Assembly (NCBI RefSeq): GCF_028285745.1
Contig: NZ_JANQOP010000124.1
Coordinates: 1-49,895, forward strand
Length of the DNA: 49,895 nucleotides
Direction: 5' to 3'
DNA from: Acaryochloris sp. IP29b_bin.137
Lineage (GTDB): Bacteria > Cyanobacteriota > Cyanobacteriia > Thermosynechococcales > Thermosynechococcaceae
The notes beneath the pieces were generated by a model. It saw nothing but the letters and a program-made list of their open reading frames with translations, searched no databases and was not told the DNA's origin. Of the stretch, positions 1-49,895 are shown in pieces. How positions within the stretch are numbered: position 1 is the first letter of the stretch; each line of letters begins with the position of its first letter. A program made the translations under genes and the position numbers.

Positions 1-1
1 A

Positions 2-697
2 TCGCAAAAATGGCAGCGCCCCGCCGACTTTACCCTGCGGGAAGCGGCAGAAGCCCAACTCCTGCGGATTTATCTGCATCGGCCTCAGTTTCGCCAAGAC
101 ATTCATAATGCCCTGAAGCAGCGAGATATTGAGTTTAGCTTTTCCCACCATCGGTTTTTGTGGCGGCAAATCTTAGCCATCGAAGATGACTCAACTAGAA
201 GCGAGCCTCCACCAGAACATCCAGAGTTCGAAATCCCCAGATTTGACTTAATAGCAGCGGTACAAGATCTCTGTACCGAATTTTCACAGGAGATCCAGCA
301 GGTCTATCACCTGATTCAGCTGAATGAAAAAACAGAGCTAGACATACTGCGCCCCAGCCTTTCGATTCGAGCAGCGGCCGCTAGTCTAGAACGCATTGCC
401 TGCGAAAAACGCTGTCGACATTTGCTGCAAATGTGGGAATCGGCGATGAAATCGGCCAAACGGGAACTGGGACAGCGCCAGATCCTCAATACCTATCTGC
501 AACAAATGCTGATGGACGAATCGGAGCAAGTTCAAAGTTTGCTCGCTGAGGAATCCTACTGCTTGCAAGAGCTGGATGAAATTAAACGCCTATACTATCA
601 AGAAAAACGCTATTTGCAACAGCTGGATCAGCAGCGGTGCGTTGATCTCAACGATCTCAGCGAATTGTTGGCCAATCCCCTTATAAATTTGAATTAG
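2..697 (+). CDS. dnaG: DNA primase DnaG, C-terminal part (5' end outside window)
   Basis: The frame is open from the first bases of the window to a TAG at 695-697, giving 231 residues with no start inside. The first visible residues (AEAQLLRIYLHRPQFRQDI, then FSFSHHRFLWRQIL) match, from memory, the conserved block near the C-terminus of cyanobacterial DnaG, downstream of the TOPRIM catalytic core. The rest is helical and charged, rich in Gln, Glu and Leu, as expected for the helicase-interacting tail. DnaG makes RNA primers at the replication fork. The Met at 158 is internal, not a start, because the homology runs upstream of it. The zinc-binding and TOPRIM domains lie outside the window and cannot be assessed. 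Confidence 0.82.
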   Translation, partial: SQKWQRPADFTLREAAEAQLLRIYLHRPQFRQDIHNALKQRDIEFSFSHHRFLWRQILAIEDDSTRSEPPPEHPEFEIPRFDLIAAVQDLCTEFSQEIQQVYHLIQLNEKTELDILRPSLSIRAAAASLERIACEKRCRHLLQMWESAMKSAKRELGQRQILNTYLQQMLMDESEQVQSLLAEESYCLQELDEIKRLYYQEKRYLQQLDQQRCVDLNDLSELLANPLINLN

Positions 698-805
698 GCA
701 GGCGCGCAGCAAGACGCGGCGGAAACCTGAAATTAATAAAATTATCGCGCCCTATCCGCTCAAACTGGCCCTAGGATGAAAGATAGTCCTTGGTAGACAG
801 TGCTT

Positions 806-1123
806 ATGGCCACGAAAAAGCAATACAAGAACTTTGCCGAATTATTATCTGGATCAGATAAACCGGTACTTGTCGATTTCTACGCCACTTGGTGTGGGCC
901 TTGCCGCATGTTGGTACCCATTCTGGACCAAGTGAGTGCTTTGATGAAAGACAAACTGCAAGTGGTCAAAATTGACACCGAGCGCTACCCAGAGCTTGCA
1001 ACGGAATATCATATTCACGCTTTGCCTACCCTGGTCTTGTTTAAGGATAGTCAGCCTGTGGAGCGAATCGAAGGGGTTTTGCCGCCAGAGGATATTGTCA
1101 GTCGTTTACAACCGCTGCTCTAG
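806..1123 (+). CDS. Thioredoxin
   Basis: A 105-residue single-domain thioredoxin, a cytosolic disulfide reductase. The active site WCGPC is at residues 29-33, preceded by the usual VLVDFYA strand. The cis-proline loop is HALPTLVLF, and the C-terminal helix IVSRLQPLL closes the fold. The ATG at 806 gives MATKKQYKNF, a normal thioredoxin N-terminus. A GTG two codons upstream at 800 is possible but adds only Met-Leu. The gene is convergent with the FHA gene that follows, with 33 bp between the stops and no clear terminator. There is no signal peptide. Confidence 0.93.
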   Translation: MATKKQYKNFAELLSGSDKPVLVDFYATWCGPCRMLVPILDQVSALMKDKLQVVKIDTERYPELATEYHIHALPTLVLFKDSQPVERIEGVLPPEDIVSRLQPLL

Positions 1124-1156
1124 CGGTATGGGGCGAGAGATACTTCCAAACAAGAC

Positions 1157-2068
1157 TTATCTCGACTCATCTTTCAAGTCTTTTAGCAGTGAGAAAAAAT
1201 CTGTGGCGACTGTGTTTTGCTCCAGTTCTTGGCTACCGAGAAGCTTGAGAACCACATTTACTTGGGCGACCATATCTACCACTCGCGCCAACATATTATC
1301 TTCTCGAAAGGCAGGGAGTAGATCGGTCGCGCCTTGAGCTTTGGCCCATTTCAGCTCGGAAGGCAGCACTTCGGTTCTGCCCCGGCAGGTTAAAACAATT
1401 TTCAGGGACGGATATGCCTCTTGACACCATCGACAAAACTGGTAGGGGTTGGGATTTAAGGTTTCAGCTTCAACTAAGAGGAGATCGGGCAATCGACTTT
1501 CATGAAGCGCATAACTGTCCAGACAATTGCTCAGGTCTTCACTAGAGGTGAGTTTCTCCCAGATGACAGAAACTCCTTGGTAGATCAATAACTCTTGCCA
1601 AAGCTTGCCTTGGGTGGCTGACGGTTGCACCATCAGCACTAGCTTTTGTGTCGCATTCGGCCTAAAAGGTTCTAACGCAGAGGAGAGTTGAAACTCCATG
1701 GATAGTCGGCCTACTTTTAACCGGTCTCCATGGTGTAAACCGGTCGGATGTAAGACCCGTTGCTCATTCACAAAGGAGCCATTTAAGCTGTTTAGATCCG
1801 TGAAGTAAAACTCATGTAAGGGGGTAGAAAAAATAAGAGCGTGCTGTCGGGATAAGGTGACATCGTTAAACGCAATGGAACAAGATTGATCTCGCCCTAA
1901 GGTCCAAAAGGGGGTTCCGACCAGGCTGCGATAATATCCTTGCGGCGGATAGGGTGAAAACCGGACCATCGAGACGGATGGGGTCCAAAATCCTCCCTCT
2001 GTCAGCTCTTGGTGCGAGAGACAGGCATTGGCGGGAATAAAGAGTTGGGGGTTGGGACCTGAAGACAC
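1157..2068 (-). CDS. FHA domain protein with C-terminal pseudo-receiver domain
   Basis: A 303-residue soluble protein. An FHA (phosphothreonine-binding) domain spans about residues 55-127, with the expected signatures GRD (58-60), SRQHA (73-77) and LNSLNGSFVN (92-101). Residues about 140-290 read like a response-regulator receiver: a PDLLLVEAE strand-turn, an IVLT strand and a KWAKAQGATDLLPAF segment. The phospho-acceptor Asp position appears as Glu (LLLVEAE), so it is probably not phosphorylated. The start is GTG at 2068; the next Met is residue 34. The gene is divergent from nothing immediate: about 250 bp of non-coding DNA separate it from the DUF4278 gene. The partner protein cannot be inferred from the sequence. 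Confidence 0.8.
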   Translation of the reverse strand: MSSGPNPQLFIPANACLSHQELTEGGFWTPSVSMVRFSPYPPQGYYRSLVGTPFWTLGRDQSCSIAFNDVTLSRQHALIFSTPLHEFYFTDLNSLNGSFVNEQRVLHPTGLHHGDRLKVGRLSMEFQLSSALEPFRPNATQKLVLMVQPSATQGKLWQELLIYQGVSVIWEKLTSSEDLSNCLDSYALHESRLPDLLLVEAETLNPNPYQFCRWCQEAYPSLKIVLTCRGRTEVLPSELKWAKAQGATDLLPAFREDNMLARVVDMVAQVNVVLKLLGSQELEQNTVATDFFSLLKDLKDESR

Positions 2069-2231
2069 AATTAATAAAAACTCATTTCACAAAAGCTTAC
2101 ATGCTTGCGACCTATAAACGCTGCCAATTTTTGGCTGTATTGATCATTGCAGATCATAGTTTTTTTGCTACTGAAGGTTAATTATGCCACGGTCTATTTT
2201 GATCGGGTAGTCTCTTCTTCACAGGGGAGGC

Positions 2232-2262
2232 AAAAAAAAATCACCCCCAACTTTGGAGGTGA
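2232..2262 (-). terminator. Rho-independent terminator of the DUF4278 gene
   Basis: On the - strand, an 8-bp stem (TCACCTCC paired with GGGGGTGA, one G-U) encloses a short loop and is followed by nine T. It lies 54 bp beyond the stop of the DUF4278 gene, so that gene is probably transcribed alone and insulated from the FHA gene downstream. Confidence 0.85.
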
Positions 2263-2315
2263 ACAGACTCGTGATTGTCGTTTGAATGGATCCCTATTCG
2301 CAAAAAGGATGGAGA

Positions 2316-2765
2316 TTAACTGAGGGCAGCACGAGAGCGATCGTAACTGCTGCGAAAACTAGGGTGTACTTTGCCTTGAATATGATTCCAATAGTAGGCG
2401 GCATCAGCCCCTAATCCTACTTCCGTTGCTACACGGGTCAATAGTGCTTGCTGACGAGTCTTAATCCACTTGTGATGGGACATCATCAAGGCGCGGGCCA
2501 TATTGGCAACGGATAATCCTTCGACCTCAGTAGGAGCCACTGTTGGAGCTGGGGTATAAACAGGTGTGGATACCGCTTCAGGCTGTCCCGTTTGATAGGG
2601 AACGCCACGGTATACCAAATCTAAGTTGGGTTGAAGAACAGGAACGGTTTGTGGATTTCTAAATCTCCATTCCAGTCCTCGATATTGCCCCACTTCACCA
2701 CTGGCAGTCATATCCACTTGAGGGGGGGTATAGTCGTATTCAACGCCGCGATAAGTCAGTTTCAT
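2316..2765 (-). CDS. DUF4278 domain protein
   Basis: A 149-residue protein. Its N-terminus MKLTYRGVEYDYTPP, followed by a second and third YRG element (QYRGLEWRFR at about 27 and LVYRGVPYQ at about 50), is the signature of DUF4278, a family of unknown function found in cyanobacteria. The middle is Pro/Thr/Val-rich (about 65-85). The C-terminal half is basic and helical (LMMSHHKWIKTRQQALLTR). No signal peptide or membrane segment is visible. The start is well supported by GGAGG at 2772-2776, seven bases upstream of the ATG. It is a stand-alone gene with its own terminator. I assign no function. Confidence 0.85.
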   Translation of the reverse strand: MKLTYRGVEYDYTPPQVDMTASGEVGQYRGLEWRFRNPQTVPVLQPNLDLVYRGVPYQTGQPEAVSTPVYTPAPTVAPTEVEGLSVANMARALMMSHHKWIKTRQQALLTRVATEVGLGADAAYYWNHIQGKVHPSFRSSYDRSRAALS

Positions 2766-3050
2766 GGTTCGCCTCCGATCGTTTTTTACTGATGCGTATA
2801 GATTTGAGGCGCGTTCCTTCGAGCGAAGGCTCTACTTCCGTCCCTTGACTACTTGAACAGAGTTAAAAACGAGTTAAGGGATGAACGATTTATTTTCTGT
2901 ATCAAATATAACATTTTTTAGATAAATTGCCTAACCTCATAAAGATAATTAATTGAATATTTTTATGCTTAACATTGAATTTTATCAATTTATTTATATC
3001 GTTCTCGCCCGGGTGATAATCTAAGAAGTCGTTTTCTGCTTCCTACGCTG
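2766..3050. other. Non-coding, AT-rich divergent promoter region
   Basis: This 285-bp gap separates the divergent DUF4278 and hisIE genes. The stretch 2880-3000 is strikingly AT-rich and must hold both promoters. I could not pick out reliable -35/-10 boxes or a palindromic operator. Confidence 0.5.
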
Positions 3051-3689
3051 ATGTCTTCTTTTGCAAGCCTGGCAATCCCAGTTGATGAAATTCGCTATGA
3101 TGCCCAGGGGCTAATCCCAGCGATTATCCAAGACTATTTAGATGGAACGGTATTGATGATGGCTTGGATGAATCGTGAGTCCCTACAAAAGACAATGGAG
3201 ACGGGACGAACTTGGTTTTGGAGTCGGTCTAGACAAGAACTCTGGCCCAAAGGCGAAACCTCGGGCCATGTGCAGCAGGTCAAATCACTCCGGTATGACT
3301 GTGACAGCGATGCCCTCCTAATTGGCGTCGAGCAAATCGGTGACATTGCTTGTCATACGGGGGAGCGAAGCTGTTTTCATCAGGTGGGAGGGGAAATTGT
3401 GGCTCCCCCTGCGGATACCCTGTCTCAGGTGTTTGCGGTCATTTGCGATCGCAAACAGCATCCCTCTCCAGAGTCTTACACCTGCCAGCTATTTGCCGCT
3501 GGCGATAACAAAATCCTCAAAAAAATTGGCGAGGAATCTGCAGAAGTGGTGATGGCCTGTAAGGATAATAATGCCGATGAAATCGCCGGAGAAGTCGCAG
3601 ACCTGATTTATCATAGTCTGGTGGCCTTAGCTCATCATGATGTAGACATCAAAGACGTTTATCGCAAGCTACAAGAGCGACGACGCTAG
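3051..3689 (+). CDS. hisIE: Bifunctional phosphoribosyl-AMP cyclohydrolase / phosphoribosyl-ATP pyrophosphatase
   Basis: A 212-residue enzyme for steps 2 and 3 of histidine synthesis. The N-terminal HisI (cyclohydrolase) domain, residues about 1-115, shows the metal site CDSD (84-87) and CHTGERSCF (101-109), with cysteines 84, 101 and 108. The C-terminal HisE (pyrophosphohydrolase) domain, about 125-205, shows the MazG-like acidic pattern IGEESAEVV (159-167) and EVADLIYH (181-188). Both sets of catalytic residues are intact and the length is normal for the fused form. The start is ATG at 3051. The MFS gene begins only 2 bp after the stop, so the two are probably co-transcribed, although no functional link to histidine is known. 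Confidence 0.96.
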
Positions 3690-3691
3690 GC

Positions 3692-4882
3692 ATGAAGCGC
3701 GAAGTTTGGATCGTCTCCGCCATTGCCCTCGTTAATTCCCTCAGCTTTACCATTTTGCTGCCAACCCTGTATCCCTACGGTCGGCAGTTTGGACTCAATG
3801 ATTTTGAGACCAGCTTTCTCTTCTCCATCTTTTCCCTTGCTCAATTTATCGCCACCCCTGTGATTGGCCAGCTCTCAGACCGCTGGGGGAGACGGCCCCT
3901 CTTAATTGTGAGTTTAGCTGGGACGATGTTGGCCAATCTGATGGCCGGCATGGCTACTGCTGCTTGGGTGTTATTCTTGGCCCGTTTTCTAGATGGGATA
4001 ACCGGAGGCAACAATTCCGTGATTCAGGCAGTGATTGCGGATGTCACCGATGCGGAGAATCGGGCGCGTGGATTTAGTCTGTTTGGGGCGGCCTTTGGCG
4101 TCGGCTTTGTTCTCGGCCCCATTATCAGTATAGGAGCGCAGGCGATTTCCCTCGGAGCTAGTTTTTTAGTGTCAGCTTGGATCGCAGGCATCGCTTTAGG
4201 CGTAACCTACTTTCTCTTGCCCGAAACGTTAGCAGAGCAGCGACCGCAACGGCATCGGTTTGAGTTGGGATTGGCTAAATTAATCACAGGATTAACCCTT
4301 CCCAAAGTTGGAATTCTGTTATTGATCAACTTCTTGATTGGCACGACCTTTACGATTTTCACCTATTCTTTCCAGCCGTATTTCCTCAACGTGCTCAACC
4401 AAACCCCTCAGTCTTTGGCCCTGATGTTTATCGTTTACGGCCTACTCGGGGTGTTGATGCAGACCTTTGGGGTGCCTCGTCTAACCAAAAGAGTGAATTT
4501 GCTGTTGATCTTATTCTCAGCCTTGCTGATTCGCAGTCTGGCCTTTCTCGCCATGCCCATCTGGCCGAATTTAATCTATTTTGTCTCGATCACCATTTTC
4601 TTTTCTGTCTTTAACTCCCTTGTCCAACCGATTATCAATACGCTGATTTCTCTGAACGCCAATGCTCAGCAGCAAGGTATGGTTATGGGTTTAAATGCCT
4701 CCTATCTCAGCATCTCCAATGGTATTGGCCCCGTCATTGCAGGACTCATGATTCAACAGTCTGCCCCAGTGACCTACGGTTACCCCCTATATCTGGCGGG
4801 TGTATGTACGCTGTTGGTGATGCTCCTAGCCATCAAAACCCGCAAAAAATATGCCCCCAGTAACCTTGAGGGCAGAAAATAG
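3692..4882 (+). CDS. MFS transporter (TetA/drug-exporter type)
   Basis: A 396-residue inner-membrane protein with about 12 hydrophobic helices in two halves. The family motif A is clear between helices 2 and 3 (GQLSDRWGRRPL, residues 59-70), and helix 4 carries the usual FLARFLDGITGG. This pattern fits proton-coupled multidrug or tetracycline-type exporters, but the substrate cannot be told from sequence. It starts 2 bp after hisIE and probably shares its transcript. It is convergent with the zinc-ribbon/FHA gene, with 27 bp between the two stops. Confidence 0.88.
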   Translation: MKREVWIVSAIALVNSLSFTILLPTLYPYGRQFGLNDFETSFLFSIFSLAQFIATPVIGQLSDRWGRRPLLIVSLAGTMLANLMAGMATAAWVLFLARFLDGITGGNNSVIQAVIADVTDAENRARGFSLFGAAFGVGFVLGPIISIGAQAISLGASFLVSAWIAGIALGVTYFLLPETLAEQRPQRHRFELGLAKLITGLTLPKVGILLLINFLIGTTFTIFTYSFQPYFLNVLNQTPQSLALMFIVYGLLGVLMQTFGVPRLTKRVNLLLILFSALLIRSLAFLAMPIWPNLIYFVSITIFFSVFNSLVQPIINTLISLNANAQQQGMVMGLNASYLSISNGIGPVIAGLMIQQSAPVTYGYPLYLAGVCTLLVMLLAIKTRKKYAPSNLEGRK

Positions 4883-4909
4883 AAAGTCAGTAGCTAAGAT
4901 ATTGAGCGA

Positions 4910-6016
4910 TTAACCTGGATGGAAGATAAAGCTGACTTTGTCCTCTTTACCTAAGGAGATGCGATCGCCCGCCCGTAACCGATAGCGATCTCCTGGACGC
5001 AACGGCTGATTATTTACATAGGTGCCGTTGGCACTCCCAGTATCTTCGAGGTAATACCCATCTGGATCAATGCGGATATCGGCATGGACCCGAGAGACGA
5101 CATCACTATCCGGGAATCCAGACACATCGACATCTGGCGGAATTCGATCGTTCGGCTTGCCAATATGGACAAGATTCAGATTCGTAGGTAAGTCAACCGT
5201 CATATTACTCCGCTCATGCAGAAGACTGGCAACCGGGAGCTGTAGCTGTGTTGCCCCTACCGGAGGCGGAGTCGGCTGCTCTGGGATGGGGGTCGTCGTG
5301 GGTTGTGGCGTTTCAGAGATAACAGGCTCGGGAATAGACAGAGGTGGCTCAGGGGTTGAGGGCACCTCGGCAGATGGCATGGGCGACTGGGATATCCCGG
5401 CAGACATGGATGGGGGCTCAGAGGATACCGGCGGCATTGGGGGTTCAGACATGACTGGCGGCATCGGGGGCTCCGACAGGGCTGGCGGCATGGGCGGCGA
5501 TGGCTCAGGCATCTCGGGTAAGTCTGGGGGCATCGGCAGGGGTGAGCTGGGGAGCGGCGGCGATGGTGCCATATTTTCCGTCGGCTGCTCACTCATTTCC
5601 ACTGACATGGAGGGAGTTGGGGACCCAGGAGGGGTCACTTCCGTCGGGGCAAATCCCAAATCCATCTCTGGAAATTCTGTCATTTCGATTTGATCTGGGG
5701 GTGTCATGGCGGGGGGATCAGGCAGCGGCACGACCACATCGGTCGCTGGAATCCCGGAAGGCGTATCAAAACTCACAACGTCCGTCGCTGGAATCCCTTT
5801 ACCTGCATTCACTTGTGTTGGGGCAGTGGCCATATCTAAGCTGGGAGGGGCAGCCCCCTGCAGCGAGGTCCCACATTGAGAACAAAAGACGGCGTCTTCC
5901 GGTACCTGAGCATGGCAACTGGGACAAGACGACATCTTGGGTAACTCTACGTAGCAAGCTTCACAGGTAATTGCTCCCTCTGGGTTAGAGTGGCCGCAGT
6001 TGGTGCAGGTAATCAT
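4910..6016 (-). CDS. Double zinc-ribbon, Pro-rich, FHA domain protein
   Basis: A 368-residue protein in three parts. (1) Two N-terminal zinc ribbons of CxxC...CxxC type (Cys 4, 7, 18, 21 and Cys 31, 34, 45, 48). (2) A low-complexity Pro/Ser/Met/Glu-rich linker (about 55-250) built from variants of SEPPMPP. (3) A C-terminal FHA domain (about 283-366) with VVSRVHADI, DTGSANGTYVNN and GDRISLGKED. The FHA part should bind phosphothreonine on a partner kinase substrate, and the ribbons and linker suggest a scaffold. ATG 6016 has GGAG seven bases upstream. The linker's repeated codons create a long antisense open frame, which is not a gene. Confidence 0.85.
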   Translation of the reverse strand: MITCTNCGHSNPEGAITCEACYVELPKMSSCPSCHAQVPEDAVFCSQCGTSLQGAAPPSLDMATAPTQVNAGKGIPATDVVSFDTPSGIPATDVVVPLPDPPAMTPPDQIEMTEFPEMDLGFAPTEVTPPGSPTPSMSVEMSEQPTENMAPSPPLPSSPLPMPPDLPEMPEPSPPMPPALSEPPMPPVMSEPPMPPVSSEPPSMSAGISQSPMPSAEVPSTPEPPLSIPEPVISETPQPTTTPIPEQPTPPPVGATQLQLPVASLLHERSNMTVDLPTNLNLVHIGKPNDRIPPDVDVSGFPDSDVVSRVHADIRIDPDGYYLEDTGSANGTYVNNQPLRPGDRYRLRAGDRISLGKEDKVSFIFHPG

Positions 6017-6242
6017 AGATCTCCAAACCTTGTCATCACTTCATCCAAGATACACCTCACCATCAATCGATAGGATGTCATCGATCACAATCGAAAACCT
6101 GAAATGGGTTTCTTATGATCGCGCTCAAACTCCCGCGCTACCAAAAGTCGGTAAAATTGGCGACAAAGCAGACCAAACTGGCCTTTTCAGCCCAAGGTGA
6201 TTGGGACAAATTCAGAAGTTCAGAATAATTTAAATTCCGCTC

Positions 6243-7472
6243 ATGATTTTTTCTGTTAAGCCTATCCCTATGCTGGCGCTGCCCCTGCAAGATCCCGTCT
6301 ATGCCTTCAGCGTTGTGTTGGCCATACTTCTAGTCGCTCCCCTAATTGCCAAACCTTTAAAACTTCCGACCTTAGTGGTTCTGATTCTGTTGGGGTGTTT
6401 ATTGGGCAGTCATGGTCTAGGCATTCTCGCGCGGGATACTCAGCTTATCTTTCTAGAAAAAGTGGGCCTCCTTTACATTATGTTGTTGGCGGGTCTGCAA
6501 ATGGACCTGGGCAATCTACAGCAATTGGGATTGCGATCGCTGATCTTTGGCCTCCTGACCTTTGGCATTCCTCTCCTGGTTGGCATGGGGCTGGGACAGA
6601 TGATGTTTGCCACTGGCATGATTGCCATATCAGGGTCGACGGTTTTGGCCTCAGCGCTATTGGGCATTCTGTTCTCGCCCCATACCCTGTTGGCCTATCC
6701 CAGTATGACCCGTCTTGGTTTAGCACAACGAGAATCTATTGGCGTCGCTGTCGGCGGCACTGTCTTAACATCCCTATTGACCTTGGTTGGATTTGCCTTG
6801 ATTCAGGCGACGGCTCAAGGCCAAATTGGACTCGCTCTATGGCTGAAGCTCTTGGTAGGGTTACCTCTCCTAATAGCACTGTGCTTTGGTGGTATCCCGA
6901 TTCTGGCACAATCCTTTCTCAACCCAGATGCTGCGTTGGGGCTGCAGTTTATTTTTGTGGTTGCCACACTGTTTGGAGTGGCTTCTGCCACCCAAGGACT
7001 TGGAGTAGATTCCATTGTGGGCGCTTTTATCGCTGGGTTGGCACTCAATCGCTCTATTCCCCTAGATAGTGACTTAATGAACCGAGTTGATTTTGTGGGC
7101 AATAGTCTATTTATTCCCGCCTTTATGGTGTCCGTGGGCGTACTGGCAAATCCGGCCGTGTTTGTCTCAGCGCCAGGCAGCCTCGGGATCGCGGGTGTAA
7201 TCGTCGGTGGAGCCCTATTCGCTAAATTCATCTCAGCCTGGCTAGCGGGCCGATTCTTCCACTACACCTGGACTGAGGTGTTAACCCTCTTTAGCCTCAC
7301 TATTCCTCGGGCCGCATTGGTGTTGGTTATCACCCTATTTGGGAAAGAGGCCAATTTAGTGGATGACAACATTTTCAATGCTGTGATTGCCTACATCGTG
7401 ATCACCTGCCTAGTGGGGCCAATCCTTTCAGAAAAGGTTGGGGCACAGCTAGCGACAACCGATGAAGGGTGA
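6243..7472 (+). CDS. Cation:proton antiporter, CPA2 (NapA/KefB-like) membrane domain
   Basis: A 409-residue, almost wholly hydrophobic protein with about 12-13 helices, matching the Na+/H+ exchanger domain of the CPA2 family. Recognisable parts are LPTLVVLILLGCLLGSHGLG near the N-terminus, MLLAGLQMDL in helix 3 and GVDSIVGAFIAGLALNRSIP near residue 265, a family hallmark. No C-terminal TrkA-N or USP domain is attached. ATG 6243 is used here; Met 10 (6270) is an equally plausible start. It probably exports Na+ or K+ in exchange for protons at the cytoplasmic or thylakoid membrane. The CIA30-like gene follows closely and may be co-transcribed. Confidence 0.87.
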   Translation: MIFSVKPIPMLALPLQDPVYAFSVVLAILLVAPLIAKPLKLPTLVVLILLGCLLGSHGLGILARDTQLIFLEKVGLLYIMLLAGLQMDLGNLQQLGLRSLIFGLLTFGIPLLVGMGLGQMMFATGMIAISGSTVLASALLGILFSPHTLLAYPSMTRLGLAQRESIGVAVGGTVLTSLLTLVGFALIQATAQGQIGLALWLKLLVGLPLLIALCFGGIPILAQSFLNPDAALGLQFIFVVATLFGVASATQGLGVDSIVGAFIAGLALNRSIPLDSDLMNRVDFVGNSLFIPAFMVSVGVLANPAVFVSAPGSLGIAGVIVGGALFAKFISAWLAGRFFHYTWTEVLTLFSLTIPRAALVLVITLFGKEANLVDDNIFNAVIAYIVITCLVGPILSEKVGAQLATTDEG

Positions 7473-7517
7473 CCCATGCTTACAATAAAGGCATGGTGCT
7501 CTACTGCTAGCGACATT

Positions 7518-8186
7518 ATGGCTGACCGAACTCGGCAATCTTGGGATGTCGGTCGATTTTTCCAGACCTTATCCTATTTCGAAGAAATTCCTGTTCTGAA
7601 CTGGTTCCAAAAAATGATGCCTGGATTTACTCCCCCAGCCCCACCCCCGGTCCAAGCAAATCTGATCTTTGACTTTAGTCAATCCGACCAGCTTGATCAG
7701 CTGTGGGGAGCTGTCGATGATGTAGTCATGGGCGGCGTCAGTAATAGTGGTTTACGCTATGAGGTTGGCGTAGCAACCTTTACTGGAACTGTCTCAACCG
7801 CAAATTCTGGTGGATTTGCCTCTGTCCGCACGCGCAACTTCGAGCCGCCTTTAGATCTTTCGGCCCATCAAGGAATTGAATTACAGGTCAAGGGAGATGG
7901 TCAACGCTATAAATTTTTGCTCCGCGACGAGGATAAATGGGATAGTATTGCTTATGCGTTTTCGTTTGATACGGTGGCTCGGGAATGGATTACCGTTCGA
8001 ATTCCCTTTAATCACCTGACACCTGTGTTTCGGGCCAAGACCGTTAGTGATGCACCTCCGGTTCAATCTCAACAGATTCGGGCTATGCAGGTGATGCTGA
8101 GTAAGTTTGAATATGATGGGGCTCTCAATCCACGGTTTAGCCCTGGTGACTTTCGGTTGTCTATCAAGGCTATTGGTGTTTATTGA
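7518..8186 (+). CDS. CIA30 family protein (NDUFAF1-like)
   Basis: The core WGAVDDVVMGGVSNSG, followed by FTGTVSTANSGGFASVR and QGIELQVKGDGQRYKFLLRD, is the CIA30 (complex I intermediate-associated protein 30) signature, a galactose-binding-like beta sandwich. The frame is open from ATG 7476, but ATG 7518 (MADRTRQSWDVGRF) fits the N-terminus I remember for cyanobacterial homologues better, giving 222 residues. In mitochondria the family helps assemble complex I. A role in cyanobacterial NDH-1 or photosystem biogenesis is inference. It starts 3 bp (or 45 bp, with the later ATG) after the antiporter, so the two may share a transcript. Confidence 0.82.
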   Translation: MADRTRQSWDVGRFFQTLSYFEEIPVLNWFQKMMPGFTPPAPPPVQANLIFDFSQSDQLDQLWGAVDDVVMGGVSNSGLRYEVGVATFTGTVSTANSGGFASVRTRNFEPPLDLSAHQGIELQVKGDGQRYKFLLRDEDKWDSIAYAFSFDTVAREWITVRIPFNHLTPVFRAKTVSDAPPVQSQQIRAMQVMLSKFEYDGALNPRFSPGDFRLSIKAIGVY

Positions 8187-8192
8187 GAACCA

Positions 8193-8280
8193 ACTAGAGG
8201 ATTGTGTTGATGTAGCCGGGCATTGCTCATAGTACCTGCACTAGAGAATTGCGCTGAGGTAGCCAGACTGAGCATGCAAC
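8193..8280. repeat. Two imperfect direct copies of a ~45-bp unit
   Basis: ACTAGAG-ATTG-G-TGA-GTAGCC occurs at 8193 and again at 8240. The copies differ mostly by transitions and start a few bases after the CIA30 gene ends. It may be a decayed REP-type element or part of a 3' untranslated region. Confidence 0.5.
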
Positions 8281-8303
8281 ACCGGACTTTTTACTGACAG
8301 AAT

Positions 8304-8366
8304 ATTACTTTATCTATCTATTCAATTACTTTATCTATCTATTCAATTACTTTATCTATCTGTTCA
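8304..8366. repeat. Three tandem 21-bp repeats
   Basis: The unit ATTACTTTATCTATCTATTCA is present three times head to tail (8304, 8325, 8346), with a single A-to-G change in the last copy. It is in non-coding DNA between the CIA30 gene and the polysaccharide cluster. Near-perfect copies suggest recent expansion by replication slippage. Confidence 0.9.
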
Positions 8367-8797
8367 AAGTTGACCTAATCCCCAATAATAATCAGAAATT
8401 GAATATTCAAAGGTTAAATTTAATGTTGTCTAGGCTACATATAGGCAGGCAAGTTAGTAAGAGGATAGATATATTCATCATCATCTGCTTGTAAAGACAA
8501 GATCTAGATATTGTTTATATCTGCAAGCATTTATGCTGTTACTACCATAATAAGTACCATTTCTTAGGCTTACTTTTATTTATGGTTTTAAGTTTAAAAG
8601 TGTCATGAGGCTTGCTTCTATATTAACTTGGTATTTTACGAAATTTTTGCGTAAAAGAAGAAACTATTCCCGATAGGTGTACGTAGGAACGTAGTCTCTT
8701 ATATGAAAATGGTTTCGTTTGTATAATAATCACAACATCGTTTATAATAGATCTTAATAATTATCACGAAGCTAAGTTTTTATTGATGGTTAATGCA

Positions 8798-8846
8798 TCT
8801 CCCTTTTCACTTAAATTGCTTCAAGCAATTTAAGTGAAAAGGGAGA
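8798..8846. repeat. Perfect 49-bp palindrome
   Basis: Two 24-bp arms, each the exact reverse complement of the other, meet around a single central base at 8822. The left arm begins TCTCCCTTTTCACTTAAATT and the right arm ends AATTTAAGTGAAAAGGGAGA. No T-tract follows on either strand, so it is not a standard terminator. The lack of any mismatch in such long arms points to recent origin or active maintenance, for example a MITE-like remnant or a cruciform-forming protein site. Confidence 0.9.
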
Positions 8847-8868
8847 GGATGGAGCTAAATAGATTTAA

Positions 8869-9011
8869 CTAAAGTTTCTGTCAAACAACTCATTCAATTT
8901 GGTATCGATCCTCCGTAGATACATGCTTACATCCAGAAAGTTGACGCTGACAGACTTCCCGATCATTGGCAAAAATCGTGCCAATGGGGTTTGTGGTCTG
9001 CAAAATTCTGA
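8869..9011 (+). pseudogene. Decayed reading frame of unknown family
   Basis: One frame reads VSVKQLIQFGIDPP, then a TAG, then IHAYIQKVDADRLPDHWQKS and CQWGLWSAKF before a TGA. The composition is protein-like on both sides of the internal stop, and no start codon with a ribosome site precedes it. I do not recognise the family. The flanking palindrome suggests mobile-element debris. Confidence 0.3.
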
Positions 9012-9056
9012 ATGCAAGGGTGGTATGTGGATGACCTCAATTCAGAGTCTGGAATT

Positions 9057-10316
9057 ATGAGTTGTTTGAACAGACCGGTGCTGACAATTTTTTATCAGTT
9101 TAATCCGTGGCACTCTAGCCTTGGGGGAATTCAAACTGTAATTTTTAACTTTATTAAGTACGCGCCAGATGAATTCAAATTAAGACTCGTTGGGACTTCA
9201 GTTGATTCTAGTTGGCCGATAGGTCAATGGATAAACACTGAATTAGCGGGGAGAAAGTTAGAGTTTTTACCATTGATCAGTGTACAAAATGATAATGTTC
9301 GGAAACATATTCCTACTTCTCTTAGATACACATTGGCTTTGATGGGCCGCTCCCTTGCCTCGGATTTCATGCATTTCCATAGATTAGAGCCGACGCTAGC
9401 AACAATGAATTGGTCCGGGGAGAAGACCTACTTTATCCATAATGATATCCAAAAGCAAATCTGCGAGGGAACTGGAAATGCGATACTTTGGGGCCAGTTT
9501 CCGTTTTTATATTTTTCCCTAGAACGTTTTTTGATGAGGCAATTTGACCAAGTTCTCTCTCCCCATACTGATTCGGTTAAATTTTACCAACAGCAATATC
9601 CACGCCTCGCCAGCCGTACAAGCCACGTCAAAAATTCAGTTGATTCTCAGATTTTTTATTCATTATCCTCTGATGAGCGCAAAAAAAAGAAATGTGATCA
9701 CTGTCAGTCAATAGGGCTATCTCCAGATACGCACTTATTGCTGTTTGCAGGGCGACTGCATCCTCAGAAAAATCCTATTTTGGCGATCCATGCCCTGGCT
9801 GCGCTGAATTCTCACACGAGTCGACTCAAACCTCACCTTTTAATCGCTGGCGATGGTGAGTTGCTAACTGCTACTCAATTGGAAATTGATCGTATGGGCC
9901 TGTCTAAGCAGGTGACTCTTTTGGGCCAGCTGAATTTCCGTGAATTGGCAGATTTGTATCGTCTTTGTGATGCTTTTGTTATCACCAGCGTCTTTGAAGC
10001 GGTGCCGATTGTTGCACTGGAGGCCCTTGCTTGTGGCACTCCAGTTGTAACCACTCGATGTGGTGAAATGCCCAGCATCATCACGCGCCATAACGGCGTT
10101 CTTTGTAACGAATCAACCCCTTCTGCGATCGCAAACGCGCTGAGCAAGATTTTAATGCATCCAGAAGAGTTTCCAATAGCAGCCTGTACGCAGACCGTTC
10201 AACCCTATTTAGCCGAGACCGTCATTGCCGATGTCTATCAACAGATGTGGCAGCGATGGGAAAAAGAACAAGATAAAAGATTGCAAAGAACGCCGCGTCC
10301 GAAAATCAAAATGTAA
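9057..10316 (+). CDS. Glycosyltransferase family 4 (GT-B)
   Basis: A GT4-type transferase of about 419 residues, moving a sugar from a nucleotide donor to a growing glycan at the cytoplasmic face of the membrane. The N-terminal Rossmann half has the acceptor-side loop SSLGGIQTVIFNF. The C-terminal half has LLFAGRLHPQKNPILAI, VTLLGQL, DLYRLCDAFVITS and the E-x7-E signature FEAVPIVALEALACGTPVV. The frame is open from ATG 9012, but ATG 9057 gives MSCLNRPVLTIFYQFNPWH, the more natural start. It is the first gene of the cluster. Confidence 0.86.
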   Translation: MSCLNRPVLTIFYQFNPWHSSLGGIQTVIFNFIKYAPDEFKLRLVGTSVDSSWPIGQWINTELAGRKLEFLPLISVQNDNVRKHIPTSLRYTLALMGRSLASDFMHFHRLEPTLATMNWSGEKTYFIHNDIQKQICEGTGNAILWGQFPFLYFSLERFLMRQFDQVLSPHTDSVKFYQQQYPRLASRTSHVKNSVDSQIFYSLSSDERKKKKCDHCQSIGLSPDTHLLLFAGRLHPQKNPILAIHALAALNSHTSRLKPHLLIAGDGELLTATQLEIDRMGLSKQVTLLGQLNFRELADLYRLCDAFVITSVFEAVPIVALEALACGTPVVTTRCGEMPSIITRHNGVLCNESTPSAIANALSKILMHPEEFPIAACTQTVQPYLAETVIADVYQQMWQRWEKEQDKRLQRTPRPKIKM

Positions 10317-10327
10317 CGCTCAATACG

Positions 10328-10395
10328 GAGCGGCCCCGACGCCAATCTGAAGCCGCTCATAACTCCCAGGCACATATCATCGTAAATAGGAGTCT
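10328..10395 (+). promoter_or_regulatory. Structured leader element, copy A
   Basis: A 7-bp stem (GAGCGGC 10328-10334 / GCCGCTC 10352-10358) encloses a loop containing GACGCCAATCTGAAG, followed by ACTCCCAGG and, at the end, AGGAG (10388-10392) just before ATG 10396. Copy B at 10496 keeps the loop but changes both stem arms. Copy A leads only into a 25-codon open frame ending at TAG, so its coding partner may be lost. Confidence 0.5.
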
Positions 10396-10495
10396 ATGCT
10401 CATGGTACCCACAAAATCTTGTTTTGATACGCTAAATAGCCCCTCTAAAGTTAGACCTCCTCCAAACTGGTAGTGTTCTTTCACCAAAATTGAGT

Positions 10496-10568
10496 CAAGC
10501 AGTTCCGACGCCAATCTGAAGCTGCTTGCTCACTCCCAGGTACACATTCATTTAATTAGGTGGGTCTC
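10496..10568 (+). promoter_or_regulatory. Structured leader element, copy B, upstream of glycosyltransferase
   Basis: It has the same order as copy A: a 7-bp stem (CAAGCAG 10496-10502 / CTGCTTG 10522-10528), the identical loop core GACGCCAATCTGAAG, then ACTCCCAGG and a ribosome site AGGTGG (10558-10563). It ends at the TTG start (10569) of the next glycosyltransferase. Stem bases differ from copy A on both sides so that pairing is kept, which is what an RNA structure under selection would show. A cis-acting leader (attenuator or protein-binding RNA) is the inference. Confidence 0.5.
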
Positions 10569-11765
10569 TTGAAGATTGCTGTTATTGGCCCGAAGGGTCT
10601 ACCTGCTAAGCAGGGAGGCATTGAACATAATGGAGCCGAGATTTATTCCCGTATGGTTTCTCAAGGCCATTCCGTCGACTTATTTGCCCGATCTTCCTAT
10701 ATCAATAGCAATTGGTTCGACCGTTATGAGTGGGAGGGAGTCCAAGTGATTGCTTTGCCAACTCTCCGATTAAGAGGGATAGATGCTTTTTTCAGTTCGG
10801 CTCTGGGTGCAATTGCAGCTTGTCGCTCTCGATACGACATTGTACATTTCCATGCCCTCGGGCCCTCACTGTTTAGCTGGATACCCAGACTTTTATCTTA
10901 TTTCACGAACGCAAAAGTCGTTGTCACCTGCCATGGCTTAGACTGGCGGCGAGCGAAATGGGGCAGGCTTTCTAGTACCTTGATTCGCTTAGGCGAAAGC
11001 GCCGCAGTCCGTTTTGCCCATAGTATCATTGTGGTCTCGCAAGATCTTGAGTATTACTTCGTTAAAAAATATGGCAGGCCCACTGTTTATATCCCTAATG
11101 CTCCTGCAAAATATGCCGATTCAGATACCAGCTTTTCCTACGGAGCATCCTTAGGTTTGACGCCAAACAAATATGTACTGTTCTTAGGCAGACTAGTGCC
11201 TGAGAAGCGGCCTGATCTCTTGCTCCGAGCGTTTACATCCCTCAATCTGAAGGGGTGGAAGCTTGTTTTGGTGGGTGGGACGAGCGATACTAATGCATTT
11301 ATGTCCCAGCTATGGTCGATGGCAGCAGAGAGAGAAGATATTGTCTTCACTGGAGAGCTCAGAGGCCGTCGTTTAGCAGAGATTGTCAGAGGGGCAGGTT
11401 TATTTACATTGCCGTCTGATCTAGAAGGATTGCCCTTGGTGATGCTAGAAGCGATGCGAGAGGGACGCCCCATCCTGGCCAGCAATATTCCTGCCCATCA
11501 GCAACTGCTAGGTCAAGAACGCGGAGTGCTGTTTAAGGCAGGCGATTTAAACGCTTTGATTCGTTGCCTAGAGTGGGCTGTTCGAAATCCTCAAGACTTG
11601 GCTGATAGGGCTAAACGTGCACAACACCATGTTCGGGTTCATTACGATTGGGATATTATTGCGACAAAAACCATCAACCTATACAACCATCTGCTCCATC
11701 CAGTCTTAGCACAGGCAGAAACGTCTGGCACTCCGAAATCTCTCGTGAGTCAAAACCAGAAGTAA
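10569..11765 (+). CDS. Glycosyltransferase family 4 (DUF1972-like N-terminus)
   Basis: A transferase of about 398 residues. The N-terminus KIAVIGPKGLPAKQGGIEH has the G-x-x-G-x-P...GG(I/F)E pattern of GT4 enzymes with a DUF1972-like domain, often rhamnosyl or related transferases. The C-terminal donor half shows VLFLGRLVPEKRPDLLLRAF, IVFTGELRG, AGLFTLPSDLEGLPLVMLEA with E-x7-E, and GRPILAS. I prefer TTG 10569 (MKIAVIG...) because AGGTGG lies just upstream and it matches the family start; GTG 10560 adds three residues. The structured element copy B ends at this start, so expression may be controlled through that leader. Confidence 0.87.
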   Translation: MKIAVIGPKGLPAKQGGIEHNGAEIYSRMVSQGHSVDLFARSSYINSNWFDRYEWEGVQVIALPTLRLRGIDAFFSSALGAIAACRSRYDIVHFHALGPSLFSWIPRLLSYFTNAKVVVTCHGLDWRRAKWGRLSSTLIRLGESAAVRFAHSIIVVSQDLEYYFVKKYGRPTVYIPNAPAKYADSDTSFSYGASLGLTPNKYVLFLGRLVPEKRPDLLLRAFTSLNLKGWKLVLVGGTSDTNAFMSQLWSMAAEREDIVFTGELRGRRLAEIVRGAGLFTLPSDLEGLPLVMLEAMREGRPILASNIPAHQQLLGQERGVLFKAGDLNALIRCLEWAVRNPQDLADRAKRAQHHVRVHYDWDIIATKTINLYNHLLHPVLAQAETSGTPKSLVSQNQK

Positions 11766-11778
11766 TAGTGGGGGCGGT

Positions 11779-12133
11779 ATGAACATTCAGGGCAACTCTA
11801 ACATCCATCAAAAAAATGTATCCGCAGTTTCGTTGTTGCGACGATTGTTAGTCTCGGACGTCGCAATTCTGCCTCGTGGTTTTGACCCAGCTCTAAGGTG
11901 CTCATTTTTGCAGTTCTCATTCACAATTAACGGCGACAACTCTCGTGTTTATGCTGCCCTTATTCAAGCCTATTGGTTTTATTCAGGAGCCTTGGATTTG
12001 GATATTTACAGGCTTTTTAATGTCCATAGGGAGCCTCTTTTGGGTATGCCTCCGTGATATTATTCGGTTTTTATCTAGCTACGATTTATTTAAAGGATGG
12101 GTCGCTTGTATTAGATTTGCAATTTATGGTTAA
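11779..12133 (+). pseudogene. Possible small or frameshifted gene, unknown
   Basis: Thirteen bases after the glycosyltransferase stop, a GGGGG ribosome site precedes ATG 11779, which opens 92 codons to 12057. From about 11900 a second frame (Met at 11945, to a stop at 12133) reads more like protein, with hydrophobic helices (WIWIFTGFLMSIGSLFWV) and a charged tail. No single frame covers both. It may be a small membrane-protein gene damaged by a frameshift, or one short gene and one chance frame. No family recognised. Confidence 0.28.
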
Positions 12134-12231
12134 AACAACCCTGATCTTTTTTTGAGATCAAACTTCGCACTCAATCATTTAATAGACTTCTTACTAGATA
12201 GCTTGTTGGATACCCGAATCAGGGGATTAAT

Positions 12232-14388
12232 ATGGAATCAAAAAAATTAGTCCAGACACTCAGCATTCTCAAGCGACACAGGTTGCCTGCAATAGCAGTC
12301 TTTTCCTCGGTGATCGTCGGGGGAATCAGTTACTTTTTTCTCGCCCCTCGTCAGTATGAGTCTAAGGTTCGACTTATGCTCAATGAGAGACCTCCAGAAA
12401 GTGTCTCTGAATTTGGTCGTGATATTGCCCAACAGCCGGGTAGAGGTGGCATTCCCCTGGCCACGCAAGAGGAGCTAGTTGGTTCTAAGAATATTTTAGA
12501 AGCGGCCTTGTTAACCTACGAACATGAAGGAGGGAAACAGTTTGAACCTCCACTTTCAATTGGTTATATCAAGCAGGGTTTGGAGGTTGAAATAATCGCA
12601 GGCACCCAAATCATTCAAATTAGTCTTGCAAGTAAAGACCCACAACTTTCAGCAGATTTTCTAAATATACTGGCCCGCACCGTTATCAAGGACAATACTG
12701 AAACCATTCGTTTAGAAGCGAAAAATGTACGACAATTCTTAGAACGTCATGTTCCGCAAAGGCGGGTACAACTCGCTCAAGTTGAGTCGCAAATCAGCCA
12801 GTTTAAGCGATCCTATGGATTTTTATCGTTTTCGGGTGACTCAGGCGATGGTAAAACCACCAGCGAATCTAATCGACTATTAGTACAAAGCCTAGCAAAT
12901 TTAGAGGATCAAGCTCGAGAGATAACGTCTCAACTTCGAGAGGTCAAGGCTCGAAATCGTTCGCTTCGCGCCGTCACCAATGCCAAGGGAATTGAAGGCA
13001 CCTATCAATCCGTGCGCAGTGGTCAAGATCCTGAATTACAGAAGGTACGGGCTCAGTTAGCTGCCCTGGATTCAAAAATTGCGTCCCGGCGCGGTGACCT
13101 AACTGAGACGCACCCAGAGATGCTTCAACTTGTGCAAGAGCGAGATCAAATTCGCAGCCTCTATGCTCAGCAAATATCACAGTTGACGGGCAGTGGATTA
13201 GACGCATCTACGCCTAACACAGTTTTTGCTGATAAAGTGAGCCAAGACTTATCCGTCCAAATGGTACAGGGTGAACTTGAGCAGCGATCTTTGCAGGAAA
13301 AGCTCATCGCTGTTCGTAATAGTATTACTAATCTGGAGGATCGCCGCAAACAGTATCCTATCCTCGAGAAGACCTTCACAGCGATGGAACGGAAACGCCA
13401 AACGTTGGCGGACGAGGTGAAGCTGTTAGAAGGTAAGTTGAATGAAGCCCGCATAGCAGAAGCACAGCTGGTTAGCAATCTTAGGGTCATTATGGTTGCA
13501 GAACCATCTGGAAGGGCGAGTTGGCCGAAATTGCCAGTTGTCCTGGTCTTAAGCATTGCTGCGGGGGCCGTTTGGACAATCTCAACGGTCTTATTACTCG
13601 AATTACTTGACCGTAAACTTCATAACGCTGCTGAAATTGAGAAACTGATCCAACTCCCAGTCCTCAGTGTGTTGCCCACATTGCCTGAAGCGGCGCTTAA
13701 TCTCCAGTCCCCGGAGTATTTTTTCAATAGCCCTGCTTTAGTTGAAGCGTATCGAGCGCTACTCAAGTCAATTGAGTTTCGTTTTTTGGGCAAGCTTCCG
13801 GTTCTCGTCATTAGCAGCACGATTTCGGGAGAAGGAAAATCAGTTACCGCCTCTCACCTAGCTGCAGTAGCAGCCATGCTATCTCGCCGAACATTAATCA
13901 TTGATGCAGACCTACGTCGGCCAACTCAACATAGTCTGTTTAATCTCAAAAAACAAGCTGGCCTGACTGATATTGTTGTTGGGGATATGAACCTATCTGA
14001 AGCGGCAAAGCCAACAGAGATAAATAATCTGTCGGTTATAACAGCTGGGAGTTCTCATATCTATCCCTCCCGTTTTTTCGAATCAGAGGCAATACATATG
14101 CTTCTGAAACAAGCTGCCAATGATTATGATTTAGTGATTGTCGATACGCCTCCCATCACAGGGTGTGTAGATGCTTTAGCGTTAAGCCGCGATAGCAACC
14201 AATTAATGCTGGTGGCTCAACCCAATTTCACTGACAAAGATTTGCTGCAGCAATCTGTTGCAGAGTTGACAGATAACGGTATCGGTATCTTAGGTGTTGC
14301 AGTCAATGGTATGACTGCAGAAAGAGACAAATACTATCGATATAAGCTACAGAATTACTCGTCAACAGTGAGTGCGTTAAAAGAATAA
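12232..14388 (+). CDS. Wzc-like polysaccharide co-polymerase with tyrosine autokinase (BY-kinase) domain
   Basis: A 718-residue inner-membrane protein that sets chain length and drives export of a Wzy-dependent polysaccharide. Wzz domain: first membrane helix at about 18-36, a long periplasmic part with coiled coil (about 160-410), second helix at about 433-455. The cytoplasmic BY-kinase has Walker A SSTISGEGKS (about 527-536), Walker A' IIDADLRRP (about 555-563) and Walker B LVIVDTPP (about 633-640). The C-terminus carries a short Tyr cluster (KYYRYKLQNY), the expected autophosphorylation sites. AGGGG precedes the ATG. No Wza or cognate phosphatase is visible in the window. Confidence 0.92.
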   Translation: MESKKLVQTLSILKRHRLPAIAVFSSVIVGGISYFFLAPRQYESKVRLMLNERPPESVSEFGRDIAQQPGRGGIPLATQEELVGSKNILEAALLTYEHEGGKQFEPPLSIGYIKQGLEVEIIAGTQIIQISLASKDPQLSADFLNILARTVIKDNTETIRLEAKNVRQFLERHVPQRRVQLAQVESQISQFKRSYGFLSFSGDSGDGKTTSESNRLLVQSLANLEDQAREITSQLREVKARNRSLRAVTNAKGIEGTYQSVRSGQDPELQKVRAQLAALDSKIASRRGDLTETHPEMLQLVQERDQIRSLYAQQISQLTGSGLDASTPNTVFADKVSQDLSVQMVQGELEQRSLQEKLIAVRNSITNLEDRRKQYPILEKTFTAMERKRQTLADEVKLLEGKLNEARIAEAQLVSNLRVIMVAEPSGRASWPKLPVVLVLSIAAGAVWTISTVLLLELLDRKLHNAAEIEKLIQLPVLSVLPTLPEAALNLQSPEYFFNSPALVEAYRALLKSIEFRFLGKLPVLVISSTISGEGKSVTASHLAAVAAMLSRRTLIIDADLRRPTQHSLFNLKKQAGLTDIVVGDMNLSEAAKPTEINNLSVITAGSSHIYPSRFFESEAIHMLLKQAANDYDLVIVDTPPITGCVDALALSRDSNQLMLVAQPNFTDKDLLQQSVAELTDNGIGILGVAVNGMTAERDKYYRYKLQNYSSTVSALKE

Positions 14389-14444
14389 CGCTTCACTCAA
14401 TATTCTTAGACGATATGCTCAGAAGAATAAATTAAACCCTTGAA

Positions 14445-15914
14445 ATGTCTGCAAGAAAGAACCCCATTCACAACCAAACATTGGCTAAATTCTCAAATCT
14501 AAGTACATGGATTGGTCTTGGGGCGGTCATTCTGGGATTGTTTGCAGGTGTAATCGCAGTTGCTCAACCCCAACTTCTAGTTCTATGTATGGGGTTTATT
14601 CTTTGCTTGGCAGTGCTTGTCTATGCATTTTCCAGTATTGAGAAAGTTGTTCTCGGTATATTAATTCTGCGTACTGCCATTGATTTCTACCCAGGTGTCC
14701 CGGCTCTAGCGGGAATGGGCCTATTTCTTTTGACGTTGACTTATGTTGTCGTTCAGTTGTTGACTGGAAAAGTCATACAGACTGATCGCTTTTGGTGGTT
14801 CTTTGCAGGGTGGGTACTATTCCAGGGCATATGGGTTATCCTAATCCCGCTTGGTGGATTGGGATTTAGTGAAAGCATATATTTCAGTGGCGCTATTCGG
14901 GAATGGGTCCGCTTGTTCTCATGGCTCATGATTTATTTGCTATTCATGCAGCTTAAAGACAAAATCATCGCAGAGAAAGCGATTACTCTTCTAATCTGGT
15001 CTCTGGCGATTCCCTTGTTTGTCTCATTTATACAATTGTTAATCCCTGACATACTCCCTCCTTTGCTAAAACCCGCGGTCGGCATTTTAGAAGATTCACA
15101 ACGAATTAAAGGAACATTCGTTAAGTCATCTGCCTTTACAAAATATTTATTAGTATTTATCGGTGTGGTTTGGTGGAAAGTTAGTCTGAAACGACAACAA
15201 TTACGTTGGATGGTGTTACTCAGCATACTAGTCTTTGTCCTTATTTTGACTAGATCAGTAACAACTTTATTTATGCTAGTCGTATTTGTAGCATTTATGT
15301 CAGCTAGTCGATTAAATATTCGCACCATTCTAGGGGGCATTGTAGTACTTCTAATGGTCAGCAATTTTTTCCTATTTACCGAATATGGGCAGGTTCGACT
15401 TGAAGAACTTCTAAGTACGCCATTATTCAATCCGGATATCAGTTTCTCACGTTCAATATTACTGCAAAGTACAGGAGGTTCTACCAATAGTTTTCACTGG
15501 CGGGTAACCCAATGGTATGGCTTACTAAACGAATGGCAAAAATCTCCTTGGCTGGGATATGGGTTGGATACAACGGTGCATTTGAGTCAATATGATAATA
15601 TTGCACACAATGACTATGTTCGAGCATTAGTTGAAACAGGAATTGTAGGACTAGCCTCGTTTATAACATTTATAGTTGTTCAGTTTATTCGTCTTTTTAA
15701 ACTAATCATAAACTTGCCAAAAGGCTCAGAACAGCGAAGATTTTGTACAGTTCTTCTAGGGCTTTTGATAGTCTCTACATTAGGAATGCTTACTGATAAT
15801 GTATGGCGGAGTACAGTAACTTACACATATTGGTGGGCTTTGTTTGCAACTGCAGGTTGGCAGTGGGATAAATCCCCAACGGAAGACAGTAGTACAACAA
15901 GGTCTATTCCATAA
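14445..15914 (+). CDS. O-antigen polymerase/ligase family protein (Wzy/WaaL-like)
   Basis: A 489-residue protein with about 12 hydrophobic helices and one large outward loop at about 315-395. The loop carries SPWLGYGLDTTVHL followed by IAHNDYVRALVETGIVG; the G-x-G and HN-D-Y/L pattern is the Wzy_C (O-antigen ligase) signature. It would polymerise or ligate lipid-linked repeat units at the outer face of the inner membrane, working with the Wzc-like protein encoded 56 bp upstream. Polymerase versus ligase cannot be decided from sequence; the neighbour favours polymerase. Confidence 0.84.
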   Translation: MSARKNPIHNQTLAKFSNLSTWIGLGAVILGLFAGVIAVAQPQLLVLCMGFILCLAVLVYAFSSIEKVVLGILILRTAIDFYPGVPALAGMGLFLLTLTYVVVQLLTGKVIQTDRFWWFFAGWVLFQGIWVILIPLGGLGFSESIYFSGAIREWVRLFSWLMIYLLFMQLKDKIIAEKAITLLIWSLAIPLFVSFIQLLIPDILPPLLKPAVGILEDSQRIKGTFVKSSAFTKYLLVFIGVVWWKVSLKRQQLRWMVLLSILVFVLILTRSVTTLFMLVVFVAFMSASRLNIRTILGGIVVLLMVSNFFLFTEYGQVRLEELLSTPLFNPDISFSRSILLQSTGGSTNSFHWRVTQWYGLLNEWQKSPWLGYGLDTTVHLSQYDNIAHNDYVRALVETGIVGLASFITFIVVQFIRLFKLIINLPKGSEQRRFCTVLLGLLIVSTLGMLTDNVWRSTVTYTYWWALFATAGWQWDKSPTEDSSTTRSIP

Positions 15915-16024
15915 ACCAAAATAATGCAACCAAATCTTAGAACATTATAGTCGATACAACTAGAAGAAATAACAGAAATACTATATTGAATGACAAGAGA
16001 ATTGCCTGCAGTTAAGTAAATAAT

Positions 16025-16831
16025 ATGGACTCAAAAAACCGAATTAAAAAAGATAAATTCTGTATCATTACGACTCAAAGGAGTGGGTCAACTTGGTTCC
16101 AAGATCTTCTCAGTTGCCACCCTGAAATCAAGGTGTTTGGTGAATTGTTTCTTTGGCGACGGGAATGGGAAAGGGTGAAAACACAACGGGGAACCTACAA
16201 GTCATTATGGACTGAAGGCAACTCATTACCCCACCCAAGTTACTACAGGTTTGCAAACTCTAATTTTGGCTCACGGCCTCAGATTATCTTTCAATACTTA
16301 GATCAGCTTCATTCCTACCAGGGAAGCCATCAAACCTTAGGGTTTAAGTTGATGTATAACCAACTACTCCCTCGACCTGAGATTCTCATTGATCTAATTA
16401 ATAATGAGTATAAAATTATTCACTTAGTCCGGGCGAATTATCTAGATATCTTAATTTCAAAAGCTAGTCTTCAGCAAAATAATGCAGTTCACTTCAAAGG
16501 AAGCCATCAATCAAATGCTTCAGAGATATCTTTAAACTCTTCACAACTGCTTAGGGATCTGAGGGTTCGCGAGGCCATAGCTACACTTATAAGAAATATC
16601 CTACATTTATTGCCCAATAGGGTGATCGAGATAAGCTATGAATCAATATGCTCTGATAAGAACTCAGTTATGGATGGGGTAATCGACTTTCTCGGTGTTC
16701 CTCGGTTAGATATTACTTACAATAGCGAATTCCAAAAAGTCAATCTTGGAGTCCACAGACAGAAAATATCAAACTATGAGGAGGTGCTTCAGGTGTTGAA
16801 AGGATCCAAATTCAAAAGTTTATTGCATTAG
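16025..16831 (+). CDS. Sulfotransferase (PAPS-dependent, Stf0-like)
   Basis: A 268-residue soluble P-loop-like protein. The 5'-phosphosulfate loop is TTQRSGSTWFQDLLSCHP (residues about 15-32), with the acidic FGELF region following. The 3'-phosphate-binding strand is IIHLVRANYLDILISK (about 138-153). This layout matches PAPS-dependent sulfotransferases of the Stf0 and LPS-sulfotransferase type, which move sulfate from PAPS to a sugar hydroxyl. Sitting between the polymerase and two GT2 genes, it probably decorates the repeat unit of this cluster's polysaccharide. The acceptor is unknown. Confidence 0.8.
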   Translation: MDSKNRIKKDKFCIITTQRSGSTWFQDLLSCHPEIKVFGELFLWRREWERVKTQRGTYKSLWTEGNSLPHPSYYRFANSNFGSRPQIIFQYLDQLHSYQGSHQTLGFKLMYNQLLPRPEILIDLINNEYKIIHLVRANYLDILISKASLQQNNAVHFKGSHQSNASEISLNSSQLLRDLRVREAIATLIRNILHLLPNRVIEISYESICSDKNSVMDGVIDFLGVPRLDITYNSEFQKVNLGVHRQKISNYEEVLQVLKGSKFKSLLH

Positions 16832-16888
16832 CTCAATGAGCAGCTTGAAGTTCACAAGAACTTACTGGTAAGTGAGAAACGTTAGATT

Positions 16889-17869
16889 ATGCCTAAAGTA
16901 TCTGTAATTATTCCTGCCTATAATGTAATGCGCTTTTTGCCTTCTACGGTAAATAGTGTCCTTGAACAGACGTTCAAAAACTTTGAGTTGATTATTATTG
17001 ATGATGGTAGTTCAGATCATATTGTTCAATGGTCTGCAGAACTGGTAGATCCAAGAATTAAGTTTATTTCTCAAGAAAATAAAGGAGCCCAAATTGCTAG
17101 GAATGTCGGGATAGAAAACGCAGTAGGTGAATATATTGCCCTTCTAGATGCAGATGATTTGTGGGAACCCACCAAACTAGAAAAGCAGGTGTCATATTTA
17201 GAGAGACATTCTGATATTGGAGTGGTCTATACCTGGACTGGATTGATTGATGAGCGAGGCAATTCTCTTGGCAGAGTGGTAGCGTCTCAAGCGTGCGGAA
17301 ATGTCTGGGAAAAAATTATAGTTAGGGATGACATCTTATGTAGCAATAGCGTCGCACTTATTCGTTCTAAGTGCTTTGATGCAGTAGGCTATTTTGATCC
17401 AGATTTAGAAGGATTCCAAGACTGGGACATGGGAATTCGTTTAGCTTACAAGTACCAATTTGGTGTAGTCAAAGAAGTTCTAACGTTCTATCGACATAGA
17501 AGCCAAAGTATGTCTAGAAGTCGATCCATGGAAGGGACAAAAAAAACTTCTATAGAAGTGATAGAAAAATCATTCAAATCTGTTCCCGATGGTTTTCAGC
17601 ACTTAAAGCGAAAGAGCTACAGTTGTGTCTATCTATCGCAGGGATGGATGCAAATTGATCAAGGCGATGCGAGGGAAGCACTTCGGTATCTACGTGAGGC
17701 TCTCTCATATCATTTCCCAATTTTATTTTCTGAATACTGCACCCGCTTGGTCGTTGCGATCTCAATGGTATTGATTTTTGGTCCTGGCGGCTATGAAGGA
17801 TTAAGAAAACTCACACATAATCTTCGCCTGTTGAGGCTAGGAATTAATAAAAAAGTCTCTGCTCAGTAA
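16889..17869 (+). CDS. Glycosyltransferase family 2 (GT-A)
   Basis: A 326-residue GT2 transferase. The nucleotide-binding start is KVSVIIPAYNVMRFLPSTV, with FELIIIDDGSSD (about 36-47). The metal-binding DxD-type motif is LLDADDLWEPTK, and the catalytic ED/QD pocket is FQDWDMGIR. It is a close tandem paralogue of the next gene, sharing the same motif order and length, so the pair probably arose by duplication. The C-terminus is helical, with one hydrophobic stretch that could sit at the membrane. Sugar donor and acceptor are unknown. Confidence 0.9.
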   Translation: MPKVSVIIPAYNVMRFLPSTVNSVLEQTFKNFELIIIDDGSSDHIVQWSAELVDPRIKFISQENKGAQIARNVGIENAVGEYIALLDADDLWEPTKLEKQVSYLERHSDIGVVYTWTGLIDERGNSLGRVVASQACGNVWEKIIVRDDILCSNSVALIRSKCFDAVGYFDPDLEGFQDWDMGIRLAYKYQFGVVKEVLTFYRHRSQSMSRSRSMEGTKKTSIEVIEKSFKSVPDGFQHLKRKSYSCVYLSQGWMQIDQGDAREALRYLREALSYHFPILFSEYCTRLVVAISMVLIFGPGGYEGLRKLTHNLRLLRLGINKKVSAQ

Positions 17870-17925
17870 AAAAATCTTAAAACGCTGCATACCTAAAAGC
17901 TAATTACTTCAATGAGATATATTTG

Positions 17926-18885
17926 ATGACAAAAGTTTCAGTGATTATCCCCGCATATAACGCAATGCCTTATTTACCTCAAACGGTAGAAAGTGTTTTA
18001 CAACAAACTTTCAACAACTTTGAGGTATTAATCATAGACGATGCCAGTACAGATGAAACAGTAGAGTGGGCATCCCAGCTTGAAGACCGTAGAGTAAGTC
18101 TAATTCAGCACGATCAAAATCAAGGTCTAGCCACGACACGCAATATGGGTATTAATAGAGCCAAAGGAGATTACATTGCTTTTCTAGATGCAGATGATGT
18201 TTGGGAGCCAACTAAATTATCTAAACAGATTCAAGTACTCAATCGAGATACTCATATTGGTCTAATTTACACTTCTGCAGCAATCATAAATGAAGAAGGC
18301 CAGACCACAGGTCGAATGTTTAAAGCATTTAAAGAAGGCAACGTTTGGGAATTGCTCATTCAAGGTAATTTTGTAGATTGTCCTTCCTCAGTGATGGTAC
18401 GACGTGAATGCTTTGACCAAGTGGGTCTGTTTGATATAAATTTTCGCTGTGTTGAAGATTGGGAAATGTGGATTCGAATTGCAAAAAGATATAGATTTGC
18501 AGCCATACATGAGCCACTTGTTAAATTTAGAATGGTATCTAACAGCCTCTCTAAAAACTATCACTTAATGGAAACGTCTTTCCACCAAGTAATCAACAAA
18601 GTTTTTCAGTCAGTTGATACAGACTTATTGCCTTTAAAAAAACGGAGCTGCAGTCATGCAAATATGGTTATAGCCTGGAAAGCATTACAAAGCAAAGACA
18701 AGAATGTTACCCAGGCCTCTAAATACAAACATCTAGCATTTAAGAGCTATCCATTAAAAGTTCTAACAAAAGAGTACTTCAGACTGAGTACTGCAATTGC
18801 ATTGATGCATTGGTTTGGCCCTGAAAAATATGAAAAGCTTATGAATATGCTGTATGTTTTACGCCGACGTATTGCGCTGAACTGA
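17926..18885 (+). CDS. Glycosyltransferase family 2 (GT-A), tandem paralogue
   Basis: A 319-residue GT2 transferase with KVSVIIPAYNAMPYLPQTVE at the N-terminus, FEVLIIDDASTDETV, the DxD-type FLDADDVWEPTKLSKQI and VEDWEMWIRIAKRYRF as the catalytic-base region. The segment up to DADD-WEPTKL is nearly colinear with the preceding gene. ATG 17926 is taken as the start; an adjacent TTG would add one Met. Two similar but diverged GT2 enzymes suggest consecutive additions in one repeat unit. Donor and acceptor are unknown. Confidence 0.9.
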   Translation: MTKVSVIIPAYNAMPYLPQTVESVLQQTFNNFEVLIIDDASTDETVEWASQLEDRRVSLIQHDQNQGLATTRNMGINRAKGDYIAFLDADDVWEPTKLSKQIQVLNRDTHIGLIYTSAAIINEEGQTTGRMFKAFKEGNVWELLIQGNFVDCPSSVMVRRECFDQVGLFDINFRCVEDWEMWIRIAKRYRFAAIHEPLVKFRMVSNSLSKNYHLMETSFHQVINKVFQSVDTDLLPLKKRSCSHANMVIAWKALQSKDKNVTQASKYKHLAFKSYPLKVLTKEYFRLSTAIALMHWFGPEKYEKLMNMLYVLRRRIALN

Positions 18886-18974
18886 TTAGTAATATTAAAT
18901 AGTCCTAGATTGACTGAAGGTATTTATGAAACAGGATTCAGGAAACAATAGTAGATATAAATATTGAGAAAATC

Positions 18975-20123
18975 ATGAATACTTTAAATATTAATAAAGG
19001 AAAAGATGATCTAAATATCAATAGCATTCTTGAAAAGAATCGCATAGACGATCCCAATCTAACTGTTTGTTTCGTTCCTAAACTACCGTCGACAAACCCT
19101 TATCAAAGCTTATTAGAGCAATCATTGAGCAACCTAGATGTTCAAGTTCATGGGATTGATCCGTATAAATTCTTTTTGCCTACAGCGACTAAAAAGTACA
19201 AGCCAAATGTCATTCACATACACTGGCTTGAACCTTACCTTAAAGCAAAGAGTACTTATAGATCTCTGATCAAAGTAATAGGGTTTGTTTTAGGATTATT
19301 AATTTTAAAGTTTAAAAAAAACAAAATAGTATGGACTGTTCATAATTTAAAATGTCATGAAACCTATTCAAACCCACTGTTGCAACTGCTTGATTATATC
19401 TTGAATTGGTCTGTGGCAAAAGTTTCAGATTCAATGATTGTCCATAGTTATTTTGCAAAAGAAGAGGTTGAATCTAGATTTGGGGTTGACCATAAGAAAA
19501 TAGTCGTTATTGACCACGGCAACTATATAGATTATTACGAAAACTCAATTTCAAAGTCAGATGCTCGCAGGTTATTAGGGATTCCTAGTTCTGATTTTTG
19601 CTACTTATTCCTCGGAAATATTCGACCCTATAAAGGTGTTGTTCAACTAGTCAAAGCATTTAATGAATTAGAACGACAGGATTCAACTCTTGTTATAGCT
19701 GGCAGTCCAATAACCATCAATATTTCTGATAAAATTTTAAAGGAAGCAAATAACAATCCAAAAATCATCCTGCATCTAAAACATATTTTGGATGAAGAGA
19801 TTCAGATATATATGAATGCCTGTGACGTAATTGTGTTTCCCTATCACAGTATTTTAACTTCAGGTGCTTTGATTCTGGCAATGTCATTTGGCAAAGTATG
19901 TATTGCGCCTAAAATTAGCTGTATTCCTGAATTATTAGATGAATCACAAGCCTTTCTATATAAACCTGACAGTAATCAGGGTTTACTCAGCGCAATGATT
20001 CAAGCTAGGAAGGATCAATCAAGCATCCATACGATGGGTAATCATAGCCTCGGCGTAGCTACTAATATGGATTGGAAATCTGTAGCACAAAAAACGGTTG
20101 ATACCTACTATGCTTCAGTTTAA
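18975..20123 (+). CDS. Glycosyltransferase family 4-like (GT-B)
   Basis: A 382-residue GT-B-type protein. The acceptor half contains NVIHIHWLEPYL and KIVWTVHNLKCHE. The donor half has FCYLFLGNIRPYKGVVQLVKAF, STLVIAGSP, CDVIVFPYHSILTSGALILA, where the usual E-x7-E region is altered, and GKVCIAPKISCIPELL. The IHIHWLEP stretch is seen in cyanobacterial exopolysaccharide transferases. The coding DNA is among the most AT-rich in the window, consistent with a horizontally acquired cluster. The specific sugar is unknown. Confidence 0.83.
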   Translation: MNTLNINKGKDDLNINSILEKNRIDDPNLTVCFVPKLPSTNPYQSLLEQSLSNLDVQVHGIDPYKFFLPTATKKYKPNVIHIHWLEPYLKAKSTYRSLIKVIGFVLGLLILKFKKNKIVWTVHNLKCHETYSNPLLQLLDYILNWSVAKVSDSMIVHSYFAKEEVESRFGVDHKKIVVIDHGNYIDYYENSISKSDARRLLGIPSSDFCYLFLGNIRPYKGVVQLVKAFNELERQDSTLVIAGSPITINISDKILKEANNNPKIILHLKHILDEEIQIYMNACDVIVFPYHSILTSGALILAMSFGKVCIAPKISCIPELLDESQAFLYKPDSNQGLLSAMIQARKDQSSIHTMGNHSLGVATNMDWKSVAQKTVDTYYASV

Positions 20124-20180
20124 TTTTTTATGTCTTTAACCTGACCAAATCTATATATATTAAATCTAATCTTTAGAGTT

Positions 20181-21068
20181 ATGGTACTTCCTAATTTTTT
20201 GATTATTGGTGCTCCGAAATCTGGAACAACATCACTATATTATAATCTTAAAAAACACCCTCAAATTTATATGAGTCCACTAAAGGAGATCCACTTTTTT
20301 CACAAGCATAAGGATTATATTGACCACGAAGATCTATCTAAATATCAAAACTATTTTAAAAATGTAAATAAAGAATCTGCTATTGGGGAGGCAACAACAA
20401 CATATCTATATAGTATCAATGCACCTGGAAGCATTCAGCGCTTTATACCTAATGCTAAATTAATAGCCGTTCTCAGAAATCCAATTGATCGAGCTTACTC
20501 TGAGTATTTAATGCAATACCGAAATAACAGATTGCCTGACAATATCTCTGAAAAAGATCTTTTCCCTTATTTTTCGCATCTGATTAGTGAGGATAGTAAA
20601 AGCTCACTATTACAATATGGTTTTTACTGGAAAAGTTTGTCAAGATACACAAATATAGTTGAGCCGAATAATCTCAAGATCTTTCTTTTTGAGAATCTTA
20701 AACATGATACCCCTAGAGTGCTACAAGATATTTGTCGCTTTTTGTCTGTCGATGACACATATTTTTTAGGAAACTATAGCCCTACCTTTAATCAGGCAGG
20801 CATACCGAAGAATAAAACTATCTATAGCTTGCTTGAACACTTTAGACGCACGTATGGTCCTGGCCTATCAAGGTATTTCCCGGAAAGTACATATGAAACA
20901 CTTAGAAAGCTTTATGTTGAGACTAGAAGCCGTTTTTTGATGTCAGTTAATAGAGTCCCTCAGCTTCCATTGCATCTTCGCAAACAACTCATTGATATTT
21001 ATTTTGATGACATCATGGAACTACAGCGTTTTTTAAACACAGATCTTACCGGTTGGTATCAACTCTAG
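20181..21068 (+). CDS. Sulfotransferase domain protein (heparan-sulfate-sulfotransferase-like)
   Basis: A 295-residue protein with a complete PAPS site. The 5'-phosphosulfate loop is FLIIGAPKSGTTSLYYNL (about 6-23), followed by HPQIYMSPLKEIHFF. The 3'-phosphate motif is LIAVLRNPIDRAYSEYLM (about 93-110). This is the classic Sulfotransfer_1 layout, closest in pattern to carbohydrate and heparan N/O-sulfotransferases. It is the second sulfotransferase of the cluster and clearly of a different subfamily from the first, so the two may sulfate different positions of the glycan. The DNA is AT-rich. Confidence 0.9.
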   Translation: MVLPNFLIIGAPKSGTTSLYYNLKKHPQIYMSPLKEIHFFHKHKDYIDHEDLSKYQNYFKNVNKESAIGEATTTYLYSINAPGSIQRFIPNAKLIAVLRNPIDRAYSEYLMQYRNNRLPDNISEKDLFPYFSHLISEDSKSSLLQYGFYWKSLSRYTNIVEPNNLKIFLFENLKHDTPRVLQDICRFLSVDDTYFLGNYSPTFNQAGIPKNKTIYSLLEHFRRTYGPGLSRYFPESTYETLRKLYVETRSRFLMSVNRVPQLPLHLRKQLIDIYFDDIMELQRFLNTDLTGWYQL

Positions 21069-21081
21069 ATTAATTTCATAG

Positions 21082-21264
21082 ATGACTTTGAAGTGTTCGA
21101 ATCCAACTAATGGAGGTGATATTTGGTTCAAGGATATCATGAATATTTTTTCTGAGTATGGCTGGTCCTATTCTATTCATTCCTATAGTAGCAACAGAGG
21201 AAAGTTTAATGTTCATGCATCGCCTCACCAAGAAGAAGTAGTTTCAGAAATGCTTAGGTATTAA
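21082..21264 (+). CDS. Small hypothetical protein
   Basis: A 60-residue frame, ATG 21082, 13 bp after the sulfotransferase stop. The composition is protein-like (mixed polar and aromatic; IWFKDIMNIFSEYGW, then a His/Ser-rich tail) with no membrane segment. The ribosome site is weak. There is no family match that I recognise, and it may be a chance frame or the tail of a decayed gene. Confidence 0.3.
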   Translation: MTLKCSNPTNGGDIWFKDIMNIFSEYGWSYSIHSYSSNRGKFNVHASPHQEEVVSEMLRY

Positions 21265-21343
21265 CCAACTAATTTCATCTCTCTATTTTTACTCTATTAT
21301 TTCCTTCATTAGCAACATAGCCCTTTCTTTTCTCTATAAAATC

Positions 21344-23194
21344 ATGCTTTCTAAGTTCATTTTTCAAATAAAAGAGTTAATAAAAAATGTTCGCTTTTGG
21401 AGAGAAAATCATCTTATTCTTCGAGAGTTAAAACATATTCGCTGGCTAGTATTTTTATCCCTGCTTTTTTCATTGATAGCAGCTTTGTCTGCTGGACTTA
21501 CTATTGGTTCAATTGGGGTATTCCTTCAAAGCTTGGCTAAGCCTGATGAATTCCCTATCCGCACTGGTTTCGATTGGTTCGATGTTCATGTTCTTGCAAC
21601 TCGGGCTCCCGTGGATCAGCGTATTTATCGCATTGCTTTTTTAATATTGTTGATGACTTGGATTCAGTCTGCTTTTCAGTATTTTAGCTTGCTTTATTCT
21701 AAGCTAACTGCCTTTAGCCTGGTTGACCGTATACATAAGTCGATATTTGAACAATTGCAGAGTCTTAGTCTCAGCTTTTTTTTCAAGAAGTCTTCCGGTG
21801 AGTTGATCAATATTTTGCGAGGTGAGACTGATCAGATCCAGCATGTGCTTATCTCAATGTCAATGTTAGTGACTCAAGGCTTTACAATGCTTGTATATGT
21901 GGCTTTGATGCTAACACTTTCTTGGCAATTATTCCTCGGTGCATTGGTAGGATTTAGTCTTTTATCGGTTGTTATTTCAAAGATTACCTCAAGAGTTCGC
22001 GAAGCTAGTTTTGATGTTCCAGCTGCGAATAAGCAATTAACCTCTATTGGTCTAGAATTTATTGATGGTATTCGTACTGTTCATTCCTGTGTTACTCAGG
22101 AGTATGAGCGTCAACGATTTTATAGAGCTAGTCAGAATGTCTTAAATGCTCGTGCCAAAGTGGGTCGACTAGCTGTTGCCGTTCAACCCCTGACTCGCGG
22201 TATGGCAGGTACGATGCTTATTGTGATGGTTGCTTTCGCTTTTAATTCTTTGGTTCGTCCTGGGCATATGCGGACAGCCACATTGCTAACTTTTCTGGTG
22301 ACCTTATCGCGCACAATGCCGCTGTTGACTCAAATCAACGGATCCTTGGCAAGAATGAGTAGCTTTCAAGGTTCGTTTAACAGTGTCAGTGAGCTTCTGA
22401 GACGAGATAATAAGCAGTACCTAATGAATGGAAGTCAAATTTTTTCACAGCTAACACATTCGATTGACTTTATTGCTGTTGATTTTAGCTATCATTCTGA
22501 CGAAGTTGTTCTCAAAGATATTACTCTATCTATTAAAAAAGGACAGACTACGGCGCTAGTTGGTTCTTCGGGGGCTGGTAAATCAACATTAGCTGAGTTG
22601 ATTCCTCGATTTTTTGACCCTAGCCAGGGTTCGATTCTGATTGATGGAGTCGATCTACGTGATCTAGATATAAATTCTTTCCGAAGTCGGATGGCGATTG
22701 TTAGTCAAGATACCTTTATATTCAATACTTCTGTAAGAGACAACATCGCTTACGGTCTTGACCATATAGATGAAGATTTGATTTTGGAAGTGGCTCGCCA
22801 AGCTGGAGCATTAGATTTTATTCTTGAGCTTCCCCATGGATTTGATACCAACCTGGGCGATCGCGGTACTCGTTTATCTGGTGGTCAACGTCAGCGGATC
22901 GCAATAGCTCGTGCACTATTGCGTAATCCAGAAATTCTGATATTAGATGAGGCAACAAGTGCTTTAGACTCAGAAACAGAACGAGTAATACAAGAATCTC
23001 TGGCAAAATTAGCCATTGGCCGGACTGTCATTGCTATTGCCCATCGATTATCAACTATCGCTCAAGCGGATAAGGTTGTGGTGCTAGAGCAAGGTTGCAT
23101 AGTTGAGCAAGGGCGTTATCAAAATCTTCTTGAAAGGCGTGGACTGCTATGGAAATATCACCAGATGCAGTATGACCTAAGTCCATCAAGTTAG
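21344..23194 (+). CDS. ABC transporter, fused permease-ATPase (MsbA-like half-transporter)
   Basis: A 616-residue half-transporter, expected to work as a homodimer in the inner membrane. Six membrane helices lie in residues about 35-340 and the ATPase in about 370-610. The ATPase has Walker A GSSGAGKST, Q-loop IVSQDTFIFN, signature LSGGQRQRIAIARALL, Walker B ILILDEATSALD and H-loop IAHRLST. All catalytic residues are present. Within a polysaccharide cluster that has no Wzx, it is the best candidate for flipping the lipid-linked glycan or a glycolipid. That role is inferred from position only. HIP1 octamer 22857-22864 lies inside it. Confidence 0.9.
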   Translation: MLSKFIFQIKELIKNVRFWRENHLILRELKHIRWLVFLSLLFSLIAALSAGLTIGSIGVFLQSLAKPDEFPIRTGFDWFDVHVLATRAPVDQRIYRIAFLILLMTWIQSAFQYFSLLYSKLTAFSLVDRIHKSIFEQLQSLSLSFFFKKSSGELINILRGETDQIQHVLISMSMLVTQGFTMLVYVALMLTLSWQLFLGALVGFSLLSVVISKITSRVREASFDVPAANKQLTSIGLEFIDGIRTVHSCVTQEYERQRFYRASQNVLNARAKVGRLAVAVQPLTRGMAGTMLIVMVAFAFNSLVRPGHMRTATLLTFLVTLSRTMPLLTQINGSLARMSSFQGSFNSVSELLRRDNKQYLMNGSQIFSQLTHSIDFIAVDFSYHSDEVVLKDITLSIKKGQTTALVGSSGAGKSTLAELIPRFFDPSQGSILIDGVDLRDLDINSFRSRMAIVSQDTFIFNTSVRDNIAYGLDHIDEDLILEVARQAGALDFILELPHGFDTNLGDRGTRLSGGQRQRIAIARALLRNPEILILDEATSALDSETERVIQESLAKLAIGRTVIAIAHRLSTIAQADKVVVLEQGCIVEQGRYQNLLERRGLLWKYHQMQYDLSPSS

Positions 23195-23343
23195 TTCAAA
23201 TCATTTATACACTTCAATTTGGATACTTCGATACAAGAATCTTGTCACTCGCTTCTGAATGTAATTGACCTCTTATTTTGTCTATCGATTAGAGATTTGT
23301 AATCGTCCTCCCTCCCATTTTTTTTGATTAGAGAAACAAACCT

Positions 23344-25005
23344 ATGAAGCAGCCTGTTATTGCAATTGGTTTAGATGCAGCAGATCCAAATCTGCTTGAA
23401 ACTTGGATGTCTCAGGGATATCTTCAGAATCTTAAACGCCTTCGTGAGCAAGGTGCCTACGGTCGCCTGAGCAACATTGACTATTACAAGGCGGAAACCC
23501 CATGGACTACTTTTTTAACGGGTTGCTTACCTGATAAGACTGGATATTGGTCCCCGCTTAAATTTTGGGAGGGAACCTACAATGTTGAGCAGATTGAAGC
23601 CTATAGTTTTGATGAGTATGCCCCTTTCTATGACTTGGGTGACCAATATCGAGTGGCGACTTTTGACCTACCGCAATCTACGCTTGCCCGTGATGTTAAT
23701 GGGGTGCAGGTACTTGCTTGGGGAGCGCACTCTCCTCAAACACCAAGTTGCTCAAAGCCCAACGAACTATTAGAGGCTTTGAATGAACGCCATGGGAAGC
23801 ACCCAGCCCTTCATAAAGATCATGGTGATTGGTGGGATCAAGCTTATCTCCATCGTCTACGTCAGTCGTTAATTTCGGGACTTAAGCAGCGAGTAAATAT
23901 TTGTCGTGACTTGCTACAACAGGACCAATGGGATTTATTTTTGACCATCTTTGGTGAAACCCATTCAGCAGGTCACGATCTTTGGTTTATGAGCCAATCT
24001 GACCACCCCCTATACGAGTATGGAAAAGGGCAACTAGGTACCGAAGACCCAATGCTCGATGTTTTTGATGCGGCAGATCAAGCCATTGGAGAAATCCTTG
24101 ATGCTGCTCCTGAAGATGCCACTGTCGTGGTATTTGCTGCCCACGGTAGTGGCAGTAACATAACTGATGTTGCCAGTATGCTGTTTTTACCTGAATTTTT
24201 GTATCGCTTCAGCTTTCCAGGTAAGACGATGCTTGCCCCTGGGCACAAGAGCGCCACAGTTCCACCCGTGATCACCTCTCCTAATACTAAGAGCTGGACA
24301 AGTGACATTTGGCAGCGGAAACATATAGCCAATCCATTTGAGCGCTTTCTGCGAAAGCGTTTACCCACTCGATATCATAGATATATAGACAGGCTTGGGA
24401 GTTTTAGAGCCCATAGATTGATTTCTCCCGGACAATTACAAAAGCGAGGGGTTCCACTCTTTTGGCAGCCCACGTTGTGGTACAAGCTGCTGTGGCCACA
24501 TATGAAGGCTTTCGCTCTGCCTAGCTTCTCGGAAGGCTATATTCGCGTCAATCTCCAAGGCCGAGAACCCAATGGGCTTGTTCCTCCGGAAGAATACGAC
24601 TCTTTGTGCGATGAGTTGATCCAACAACTAAATTTGATCGTTAATCCCCGAACGGGGGAATCAGTTGTCAAAAAAGTAAGACGAACCAGACAATCGGCCC
24701 ATGACAACGATCCAAAACTGCCAGATGCAGACTTGGTTGTGGAATGGACTGACATGCCAGCAGATGTCATTGATCATTCTCAATTCGGTCGCATCGGCCC
24801 AGTGCCCTATCGTCGCACAGGTAGCCACCGTTCGCAGGGCTTTTTGATCATGAAAGGTCCAGATATTGCTTCAGGGACAACATTACCCATAGGTCATGGG
24901 GTTGACTTAGCGCCAACCATCTTAGATTTAATGGATGCACCAATTCCTGATTACTTTGATGGTCAGTCTTTAGTACAACCAGTACTTCAAAAAAGTGGCA
25001 CTTAA
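23344..25005 (+). CDS. AlkP-superfamily phosphodiesterase/sulfatase-like protein
   Basis: A 553-residue protein of the alkaline-phosphatase superfamily (type I phosphodiesterase/nucleotide pyrophosphatase group). Visible parts are the first metal site VIAIGLDAADP (Asp 11), a probable Thr nucleophile in TPWTTFLTG (Thr 55/56), IFGETHSAGHDLW and the C-terminal RRTGSHRSQGFLIMKGPDI with HGVDLAPTILDLM. The usual metal-binding SDHG appears as FAAHGSG, so one Asp ligand seems absent. No signal peptide, so probably cytoplasmic. Substrate unknown; processing of a phosphorylated or sulfated sugar or lipid intermediate is possible given the context. Confidence 0.78.
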   Translation: MKQPVIAIGLDAADPNLLETWMSQGYLQNLKRLREQGAYGRLSNIDYYKAETPWTTFLTGCLPDKTGYWSPLKFWEGTYNVEQIEAYSFDEYAPFYDLGDQYRVATFDLPQSTLARDVNGVQVLAWGAHSPQTPSCSKPNELLEALNERHGKHPALHKDHGDWWDQAYLHRLRQSLISGLKQRVNICRDLLQQDQWDLFLTIFGETHSAGHDLWFMSQSDHPLYEYGKGQLGTEDPMLDVFDAADQAIGEILDAAPEDATVVVFAAHGSGSNITDVASMLFLPEFLYRFSFPGKTMLAPGHKSATVPPVITSPNTKSWTSDIWQRKHIANPFERFLRKRLPTRYHRYIDRLGSFRAHRLISPGQLQKRGVPLFWQPTLWYKLLWPHMKAFALPSFSEGYIRVNLQGREPNGLVPPEEYDSLCDELIQQLNLIVNPRTGESVVKKVRRTRQSAHDNDPKLPDADLVVEWTDMPADVIDHSQFGRIGPVPYRRTGSHRSQGFLIMKGPDIASGTTLPIGHGVDLAPTILDLMDAPIPDYFDGQSLVQPVLQKSGT

Positions 25006-25329
25006 CTGGAGGGAAAATTTATTTCTGAGGAATTTTTTTGAGTAATTATGCTTCTCTTATTGTTTATCACAGAAAAACTCTATATTGCCTCATTTTCTGT
25101 TAGGAAATGTTTGTCGAAGGAATACTCTAGGATAAATCTGAAACTTCTAGAGAAACACCCAAGATTTCGCTTCTTTTTGTCAAAGAGTGAGTTCGGGAGG
25201 ACCAACAGAGGAGTGATGCAGCCTTTTTGAAATGTCTTTTAACAGAACTATCTCTCTAGGATTTTAAGTTAAAGATACCAACCAAAATAATGTACGTTGC
25301 GAAAGCATTCAGAAAGAGATTGAGTCAGT
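25006..25329. other. Intergenic region without a convincing gene
   Basis: This 324-bp AT-rich gap holds a 60-codon frame at 25048-25230 (hydrophobic start, basic tail) without a good ribosome site. No terminator or repeat is evident. It may be part of a decayed gene. Confidence 0.4.
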
Positions 25330-25905
25330 GTGTTGAAATCTAGTGATAAGTTGCCCAAAGTATTTTGTATTGGCCTGATTAAGACTGGTACAACCAGTCT
25401 TGGCTATGCCTTAAAAATGCTTGGTTATAATCATACGACTTCAAATCGGAACGTGCTATTAGAGGATGTTGTAAACGGCAATCTGCAGCAGATATTTGCT
25501 TGGGTCGATCAGTATGATAGCTTTGACGATTGGCCTTGGCCCTTCATTTATCGTGAGCTTGATAGTCATTATCCTGATTCTCGTTTTATTCTCACTACCC
25601 GGTTAAATGAAGAGATCTGGCTCAGAAGTGTTCTGCAGCATTCAGAGTGGTGCGGACCATCGTCTGGGCGTGAGAAATTCTTTGGCCATGCTATGCCTCA
25701 GAAGCATGAGCGACAGTATATTAATCGCTACAGAGAGCATCACCGACAAGTACGAGACTACTTTCGTAATCGACCTGACAAATTGCTTGAGGTCTGTTGG
25801 GAAAAGGGGCAAGGATGGCCTGAACTTTGTTCTTTTCTAAATATGCCAGTTCCTAATGCTCAATTCCCATGTGCAAATACCAAGTCCAATCGGATAAATA
25901 AATAA
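25330..25905 (+). CDS. Sulfotransferase-like P-loop protein
   Basis: A 191-residue protein. KVFCIGLIKTGTTSLGYAL (about 10-28) is a 5'-phosphosulfate-type loop, then LGYNHTTSN. The second half has SRFILTTRLNEEIWLRSVLQ, matching the 3'-phosphate strand, and a C-terminal LLEVCWEKGQGWPELCSFL, typical of the Sulfotransfer_4/P-loop group. The start is GTG 25330, with an adjacent TTG at 25333; neither has a strong ribosome site. This is the third sulfotransferase-type gene here. It is shorter than the other two, and its substrate is unknown. Confidence 0.75.
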   Translation: MLKSSDKLPKVFCIGLIKTGTTSLGYALKMLGYNHTTSNRNVLLEDVVNGNLQQIFAWVDQYDSFDDWPWPFIYRELDSHYPDSRFILTTRLNEEIWLRSVLQHSEWCGPSSGREKFFGHAMPQKHERQYINRYREHHRQVRDYFRNRPDKLLEVCWEKGQGWPELCSFLNMPVPNAQFPCANTKSNRINK

Positions 25906-25955
25906 AGTTTTGAGACCAGGCTTTTCAAGACAATGTATCGTGAGTTAGCGTCCCC

Positions 25956-26135
25956 ATGGCAACATTTTTAGACCTGCTGGCGAAATATAGCGGCTGGAGT
26001 GTTGTAATATCGTCAATCTACGCCTCCCAACTCGCTCCTGCTGATTTACGCCTCTATGTCACAGATAAGTATGCTCTTGAAGGCTTGACTAAAGCTGCTG
26101 CTAATGTTGAGACTATGGTCAATTTATTTGTCTAA
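25956..26135 (+). pseudogene. Remnant of a short-chain dehydrogenase/reductase (SDR)
   Basis: ATG 25956 opens a 59-residue frame. It reads SVVISSIYASQLAP, then YVTDKYALEGLTKAAA. This is the SDR catalytic stretch (Ser in the V-ISS strand, then Y-x-x-x-K with KYALEGLTKAAA). The Rossmann N-terminus and the C-terminal third are missing, so it is a fragment. It sits alone between two intact genes of the cluster, evidence of gene loss or rearrangement there. Confidence 0.5.
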
Positions 26136-26215
26136 GACTGTCTAAGTGGGGGAGCTCACTATTTGCTAATTATGCTTATTTAAACGCAAAACAAATGTGT
26201 CATTAATCTATTAAA

Positions 26216-27196
26216 ATGTCCATACAAATATCTGCTATTATTTGCACTTTTAACCGTGCTGACCATCTTCGTAAGTCACTCAAAAGTTTAGCTGAGCAAA
26301 CCCTCGTTACAGAGCTTTATGAGATATTGGTCATAGATAACTGCTCGACTGATGAGACCAAAAAGGTTGTAACTGCTGAACTGGTTAACATACCTAACTT
26401 ACACTACATTTATGAGCCAAAGTTAGGGCTGTCTCAGGCTCGGAATACTGGCTGGCAGCATGCTAAGGGAAAGTACATTGCCTATCTTGATGATGATGCC
26501 ATTGCAAATCCTCAATGGTTGGAAGATGTCTGTAAGGCTTTTGAAGAGATCCAGCCCCAGCCTGGCTGTGTTGGAGGCAAGACGGAACCCATTTGGGAGT
26601 CGACCAAGCCGCTGTGGTTGCCAGATGAGTTTCTTTCATATCTCACCATAGTGGATTGGTCGGATAAACCCATTTTCCTCGAGAATAATCAGTTTATTGC
26701 AGGTGCTAATATGGCTATCCTGCGATCGCTACTTGTTGAACTAGGTGGCTTTACCTTAGATCTAGGCCGAAAAGGGAAGAGTCTATTATCATGTGAAGAA
26801 ATTTTGCTGCGGGATCAAATTAGAGATAAAGGCTATGGAATTTATTATGATCCTGATATTTTCGTTAAGCATTTTATCCCTAGTTCTAGGCTAACTCAAT
26901 CTTGGTTTACTCAAAGACTCTATTGGCAAGGTGTTTCTAGGGCCAATCTTTTTGATATTCAAGTTTCATCATCTAAATTTAGATTAATTAAGTCAGTTAT
27001 GGGCAGGCTATTAGAATTAATAAAGTCTCCAATGGAAGTTTTATATTTATGGATGCCAACAGATAAACCAGAACGTTTTAAACAGAAATGTAATGCTTTA
27101 TGGAAAATTGGTTATATGTCAGGGCTAACATCCATTTTGTTTTCGCGTGCGCGTTCGAAAACAAAGGAAAAAGAATCCTCGCAATTGGGTAACTGA
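26216..27196 (+). CDS. Glycosyltransferase family 2 (GT-A)
   Basis: A 326-residue GT2 transferase starting ISAIICTFNRADHLRKSL, with ILVIDNCSTDET (about 39-50), the SQARNTGWQHAKGKYIAYLDDDA segment with its DxD-type acidic cluster, and AGANMAILRS plus EEILLRDQIRDKGYGIYYDP as the acceptor/base region. This type (TFNR...LDDD) differs from the two GT2 genes further upstream. It is the last gene of the polysaccharide cluster and is followed by a strong terminator. The sugar is unknown. Confidence 0.9.
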   Translation: MSIQISAIICTFNRADHLRKSLKSLAEQTLVTELYEILVIDNCSTDETKKVVTAELVNIPNLHYIYEPKLGLSQARNTGWQHAKGKYIAYLDDDAIANPQWLEDVCKAFEEIQPQPGCVGGKTEPIWESTKPLWLPDEFLSYLTIVDWSDKPIFLENNQFIAGANMAILRSLLVELGGFTLDLGRKGKSLLSCEEILLRDQIRDKGYGIYYDPDIFVKHFIPSSRLTQSWFTQRLYWQGVSRANLFDIQVSSSKFRLIKSVMGRLLELIKSPMEVLYLWMPTDKPERFKQKCNALWKIGYMSGLTSILFSRARSKTKEKESSQLGN

Positions 27197-27249
27197 AAAT
27201 AACTCTGGCCTGAATTCTGCAGGGGTGGCAAACCGTATACGGTCGATTC

Positions 27250-27296
27250 GGTGTAGTTTTACCCCATCTTTGCGGGTAATCTACACCAGATTTTTT
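27250..27296 (+). terminator. Rho-independent terminator closing the polysaccharide cluster
   Basis: A two-part stem, GGTGTAG (27250-27256) with CTACACC (27281-27287) and inner TTACCC with GGGTAA, is followed by six T. It lies 54 bp after the last glycosyltransferase. It marks the 3' boundary of the cluster. Confidence 0.85.
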
Positions 27297-27341
27297 GGGG
27301 TGGGTCTGTGAGAATAGGGTTACTGAAGCACAGAACCTTTG

Positions 27342-27632
27342 ATGAAGCAAACCTCTCTGTTTAACCTGTTTCAAACTGCCTTTCGTAAAGGTATTCGCCA
27401 TCCCAAATATCGCTGGGCTCTCATCGTTGGGGCGCTGTTTTATCTGGTTAGCCCGTTAGATATCGCCCCTGATGTTTTGCCGGTAGTGGGTTGGATTGAT
27501 GACGGTGTACTAGCGACTTTCCTCATTTCTGAAGTCTGTCAGCTGATGTTGGAAAACAAGAAAAACCGCACTTCTGAAGAAACGTTTGCAACCGCGAACA
27601 CAATTGATATTGAAGCAAACCCTGTTGTTTAG
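27342..27632 (+). CDS. DUF1232 family membrane protein (YkvA-like)
   Basis: A 96-residue protein. The core FYLVSPLDIAPDVLPVVGWIDDGVL (about 33-57) is the DUF1232 signature (Y-x-x-SP-D-x-x-PD-x-x-P-x-x-G-x-x-DD). It would be a small membrane-associated protein with one or two hydrophobic hairpins; function unknown. ATG 27342 is chosen, with a TTG just before it. It probably forms a pair with the following gene, 42 bp downstream. Confidence 0.85.
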   Translation: MKQTSLFNLFQTAFRKGIRHPKYRWALIVGALFYLVSPLDIAPDVLPVVGWIDDGVLATFLISEVCQLMLENKKNRTSEETFATANTIDIEANPVV

Positions 27633-27674
27633 TAGCTCCACAATTTCAGACATACAGTGCAGGAGATTTTACGG

Positions 27675-28223
27675 ATGGATATGAACAATACAACTCCAAT
27701 GATGCAGACCTTTAACCAAATCAAAACTGAAGGTGGGACTCGTAGCCAGCGGATTGGCAAGATCCTCAAGGATGCCTTTAATCAAACTTCTGCAGAACTG
27801 AAAGAAGGGTATACCATTGTTCGCCCTCTAGCTGCAGAAATGTCGGCCACAGCCGCTGCAGACCTGAAAGAAAAGCGCCATCAAGCGTCCAGTAATTTCA
27901 AAGAAGCCTGGGGCAATGAAACAGACTCCAGTTCAACCTGGGAGCGTTTACAACGGGTCTTCCAGATGATGGCAACCGCTCTTAAAAAGACCCTCACGCC
28001 TCCGTTACGGAAGCAAGCCACTCGCGTCGATACCAAATTCACGGATCAGTATGGTGACTCCTACACATCCATGAAGCGCGGACTCCAGTCTCTTAAAAAC
28101 TGGTACGTCAAAGCCACGGATGCTGCCGACCCTGCTGATTCGTCCACTCAGCCTCAAGCAGTTCCCCATGGGAGCGTGACGGTGGATGTGGTGGCCTCAA
28201 CCGTTGAGTCCCCGGTTCAGTAA
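27675..28223 (+). CDS. Hypothetical protein, Ala/Lys-rich helical
   Basis: A 182-residue protein from ATG 27675, chosen because AGGAG (27661-27665) lies nine bases upstream. A GTG at 27657 sits before that ribosome site and is unlikely. The sequence is mainly amphipathic helix (LKEGYTIVRPLAAEMSATAA, DLKEKRHQASSNFKEAW) with no membrane segment, and ends in a Ser/Val-rich tail. It resembles apolipoprotein-like or membrane-binding helix proteins in composition only. No family recognised. Confidence 0.7.
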   Translation: MDMNNTTPMMQTFNQIKTEGGTRSQRIGKILKDAFNQTSAELKEGYTIVRPLAAEMSATAAADLKEKRHQASSNFKEAWGNETDSSSTWERLQRVFQMMATALKKTLTPPLRKQATRVDTKFTDQYGDSYTSMKRGLQSLKNWYVKATDAADPADSSTQPQAVPHGSVTVDVVASTVESPVQ

Positions 28224-28364
28224 AGCTGTGGGCATGGATTCAGCCCCAAAGTCGCTCACTACACTTCCCCTTCAGATCTTGAAAGACCTGGCTCTGCCGC
28301 TAGGATAGAGTTGAGACTCCCTTCAAGTCTGGAGGGATTTTCTTAATCTTTGTCATCTTAGGTT

Positions 28365-28853
28365 ATGTCTTCCCTTGTCCAACTCCGTTCTTTAGAAGAC
28401 TTGCTGGTTACCGCGATCGCAATCGCAACCCAATGCCATACCGATCAAATCGATAAAGCAGGCCAGCCCTACATTAACCACCCCCTGCGAGTCATGGCAG
28501 CGGGCAATACTCTGCCTGAGAAAATCGTGGGCGTGCTCCATGATGCCGTGGAAGACTCAGCTTTAACCCTGGAGGAACTGGCTGAGGCAGGATTCCCTGA
28601 CGAGATTTTGGCCGCCATTGATGCGATTACCAAACGTGAGCAGGAACCCTATGAAGGGTATTTGGAAAGAGTGATGGATAATGCGATCGCACTGCAGGTC
28701 AAAATTGCTGATATGACAGACAACATGGATATCAGCCGGATTGCGAATCCAACCGATAAAGACTGGGCCAGATTGAGAAAATATAAAGCCATCCTGCCGA
28801 GACTGCAGCAGCGGTTACCAGAGAATCAGGAATTCAGACGACATAAAGATTAG
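28365..28853 (+). CDS. HD-domain phosphohydrolase (MESH1/SpoT-hydrolase-like)
   Basis: A 162-residue stand-alone HD hydrolase. Metal ligands are visible as YINHPLRVM (His, residue about 38), VGVLHDAVEDS (His-Asp, about 64-65) and VKIADMTDNMD (Asp, about 117). This is the order found in the hydrolase half of SpoT/RelA and in small alarmone hydrolases such as MESH1. It lacks the synthetase, TGS and ACT domains. Degradation of (p)ppGpp or a related nucleotide is inferred from the motif pattern. A HIP1 octamer lies inside the gene at 28413-28420 and another at 28683-28690. Confidence 0.82.
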   Translation: MSSLVQLRSLEDLLVTAIAIATQCHTDQIDKAGQPYINHPLRVMAAGNTLPEKIVGVLHDAVEDSALTLEELAEAGFPDEILAAIDAITKREQEPYEGYLERVMDNAIALQVKIADMTDNMDISRIANPTDKDWARLRKYKAILPRLQQRLPENQEFRRHKD

Positions 28854-28922
28854 CGAAGCAGGTTGCTTGCCACTCAATCGTCAACAACAATAGAGTTGAA
28901 CGCTACATTAGGCGATGTTTTG

Positions 28923-29285
28923 GTGAAGTTACTCCATGTCTTGATTGCTTTGAGCCGAAAAGCTAGCTTATTCGCCTGCCTAATGGTGATGGGGTTAGGG
29001 TTGAATCTCTCCTCTGCCTGGGCGGCCTCGCCTGAAGACGGAGTAGTGCTGTTTGAGAACTACTGTGCAGGCTGTCACCCCAAAGGCGGCAATATTATCC
29101 GTCGTCGTAAAACTTTAAAGCAGAAATCTTTAGAACGGGATGGCTACGGCGCTCTGGAGCCACTTATCAATCTTATTGACCAGGGACAAAACAATATGCC
29201 GGGGTTTGCAGATCAGCTCAACAATACGCAAGTGGAGACTGTGGCCCAGTTTGTTCTAGAACAAGCTAGCCACACTTGGAAATAA
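28923..29285 (+). CDS. c-type cytochrome, c6-like
   Basis: A small lumenal or periplasmic haem protein. From GTG 28923 it has 120 residues: a signal peptide (basic start, hydrophobic core LFACLMVMGLGLNLSS, cleavage near AWA-AS) and a single cytochrome c domain with CAGCH (48-52) and axial Met in NNMPGF (Met 92). The GGNIIRRRKTLKQKSL segment after the haem site is typical of c6-like (c6B/c6C group) proteins. The open frame begins at TTG 28863, but the later GTG gives a better signal peptide. It would carry electrons near photosystem I or the oxidase; the exact partner is unknown. Confidence 0.85.
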   Translation: MKLLHVLIALSRKASLFACLMVMGLGLNLSSAWAASPEDGVVLFENYCAGCHPKGGNIIRRRKTLKQKSLERDGYGALEPLINLIDQGQNNMPGFADQLNNTQVETVAQFVLEQASHTWK

Positions 29286-29309
29286 ACCCCTAGCGTTAGG
29301 AGCAGGCTC

Positions 29310-29894
29310 TTGGAACCTCTCAAGATCAACATAGCCACTCCAGCAGAAGTAGAGGATTGTCTGGCTATTCTCACCTTAGCCTTCTGTAGCGATCCAGCGT
29401 TTCGGTGGATGTTTCCACAGCCATCTCAATATGCTCAAGGTTTACCGCTGTTCGCTCAAGCCTTTGGAGGAGAAGCTTTTCACCAGGCCACTGCATTTTA
29501 TACTGAGGAGTTTGGTGCGGTGGCGCTTTGGCTACCTCCTAACACTCAGCCCAATGAATCAGCCTTGATGGCATTCATTCAGCAGGGGGTTGAGGAGAGT
29601 CAACAATTGGCCCTAGACTCTATTCTGGAGCAGCTTGATGGTTACCATCCCCAAGTCCCCCATTGGCATTTAGCCCTGATCGGCACGGATCCAATCTGTC
29701 AGGGGCAAGGCTATGGATCAGCATTACTCGCCCACACCCTCAGGATCTGTGATCAGCAGCAAGAACTCGTGTATTTAGAAGCAACGAATGCTCGCAATGT
29801 TGCCCTTTACCAAAAGCATGGCTTTGAAATGTTGGGCACAGTGCAGGTGGGGAATTCACCCATACTCTATCCCATGCTCCGCCACCCGCAATAA
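29310..29894 (+). CDS. GNAT family N-acetyltransferase
   Basis: A 194-residue acetyltransferase. The acetyl-CoA loop is visible as LIGTDPICQGQGYGSALLAHTL (Q-G-x-G-x-G/A, residues about 125-146), followed by YLEATNARNVALYQKHGFEMLG, the standard GNAT C-terminal strand and helix. The start is TTG 29310, supported by AGGAG (29298-29302) seven bases upstream and the absence of a nearby ATG. It lies 24 bp after the cytochrome gene and 39 bp before pdxJ, so it is probably in an operon. Substrate unknown. Confidence 0.85.
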   Translation: MEPLKINIATPAEVEDCLAILTLAFCSDPAFRWMFPQPSQYAQGLPLFAQAFGGEAFHQATAFYTEEFGAVALWLPPNTQPNESALMAFIQQGVEESQQLALDSILEQLDGYHPQVPHWHLALIGTDPICQGQGYGSALLAHTLRICDQQQELVYLEATNARNVALYQKHGFEMLGTVQVGNSPILYPMLRHPQ

Positions 29895-29933
29895 ACTTTA
29901 TAATTGATCTTCCCCCTAGCCAGGAGTGTTATC

Positions 29934-30656
29934 GTGCCTACCCTTGGTGTCAATATCGATCATGTGGCGACGATTCGCCAAGCCCGTCGCACTGTAGAAC
30001 CCGATCCAGTAGCTGCAGCGGTGTTAGCGGAATTAGCGGGTGCCGATGGCATTACGGTTCATCTACGGGAAGATCGACGTCATATTCAGGATCGGGATGT
30101 TGAGGTATTGCGAAAAACGGTTCGTACTCATTTAAATTTGGAAATGGCGGCAACGGCGGAAATGGTTGAGATCGCACTGCGTATCCAACCGGATTATGTC
30201 ACCCTGGTGCCGGAAAAGCGAGAGGAAGTAACCACAGAAGGGGGGCTAGATGTGGTCGGCCAGCAAACTCATATGGCGGATGTAGTCCAGACCTTACAAG
30301 CTGCTAATATTCCCGTCAGCCTGTTTATCGATGCCGATGCTGCCCAAATTGAAGCAGCCGCTCAGGTGCAGGCCAAGTTTATTGAACTGCATACGGGGAC
30401 TTACGCGGAAGCCAAGGGCGAGGCCCAGCAGGCCCAAGAGTTGGAAGTGCTGAAGCAGGGATGTGATCGCGCCCTTGCTTTAGGTCTGCGAGTCAATGCA
30501 GGTCATGGTTTGACCTATTGGAATACCTATCCCGTGGCCTGTTTACCGGGGATGGAAGAACTGAATATTGGCCATACGATTATGAGTCGGTCGGTGTTGG
30601 TGGGTTTGGAGCGGGCCGTGCGGGAAATGAAGGACGTGATTGCAGGGCGAGGCTAG
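29934..30656 (+). CDS. pdxJ: Pyridoxine 5'-phosphate synthase
   Basis: A 240-residue TIM-barrel enzyme that condenses 1-deoxyxylulose 5-phosphate with 3-amino-2-oxopropyl phosphate to give pyridoxine 5'-phosphate. Diagnostic stretches are [72 protein letters not shown] and [14 protein letters not shown] 29934 is chosen because AGGAG (29922-29926) precedes it by seven bases; an upstream TTG at 29904 would add ten odd residues. It is last in a tight run of + strand genes. Confidence 0.96.
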
Positions 30657-30928
30657 GTTGACAGCGTCGTTACCTGCTGACATATCCAAACACGCATAAT
30701 TTAGGCCTAAATAGCAGATATCTTCACTGTTAGAGGTCTTCTCATTCTGGTTTGGAGAAGATTCAGTGGGAGGTCTGTCAGGGATGAAACTTAAACAACA
30801 AGCCACAGTAAATCTTCGGCAAGGTTTGCCCTTAGGATCGCATGTCCTTGTTGTATTGAAATGATCAGCCTTGTTAATAAGATTGAGCAACCTGAAAAGG
30901 ATTTGCCTATTCTAGGATTCCACCTGCG
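30657..30928. other. Intergenic region, nothing identified
   Basis: This 272-bp gap between pdxJ and the WD40-KAP gene has no credible small gene, terminator or repeat. It must contain the promoter of the downstream gene, which I could not define. Confidence 0.4.
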
Positions 30929-33900
30929 ATGGATAAATCATTACCGCCTGATATTTTTGCAGCACTAAAAAGCCCGGTTTTATCAACCACAATTTCTCCT
31001 AACGGGCAACAAGTCGTTGCAGGGTTAAAAGACGGTTCTCTTCATCTTTTCGATCTGGTGGAGGGCCAGCCCATTGGCCAACCCTTCTCGGGACATACTT
31101 CCTCTGTCTTGTCCGTCGCCTTCTCCCCCGATGGCCAGACCATCGTCAGTCAGTGGCAGTTATGACAACACCCTGCGCTTGTGGAATCTTGAGGGCCAGC
31201 CCATCGGCCAACCCTTCTCGGGACATACTGCCCCTGTCAGGTCCGTCGCCTTCTCCCCAGATGGAAAAACCATCGTCAGTGGCAGTTCTGACAGAACAAT
31301 ATGTCTGTGTAAACGCACCCTTGAGCAAGACTTTAGGCTCCTGTGGATGTATCCTCCCATCATTGCCAAACCCATTAAAAATTTATCTGAGCTGATCGGC
31401 AATATCCTCATTTCTCAAGGAATTAAAAACGATCGAGCCTTTGGGAATGATGCTCTAGATGTTGAAGATGAAATTAATGCATTAACTGAAGTGCTGCTAC
31501 TCAGGAGCTTGACCCCTCCAGTTGCCGTCGGACTATTAGGCAATTGGGGCAGTGGCAAATCGTTTGGCATGCATCTTATTCAATCCCAGATCAAGGCTCG
31601 ACGACGCCAATCAGTGACTTCAGAAGAAGCCTGGGGAAAGTGGAATCCTAGGCAAGAAGCACAAATAGAACGTATGTCTCCATCTGTGGGTCATGTTTAT
31701 CAGATTCAATTCAACGCCTGGACCTATGCCAAGTCTAATCTTTGGGCAAGTTTGATGCAGGAAATCTTCTATGAATTAAATCGACAAATTACCTTAGAAC
31801 AAAAACTGGGCCGCTTTTTAAGCGAAAAGGATATCCCACTCATTGAAAAAGCATCACCAATCAGTCCTGCTGATCGGAGCCAGCATTACACTCCCTATAA
31901 ATTCCTGAATTATTATATTCTCCGCCACTATCGACTGATCCAATCTTTCTATCGATCGATAAAAAACAAAATCTATACAATTTTCTTATTAATTTGTTCT
32001 CTCCTTGATTTAGCGATTGGGCAACTCATTGTTCATCTAGGATTAATATTTTTCACTATTCTTTTCGCCATTTTATTGATCATCTTGTATTTAATCACTG
32101 TCTTTTTGCAATGGCGCATAGAAAAAACCCACTTCAAATCTACAGATATTAATTGGGTTAATAAACTTGATTCTTATATTGAAGGCCGACCCTTTATAGA
32201 TTGGCTTGAAAGACAGCTTACAGCATATTACTTTCCCCAGCTAAACCACTTGCCAAGTGCAAGCAAATTTGACTATTTTTTGCAAGTTATTGAACGGAGT
32301 TTATTTTTCTTTTTCGAAGGTTTTCCAAAAAGAATACGGAATCGAATAACTTATTGGCAGCGCCAGCAAGGGGCATTAGAGCCAACAAAAACAGAAAGCC
32401 ATTCCCAGCAAACACCACTTGGTATAGATGAGAACCTCCAATTCGGTGAAATTGCTCGGGTCAATCAAGCTTTACGACAAGGTGGGAATTTATGGGAGGT
32501 ACTGTATGAAATCAACGAAGCAGATGCCGATGCCCTACTGGAACAACGGCTGAGCAAAGAAGACAGAGCAAAGTGGAGCAGCTTAAAATCCGATCAAGAA
32601 ATATCCAATGTCCTTTGGTCAACACTAGATAAAATTCAACGACAGAAAACTCAGAACTTTCAGGCATTGGAGCAAAAGCTTAAAGAAGCTGAAAAAACCT
32701 TAGAACGAAAGCAAAAAAGCAACGAAATTAGTATCAATCAGAAACTCAATCGACGAAGAATAGGAGCACTATGGACACCATTCTTTAACGGTATTGCCCG
32801 ACTCAAATTTTCTAAAGAGGATATCGAAGCCTTTTCTGCTGCTGGCAAATCTTTCCAAAGGTTTCGTGACACTATTAAAAGCTGGCAAGGCTTACTTGCC
32901 CTATTCTGTATGGGTTTGTTGATTGCACTTACCGTCAGCTCTGACAGTCGAGAAGTAATTATCCAACTGTTACAAACCATCCTCAATTCTCAAACTCTTC
33001 GTGACCTCATACCTGAATGGATTAAGAACCGTCTCAATTCACTAGTCTCTTGGCTTTCTGAGGCAATCAAAGAATTTCCGACCTGGTTGCAGCTTGGATC
33101 TGCCACGTTGATTAGCCTACTACCTATCATCAAAGCCCTCACAACCTACATTGGCTCAGTCCAAAAGGAGCAAGCTCGCATTCAAGGCGAGAAAGATACC
33201 TTAATCCAACAGTCCCAGGACAGAGTCGCATCAGAAGCCCAAGCAGTTGCTCAACTACGTTTAAGGGTTGAAGAAGAACGTCTACAGTTGGGACCCAATG
33301 CGCAATATCCTTCATTACTCGACTTCGTCAACGCTCGCATATCAGGCGATGACTATGGCAAACATCTGGGTCTAATGCAGCAGATCAAACAAGACCTTGC
33401 GGCCCTATCCTCGCGTCTGACCCTAAATCAAGGCAATGAGGAAGAAATTCAACAACTTTTTCCCCGTGGTCCTGCCAGAGTATTTCTCTACATTGATGAT
33501 CTCGATCGTTGTCCCCCCGACCGCGTCGTTGAAGTGCTGGAAGCGGTCCAGCTTCTCCTTAATACCAAACTATTTGTTGTCATTTTAGCCATTGACGATC
33601 GCTACATTGCCCGTGCGCTAGAACAAGTCTATGCAGGCGTTCTCAAGCGCCGAGGCAAACCCTCCGGTATCGACTACCTGGAAAAAATCATCCAAATCCC
33701 CTATCGCATGCGTCCCATTTCACCGGACACCGTTGAAAAGTACTTTCGTTCACAGCTCACCATCAAAGAACCAAATTCAGACCCAGAGGATCAGTCACGT
33801 AAAGCAGGCAATGTGTATCAGGCTGTCCATGATCCAAGTACTAAGCCTTCAAGTCACTCCAATTCAGAGTCAGGGCAACCAAAAAGCCAATCTATTCAAG

Positions 33901-34793
33901 ATACAGCCAACTTAGAATCTGAAAAGCTACGGCTAGTAATCGATGAAGTAGATCACCTATCCAGTGCAGAGGATGAAACGATAGCTCAGAACCTCACCTC
34001 CTCTGCTAAATCCCCAGAGGAAAGCTTACCCAGTCCAAAACCATCTGAGCCATATGCCAAAGCTGCAGTCAATCCAAGCACAGAACCAACAGAACTTCCA
34101 AAAGCCTCTGAAACAGAACAGAAAAGCAATCCTAGCCCTGCCAAGCGTAATGAAGCACTATCAGACCAACCTCCGACTCCAGAAGAAGTCACCTATATCT
34201 CAACAATTGCAACCGTCGATGCATTTGATGAAGAAGAACTAAAGCTGTTAGTTGATTGCTGTAAATATGTGGATATCACCCCTCGTACCGGGAAAAGGCT
34301 CATCAATATCTATAAAATCCTGCAAATTATTTGGAAAACTAGGCACAAAGAAAAAGGCCACGACCTTCCCGACGATCCAAAAAAGCGAATCGTGATGTCA
34401 TTTCTGGCATTATCAGGCAGATACCCTGACTTTATGCGCAGTCTCTTCGACGAAATCGATATGCGGCTGGAGCAAGCAACCTTTGCCTCCAACAATGGAA
34501 AGATAACAGAAAATCCTTCCATCGAATTGCCTCTATCAGACTTCTTGAAAAAGCTAGGCCCCAAAAGCAATTTAAGCAATTATCAAGATTCTCACACCAA
34601 GAGAGAATGGGCTCGTTTCACCTCTGACATTAAACACATGGTGACCGATTCTACTACTCAAGCCACAGACCCTGTTCTCAACTTAGATCGTAGAACTTTT
34701 TCTCTGATGCTGTCATTTTGCTTTGTGGGAGATCTTGGCTATGATCCAGACGATCAGCCAATCAACTTTCCATCACAGCAAAATCCTGAATAA
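30929..34793 (+). CDS. WD40-repeat / KAP family P-loop NTPase fusion, frame broken by a 4-bp duplication
   Basis: As read, a 78-residue WD40 piece (ATG 30929 to TGA 31165) overlaps an open frame that runs to 34793. Removing one CAGT from CAGTCAGT (31147-31154) joins them into one frame of 1286 residues. The N-terminus then has three WD40-type repeats. The KAP NTPase has Walker A LLGNWGSGKSFG (about 203) and Walker B VFLYIDDLDRCPPDRV (about 849), split by membrane helices (about 347-394, 650-670) as in the KAP family. A Pro/Glu/Ser-rich linker (about 930-1085) and a helical C-terminal domain follow. KAP NTPases include the F-plasmid phage-exclusion protein PifA, so defence is a possibility, not shown. 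As sequenced, the NTPase part could be made alone only from an internal start such as the Met before YPPIIAKPIK. Confidence 0.75.
31061..31316 (+). repeat. Two near-identical WD40-unit DNA repeats (126-bp period)
   Basis: Units begin at 31061 and 31191 (GAGGGCCAGCCCAT...). The first 90 bases differ at nine positions. Spacing is 130 bp, which becomes exactly 126 bp (42 codons) once the extra CAGT in the first unit is removed. The second unit has the undisturbed form (ATCGTCAGTGGCAG). Confidence 0.9.
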
Positions 34794-35101
34794 TCCAAAT
34801 GGGCTAGAGGAATTGCGTTGGCAGAGAGTAACATTTGCGATATCAGCGCAATGCCAAACCCTAAACTCACACCAATCCTCAGACACTTCAATCGTGCAAC
34901 ATCTTCAAGCAATGAAAGAAGGTATCGTGGGGTAAGGCTAGGTCTGCAATAGTAGCTGTGCAAAAGCAATCCGTGAACTCATTCCAGGACTTCGGTAAGT
35001 TATCTCTGATCTTTTGCGAACTATACTGCAATTAAATACCCCCAAGACTTCTGCCCGTATAGTTCTCAGCTAAAATTCCATGTTTAGGAATATCGCTTAA
35101 A
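34794..35101. other. Intergenic region, nothing identified
   Basis: There are 308 bp between the KAP gene and the Uma2 gene. No gene, hairpin with T-tract or repeat found on either strand. Confidence 0.4.
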
Positions 35102-35662
35102 ATGACCGTCCAAATTCTGCGAAAAAAATTCACGGTAGGACAGTATCACCAGATGATTGAATCTGGCATTTTGACTGACCGGGACCATGTGGAACTTATT
35201 CAGGGAGAAATTATTGAAATGTCGCCCGTTGGCAGACACCATGCCGCCTGTGTAGATCGACTCAATGAGCTATTAGTCTTAAAGCTATTCCAAAAAGCAT
35301 TGATTCGAGTGCAAAGTCCCATTCTCCTGAGTGATCACTCCGAACCACAGCCGGATGTCTCTATCCTGCAACGACGAGAAGATTTTTACGATGCAGGACA
35401 CCCTAAACCTGACGATATTTTTGCCTTGGTAGAGGTGTCCGATAGCACCATTGAGTTTGACCGGGACGTGAAAATTCCTATGTACGCTCAGGAACACATT
35501 CCTGAGGTTTGGCTGGTTAACCTAAACGATACCCAGGTTAAACGCTATTGCCAGCCCATAACGACTACTTATCAACAACTGCAAATCTTTAATCTGGGAG
35601 AAATGCTTAGCTTTCAAGCATTCCCTGATGTTCCCATAGAGATAAACCAAATCTTCGGATAG
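35102..35662 (+). CDS. Uma2 family (DUF820) restriction-endonuclease-fold protein
   Basis: A 186-residue member of the large cyanobacterial Uma2/DUF820 family with a PD-(D/E)XK nuclease fold. It starts with FTVGQYHQMIESGILTDRDHVELIQGEIIEMSP. The active-site residues follow as PQPDVSIL (Asp), FALVEVSDST (Glu) and FDRDVKIPMYAQ (Lys). All core residues appear present. The biological role of the family is poorly known; many copies are spread by transposition-like expansion. No ribosome site of note precedes ATG 35102. Confidence 0.86.
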   Translation: MTVQILRKKFTVGQYHQMIESGILTDRDHVELIQGEIIEMSPVGRHHAACVDRLNELLVLKLFQKALIRVQSPILLSDHSEPQPDVSILQRREDFYDAGHPKPDDIFALVEVSDSTIEFDRDVKIPMYAQEHIPEVWLVNLNDTQVKRYCQPITTTYQQLQIFNLGEMLSFQAFPDVPIEINQIFG

Positions 35663-35929
35663 AGCAACTGAGTCTTCCAAAGATGAAGTAGATGATCTCC
35701 CTCCACCCCGTTACTCTCAAAACCCAGAACTGATTGCTGCTCATTTCCTACACTCCCCTCAACCTCCTGGCGCATAGTGTTGCTAAGAGTGGATCAATGA
35801 TGGTCTAGCCCATTTAGCTTGGCAGCAAGAGAGTCGAGTCTTAAATCAATCGCATCAAACCGTTTCGTGCTTTCGTACGCCATGATTTCAAAGGCTTCGC
35901 TAACCCAGCCTTCAGCGCTGACGATAATG
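35663..35929. other. Intergenic region with possible gene debris
   Basis: No intact gene. On the - strand, a 29-codon frame (35794-35883; MAYESTKRFDAIDLRLDSL) is open further upstream without a start and could be the tail of a decayed gene. It lies downstream of the terminator at 35930-35960. Confidence 0.35.
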
Positions 35930-35960
35930 AAAAAAGCAGCACAGTCGTTGCTGAGCTGCT
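35930..35960 (-). terminator. Rho-independent terminator of the 39-residue peptide gene
   Basis: On the - strand, AGCAGC-T-CAG pairs with CTG-T-GCTGCT around a 6-base loop, followed by at least six T. It lies 55 bp after the stop of the small gene at 36016-36135 and is well placed to end that transcript. Confidence 0.85.
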
Positions 35961-36015
35961 GTTGGTTATTTTAGGAGGTATGTTGAAAGTTGCTAACTGC
36001 AAATAAAAGCAATGA

Positions 36016-36135
36016 TTACTGAGGTTTATTGCGACGCTTTTCCCCTTGAGCGAGGTAGGTAATTAAACCAAAAGCGACCAAGAATTCACAGACCATGATG
36101 GTCCAAAACATTGTATGGGTTGGGTCTTGAATCAT
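36016..36135 (-). CDS. Small single-helix membrane protein (39 residues)
   Basis: From ATG 36135 the frame gives 39 residues: a short polar start (MIQDPTHT), one hydrophobic segment FWTIMVCEFLVAFGLITYLA (about 10-29), and a basic tail GEKRRNKPQ, the layout of a small integral membrane subunit. AGGG lies about ten bases upstream and a strong terminator follows, so it is probably a real monocistronic gene. I compared it from memory with small photosystem, cytochrome b6f and NDH subunits and recognise none. Topology would be N-out/C-in by the positive-inside rule. Confidence 0.5.
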   Translation of the reverse strand: MIQDPTHTMFWTIMVCEFLVAFGLITYLAQGEKRRNKPQ

Positions 36136-36323
36136 GATGAGGCCCTATAAGGTTGTGACTGTTCAATAGAATTAGTTGCTTAACTCTAGTATTTCCCTGA
36201 TGCTATCAAAATCGCTTGGGTAGATGCACTGAAATCCCCTTGGGATCAGTATCTTTTTATTAAAAAACAGGCAAATAACGTTATAAAATATTGCGACCCA
36301 TGAATAAATATTGATGAAGGTCG

Positions 36324-36857
36324 CTACAAACCAAATAACACCATTAGAGGCCACAAAATCAGCCCCAACCAAGCAAGAAGTGAGGAAACTAAGGTCAAAA
36401 CGACGCTTAACAGGGCTTTTTGCCAGTGAAGTTGATGGACCTGGCCCAAGGCACGGGTCAGGGTAATCACCGTGCCGATTAAAACGACAAACCCTAACAA
36501 TAGACCTAAAAACTGGCCCAAGAGACTAGGCCATCGCGACGCTGCGATCGCAGGCCCCGAGATCATCAAAGGCCATAATCCCTGCATCACCGCCTGCAAA
36601 CTTGCTTGCGCACTCCCTTGTCCCCCGAATAGCTGGGCAATAAAGTGCAGTGCTGCGGATACCCATAGCCAGCCCAACAGGCCTGCGACCAAAAAGAGGA
36701 GGAAGAAAATAATAACACCCGCAATGCCTGCTCCCGTTTTGCCAGCGGCATTCAAGGCCAAAATACTGAGGAGGACAAAGCCAATGAGGACGGTGATCGA
36801 TGAGTGACTTCGTGACGGTTGAGGACCAAAGAAAGTCGTAAATAGAGCATCCAGCAT
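36324..36857 (-). CDS. Yip1 family membrane protein
   Basis: A 177-residue protein with about five hydrophobic helices and the Yip1/DUF1282-like pattern: a helix ending AALHFIAQLFGGQGSAQASLQAVMQGLWPLM, then ALGQVHQLHWQKALLSVVL. It is an inner-membrane protein of unknown function. It starts 3 bp after the sppA stop on the same strand, so the two form an operon, with sppA first. The C-terminus ends at 36324. An overlapping frame at 36172-36372 is not taken as a gene. Confidence 0.8.
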   Translation of the reverse strand: MLDALFTTFFGPQPSRSHSSITVLIGFVLLSILALNAAGKTGAGIAGVIIFFLLFLVAGLLGWLWVSAALHFIAQLFGGQGSAQASLQAVMQGLWPLMISGPAIAASRWPSLLGQFLGLLLGFVVLIGTVITLTRALGQVHQLHWQKALLSVVLTLVSSLLAWLGLILWPLMVLFGL

Positions 36858-36860
36858 TGC

Positions 36861-37799
36861 TTACTCCATAATCGTCAGGGGAATCTTATACCAGCGGGGC
36901 CATTGGGATTCAGACGAAATCCATTCCGTGGGCAGGGGTGGGTAAGACTGCGATAAAAATGGACCTAAATCCCCAAAAAAACTGCTTTTACCAAAATCCC
37001 GGACGCTGGGTTCACCCGAAATATTGGCTAATTCGGCGGTCGTCTTGAGGGCATCATAATAATTACCGAGAGAATCTACTAGATTTTTCTCTTTGGCTTG
37101 AGTTCCTGTAAAGATCCGGCCATCGGCTAACGGCTTAAGTTTGTCTAAAGACATCTCTCGTCCAGCCACGATGGCATCCAAGAACTGCTGATACGATTCA
37201 TCTACGACGCCTTGCAGGATTTTTCGCTCTTCGGGTTTGGTCTCTCGGAAGGGAGACAGAATATCTTTCAACGGTCCACTTTGAATCGTGTTGGTTTGGA
37301 CGCCAATCTTATCCATTAGGGATGAGACATTTTGGGTGCGGACAATCACCCCAATTGAGCCAGTGATGGAGGACGGATTGGCCACAATATGGTCAGCTGC
37401 ACTGGCAATGTAGTAGCCCCCCGAAGCAGCCACATCTCCTAAACTGGCAATAATCTTAATATCTGAGTCATTGCGGGTGCGCATCAGTTCCTCATAGACA
37501 GCTTGAGAGGCAGCAGCGGTCCCACCCGGGCTATTGATCCGTAGCAAAATCGCTTTAATGCCCTCATCTTCTCGAGCATTTTTAATGCTCTGAATCAGTT
37601 TATTGGCGTTAGCTCCATCCCCGGAGCTGAAGGCTCCCCCCGAGGATTCATCGCTGATCACACCATAAACATTGATCAAGGCGACATTAGCAGACCCTGG
37701 CGACTTGCTTTTGCTAACCGATCCGCCCAACCAGTTTCCCAAAGCAGCAATAAAACAGAGAGTCACTAATGCTAAAGCCAGGATGCGATTCAAACGCAT
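36861..37799 (-). CDS. sppA: Signal peptide peptidase SppA (36K type)
   Basis: A 312-residue S49 serine protease that degrades cleaved signal peptides at the membrane. It has an N-terminal membrane anchor (ILALALVTLCFIAALGNWL), the ILLRINSPGGTAAASQAVYEE segment, the catalytic Ser in GDVAASGGYYIASAADHI and the general-base Lys in QSGPLKDILSPFRETKPEE (compared from memory with the Bacillus SppA Ser/Lys dyad). The length fits the short SppA form with one protease domain. ATG 37799. The Yip1-like gene follows by 3 bp. Confidence 0.93.
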   Translation of the reverse strand: MRLNRILALALVTLCFIAALGNWLGGSVSKSKSPGSANVALINVYGVISDESSGGAFSSGDGANANKLIQSIKNAREDEGIKAILLRINSPGGTAAASQAVYEELMRTRNDSDIKIIASLGDVAASGGYYIASAADHIVANPSSITGSIGVIVRTQNVSSLMDKIGVQTNTIQSGPLKDILSPFRETKPEERKILQGVVDESYQQFLDAIVAGREMSLDKLKPLADGRIFTGTQAKEKNLVDSLGNYYDALKTTAELANISGEPSVRDFGKSSFFGDLGPFLSQSYPPLPTEWISSESQWPRWYKIPLTIME

Positions 37800-37936
37800 A
37801 GCAAGACATGCTCCTTTAATTGAACATTGGTTGGACGGGCAACCGATAGGACCCCAAAGATTGGGCTTAACCTATTCCCTTAGACGGCAACCGCCTACCT
37901 TATCAGTGTCCCACCTATTGTAGAAGGTTCGGGCCT

Positions 37937-39211
37937 TTACAGGACTGTGCGGTTTAAATAGGGCTGCAAGACGTCAGGGACGTGAACCGTCCCATCCGGT
38001 TGCTGATAATTTTCTAAGACGGCCGCCATGGTTCGTCCGACGGCCAAGCCCGATCCATTCAGGGTATGGACAAACTGGGTCCCTTTCTGACCCGATTCTT
38101 TAAAGCGGATATTGCCTCGTCTCGCTTGGAAGTCGAGGAAATTAGAGCAGCTGGAAATTTCCCGGTAACCGTCTGCCGAGGGGAGCCATACTTCGAGGTC
38201 GTAGCATTTTGCAGCTGAAAATCCGAGGTCCCCCGTACAAAGCTCGACCACGCGATAAGGCAGTTTCAGCGCCTCTAAAATAGCAGCCGCATGGTTAACA
38301 AGGGTCTCATGTTCGGCGGCTGAGGTACTGGGATGCACCAATTTGACCAGTTCAACTTTATTAAATTGATGAAGCCGGATCAGGCCCCGGGTATCGCGCC
38401 CATAGCTCCCTGCTTCTCGTCGAAAACAAGGGGTATAGGCACAGTGATAGATGGGTAGATCTTCAGCGTTGATAATCTCATCCCGGTAGAGGTTGGTGAC
38501 AGGGACTTCGGCGGTGGGACTCAGCCACAAGTCATCTTGATCACATTTAAAGCTTTCTTCGGCGAACTTGGGGAGTTGTCCGGTCGCCGTTAAAGAATCG
38601 CTGTTGACCAGAACGGGTGGTAGAACTTCGACATAGCCGGCTGCTACCTGTTGATCGAGCATCAATTGAATCAGGGCACGTTCTAAGGCAGCCCCAGCTC
38701 CAACCAATGTAGCAAAGCGACTTTGAGCAATTTTGACAGAGCGCTCAAAGTTTAAAATACCGAGATTTTCACCAATTTCCCAATGGGCCAGTTTGGCATT
38801 GTTAGGAATGTATTCTGCTCCCCATTGCCGCACTTCGATATTGTCTGTTTCATTTTTACCCACTGGGGTATCATCACTGGGTAAATTCGGTATCGTCAGC
38901 AACAGCTCGCCAATTTCGGCTTTTAGATCGCGTTCTTGTGGTTCTAACTCACTCAGAGTGGCTTTGACGGTGCCGCCTTCCTGTCGCAGTTCCTGAATTT
39001 CTGGATCTTGAGGATTGGAGCCGGATTTCATCCGTTCGCCGATCGTTTTACCAATTTGATTACTGCGGGCTTGGAGTTGCGATCGCTGGGTCTCCAATTC
39101 GCGCTGCTTTTGATCTAGGTCCAAAATAGCCTGCAGATCATACTCTCCCCGCCGACTGAGACGATCTGCAAAGGCTCCCGGGTGATCCCGTAGCTGCTTT
39201 AAATCAATCAC
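37937..39211 (-). CDS. serS: Seryl-tRNA synthetase
   Basis: A 424-residue class II synthetase that charges tRNA-Ser. The N-terminal antiparallel coiled-coil arm that contacts the tRNA covers about 25-105 ([20 protein letters not shown] and the return helix). The catalytic core shows motif 1 around [15 protein letters not shown], motif 2 [20 protein letters not shown] and motif 3 [19 protein letters not shown]. Length and order are normal. The start is GTG 39211 ([14 protein letters not shown]), which matches the family start. It is transcribed apart from sppA, with 137 bp between them. Confidence 0.96.
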
Positions 39212-39399
39212 GTTTCAACTGTTCCGCTGCGCGATACCGACAACTTAACAGGATATACCGGATATCGGGTTAACGATCAGAGTTCAGTTAGGTGGATGCG
39301 CATAGTCCATGGTTTTTCTCGATTGTTGGATGACGCTTTCGTCAGATGGAGCGGATTTAGGGATGGATCGCGGATCTAGCCTCATTCGTCCCTGAAACT

Positions 39400-39939
39400 C
39401 TAGATAACGTCAGTAGAGACTTCCGCATACTTGAGAATCATTTGAATGGTATTGAGTTCATGCTCAATGCAGGACATCTCGGTATTGAAATCTTGATGCA
39501 GGTTGGTCTGAGCATCAAAGATATCATGGCCCGGCCGATAGTCTTCCTGAGCACAGCGATGATCAAAATAGAGTTCTTCCAGAATCGTTAAACTGGCTTG
39601 CCAGCGTTGTAAATCCAACACCCTAATTTGGCGAATCCAAGCCTGTTTGACATAGATCGGCAGAAAGCGAGATAGCTGGATATATGAGATTAGGCGGTGG
39701 CAGGAGAGTGCAATTAGCTCTCCTAGAGAAGGGAGCGTTGCGGATGTTTCCACGGCCTGGAACAACGAGGTTTGGGCATCCGTTGAACAGGTCACTTTGG
39801 CGTGATCTCGGTTTAGCGAGATGGCATATAGGGATGGGGTTGAGTTGGCCCATGTCGCCTGGATGGCCTCATCCCTTTTGTGTGGATTCCAATCGGACTT
39901 AGATCCTTGAGTTCCTTTATCTAAGAAATTGCTAACCAT
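39400..39939 (-). CDS. Hypothetical protein
   Basis: A 179-residue soluble protein with no family I can name. The first 50 residues are polar; the rest is mostly helical (LGELIALSCHRLISYIQLSRF, IRVLDLQRWQASLTILEEL, CIEHELNTIQMILKYAEV), with several acidic and His residues. There is no signal peptide or membrane helix. The start MVSNFLDKGTQ (39939) lies about 170 bp downstream, on the - strand, of a CRP-like palindrome at 40110. Confidence 0.6.
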   Translation of the reverse strand: MVSNFLDKGTQGSKSDWNPHKRDEAIQATWANSTPSLYAISLNRDHAKVTCSTDAQTSLFQAVETSATLPSLGELIALSCHRLISYIQLSRFLPIYVKQAWIRQIRVLDLQRWQASLTILEELYFDHRCAQEDYRPGHDIFDAQTNLHQDFNTEMSCIEHELNTIQMILKYAEVSTDVI

Positions 39940-40049
39940 TTATACTTCTCCCAGTCATCATTCCCCCTTCCACAGAGACCCAAGTTGCAAACCCTGTATT
40001 GAATCCTTGAGCCGTCCTATTGGAGGGATATGCTAAGCATCTCAGATCT

Positions 40050-40082
40050 AAAAAGGGTCAGCGATGAGAATCATCACTGACC
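40050..40082 (-). terminator. Rho-independent terminator of the pseudokinase gene
   Basis: A 12-bp stem with one mismatch (GGTCAG-T-GATGA / TCATC-G-CTGACC) around a 3-base loop is followed by CC and five T on the - strand. It lies 83 bp after the pseudokinase stop. Confidence 0.8.
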
Positions 40083-40109
40083 ACGGCTGAGAGCTATCAC
40101 GACGATGAC

Positions 40110-40123
40110 GTGATTGTTATCAC
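40110..40123. promoter_or_regulatory. CRP-like palindrome
   Basis: GTGATTGTTATCAC fits the core GTGA-N6-TCAC of the cyanobacterial cAMP receptor protein (SyCRP1) site. It lies about 170 bp upstream of the start of the unknown gene 39400-39939. Binding is not shown. Confidence 0.3.
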
Positions 40124-40164
40124 TTAAAGCGAATTCAAGATGCTTGGCGGTGGGAACGGACTGG

Positions 40165-41130
40165 CTATCCCGAATAGGAATGGAGAGACGGCTCGGAAGG
40201 ATTTAAGCTGAGCAAGCAAGAATTCAAATAGGCTCCCATCTGTGCCATTAGCGTGGAGTGGGCTAAGAGGGACTCTTGGACAAATTGACCGGGTGCAGCC
40301 AGAGCTTTCAGCATTTGTCGAGCCGTGAGAAATCGCTCTCCCGGGAACCGAGCAATCGCCTTATTTAAGATAGCGACAAAGGCCGAATCTTCTGCGAATG
40401 CCGCTTCGTGCCAATCGCCGATCCCCGTATCCAGATTGAACAAGTCGTAGGGGGTTTGTCCGGTTATCAAATAAATACCGATCAGACCCAGGCTGTAAAG
40501 ATTGCTGGAGTAATAATGTTGATCGAGAATGACTTGCTCGTGGGGTAGGAAACCAGAGATGGGAATCCAGGGGATGGGCCGGATGTCGTTCTCTAACAAC
40601 GTATTGGCAATCACCTGATTCAGTAGACCTCCGTATTGGAGCACGGGTTTTTGGTCTTCTTCCCGTAGCACAATGTTGTTGGGTTCTAATGCACAGTGGA
40701 CCACCTGATTTTTGTGTAGATAGTCCACGAGAGTCAGTATCTTGGTCAAAATATGTTGAACGGTGTCCTCATCTAAGGCTCCCTGTTCTTGAACGGTTTG
40801 GGTGAGGGTGAGCCCTGGAACCCATTCCTCAACCAGGTACATTTGACCAGTCGTATCGACAAAGCTAGATAGCCAAGGAATTTGGTCATGAATTCCACCT
40901 AGTTTTTGCCAGGTATCGATTTCGGATTGAAGGCGATCGCAAAGCTGTTTTTGGATATAAGCATCTGTGGTTAGGGGTTTAACCTGGCGAATAATGCATG
41001 GCCGACGAGACGGAAGCTGCGTATCTTCTGCTAGCCAGGCGATACTCCAAGGTCCGTCTTCGAGAATACGGACAATCTGGTAGCGATGATTGAGTAAAGT
41101 AGGTGTCGGTGTGATACTAGCGTTCGCCAT
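40165..41130 (-). CDS. Protein-kinase-like protein, catalytically degenerate (pseudokinase)
   Basis: A 321-residue Ser/Thr-kinase fold of the cyanobacterial PknB type. N-lobe: HRYQIVRILEDGPWSIAWLAED. C-lobe: LVDYLHKNQVVHCALEPNNIV and NLYSLGLIGIYLITGQTPYDLF. Key residues are missing: HRDLKPxN reads HCALEPNN (catalytic Asp to Ala, Lys to Glu), DFG reads YGG, and the Gly-rich loop and VAIK Lys (RQVK) are altered. Phosphotransfer is therefore unlikely; a regulatory or scaffold role is probable. ATG 41130 (MANASITPTPTLLNHRY) is preferred over ATG 41151. A terminator follows and a CRP-like site lies about 190 bp upstream. Confidence 0.8.
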   Translation of the reverse strand: MANASITPTPTLLNHRYQIVRILEDGPWSIAWLAEDTQLPSRRPCIIRQVKPLTTDAYIQKQLCDRLQSEIDTWQKLGGIHDQIPWLSSFVDTTGQMYLVEEWVPGLTLTQTVQEQGALDEDTVQHILTKILTLVDYLHKNQVVHCALEPNNIVLREEDQKPVLQYGGLLNQVIANTLLENDIRPIPWIPISGFLPHEQVILDQHYYSSNLYSLGLIGIYLITGQTPYDLFNLDTGIGDWHEAAFAEDSAFVAILNKAIARFPGERFLTARQMLKALAAPGQFVQESLLAHSTLMAQMGAYLNSCLLSLNPSEPSLHSYSG

Positions 41131-41317
41131 GGTGTGTGGCCCCCAGAACATTTATGTCTTGACAATGGCAGCTTTATCAGGTCCACTCAGTGAGGCGTAT
41201 CACATCCGGGAATTGAACCTAGTCACAAAAGCATGGCTAATCGCTGGGGCTTGATAACCTCAGTGTGAGATGAGCACACGAGAATAGAGCTTAATACAGG
41301 CCATCTTGAATTCTGAG

Positions 41318-41333
41318 TGTGATCGCTATCACC
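41318..41333. promoter_or_regulatory. CRP-like palindrome upstream of the pseudokinase
   Basis: TGTGATCGCTATCACC is a near-match to TGTGA-N6-TCACA (the last A is C). It lies about 190 bp upstream of the pseudokinase start and 1 bp beyond the end of the broken higA. A SyCRP1-type regulator is the candidate. Confidence 0.4.
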
Positions 41334-41334
41334 C

Positions 41335-41757
41335 TTAAATAAAAAGTCCTGCATCAACGCCAAAGTAATCAGCCAAAGATTTAGCTTGAGTGATACTAAT
41401 ACCTCGCTTACCGTTCACCACTTCAGACACAACCCCTCGCGATCCAATAACACCGACCAAATCCTCTTGAATACATTCTCTGGTCTCCATCTAGTGCAGC
41501 AATACTTCACGGGGGCTACTGACAGGAATCGGATAAGCGGTATCTTCATACTTTTCAATCAGCATCACCAGTAGATCGAGAAGCGCTTCTTGTTCTGAGG
41601 TTTGATTCGGGAGATGTTCTAACTTTTGTGCAAGTGCGATGGCCGAAGGCCGGTCGATGATCATCGCAGCCTCGTTTTCCTGTTCAGAAGTGATCACTTT
41701 GGGACGATACTCCGCTAATAATTGACTGTAGATATCCGCATTAAAAGTAAGGGGCAT
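41335..41757 (-). pseudogene. higA: HigA-like antitoxin, interrupted by one in-frame stop
   Basis: The - strand frame runs 141 codons from ATG 41757 to a TAA at 41335, with one TAG at 41491-41493. Before it: LAQKLEHLPNQTSEQEALLDL. After it: QEDLVGVIGSRGVVSEVVNG, then ISITQAKSLADYFGVDAG. This is the full HigA pattern, including the helix-turn-helix with GSRGVVSEVVNGKRG. A single base change (for example TTG to TAG) explains the break. The second half, from Met right after the stop, could still be made as about 51 residues. It overlaps the HigB remnant upstream. Confidence 0.75.
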
Positions 41758-41857
41758 TTTCCCAGAGATTTTTATCGTGATCAGTGTGGGTCAGAATATA
41801 TTTGGTGTAGACTTGCTGCTTAACGTAGTTGATATCCACAACTAAACAATAACTAGC
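41741..41857 (-). pseudogene. higB: HigB-like toxin, C-terminal remnant
   Basis: The - strand frame, open from 41857 with no start, reads LVVDINYVKQQVYTKYILTH, then TDHDKNLWENAPYF before a TAA. This matches the C-terminal half of HigB mRNA-interferase toxins (the VVxINY...YILTH-x-x-YDK block). The stop falls inside the start of higA, as in intact higBA pairs. The first half is missing and is replaced by an unrelated ABC fragment. Confidence 0.55.
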
Positions 41858-41858
41858 T

Positions 41859-41966
41859 CAAGACGAAGGTTATACGGTGATGTTGGTGACTCACGACAAC
41901 CGCATTCTAGATATGGCCGATCGAATCCTGCAAATGGAAGACGGTCAGCTACCGCCCTCAGACTAA
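41859..41966 (+). pseudogene. ABC transporter ATPase C-terminal remnant (DevA/LolD-like)
   Basis: Thirty-five codons ending at TAA 41964-41966: DEGYTVMLVTHDNRILDMAD, then RILQMEDGQLPPSD. This is the H-loop and C-terminal tail of DevA-type exporter ATPases. Walker A, signature and Walker B are all missing. It points the opposite way to the adjacent higB remnant, so the junction marks a deletion or rearrangement. Confidence 0.6.
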
Positions 41967-42081
41967 AGGCTTGTTGCTATAGTCTGAACTTGTGCGCAGG
42001 AGTCTCAATGCTGAGATGATATGGAGTGAATTGCTCAAAGAATACTATCTGAGTAAGAGCTGTTGTCTTGAGATTGTTGTG

Positions 42082-42633
42082 ATGACTCGAAAAACAATAA
42101 CTGCCGAAGAATTATTGGAGCGTTATGCTGCTGGAGAGAGAGATTTCAGCAATATTCAAGAGATCAAGTTCGAGATCTGTCGCCAAGCTCTATGTCAAAT
42201 GAACCTCAGCGGCATTAATTTGAGTGGACTCGTACTGGAAGAACTCCCTCTGGATCAAATTAATTTTACTAAGGCTATTTTGCGAGAGACCAACTTCTTC
42301 GAATCGGGATTGGATGAAGCTATTTTCAGAGAAGCCGATTTGACTAAAGCCAGTCTCTTTTTTGCAGACTTGGATGGAGCTGACCTATCCTATGCCAAGT
42401 TAATTGAGGCTAACCTGGGTGGTGCCAGTATGATTGGTGCTAATTTGACTGGTGCTGACTTAACTAGAGCCGATTTAGCAGGAACTTATCTAGATAAGGC
42501 TAATTTGACGGACGCCAAATTGTTTGAAGCGTTGGTTGGAGATGCAGAGGCGGGGTTTGCCTATTTGGAGACTGCGATTTTTTGCAACACTACTATGCCG
42601 GACGGTTCCATCCGTACAGATATTCAAAGCTAA
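42082..42633 (+). CDS. Pentapeptide repeat protein
   Basis: A 183-residue protein from ATG 42082 (MTRKTITAEELLERYAAGERDFSNI). After a short helical start, repeats of the A(D/N)Lxx type build a right-handed beta helix (about 50-165), for example EANLGGASMIGANLTGADLT. The N-terminal ERYAAGERDFSNI matches ISQYDAGTRDFTDI in the larger pentapeptide gene downstream, so the two are related. The frame stays open upstream to ATG 41992, but the later start matches the relative. Function unknown; some family members mimic DNA. Confidence 0.85.
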   Translation: MTRKTITAEELLERYAAGERDFSNIQEIKFEICRQALCQMNLSGINLSGLVLEELPLDQINFTKAILRETNFFESGLDEAIFREADLTKASLFFADLDGADLSYAKLIEANLGGASMIGANLTGADLTRADLAGTYLDKANLTDAKLFEALVGDAEAGFAYLETAIFCNTTMPDGSIRTDIQS

Positions 42634-42804
42634 CTCCCCCCTACTCAAATCAAAGAGTCCAGCAAATTAACAATTAAGATATCCGGCGGGCATGGGAATA
42701 ATAATTTTGCTACTCCAAAATGGAGATTACGCTCTAAAGTTTGCGATTGCTGATAGCTTATCGAAACTTAGTGATACATCTTCCAACCCCAAGCTTCAAT
42801 CTCC

Positions 42805-44739
42805 ATGTCCAATACAACCAACGCCAACATCTTAATTAGCCAGTACGACGCTGGCACTCGTGATTTCACAGATATCAACCTTAATTCAGCCAAATTTTAT
42901 GGCTCTCTCCACCACCCCATACTATTGGCCCACATCATTCTGGAAAAAGCTGATATAGAGAATGGAATTTTCTCTCATGTCGATTTGACAGGTGCAAACT
43001 TCCGTAGGGCCAATCTAAACGGTTGTTCATTTACGGGACCAATGCCAGAAGTCGATTTTACTGAAGCAAATCTCAGTAATACCAAAATTGGCCCCGGAGA
43101 TCGGCGCGATGCCGTTTTTGCTTATGCCAACTTAACCAATGCAGACTTTGGTGGGAACCATTCGCGCGCAACGAAACAGGCCGATTACGAAAACATTGAC
43201 CTACGCTACGCGAACTTAACAGGTGCACAACTCACTTCTAACTTCTCGGGCGCAGATTTTCGCGGTGCTCAACTCACAAACGCAATCTTCAAAGACAAGA
43301 GTAGTTACTGGTATCGCGCTACTTTGATTAGAACAAATTTCCATGGTGTTGATCTCAAAAACCACGATTTATCAGGGCTCGACTTAAGCGAAGCAAATCT
43401 AAGTGATACAAACCTGACTAATACCAATCTGGCCCATGCTAACTTAACAGGCGCTGATCTACGGGGGGCAATTTTAGAAGGGACAATTTTGGATCAGGCC
43501 AACCTGCTAAATGCCCAGTTTGATGACACTTTCGAAGCACACGGTAAAAACTTCTATGCTTGGGCAATTCAAAATCAGCAGGGTATGGGGCGCGATTTCG
43601 GTGCCGTTGACCTGACTTGCCTTAATTTGAAGGAATGCGACCTTAGTAGAAGCAATTTAACTGAGGCCAATCTGGAGCAAACTAATCTTGCCAGTGCCAA
43701 TCTCCAAGATGCCCAACTTCAGCGTGCCAATCTTTATCGAGCCAACCTAACAGAAGCACAGTTAGCTAACAGTAATTTACAGGGAATACGAGCCATTGGG
43801 GCTAATTTTAGCGGTAGCTCTCTGGCCTCAGCTAACCTTATTCAGGCAGACTTAACGGATGCTTGTTTCGTAGGGGCCACGTTGGCAACGGCCCATTTGC
43901 AAGGGGCAAATCTCAGTAATGCCAATTTAATCGGTAGCGACTTGTCCAAAGCCAATCTAGACGATTGTACGCTCACAAACGCGATTATCTTCGATGTTGA
44001 TTTCTCACAAGCGGTTAATGTCCCAGAAAAACTGCTGAACTACATAGAAATCAGTCATTCCTTAGGTATTCGACCACTGCATCGATTCACAACGATTTCA
44101 GAACAACAACTTCAAATCTGTAACGACCAGTATGGCCCAGATGCAAGTCAATACAACAATTATGCTGTTTGGTTTGATCAAGTTCCTTTGCTACCCAGTT
44201 ATCAAGTTCCTCGATCCTTACTCGATACACTCTTTAGCCTCTCCCCAATCACACAGGAAACTTGGAGAGGGAATGCATCAGAAATGTACTACAGTTCACC
44301 TTTCTTTTTCAACATTTTCTCTAAGCCTAGTAGTTTATTGGGAGACCTTGAACCCACCACAGATGAAAAAAGAGAGCTAATGAAGCTTGGAGCAAAGATT
44401 TTTGCCCCAATCAAAGTCTTTTTCAATGATCTTGAATCTGACTATGCTAAGACAATTAAGCGTCCCCTAATACGGCAATCATCTGAAGAATTTGCCCAAT
44501 GGATTATCAAAACCTCCGGATTAATTCTGAGGGAAGATGGGGATGGCGCATCGGCAGAAATTCCCCCAAATACAGCCCGGATTACATCAGCGGCAACAGA
44601 ATTAGCCACTTTAGTGGGTCAGGAAGTTGTCATTTGTCTATTAAACGAAGGTGATTACAACGAGAATGAGCAATATTCTGCCTACGCTGTGATCAGTCAG
44701 AACTATCTCATGTTTTTCTTAAAGTACTGGGAGCTATAG
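42805..44739 (+). CDS. Large pentapeptide repeat protein with a C-terminal globular domain
   Basis: A 644-residue protein. Residues about 8-25 share the YDAGTRDFTDI leader with the upstream gene. A long pentapeptide array (about 50-410; ANLSDTNLTNTNLAHANLTG and many more) has non-repeat inserts, for example at about 245-270 (HGKNFYAWAIQNQQGMGRDF). The last 230 residues are a different domain with mixed alpha/beta content (LHRFTTISEQQLQICNDQYG near the start, QEVVICLLNEGDYNENEQYS near the end). I do not recognise that domain. There is no signal peptide or membrane helix. ATG 42805. Confidence 0.82.
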   Translation: MSNTTNANILISQYDAGTRDFTDINLNSAKFYGSLHHPILLAHIILEKADIENGIFSHVDLTGANFRRANLNGCSFTGPMPEVDFTEANLSNTKIGPGDRRDAVFAYANLTNADFGGNHSRATKQADYENIDLRYANLTGAQLTSNFSGADFRGAQLTNAIFKDKSSYWYRATLIRTNFHGVDLKNHDLSGLDLSEANLSDTNLTNTNLAHANLTGADLRGAILEGTILDQANLLNAQFDDTFEAHGKNFYAWAIQNQQGMGRDFGAVDLTCLNLKECDLSRSNLTEANLEQTNLASANLQDAQLQRANLYRANLTEAQLANSNLQGIRAIGANFSGSSLASANLIQADLTDACFVGATLATAHLQGANLSNANLIGSDLSKANLDDCTLTNAIIFDVDFSQAVNVPEKLLNYIEISHSLGIRPLHRFTTISEQQLQICNDQYGPDASQYNNYAVWFDQVPLLPSYQVPRSLLDTLFSLSPITQETWRGNASEMYYSSPFFFNIFSKPSSLLGDLEPTTDEKRELMKLGAKIFAPIKVFFNDLESDYAKTIKRPLIRQSSEEFAQWIIKTSGLILREDGDGASAEIPPNTARITSAATELATLVGQEVVICLLNEGDYNENEQYSAYAVISQNYLMFFLKYWEL

Positions 44740-45011
44740 TTTCTGGTAAAGACTGAATACCCATCCAATCACACCAGGATAGGGCTGGCATTAGTTTTAT
44801 AGTACTATCGTCTGACTTTTGCCTTAGATTTGGAATGTTGACCAATACTTCTTTGAGTGGAACCTATGTTGATAGGGTTAATCTGGCAGTATTTACTTTA
44901 ATCAAATAAGGTTGATAGCCTTGCTAATCTCGCTTCAGCGTTTTCTTTATTCGGCATCATGCCCATGAATCCTATACTTTGACCTAAGTTAGTCAGTATT
45001 TGGAGGAAAGC
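44740..45011. other. Intergenic region, nothing identified
   Basis: This 272-bp gap holds no gene, hairpin or repeat that I can support. The strong ribosome site of the next gene (GGAGG 45002-45006) is at its right end. Confidence 0.4.
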
Positions 45012-46166
45012 ATGCTTGATAAAGAACCAGAGACTAGCGGTAAGCCATCCTCCAAAGAGCCTTGGCTGGCAGTTAATTGGTCGATGATTTTACCGGGATT
45101 AGGGCATCTTTATGCTGGCAAACCCTTGCAAGGGTGGGGCATCATTGTTACGTACTTAGCCTTATTTTTACTATCACTTTTCTCAGTCATTACGGCTCAG
45201 GAGACTGGGCTGATCGGCTTTGTTGCAATAGTCCTATTCTTATTATTGGGATTTGGCAGTTGGGTCGGTGCCTATCGAGCTGTAATTCGCACCAACGATT
45301 CAGCATTTGAAAATCATCGAAAAAAGCATAAAGATCCTTGGCTTGCTGTGTTCCTAAGCCGTTTCATATTAGGAGCTGGCCATCTTTATATGGGGAAATG
45401 GATTCTGGGCTCGATTCTAATCGTCGCCGAAATATTAACTTGGATTTATGCGCCGTGGCTAGTCTTCCTGGGGCTATGGTTTGTTTTACCCTTTGTCGCT
45501 AACCATGCTTATCAAGCTGCCTCAGATCAACGAAAAAACAGCAAAAATATCATATTAAAATTATTTCTGCTGCTGTTTATTGCCCCGATCGGGCTATCTA
45601 TTCCGTTGGGTCTCGCTATTCGCTCATTGATTGTAGAAGCTCGGTATATTCCATCTGGAGGAATGGAACCAACTCTACAGATTAATGATCGTATCGTTGT
45701 GGATAAAGTGAGTTATCTCTTTCGAACCCCAAAACGAGGAGATATTGTTCTTTTTGAACCCACCCAGGCGTTAAAACGAGGTGGCTTTGAGAATGCTTTT
45801 TTAAAGCGGATTATTGGCATCCCCGGTGATGAGGTCGAGATTAAACAGAATGTTATATGGATTAATAATCAACCCTTGCAAGAACCCTACACAATGTCGG
45901 GAACTACTGAGAGTCCAAGCCCCGACATATGCCGTTCCAATTATGTAACGATGGACGTCGAGAGCAAGCCCATTGATCCACCTATTCCCATCTATTTATC
46001 TCAACCTCAAACGATCCCTCCCGATCATTATTTAGTATTAGGCGACCATCGGGAGAATAGTCTCGATAGTCGGTGCTGGGGACTAGTGAAACGAAGTGAA
46101 ATTATTGGCCAAGCAACCAAAAGATTTTTCCCGTTTAACCGTATGGGTCGTTTGGATAAAAAGTAG
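45012..46166 (+). CDS. Signal peptidase I-like protein with duplicated membrane module, catalytic Ser replaced
   Basis: A 384-residue membrane protein from ATG 45012, five bases after GGAGG. The N-terminal half holds two copies of a membrane module, PWLAV...PGLGHLYAGK (about 15) and PWLAV...LGAGHLYMGK (about 107), with four to five helices. The C-terminal part (about 190-384) is S26 signal-peptidase-like: YIPSGGMEPTLQINDRIVVDK, KRGDIVLFEP, FLKRIIGIPGDEVEI (Lys 265) and LGDHRENSLDSRCWG. The catalytic Ser expected just before Met in PSGSM is Gly 217, so peptidase activity by the normal Ser/Lys dyad is doubtful. The stop falls on the junction with the HigA remnant. Confidence 0.82.
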   Translation: MLDKEPETSGKPSSKEPWLAVNWSMILPGLGHLYAGKPLQGWGIIVTYLALFLLSLFSVITAQETGLIGFVAIVLFLLLGFGSWVGAYRAVIRTNDSAFENHRKKHKDPWLAVFLSRFILGAGHLYMGKWILGSILIVAEILTWIYAPWLVFLGLWFVLPFVANHAYQAASDQRKNSKNIILKLFLLLFIAPIGLSIPLGLAIRSLIVEARYIPSGGMEPTLQINDRIVVDKVSYLFRTPKRGDIVLFEPTQALKRGGFENAFLKRIIGIPGDEVEIKQNVIWINNQPLQEPYTMSGTTESPSPDICRSNYVTMDVESKPIDPPIPIYLSQPQTIPPDHYLVLGDHRENSLDSRCWGLVKRSEIIGQATKRFFPFNRMGRLDKK

Positions 46167-46380
46167 TTCGAGAAGCGCTTCCTGTTCTGAGGTTTGATTT
46201 GGGAGATGTTCTAACTTTTGTGCAAGTGCAATAGTAGACTCATTATCCTGCTCAGAAGCAATGACCTTGGGACGATACTCTGCCAGCAACTGGCTGTAGG
46301 TCCCAAAATTAAAAAGTAGGGAGCATATTTCTAGAGGTTCTGATCGTCATCAGCGTGAGCCAAAATATATTGGATAGGGT
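46162..46380 (-). pseudogene. Second higBA remnant, truncated copy
   Basis: On the - strand the piece reads MLAEYRPKVIASEQDNES, then LAQKLEHLPNQTSEQEALLEL, nearly the same as the start of the higA copy at 41335-41757. Further upstream it has YILAHADDDQNL, a HigB C-terminus. The HigA start is frameshifted (ATGCTCCCTACTTTTTAA), HigB is stopped by TAG and the HigA 3' half is missing. Similarity to the first copy starts at AGTAG, which overlaps the stop codon of the signal-peptidase-like gene. Confidence 0.7.
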
Positions 46381-46416
46381 TCACTCCTACAAGGTTGTAA
46401 GGGCTAGGCAACCACC

Positions 46417-46674
46417 TTATTTTTCTATACGTTCAAGTTCTTCACGAACAACCTTGCGTAGGGTTGCTTCTAGAGATTCGCGACTGGTCTGAATATGCTG
46501 GTGCAAGACTTCATTGATCAAAGTTTGATAATTTCCACCACCAGCCCTATGAACTTGCTCACGAAACCATGCCAGAACTTCATCATCCAGCCGAATCGTG
46601 ATGCGAGTTTTACCAGATGGTTTCGGATCGATTGCTCCACGCTGACCTTTGCTGAAATCATATTCTGCTTCCAT
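46417..46674 (-). CDS. brnA: BrnA-like antitoxin
   Basis: An 85-residue protein. The core KTRITIRLDDEVLAWFREQV (about 22-41), followed by NYQTLINEVLHQHI (about 48-61), is the BrnA ribbon-helix-helix-type domain that binds the BrnT toxin and represses the operon. The frame is intact with a normal length. It starts 2 bp after the toxin gene's stop. Because brnT upstream is frameshifted, this antitoxin may be an orphan that persists as a regulator or by drift. Confidence 0.85.
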   Translation of the reverse strand: MEAEYDFSKGQRGAIDPKPSGKTRITIRLDDEVLAWFREQVHRAGGGNYQTLINEVLHQHIQTSRESLEATLRKVVREELERIEK

Positions 46675-46676
46675 GA

Positions 46677-46936
46677 CTATCCCTCTTCATACTGCTGTTG
46701 TTCTGGCCGAGTGGCTTTGCGCGCAGAGATGATTCTAATCTCGTTACCCCTTAGGGTGTAGACAACCACCAAAACTCGGCCAAATGCATCAAGTCCAATG
46801 GTGACCGCTCTTCATCAAACCGCTCGTCAGGGATGGTAATTGCCAAGTCATCTGAGAACACTGATACTGCATCAGCAAAGTCAACACCATGCTTACGAAG
46901 ATTGGTTGCTGCTTTATCTCTATTCCATTGGTAGAC
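46677..46936 (-). pseudogene. brnT: BrnT toxin gene, frameshifted
   Basis: ATG 46936 starts MVYQWNRDKAATNLRKHGVD and continues FADAVSVFSDDLAITIPDER, the BrnT ribonuclease-toxin N-half. After ERFDEER the reading frame must shift to give TIGLDAFGRVLVVVYTLRGN, then EIRIISARKATRPE, the C-half with the catalytic-region Arg/Ser. The 260-bp length is one base short of a multiple of three, or four bases short of the usual 88 codons (a lost TTTG would restore RFVTIG). Translated as is, the protein ends within about ten residues at an early stop, so the toxin is dead. Confidence 0.75.
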
Positions 46937-47059
46937 CATCTCAAGCGTGGTATGCACACTTGTACATACTAACAGGTGCAAACTATTAATCTGGTTATTT
47001 TTTGTACCCAGAGATCGCTACTGTTTCTAAGCCATCAGACTGAGAATTCAGCCAAAACA

Positions 47060-48424
47060 CTATCCTCCTAAAGCTAATAGGGCTCTTGTTCGGGTATCGA
47101 AATTGGGATCTATCGCTAATGCCTTTTGAGAATAGATCTTGGCTTGAGCTTTATTGCCTAGGGCAGCTTCTACTAAACTGGCTCGATAGAACAAACTGGC
47201 ATCTTGTATGCCGAGTGCGATCGCATCCTGCAACACACTCTGAGCCTCCCGATATCGGTTCAGCCGCGACAGCACCCAAGCCAACGTCTTCAGAGTTTCA
47301 GGATCTCGACGAAGGCTGGCTTCTGTCTGCATCAGAGTCAACGCTTCCGGTAAATCTGCTTGGTGGCCTCTTGCTAACAGTAACTTTGCTAAATCCCGAC
47401 GATGACCAAAATGATCCAGATCCTGGTGATCGCGAAACTCATGTTCGGCTTCATCCCAGAGCTGCTTGGCTTCCGTCAGCTTCCCTTCGAGAACCTTCAG
47501 TTGAGCGAGTCCCTGCAAGGCCGCATGGTCTAGTCCATGAGAGGCTTCTGGATGCTGAAGTAGTTGTTGATAGAGGGTTTCGGCAGTGCCGTAATTGCCT
47601 TGACGGGTTTCCAGTTCCGCCAGTTTGACTTGGGCAAAAGAAGACTGGGGTTGTAGATGTAGGGCTTCTTGATAGTACTGTTTCGCTAGAGGCAGTTGGC
47701 CCCGACGGGCATAATAGCGGCCTAGCAATGTTCGCGCCCAGGCAGATTGAGACAGTTGATCGGGTTGTTCTAGAGCCAAGGCTTGCTGGAAATCTTGGAG
47801 AGCGGCTTGATCTTCACCTTGGGCCACAAGGACCAAGGCTCGAAGGGTATAGCTGACCAAGGTCGGAGCTTGTTCAACCAACTGATCGGCCACTGGTTGT
47901 GCTTGCGCAAGCTGCCCCTGAGCTAGCTTGCTGGTCACAACAATCGAGAGGGCTTGCTGATTTATGGGATTCTCCTGCAGGACTTCCTCGGCAAACTGTA
48001 GCGCTTCCGTAAACTGATGTTCCGCTTGAGCCACTTTTGCCAGGGCCAGCTGGGCTTCGGGGTTATTGAAGGGTAAGTTAGTCAAAGACTGGCGGGCGGT
48101 TTCTTCCGCCTCGTGATACCAGTGGGTGTTGCCAGTCGAGGAGGCCAGTTGCAGATATAGAGTCGCGAGAGAGGCACGATCTAAACCATCTGTGGGATTG
48201 GCCTGAATTCGATTTTGGTAGAAGGCAATCTCGCGCTGCAGGGCATCTGTTACCGAATGTTCGACTGCATGGGAATGGGATTCTCTCGTATGGGCATGAG
48301 TTTCCCCCCCATGGGAATGGGCTCGGGCTGGCTGCCCCAGGTCAACGCTAATTCCCAGCACTAGGGTAAGCGTCACGCCTGAGAGCAAAGAGGTGCGGGA
48401 CCATTTCCAGATATTCAAAATCAT
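47060..48424 (-). CDS. Secreted His-rich tetratricopeptide repeat protein
   Basis: A 454-residue exported protein. The signal peptide has a positive start and core LLSGVTLTLVLGISVDL, with cleavage near ARA-HS. The mature N-terminus is His-rich (HSHGGETHAHTRESHSHAVEH, seven His in 21), which suggests metal binding. The rest is a TPR superhelix of about ten repeats (for example QLALAKVAQAEHQFTEALQF, LLGRYYARRGQLPLAKQYYQ). It lies 102 bp downstream of the DUF4331 gene, same strand, and is probably co-transcribed with it. A periplasmic scaffold or metal-binding role is inference. Confidence 0.85.
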   Translation of the reverse strand: MILNIWKWSRTSLLSGVTLTLVLGISVDLGQPARAHSHGGETHAHTRESHSHAVEHSVTDALQREIAFYQNRIQANPTDGLDRASLATLYLQLASSTGNTHWYHEAEETARQSLTNLPFNNPEAQLALAKVAQAEHQFTEALQFAEEVLQENPINQQALSIVVTSKLAQGQLAQAQPVADQLVEQAPTLVSYTLRALVLVAQGEDQAALQDFQQALALEQPDQLSQSAWARTLLGRYYARRGQLPLAKQYYQEALHLQPQSSFAQVKLAELETRQGNYGTAETLYQQLLQHPEASHGLDHAALQGLAQLKVLEGKLTEAKQLWDEAEHEFRDHQDLDHFGHRRDLAKLLLARGHQADLPEALTLMQTEASLRRDPETLKTLAWVLSRLNRYREAQSVLQDAIALGIQDASLFYRASLVEAALGNKAQAKIYSQKALAIDPNFDTRTRALLALGG

Positions 48425-48526
48425 TGCAAAACCTCATGGTGGATTAGTAAAGCTTTCATCCTCTGCAAGCCAGGGCAGGGAAATCGCAAAGGATGAAAAC
48501 AAATGGCTTTAGAACAGGGAGACTTA

Positions 48527-49774
48527 GTTGGGTAGCGCCAGGTAAGGAAACTGGGTTTGGAGTGGACTGTGACCCTGAGAGGGATTGCCGGGAGTGCCCT
48601 CGTAGGAGACGTTATCCGTGGTGATGGCCCCATTGGTGAGGACGCTCAGGGTGATATCCACCACATCGTCTTTCAGCAAGCGACCACGAATAGGGCTGCC
48701 TTTGCTATTCAGGGCATTGCCATAACCGCTAGTATCCGTGGTATCAATCCGCATCACGTCCGGTAAGAAAGCTTGCAGCAAGGTATTGGTGCGCTGGTCA
48801 TCGTTGCCAATGGCTTTGAGGGTTTGAGCAGCTTCATTAACAATGGGACCGGCAACTTTGGCGGCAGGTTTTTGACCGGCTAGGGCAGCGGCTTCAAAGT
48901 CAGGACCGACGCTGTTGAGGGCGTTGAGGAAATCATTGGAAACAATCAGCCCTTCATTGACTGCTGGACGGGCCAAGCGTTCCACTTGTCGGTATTTGCC
49001 ACCTTTGCCCCGGACGGAAATGGTTTGCCAAACGTCAAAGGTCGTGGCACCCGACTCATTCTGGAGGAACTTGATGGGAACGCGAACTGCGATCGCATTG
49101 ACGTTATAGCCCGTCGTAAAATCGACCGCTTTATCAGGGTCCCGGAAGCCCACGGCAGGTCCTTTGCCTAACGCCCCCGCTCGGACCCGGAAAAACTGCT
49201 CCACATCAAAGAAAAAGGGATCTTCTCGGAGTCCGGCAAAAACGGAGAGGGTCTGGCCGCCCATGGGCACTTGGGTGGTCTTGGGGTCGCTATTAAGGGG
49301 GGTGGTGATCGCTTTGCCTACATGGCTGCTGCCGTCGCGAATCGTAGTAATTTTGACAGTCTGAGTCTGATTTGGCTTGGGTTGACTAAATTCAAACCGT
49401 AACGTCACATCTGGCTTACCCGTGGGGGTGGCATCGTTATCGGGGGTGCGAGCAATATGAAATTCGTAGCGGGCCTTGTTATTGAAATAGTATTGCTGCC
49501 GGGCCACCGACCGAGGGTTGGTATTCATAATCAACACCAAGTCATCGGTGGAGGCGTTGGGATTTTGATCGCCTTCGCGGAACACATATAAGTCCGTCAG
49601 GTTGAGATTACGGCTCTTGGTATTGGTTTCACCATCATCATGATCCGAAGCCAAGGTAGCGGGGGCAATGCTGCCCAACGAGAGGCCAAGTCCTAAAACC
49701 ACGCCGCTCAATTTCAACAAAGATTTAGCAGAGAATCGGCGGGTGGCCTGATTTTGACGGGGGTTCGATAGCAT
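48527..49774 (-). CDS. Secreted DUF4331 domain protein
   Basis: A 415-residue exported protein. ATG 49774 (MLSNPRQNQATRRFSAKSLL) is chosen over more distant in-frame starts because AGGAG lies six bases upstream and the signal peptide (core LSGVVLGLGLSLGSIAPATL) then begins at the right place. The mature start SDHDDGETNTKSRNLNLTDL, with DLYVFREGDQNPNAS, is the DUF4331 signature. The domain covers nearly the whole chain (FEFHIARTPDN-like strands, DPFFFDVEQFFRVRAGAL). Function unknown. The His-rich TPR gene follows. The window edge is 121 bp beyond the start. Confidence 0.88.
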
Positions 49775-49895
49775 GTCTATCTCCTGCGAGTACATCAATG
49801 CGTTGACAGCAACCAGAAAAGGCTGCAAATTGACTGATAATGGGCAGCAGAAGCTTGTCCGCCCTCGGGCAGACTTCGCCGTCAACTTCCTTTCA

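Follow-up and report, generated by a model that had tools for sequence, protein, structure and literature searches.

According to PMC5587647, Cyanobacteria are enriched in WD40 proteins, and some prokaryotic WD40 proteins have repeats of high internal identity; tandem blades similar to those discussed here are described there in a cyanobacterium, and a word search of the main text returned no mention of NTPase, KAP or NACHT. In a full-text literature search, PMC10907252 alone matched KAP NTPase, WD40 and cyanobacteria together, and its matching text refers to KAP NTPases solely as occasional targets of diversity-generating retroelements; no paper on a WD40-KAP NTPase fusion was recognised among those listed.

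The closest counterparts of the gene described here, which lies on an Acaryochloris contig of 49,895 nucleotides analysed at its full length (the window), are cyanobacterial WD40-KAP NTPases of Elainella saxicola (L003) and of six further loci (L099-L103 and L105), in which a WD40 array, Walker A and Walker B follow each other in the same order. The Elainella protein also has the linker in common with that of the window, and its KAP part is collinear (query residues 26-1238). These homologues are read in one frame, whereas the gene in the window is split by 4 bp, and the six loci have seven detected blades against about three in the window (and about three in Elainella too).

Known KAP-type NTPases from anti-phage profile sets, namely QatA, PifA and PDC-S20, are related to the window gene through partial PADLOC profile matches around Walker B, which say only that KAP NTPases occur in such sets. 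QatA itself is described in PMC13279940 as a predicted KAP-family NTPase. Identity of the window gene with QatA (NF041923) was rejected on an NCBIfam score of 74.3 bits against an equivalog cut-off of 600, and the eight neighbouring ORFs scanned gave no Pfam match to a QueC- or TatD-like protein. A role of the WD40-KAP gene in defence is a guess.

Structure of the interrupted gene

All parts of the gene lie on the forward strand. Its 5' piece (30929..31165) encodes 78 residues made up of a degenerate blade and the first part of a WD40 blade (Pfam WD40, 8.8e-12), is collinear with the frames of the two sister loci discussed below (L031 and L032), and ends at an out-of-frame TGA (31163-31165), which is reached because a duplication shifts the frame. 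The downstream frame (31074..34793, 1239 residues; KAP_NTPase 1e-33, WD40 2.6e-13) consists of a TTG start, 25 out-of-frame residues, the rest of blade 2, blade 3, a linker and a complete KAP NTPase. It stays open from 31029 up to the stop codon at 34793, without another stop in between; its first start is the TTG at 31074, and the two frames overlap at 31029-31165. An annotation would call two genes here, a 78-residue WD40 scrap and a TTG-started KAP protein, where relatives have one.

Hydrophobic segments between Walker A and Walker B are a feature of the KAP family. In the window protein the Walker A or P-loop region (31527..31568, VGLLGNWGSGKSFG, with the motif GNWGSGKS) and the Walker B region (33477..33521, RVFLYIDDLDRCPPD, with FLYIDDLDR) are both intact when read directly, and hydrophobic stretches such as IFLLICSLLDLAIG and LALFCMGLLIALTV are seen by eye between them. 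Scoring 117.3 bits against a cut-off of 20 for the KAP family P-loop NTPases (PF07693), the KAP domain is, judged by its sequence, a clear member of this family. No sequence match of the KAP part to solved structures was obtained at E ≤ 0.1, and plasmid records gave neither a DNA nor a protein match.

The lesion is a tandem pair of CAGT within GTCAGTCAGTGGCAG (31145-31159, forward strand), inside the second WD40 blade, its counterpart in the next WD40 unit being GTCAGTGGCAG at 31275-31285. On the left of the lesion, 31061-31144 matches the next unit with 89% identity at an offset of 130 bp, whereas on the right 31155-31167 matches it with 92% identity at an offset of 126 bp; among the offsets of 126 to 130 compared, every other one gave at most 35% on both sides. 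The repeat therefore holds four extra bases, and the drop in offset from 130 to 126 bp falls where a sequence-only reading of this DNA had placed a CAGT duplication. The 1286-residue fusion that the same reading expected on removal of one CAGT follows from simple arithmetic (3865 bp minus 4 gives 1286 codons and a stop). Its description of the lesion unit as the first WD40 unit needs correction, as a degenerate blade, recognised by eye at about 30970-31060, comes before it and the lesion unit is the second of about three.

The CAGT pair alone was not counted as evidence beyond chance, since tandem 4-mer pairs are common in the window (225, against a mean of 188 and a range of 161-221 in 20 mononucleotide shuffles); CAGTCAGT occurs at 18607 too. 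Unlike the 4-mer pair itself, the effect on the frame together with the orthologue comparison is non-trivial, because both sister orthologues are without the 4 bp and in frame.

Sister loci and the wider WD40-KAP group

The same locus is found in two sister Acaryochloris MAGs, G004 (L031, 83% identity to window 27227-31293) and G002 (L032, 87% identity to window 29899-31297), with pdxJ, the same spacer and the start of the gene in both. The upstream neighbour pdxJ (window 29904..30656, forward strand; PdxJ 2.1e-102) marks these loci as orthologous. Alignment of the window with its related strains bears out the interruption: a 4-bp gap falls at the lesion in both sisters, each of which carries one CAGT and stays in frame across the next blades as far as its contig goes, which gives 137 residues in L031 and 197 in L032. 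A 16-mer across the duplication has a single occurrence in this genome and none in six congeners, so that the broken state is private among the congeners searched. The gene-start ATG of the window and G004 is ATA in G002, where the start could be a GTG one codon further upstream.

Both sister 5' contigs end inside the WD40 array, and the 3' ends of the sister genes lie on separate contigs (L001 and L002) that align with window 34127-34793 at 90% and 86% identity and have no internal frame change; a 2-bp gap against G002 is located at 34783, in the last KAP codons. The middle KAP part was not found in either sister, whose genes are thus known as two ends. The two 3' contigs start with the same 99-mer (L001:1-99 and L002:1-99, window 34127-34225), a pattern that a branch in an assembly graph with k=99 would produce, and the source paper of these MAGs gives MegaHIT with k-mers up to 99 (PMC9868349). 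As L001 and L002 start alike at the same place in the gene, the absent KAP middle may be a contig common to both strains, perhaps a recombined or identical tract. The two MAGs with this common start come from one coral-skeleton sample.

More widely, a KAP match at E ≤ 1e-40 was obtained in 33 of the 388 class genomes searched, this genome included, and 32 stretches were examined with a blade profile, which had 13 highly repetitive blades as its source and may overlook those that diverge. Blades and P-loop stand in one frame at all 14 loci where both were found, 13 of them distinct (L097 is identical to L003 over the ORF and was counted once), while a KAP domain without a detected WD40 blade is present at seven loci, four with a complete N-terminus. 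Among the remaining stretches, two are the 5' contigs of the sisters and eight (L104, L110, L114 and L116-L120) are outside these counts, as they showed no blades and no single frame with both KAP motifs. The window is the sole stretch of the 32 with blades in two frames, and homologues in which the two frames are separate genes were looked for and none was seen in this set. The two sisters and the 13 distinct homologous loci back a single ancestral frame, in agreement with the proposal of the sequence-only reading that a 4-bp duplication breaks a WD40-KAP gene. The case points to a group of WD40-KAP NTPases in cyanobacteria, the WD40 head being in the same frame in all 13 of these loci.

The Elainella gene is one open frame of 1337 codons comprising a degenerate blade, two full blades, a linker and KAP, which is the order of the window. 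Seven blades were detected in each of L099-L103 and in L105, and 11 in L098; the frames of L105 and L098 are cut at the locus edge. L096 has six detected blades, L034 five, L121 three, Elainella two and each of the two frames of the window one, with one blade each before the locus edge in L113 and L115. By eye, the first blade is degenerate in L096, Elainella and the window. The number of profile-detected blades in WD40-KAP genes runs from 2 to 11 in arrays that are whole or nearly whole, seven being the commonest. L096 (G229:C3, reverse strand) is a homologue that is broken too, its frame being closed ahead of Walker B by an in-frame TAG at 3460-3462 in the coordinates of the reversed locus; stops inside KAP matches were also flagged in G111 and G208.

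A closed WD40 propeller usually has seven blades, and three cannot make a normal seven-bladed ring. In the array of the window (30970-31310) the profile detects one blade in each of the two frames, and a degenerate blade is recognised by eye; such an array does not close a ring of this kind, and the roughly three blades of window and Elainella would not suffice for a propeller that closes. Even without the lesion the sensor may be short, because the window has about three blades against seven detected in six homologues; its array may truly be as small as that of Elainella, or assembly may have collapsed it.

Origin of the four extra bases

The best explanation, with a probability of about 0.62, is that a single 4-bp slip in the second blade split an ancestrally single WD40-KAP NTPase gene in this lineage alone. 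The GT-CA-GT context would make the site prone to such a slip, the growing strand stepping back by four bases and copying CAGT twice, and the change would be present in the living cell. The ribosome would then leave the WD40 piece at the TGA that ends 11 bases after the second CAGT and the full fusion would not be made; an internal start would yield no more than a KAP protein that keeps roughly one and a half blades, and the sensor-coupled function would be lost. A junction left by contraction of the array was considered and set aside: by eye, both sides of the lesion fit the same sister blade, and therefore a simple local duplication suffices. For this accessory gene the case looks like a private frameshift of an ordinary sort, or an error, and not like a regulatory switch, and taken alone it matters little, being one frameshifted accessory gene in one draft genome.

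The alternative that the 4 bp are absent from the organism and stem from an assembly or consensus error, with the array perhaps also collapsed from about seven blades to three, is doubtful, though it has to be taken seriously in a draft genome (5.52 Mb in 373 contigs, 87.8% complete) with a lesion in a tandem repeat. Near-identical 126-bp units confuse short-read assembly, and the sister contigs break in the same array; moreover, their shared 99-mer at the 3' contig starts is what a graph branch at the largest k-mer given in PMC9868349 would leave. An exact-k-mer assembler, if one was used for this genome, however, would not normally invent a 4-bp duplication and some reads should carry it, no second allele of the lesion stretch was found in the genome, and 21 of the 22 window genes compared with the sisters have no uncompensated internal frame change. 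The seven detected blades of six homologues would fit a collapse to the roughly three in the window, whereas the equally short array of Elainella leaves room for a real short array. Recent loss of function and assembly error, two of the three origins raised by the sequence-only reading, are thus both retained, while the third, a slippage switch, falls on its two CAGT copies and on the absence of the duplication from all six congeners. Such a switch, in which CAGT copy number varies within the population and toggles the fusion on and off, would draw on the fact that tandem duplications are the kind of change made and unmade by slippage. Known tetranucleotide switches use long tracts. The sole three-copy tetranucleotide tract in a scan of the window is elsewhere, at 25894, and each of the two orthologues has one copy, which leaves the switch very unlikely; a tract-length study is cited in PMC5084427. 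Programmed +1 ribosomal frameshifting could in principle join the two frames across their overlap, yet the orthologues, as far as seen, are one frame that needs no shift, the split is not conserved among them and the duplication is private, so that this reading has next to no credence. Orthologue comparison and copy number led to the rejection of both.

Compatible with the favoured slip, and in itself unlikely, is the reading that the downstream frame is a working gene, with a WD40-poor KAP NTPase translated from TTG 31074 (or ATG 31131), sensing being lost and the NTPase kept. Such a protein would retain Walker A, Walker B and the C-terminal tail and lose most of the sensor. The candidate start (31060..31076, forward strand) has GGAGG followed after 9 nt by the TTG, and both Walker motifs are intact, but the pairing is probably accidental: GGAGG is ordinary coding sequence of the repeat, the 25 N-terminal residues are out-of-frame WD40, G004 is without the TTG, and the TTG that G002 has there would open the wrong frame of an unbroken gene. 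The seven KAP loci without a profile-detected blade, four of them complete at the N-terminus, would lend the reading a precedent, although the profile may have overlooked divergent blades in them. Other candidate starts of the KAP frame are ATG 31131, ATG 31347 and TTG 31179. A more speculative idea, to which hardly any weight is given, is that tandem blades act as a reversible lock, in which a slip in one unit disconnects the sensor from the NTPase and recombination between units, which are about 87% identical to each other, deletes the damaged unit and reopens the frame; if true, WD40-KAP genes would toggle between connected and disconnected states at the level of the population.

A hidden intact second copy was not found in the same genome with a 151-base sister stretch as DNA query, which matched the window over its whole length; the best match elsewhere covered 109 bases at 80% identity and lay in another WD40 array, and a few more matches were 24-50 bases long. 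The other KAP gene of this genome (G000:C264) was rejected as a second copy, being a paralogue with 40-52% identity in pieces and no WD40 blade detected.

Selection, frame census and other features of the window

The one gene of the 22 compared that has an uncompensated internal frame change is the broken WD40-KAP gene. The census took in 28 self-chosen segments, with the broken gene counted as two, of which five had no sister alignment at ≥74% identity and were dropped, so that 23 segments, or 22 genes, remained; at least 60% of each segment was aligned, except for the KAP part (34127-34793 only). ORFs at 12232-27196 and small overlapping ones stayed outside the census, as did the outer 30 bp of segments, where several genes have frame-changing gaps. 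An apparent extra frameshift at 7476-8186 was rejected in favour of a start codon placed too early: translation probably starts after the first ATG, and homology to the two sisters sets in near MADRTRQSW (about 7518).

Compared with the two sisters, the KAP 3' end (218 codons) has dN/dS of 0.27 and 0.22; the sisters differ from each other by 0.18, and pdxJ, as a yardstick, gives 0.04. The KAP 3' end is thus under purifying selection that is weaker than that on pdxJ. For the 5' piece (70 codons) the values are 0.53 (window-G004), 0.21 and 0.16. Synonymous and nonsynonymous changes number 21/25 on the window branch, 9/8 on that of G004 and 21/16 on that of G002 in the KAP 3' end, and 2/5, 6/7 and 18/10 respectively in the 5' piece, the nonsynonymous share being highest on the window branch in both pieces, on small counts. 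There is no further stop in about 3.6 kb downstream of the break. The break is probably young, and both the purifying selection and the lack of accumulated stops are consistent with a recent event; the nonsynonymous share on the window branch could mean some relaxation, a less recent break or simply small numbers.

Directly downstream of the gene, 35102-35662 encodes a putative restriction endonuclease of the Uma2 family (Pfam 1.6e-30; PADLOC PDC-S03 4.5e-16), whose DNA is 87% identical in G002 and 75% identical in G004 over 35102-35512. Elsewhere in the window, a 21-bp unit is repeated three times with a 97% match at 8304-8367, in a stretch without an ORF of at least 100 residues. Another WD40 array of the same genome (G000:C184:5674-7095) lies in a 532-codon open frame and has 11 matched units spaced 126 bp apart.
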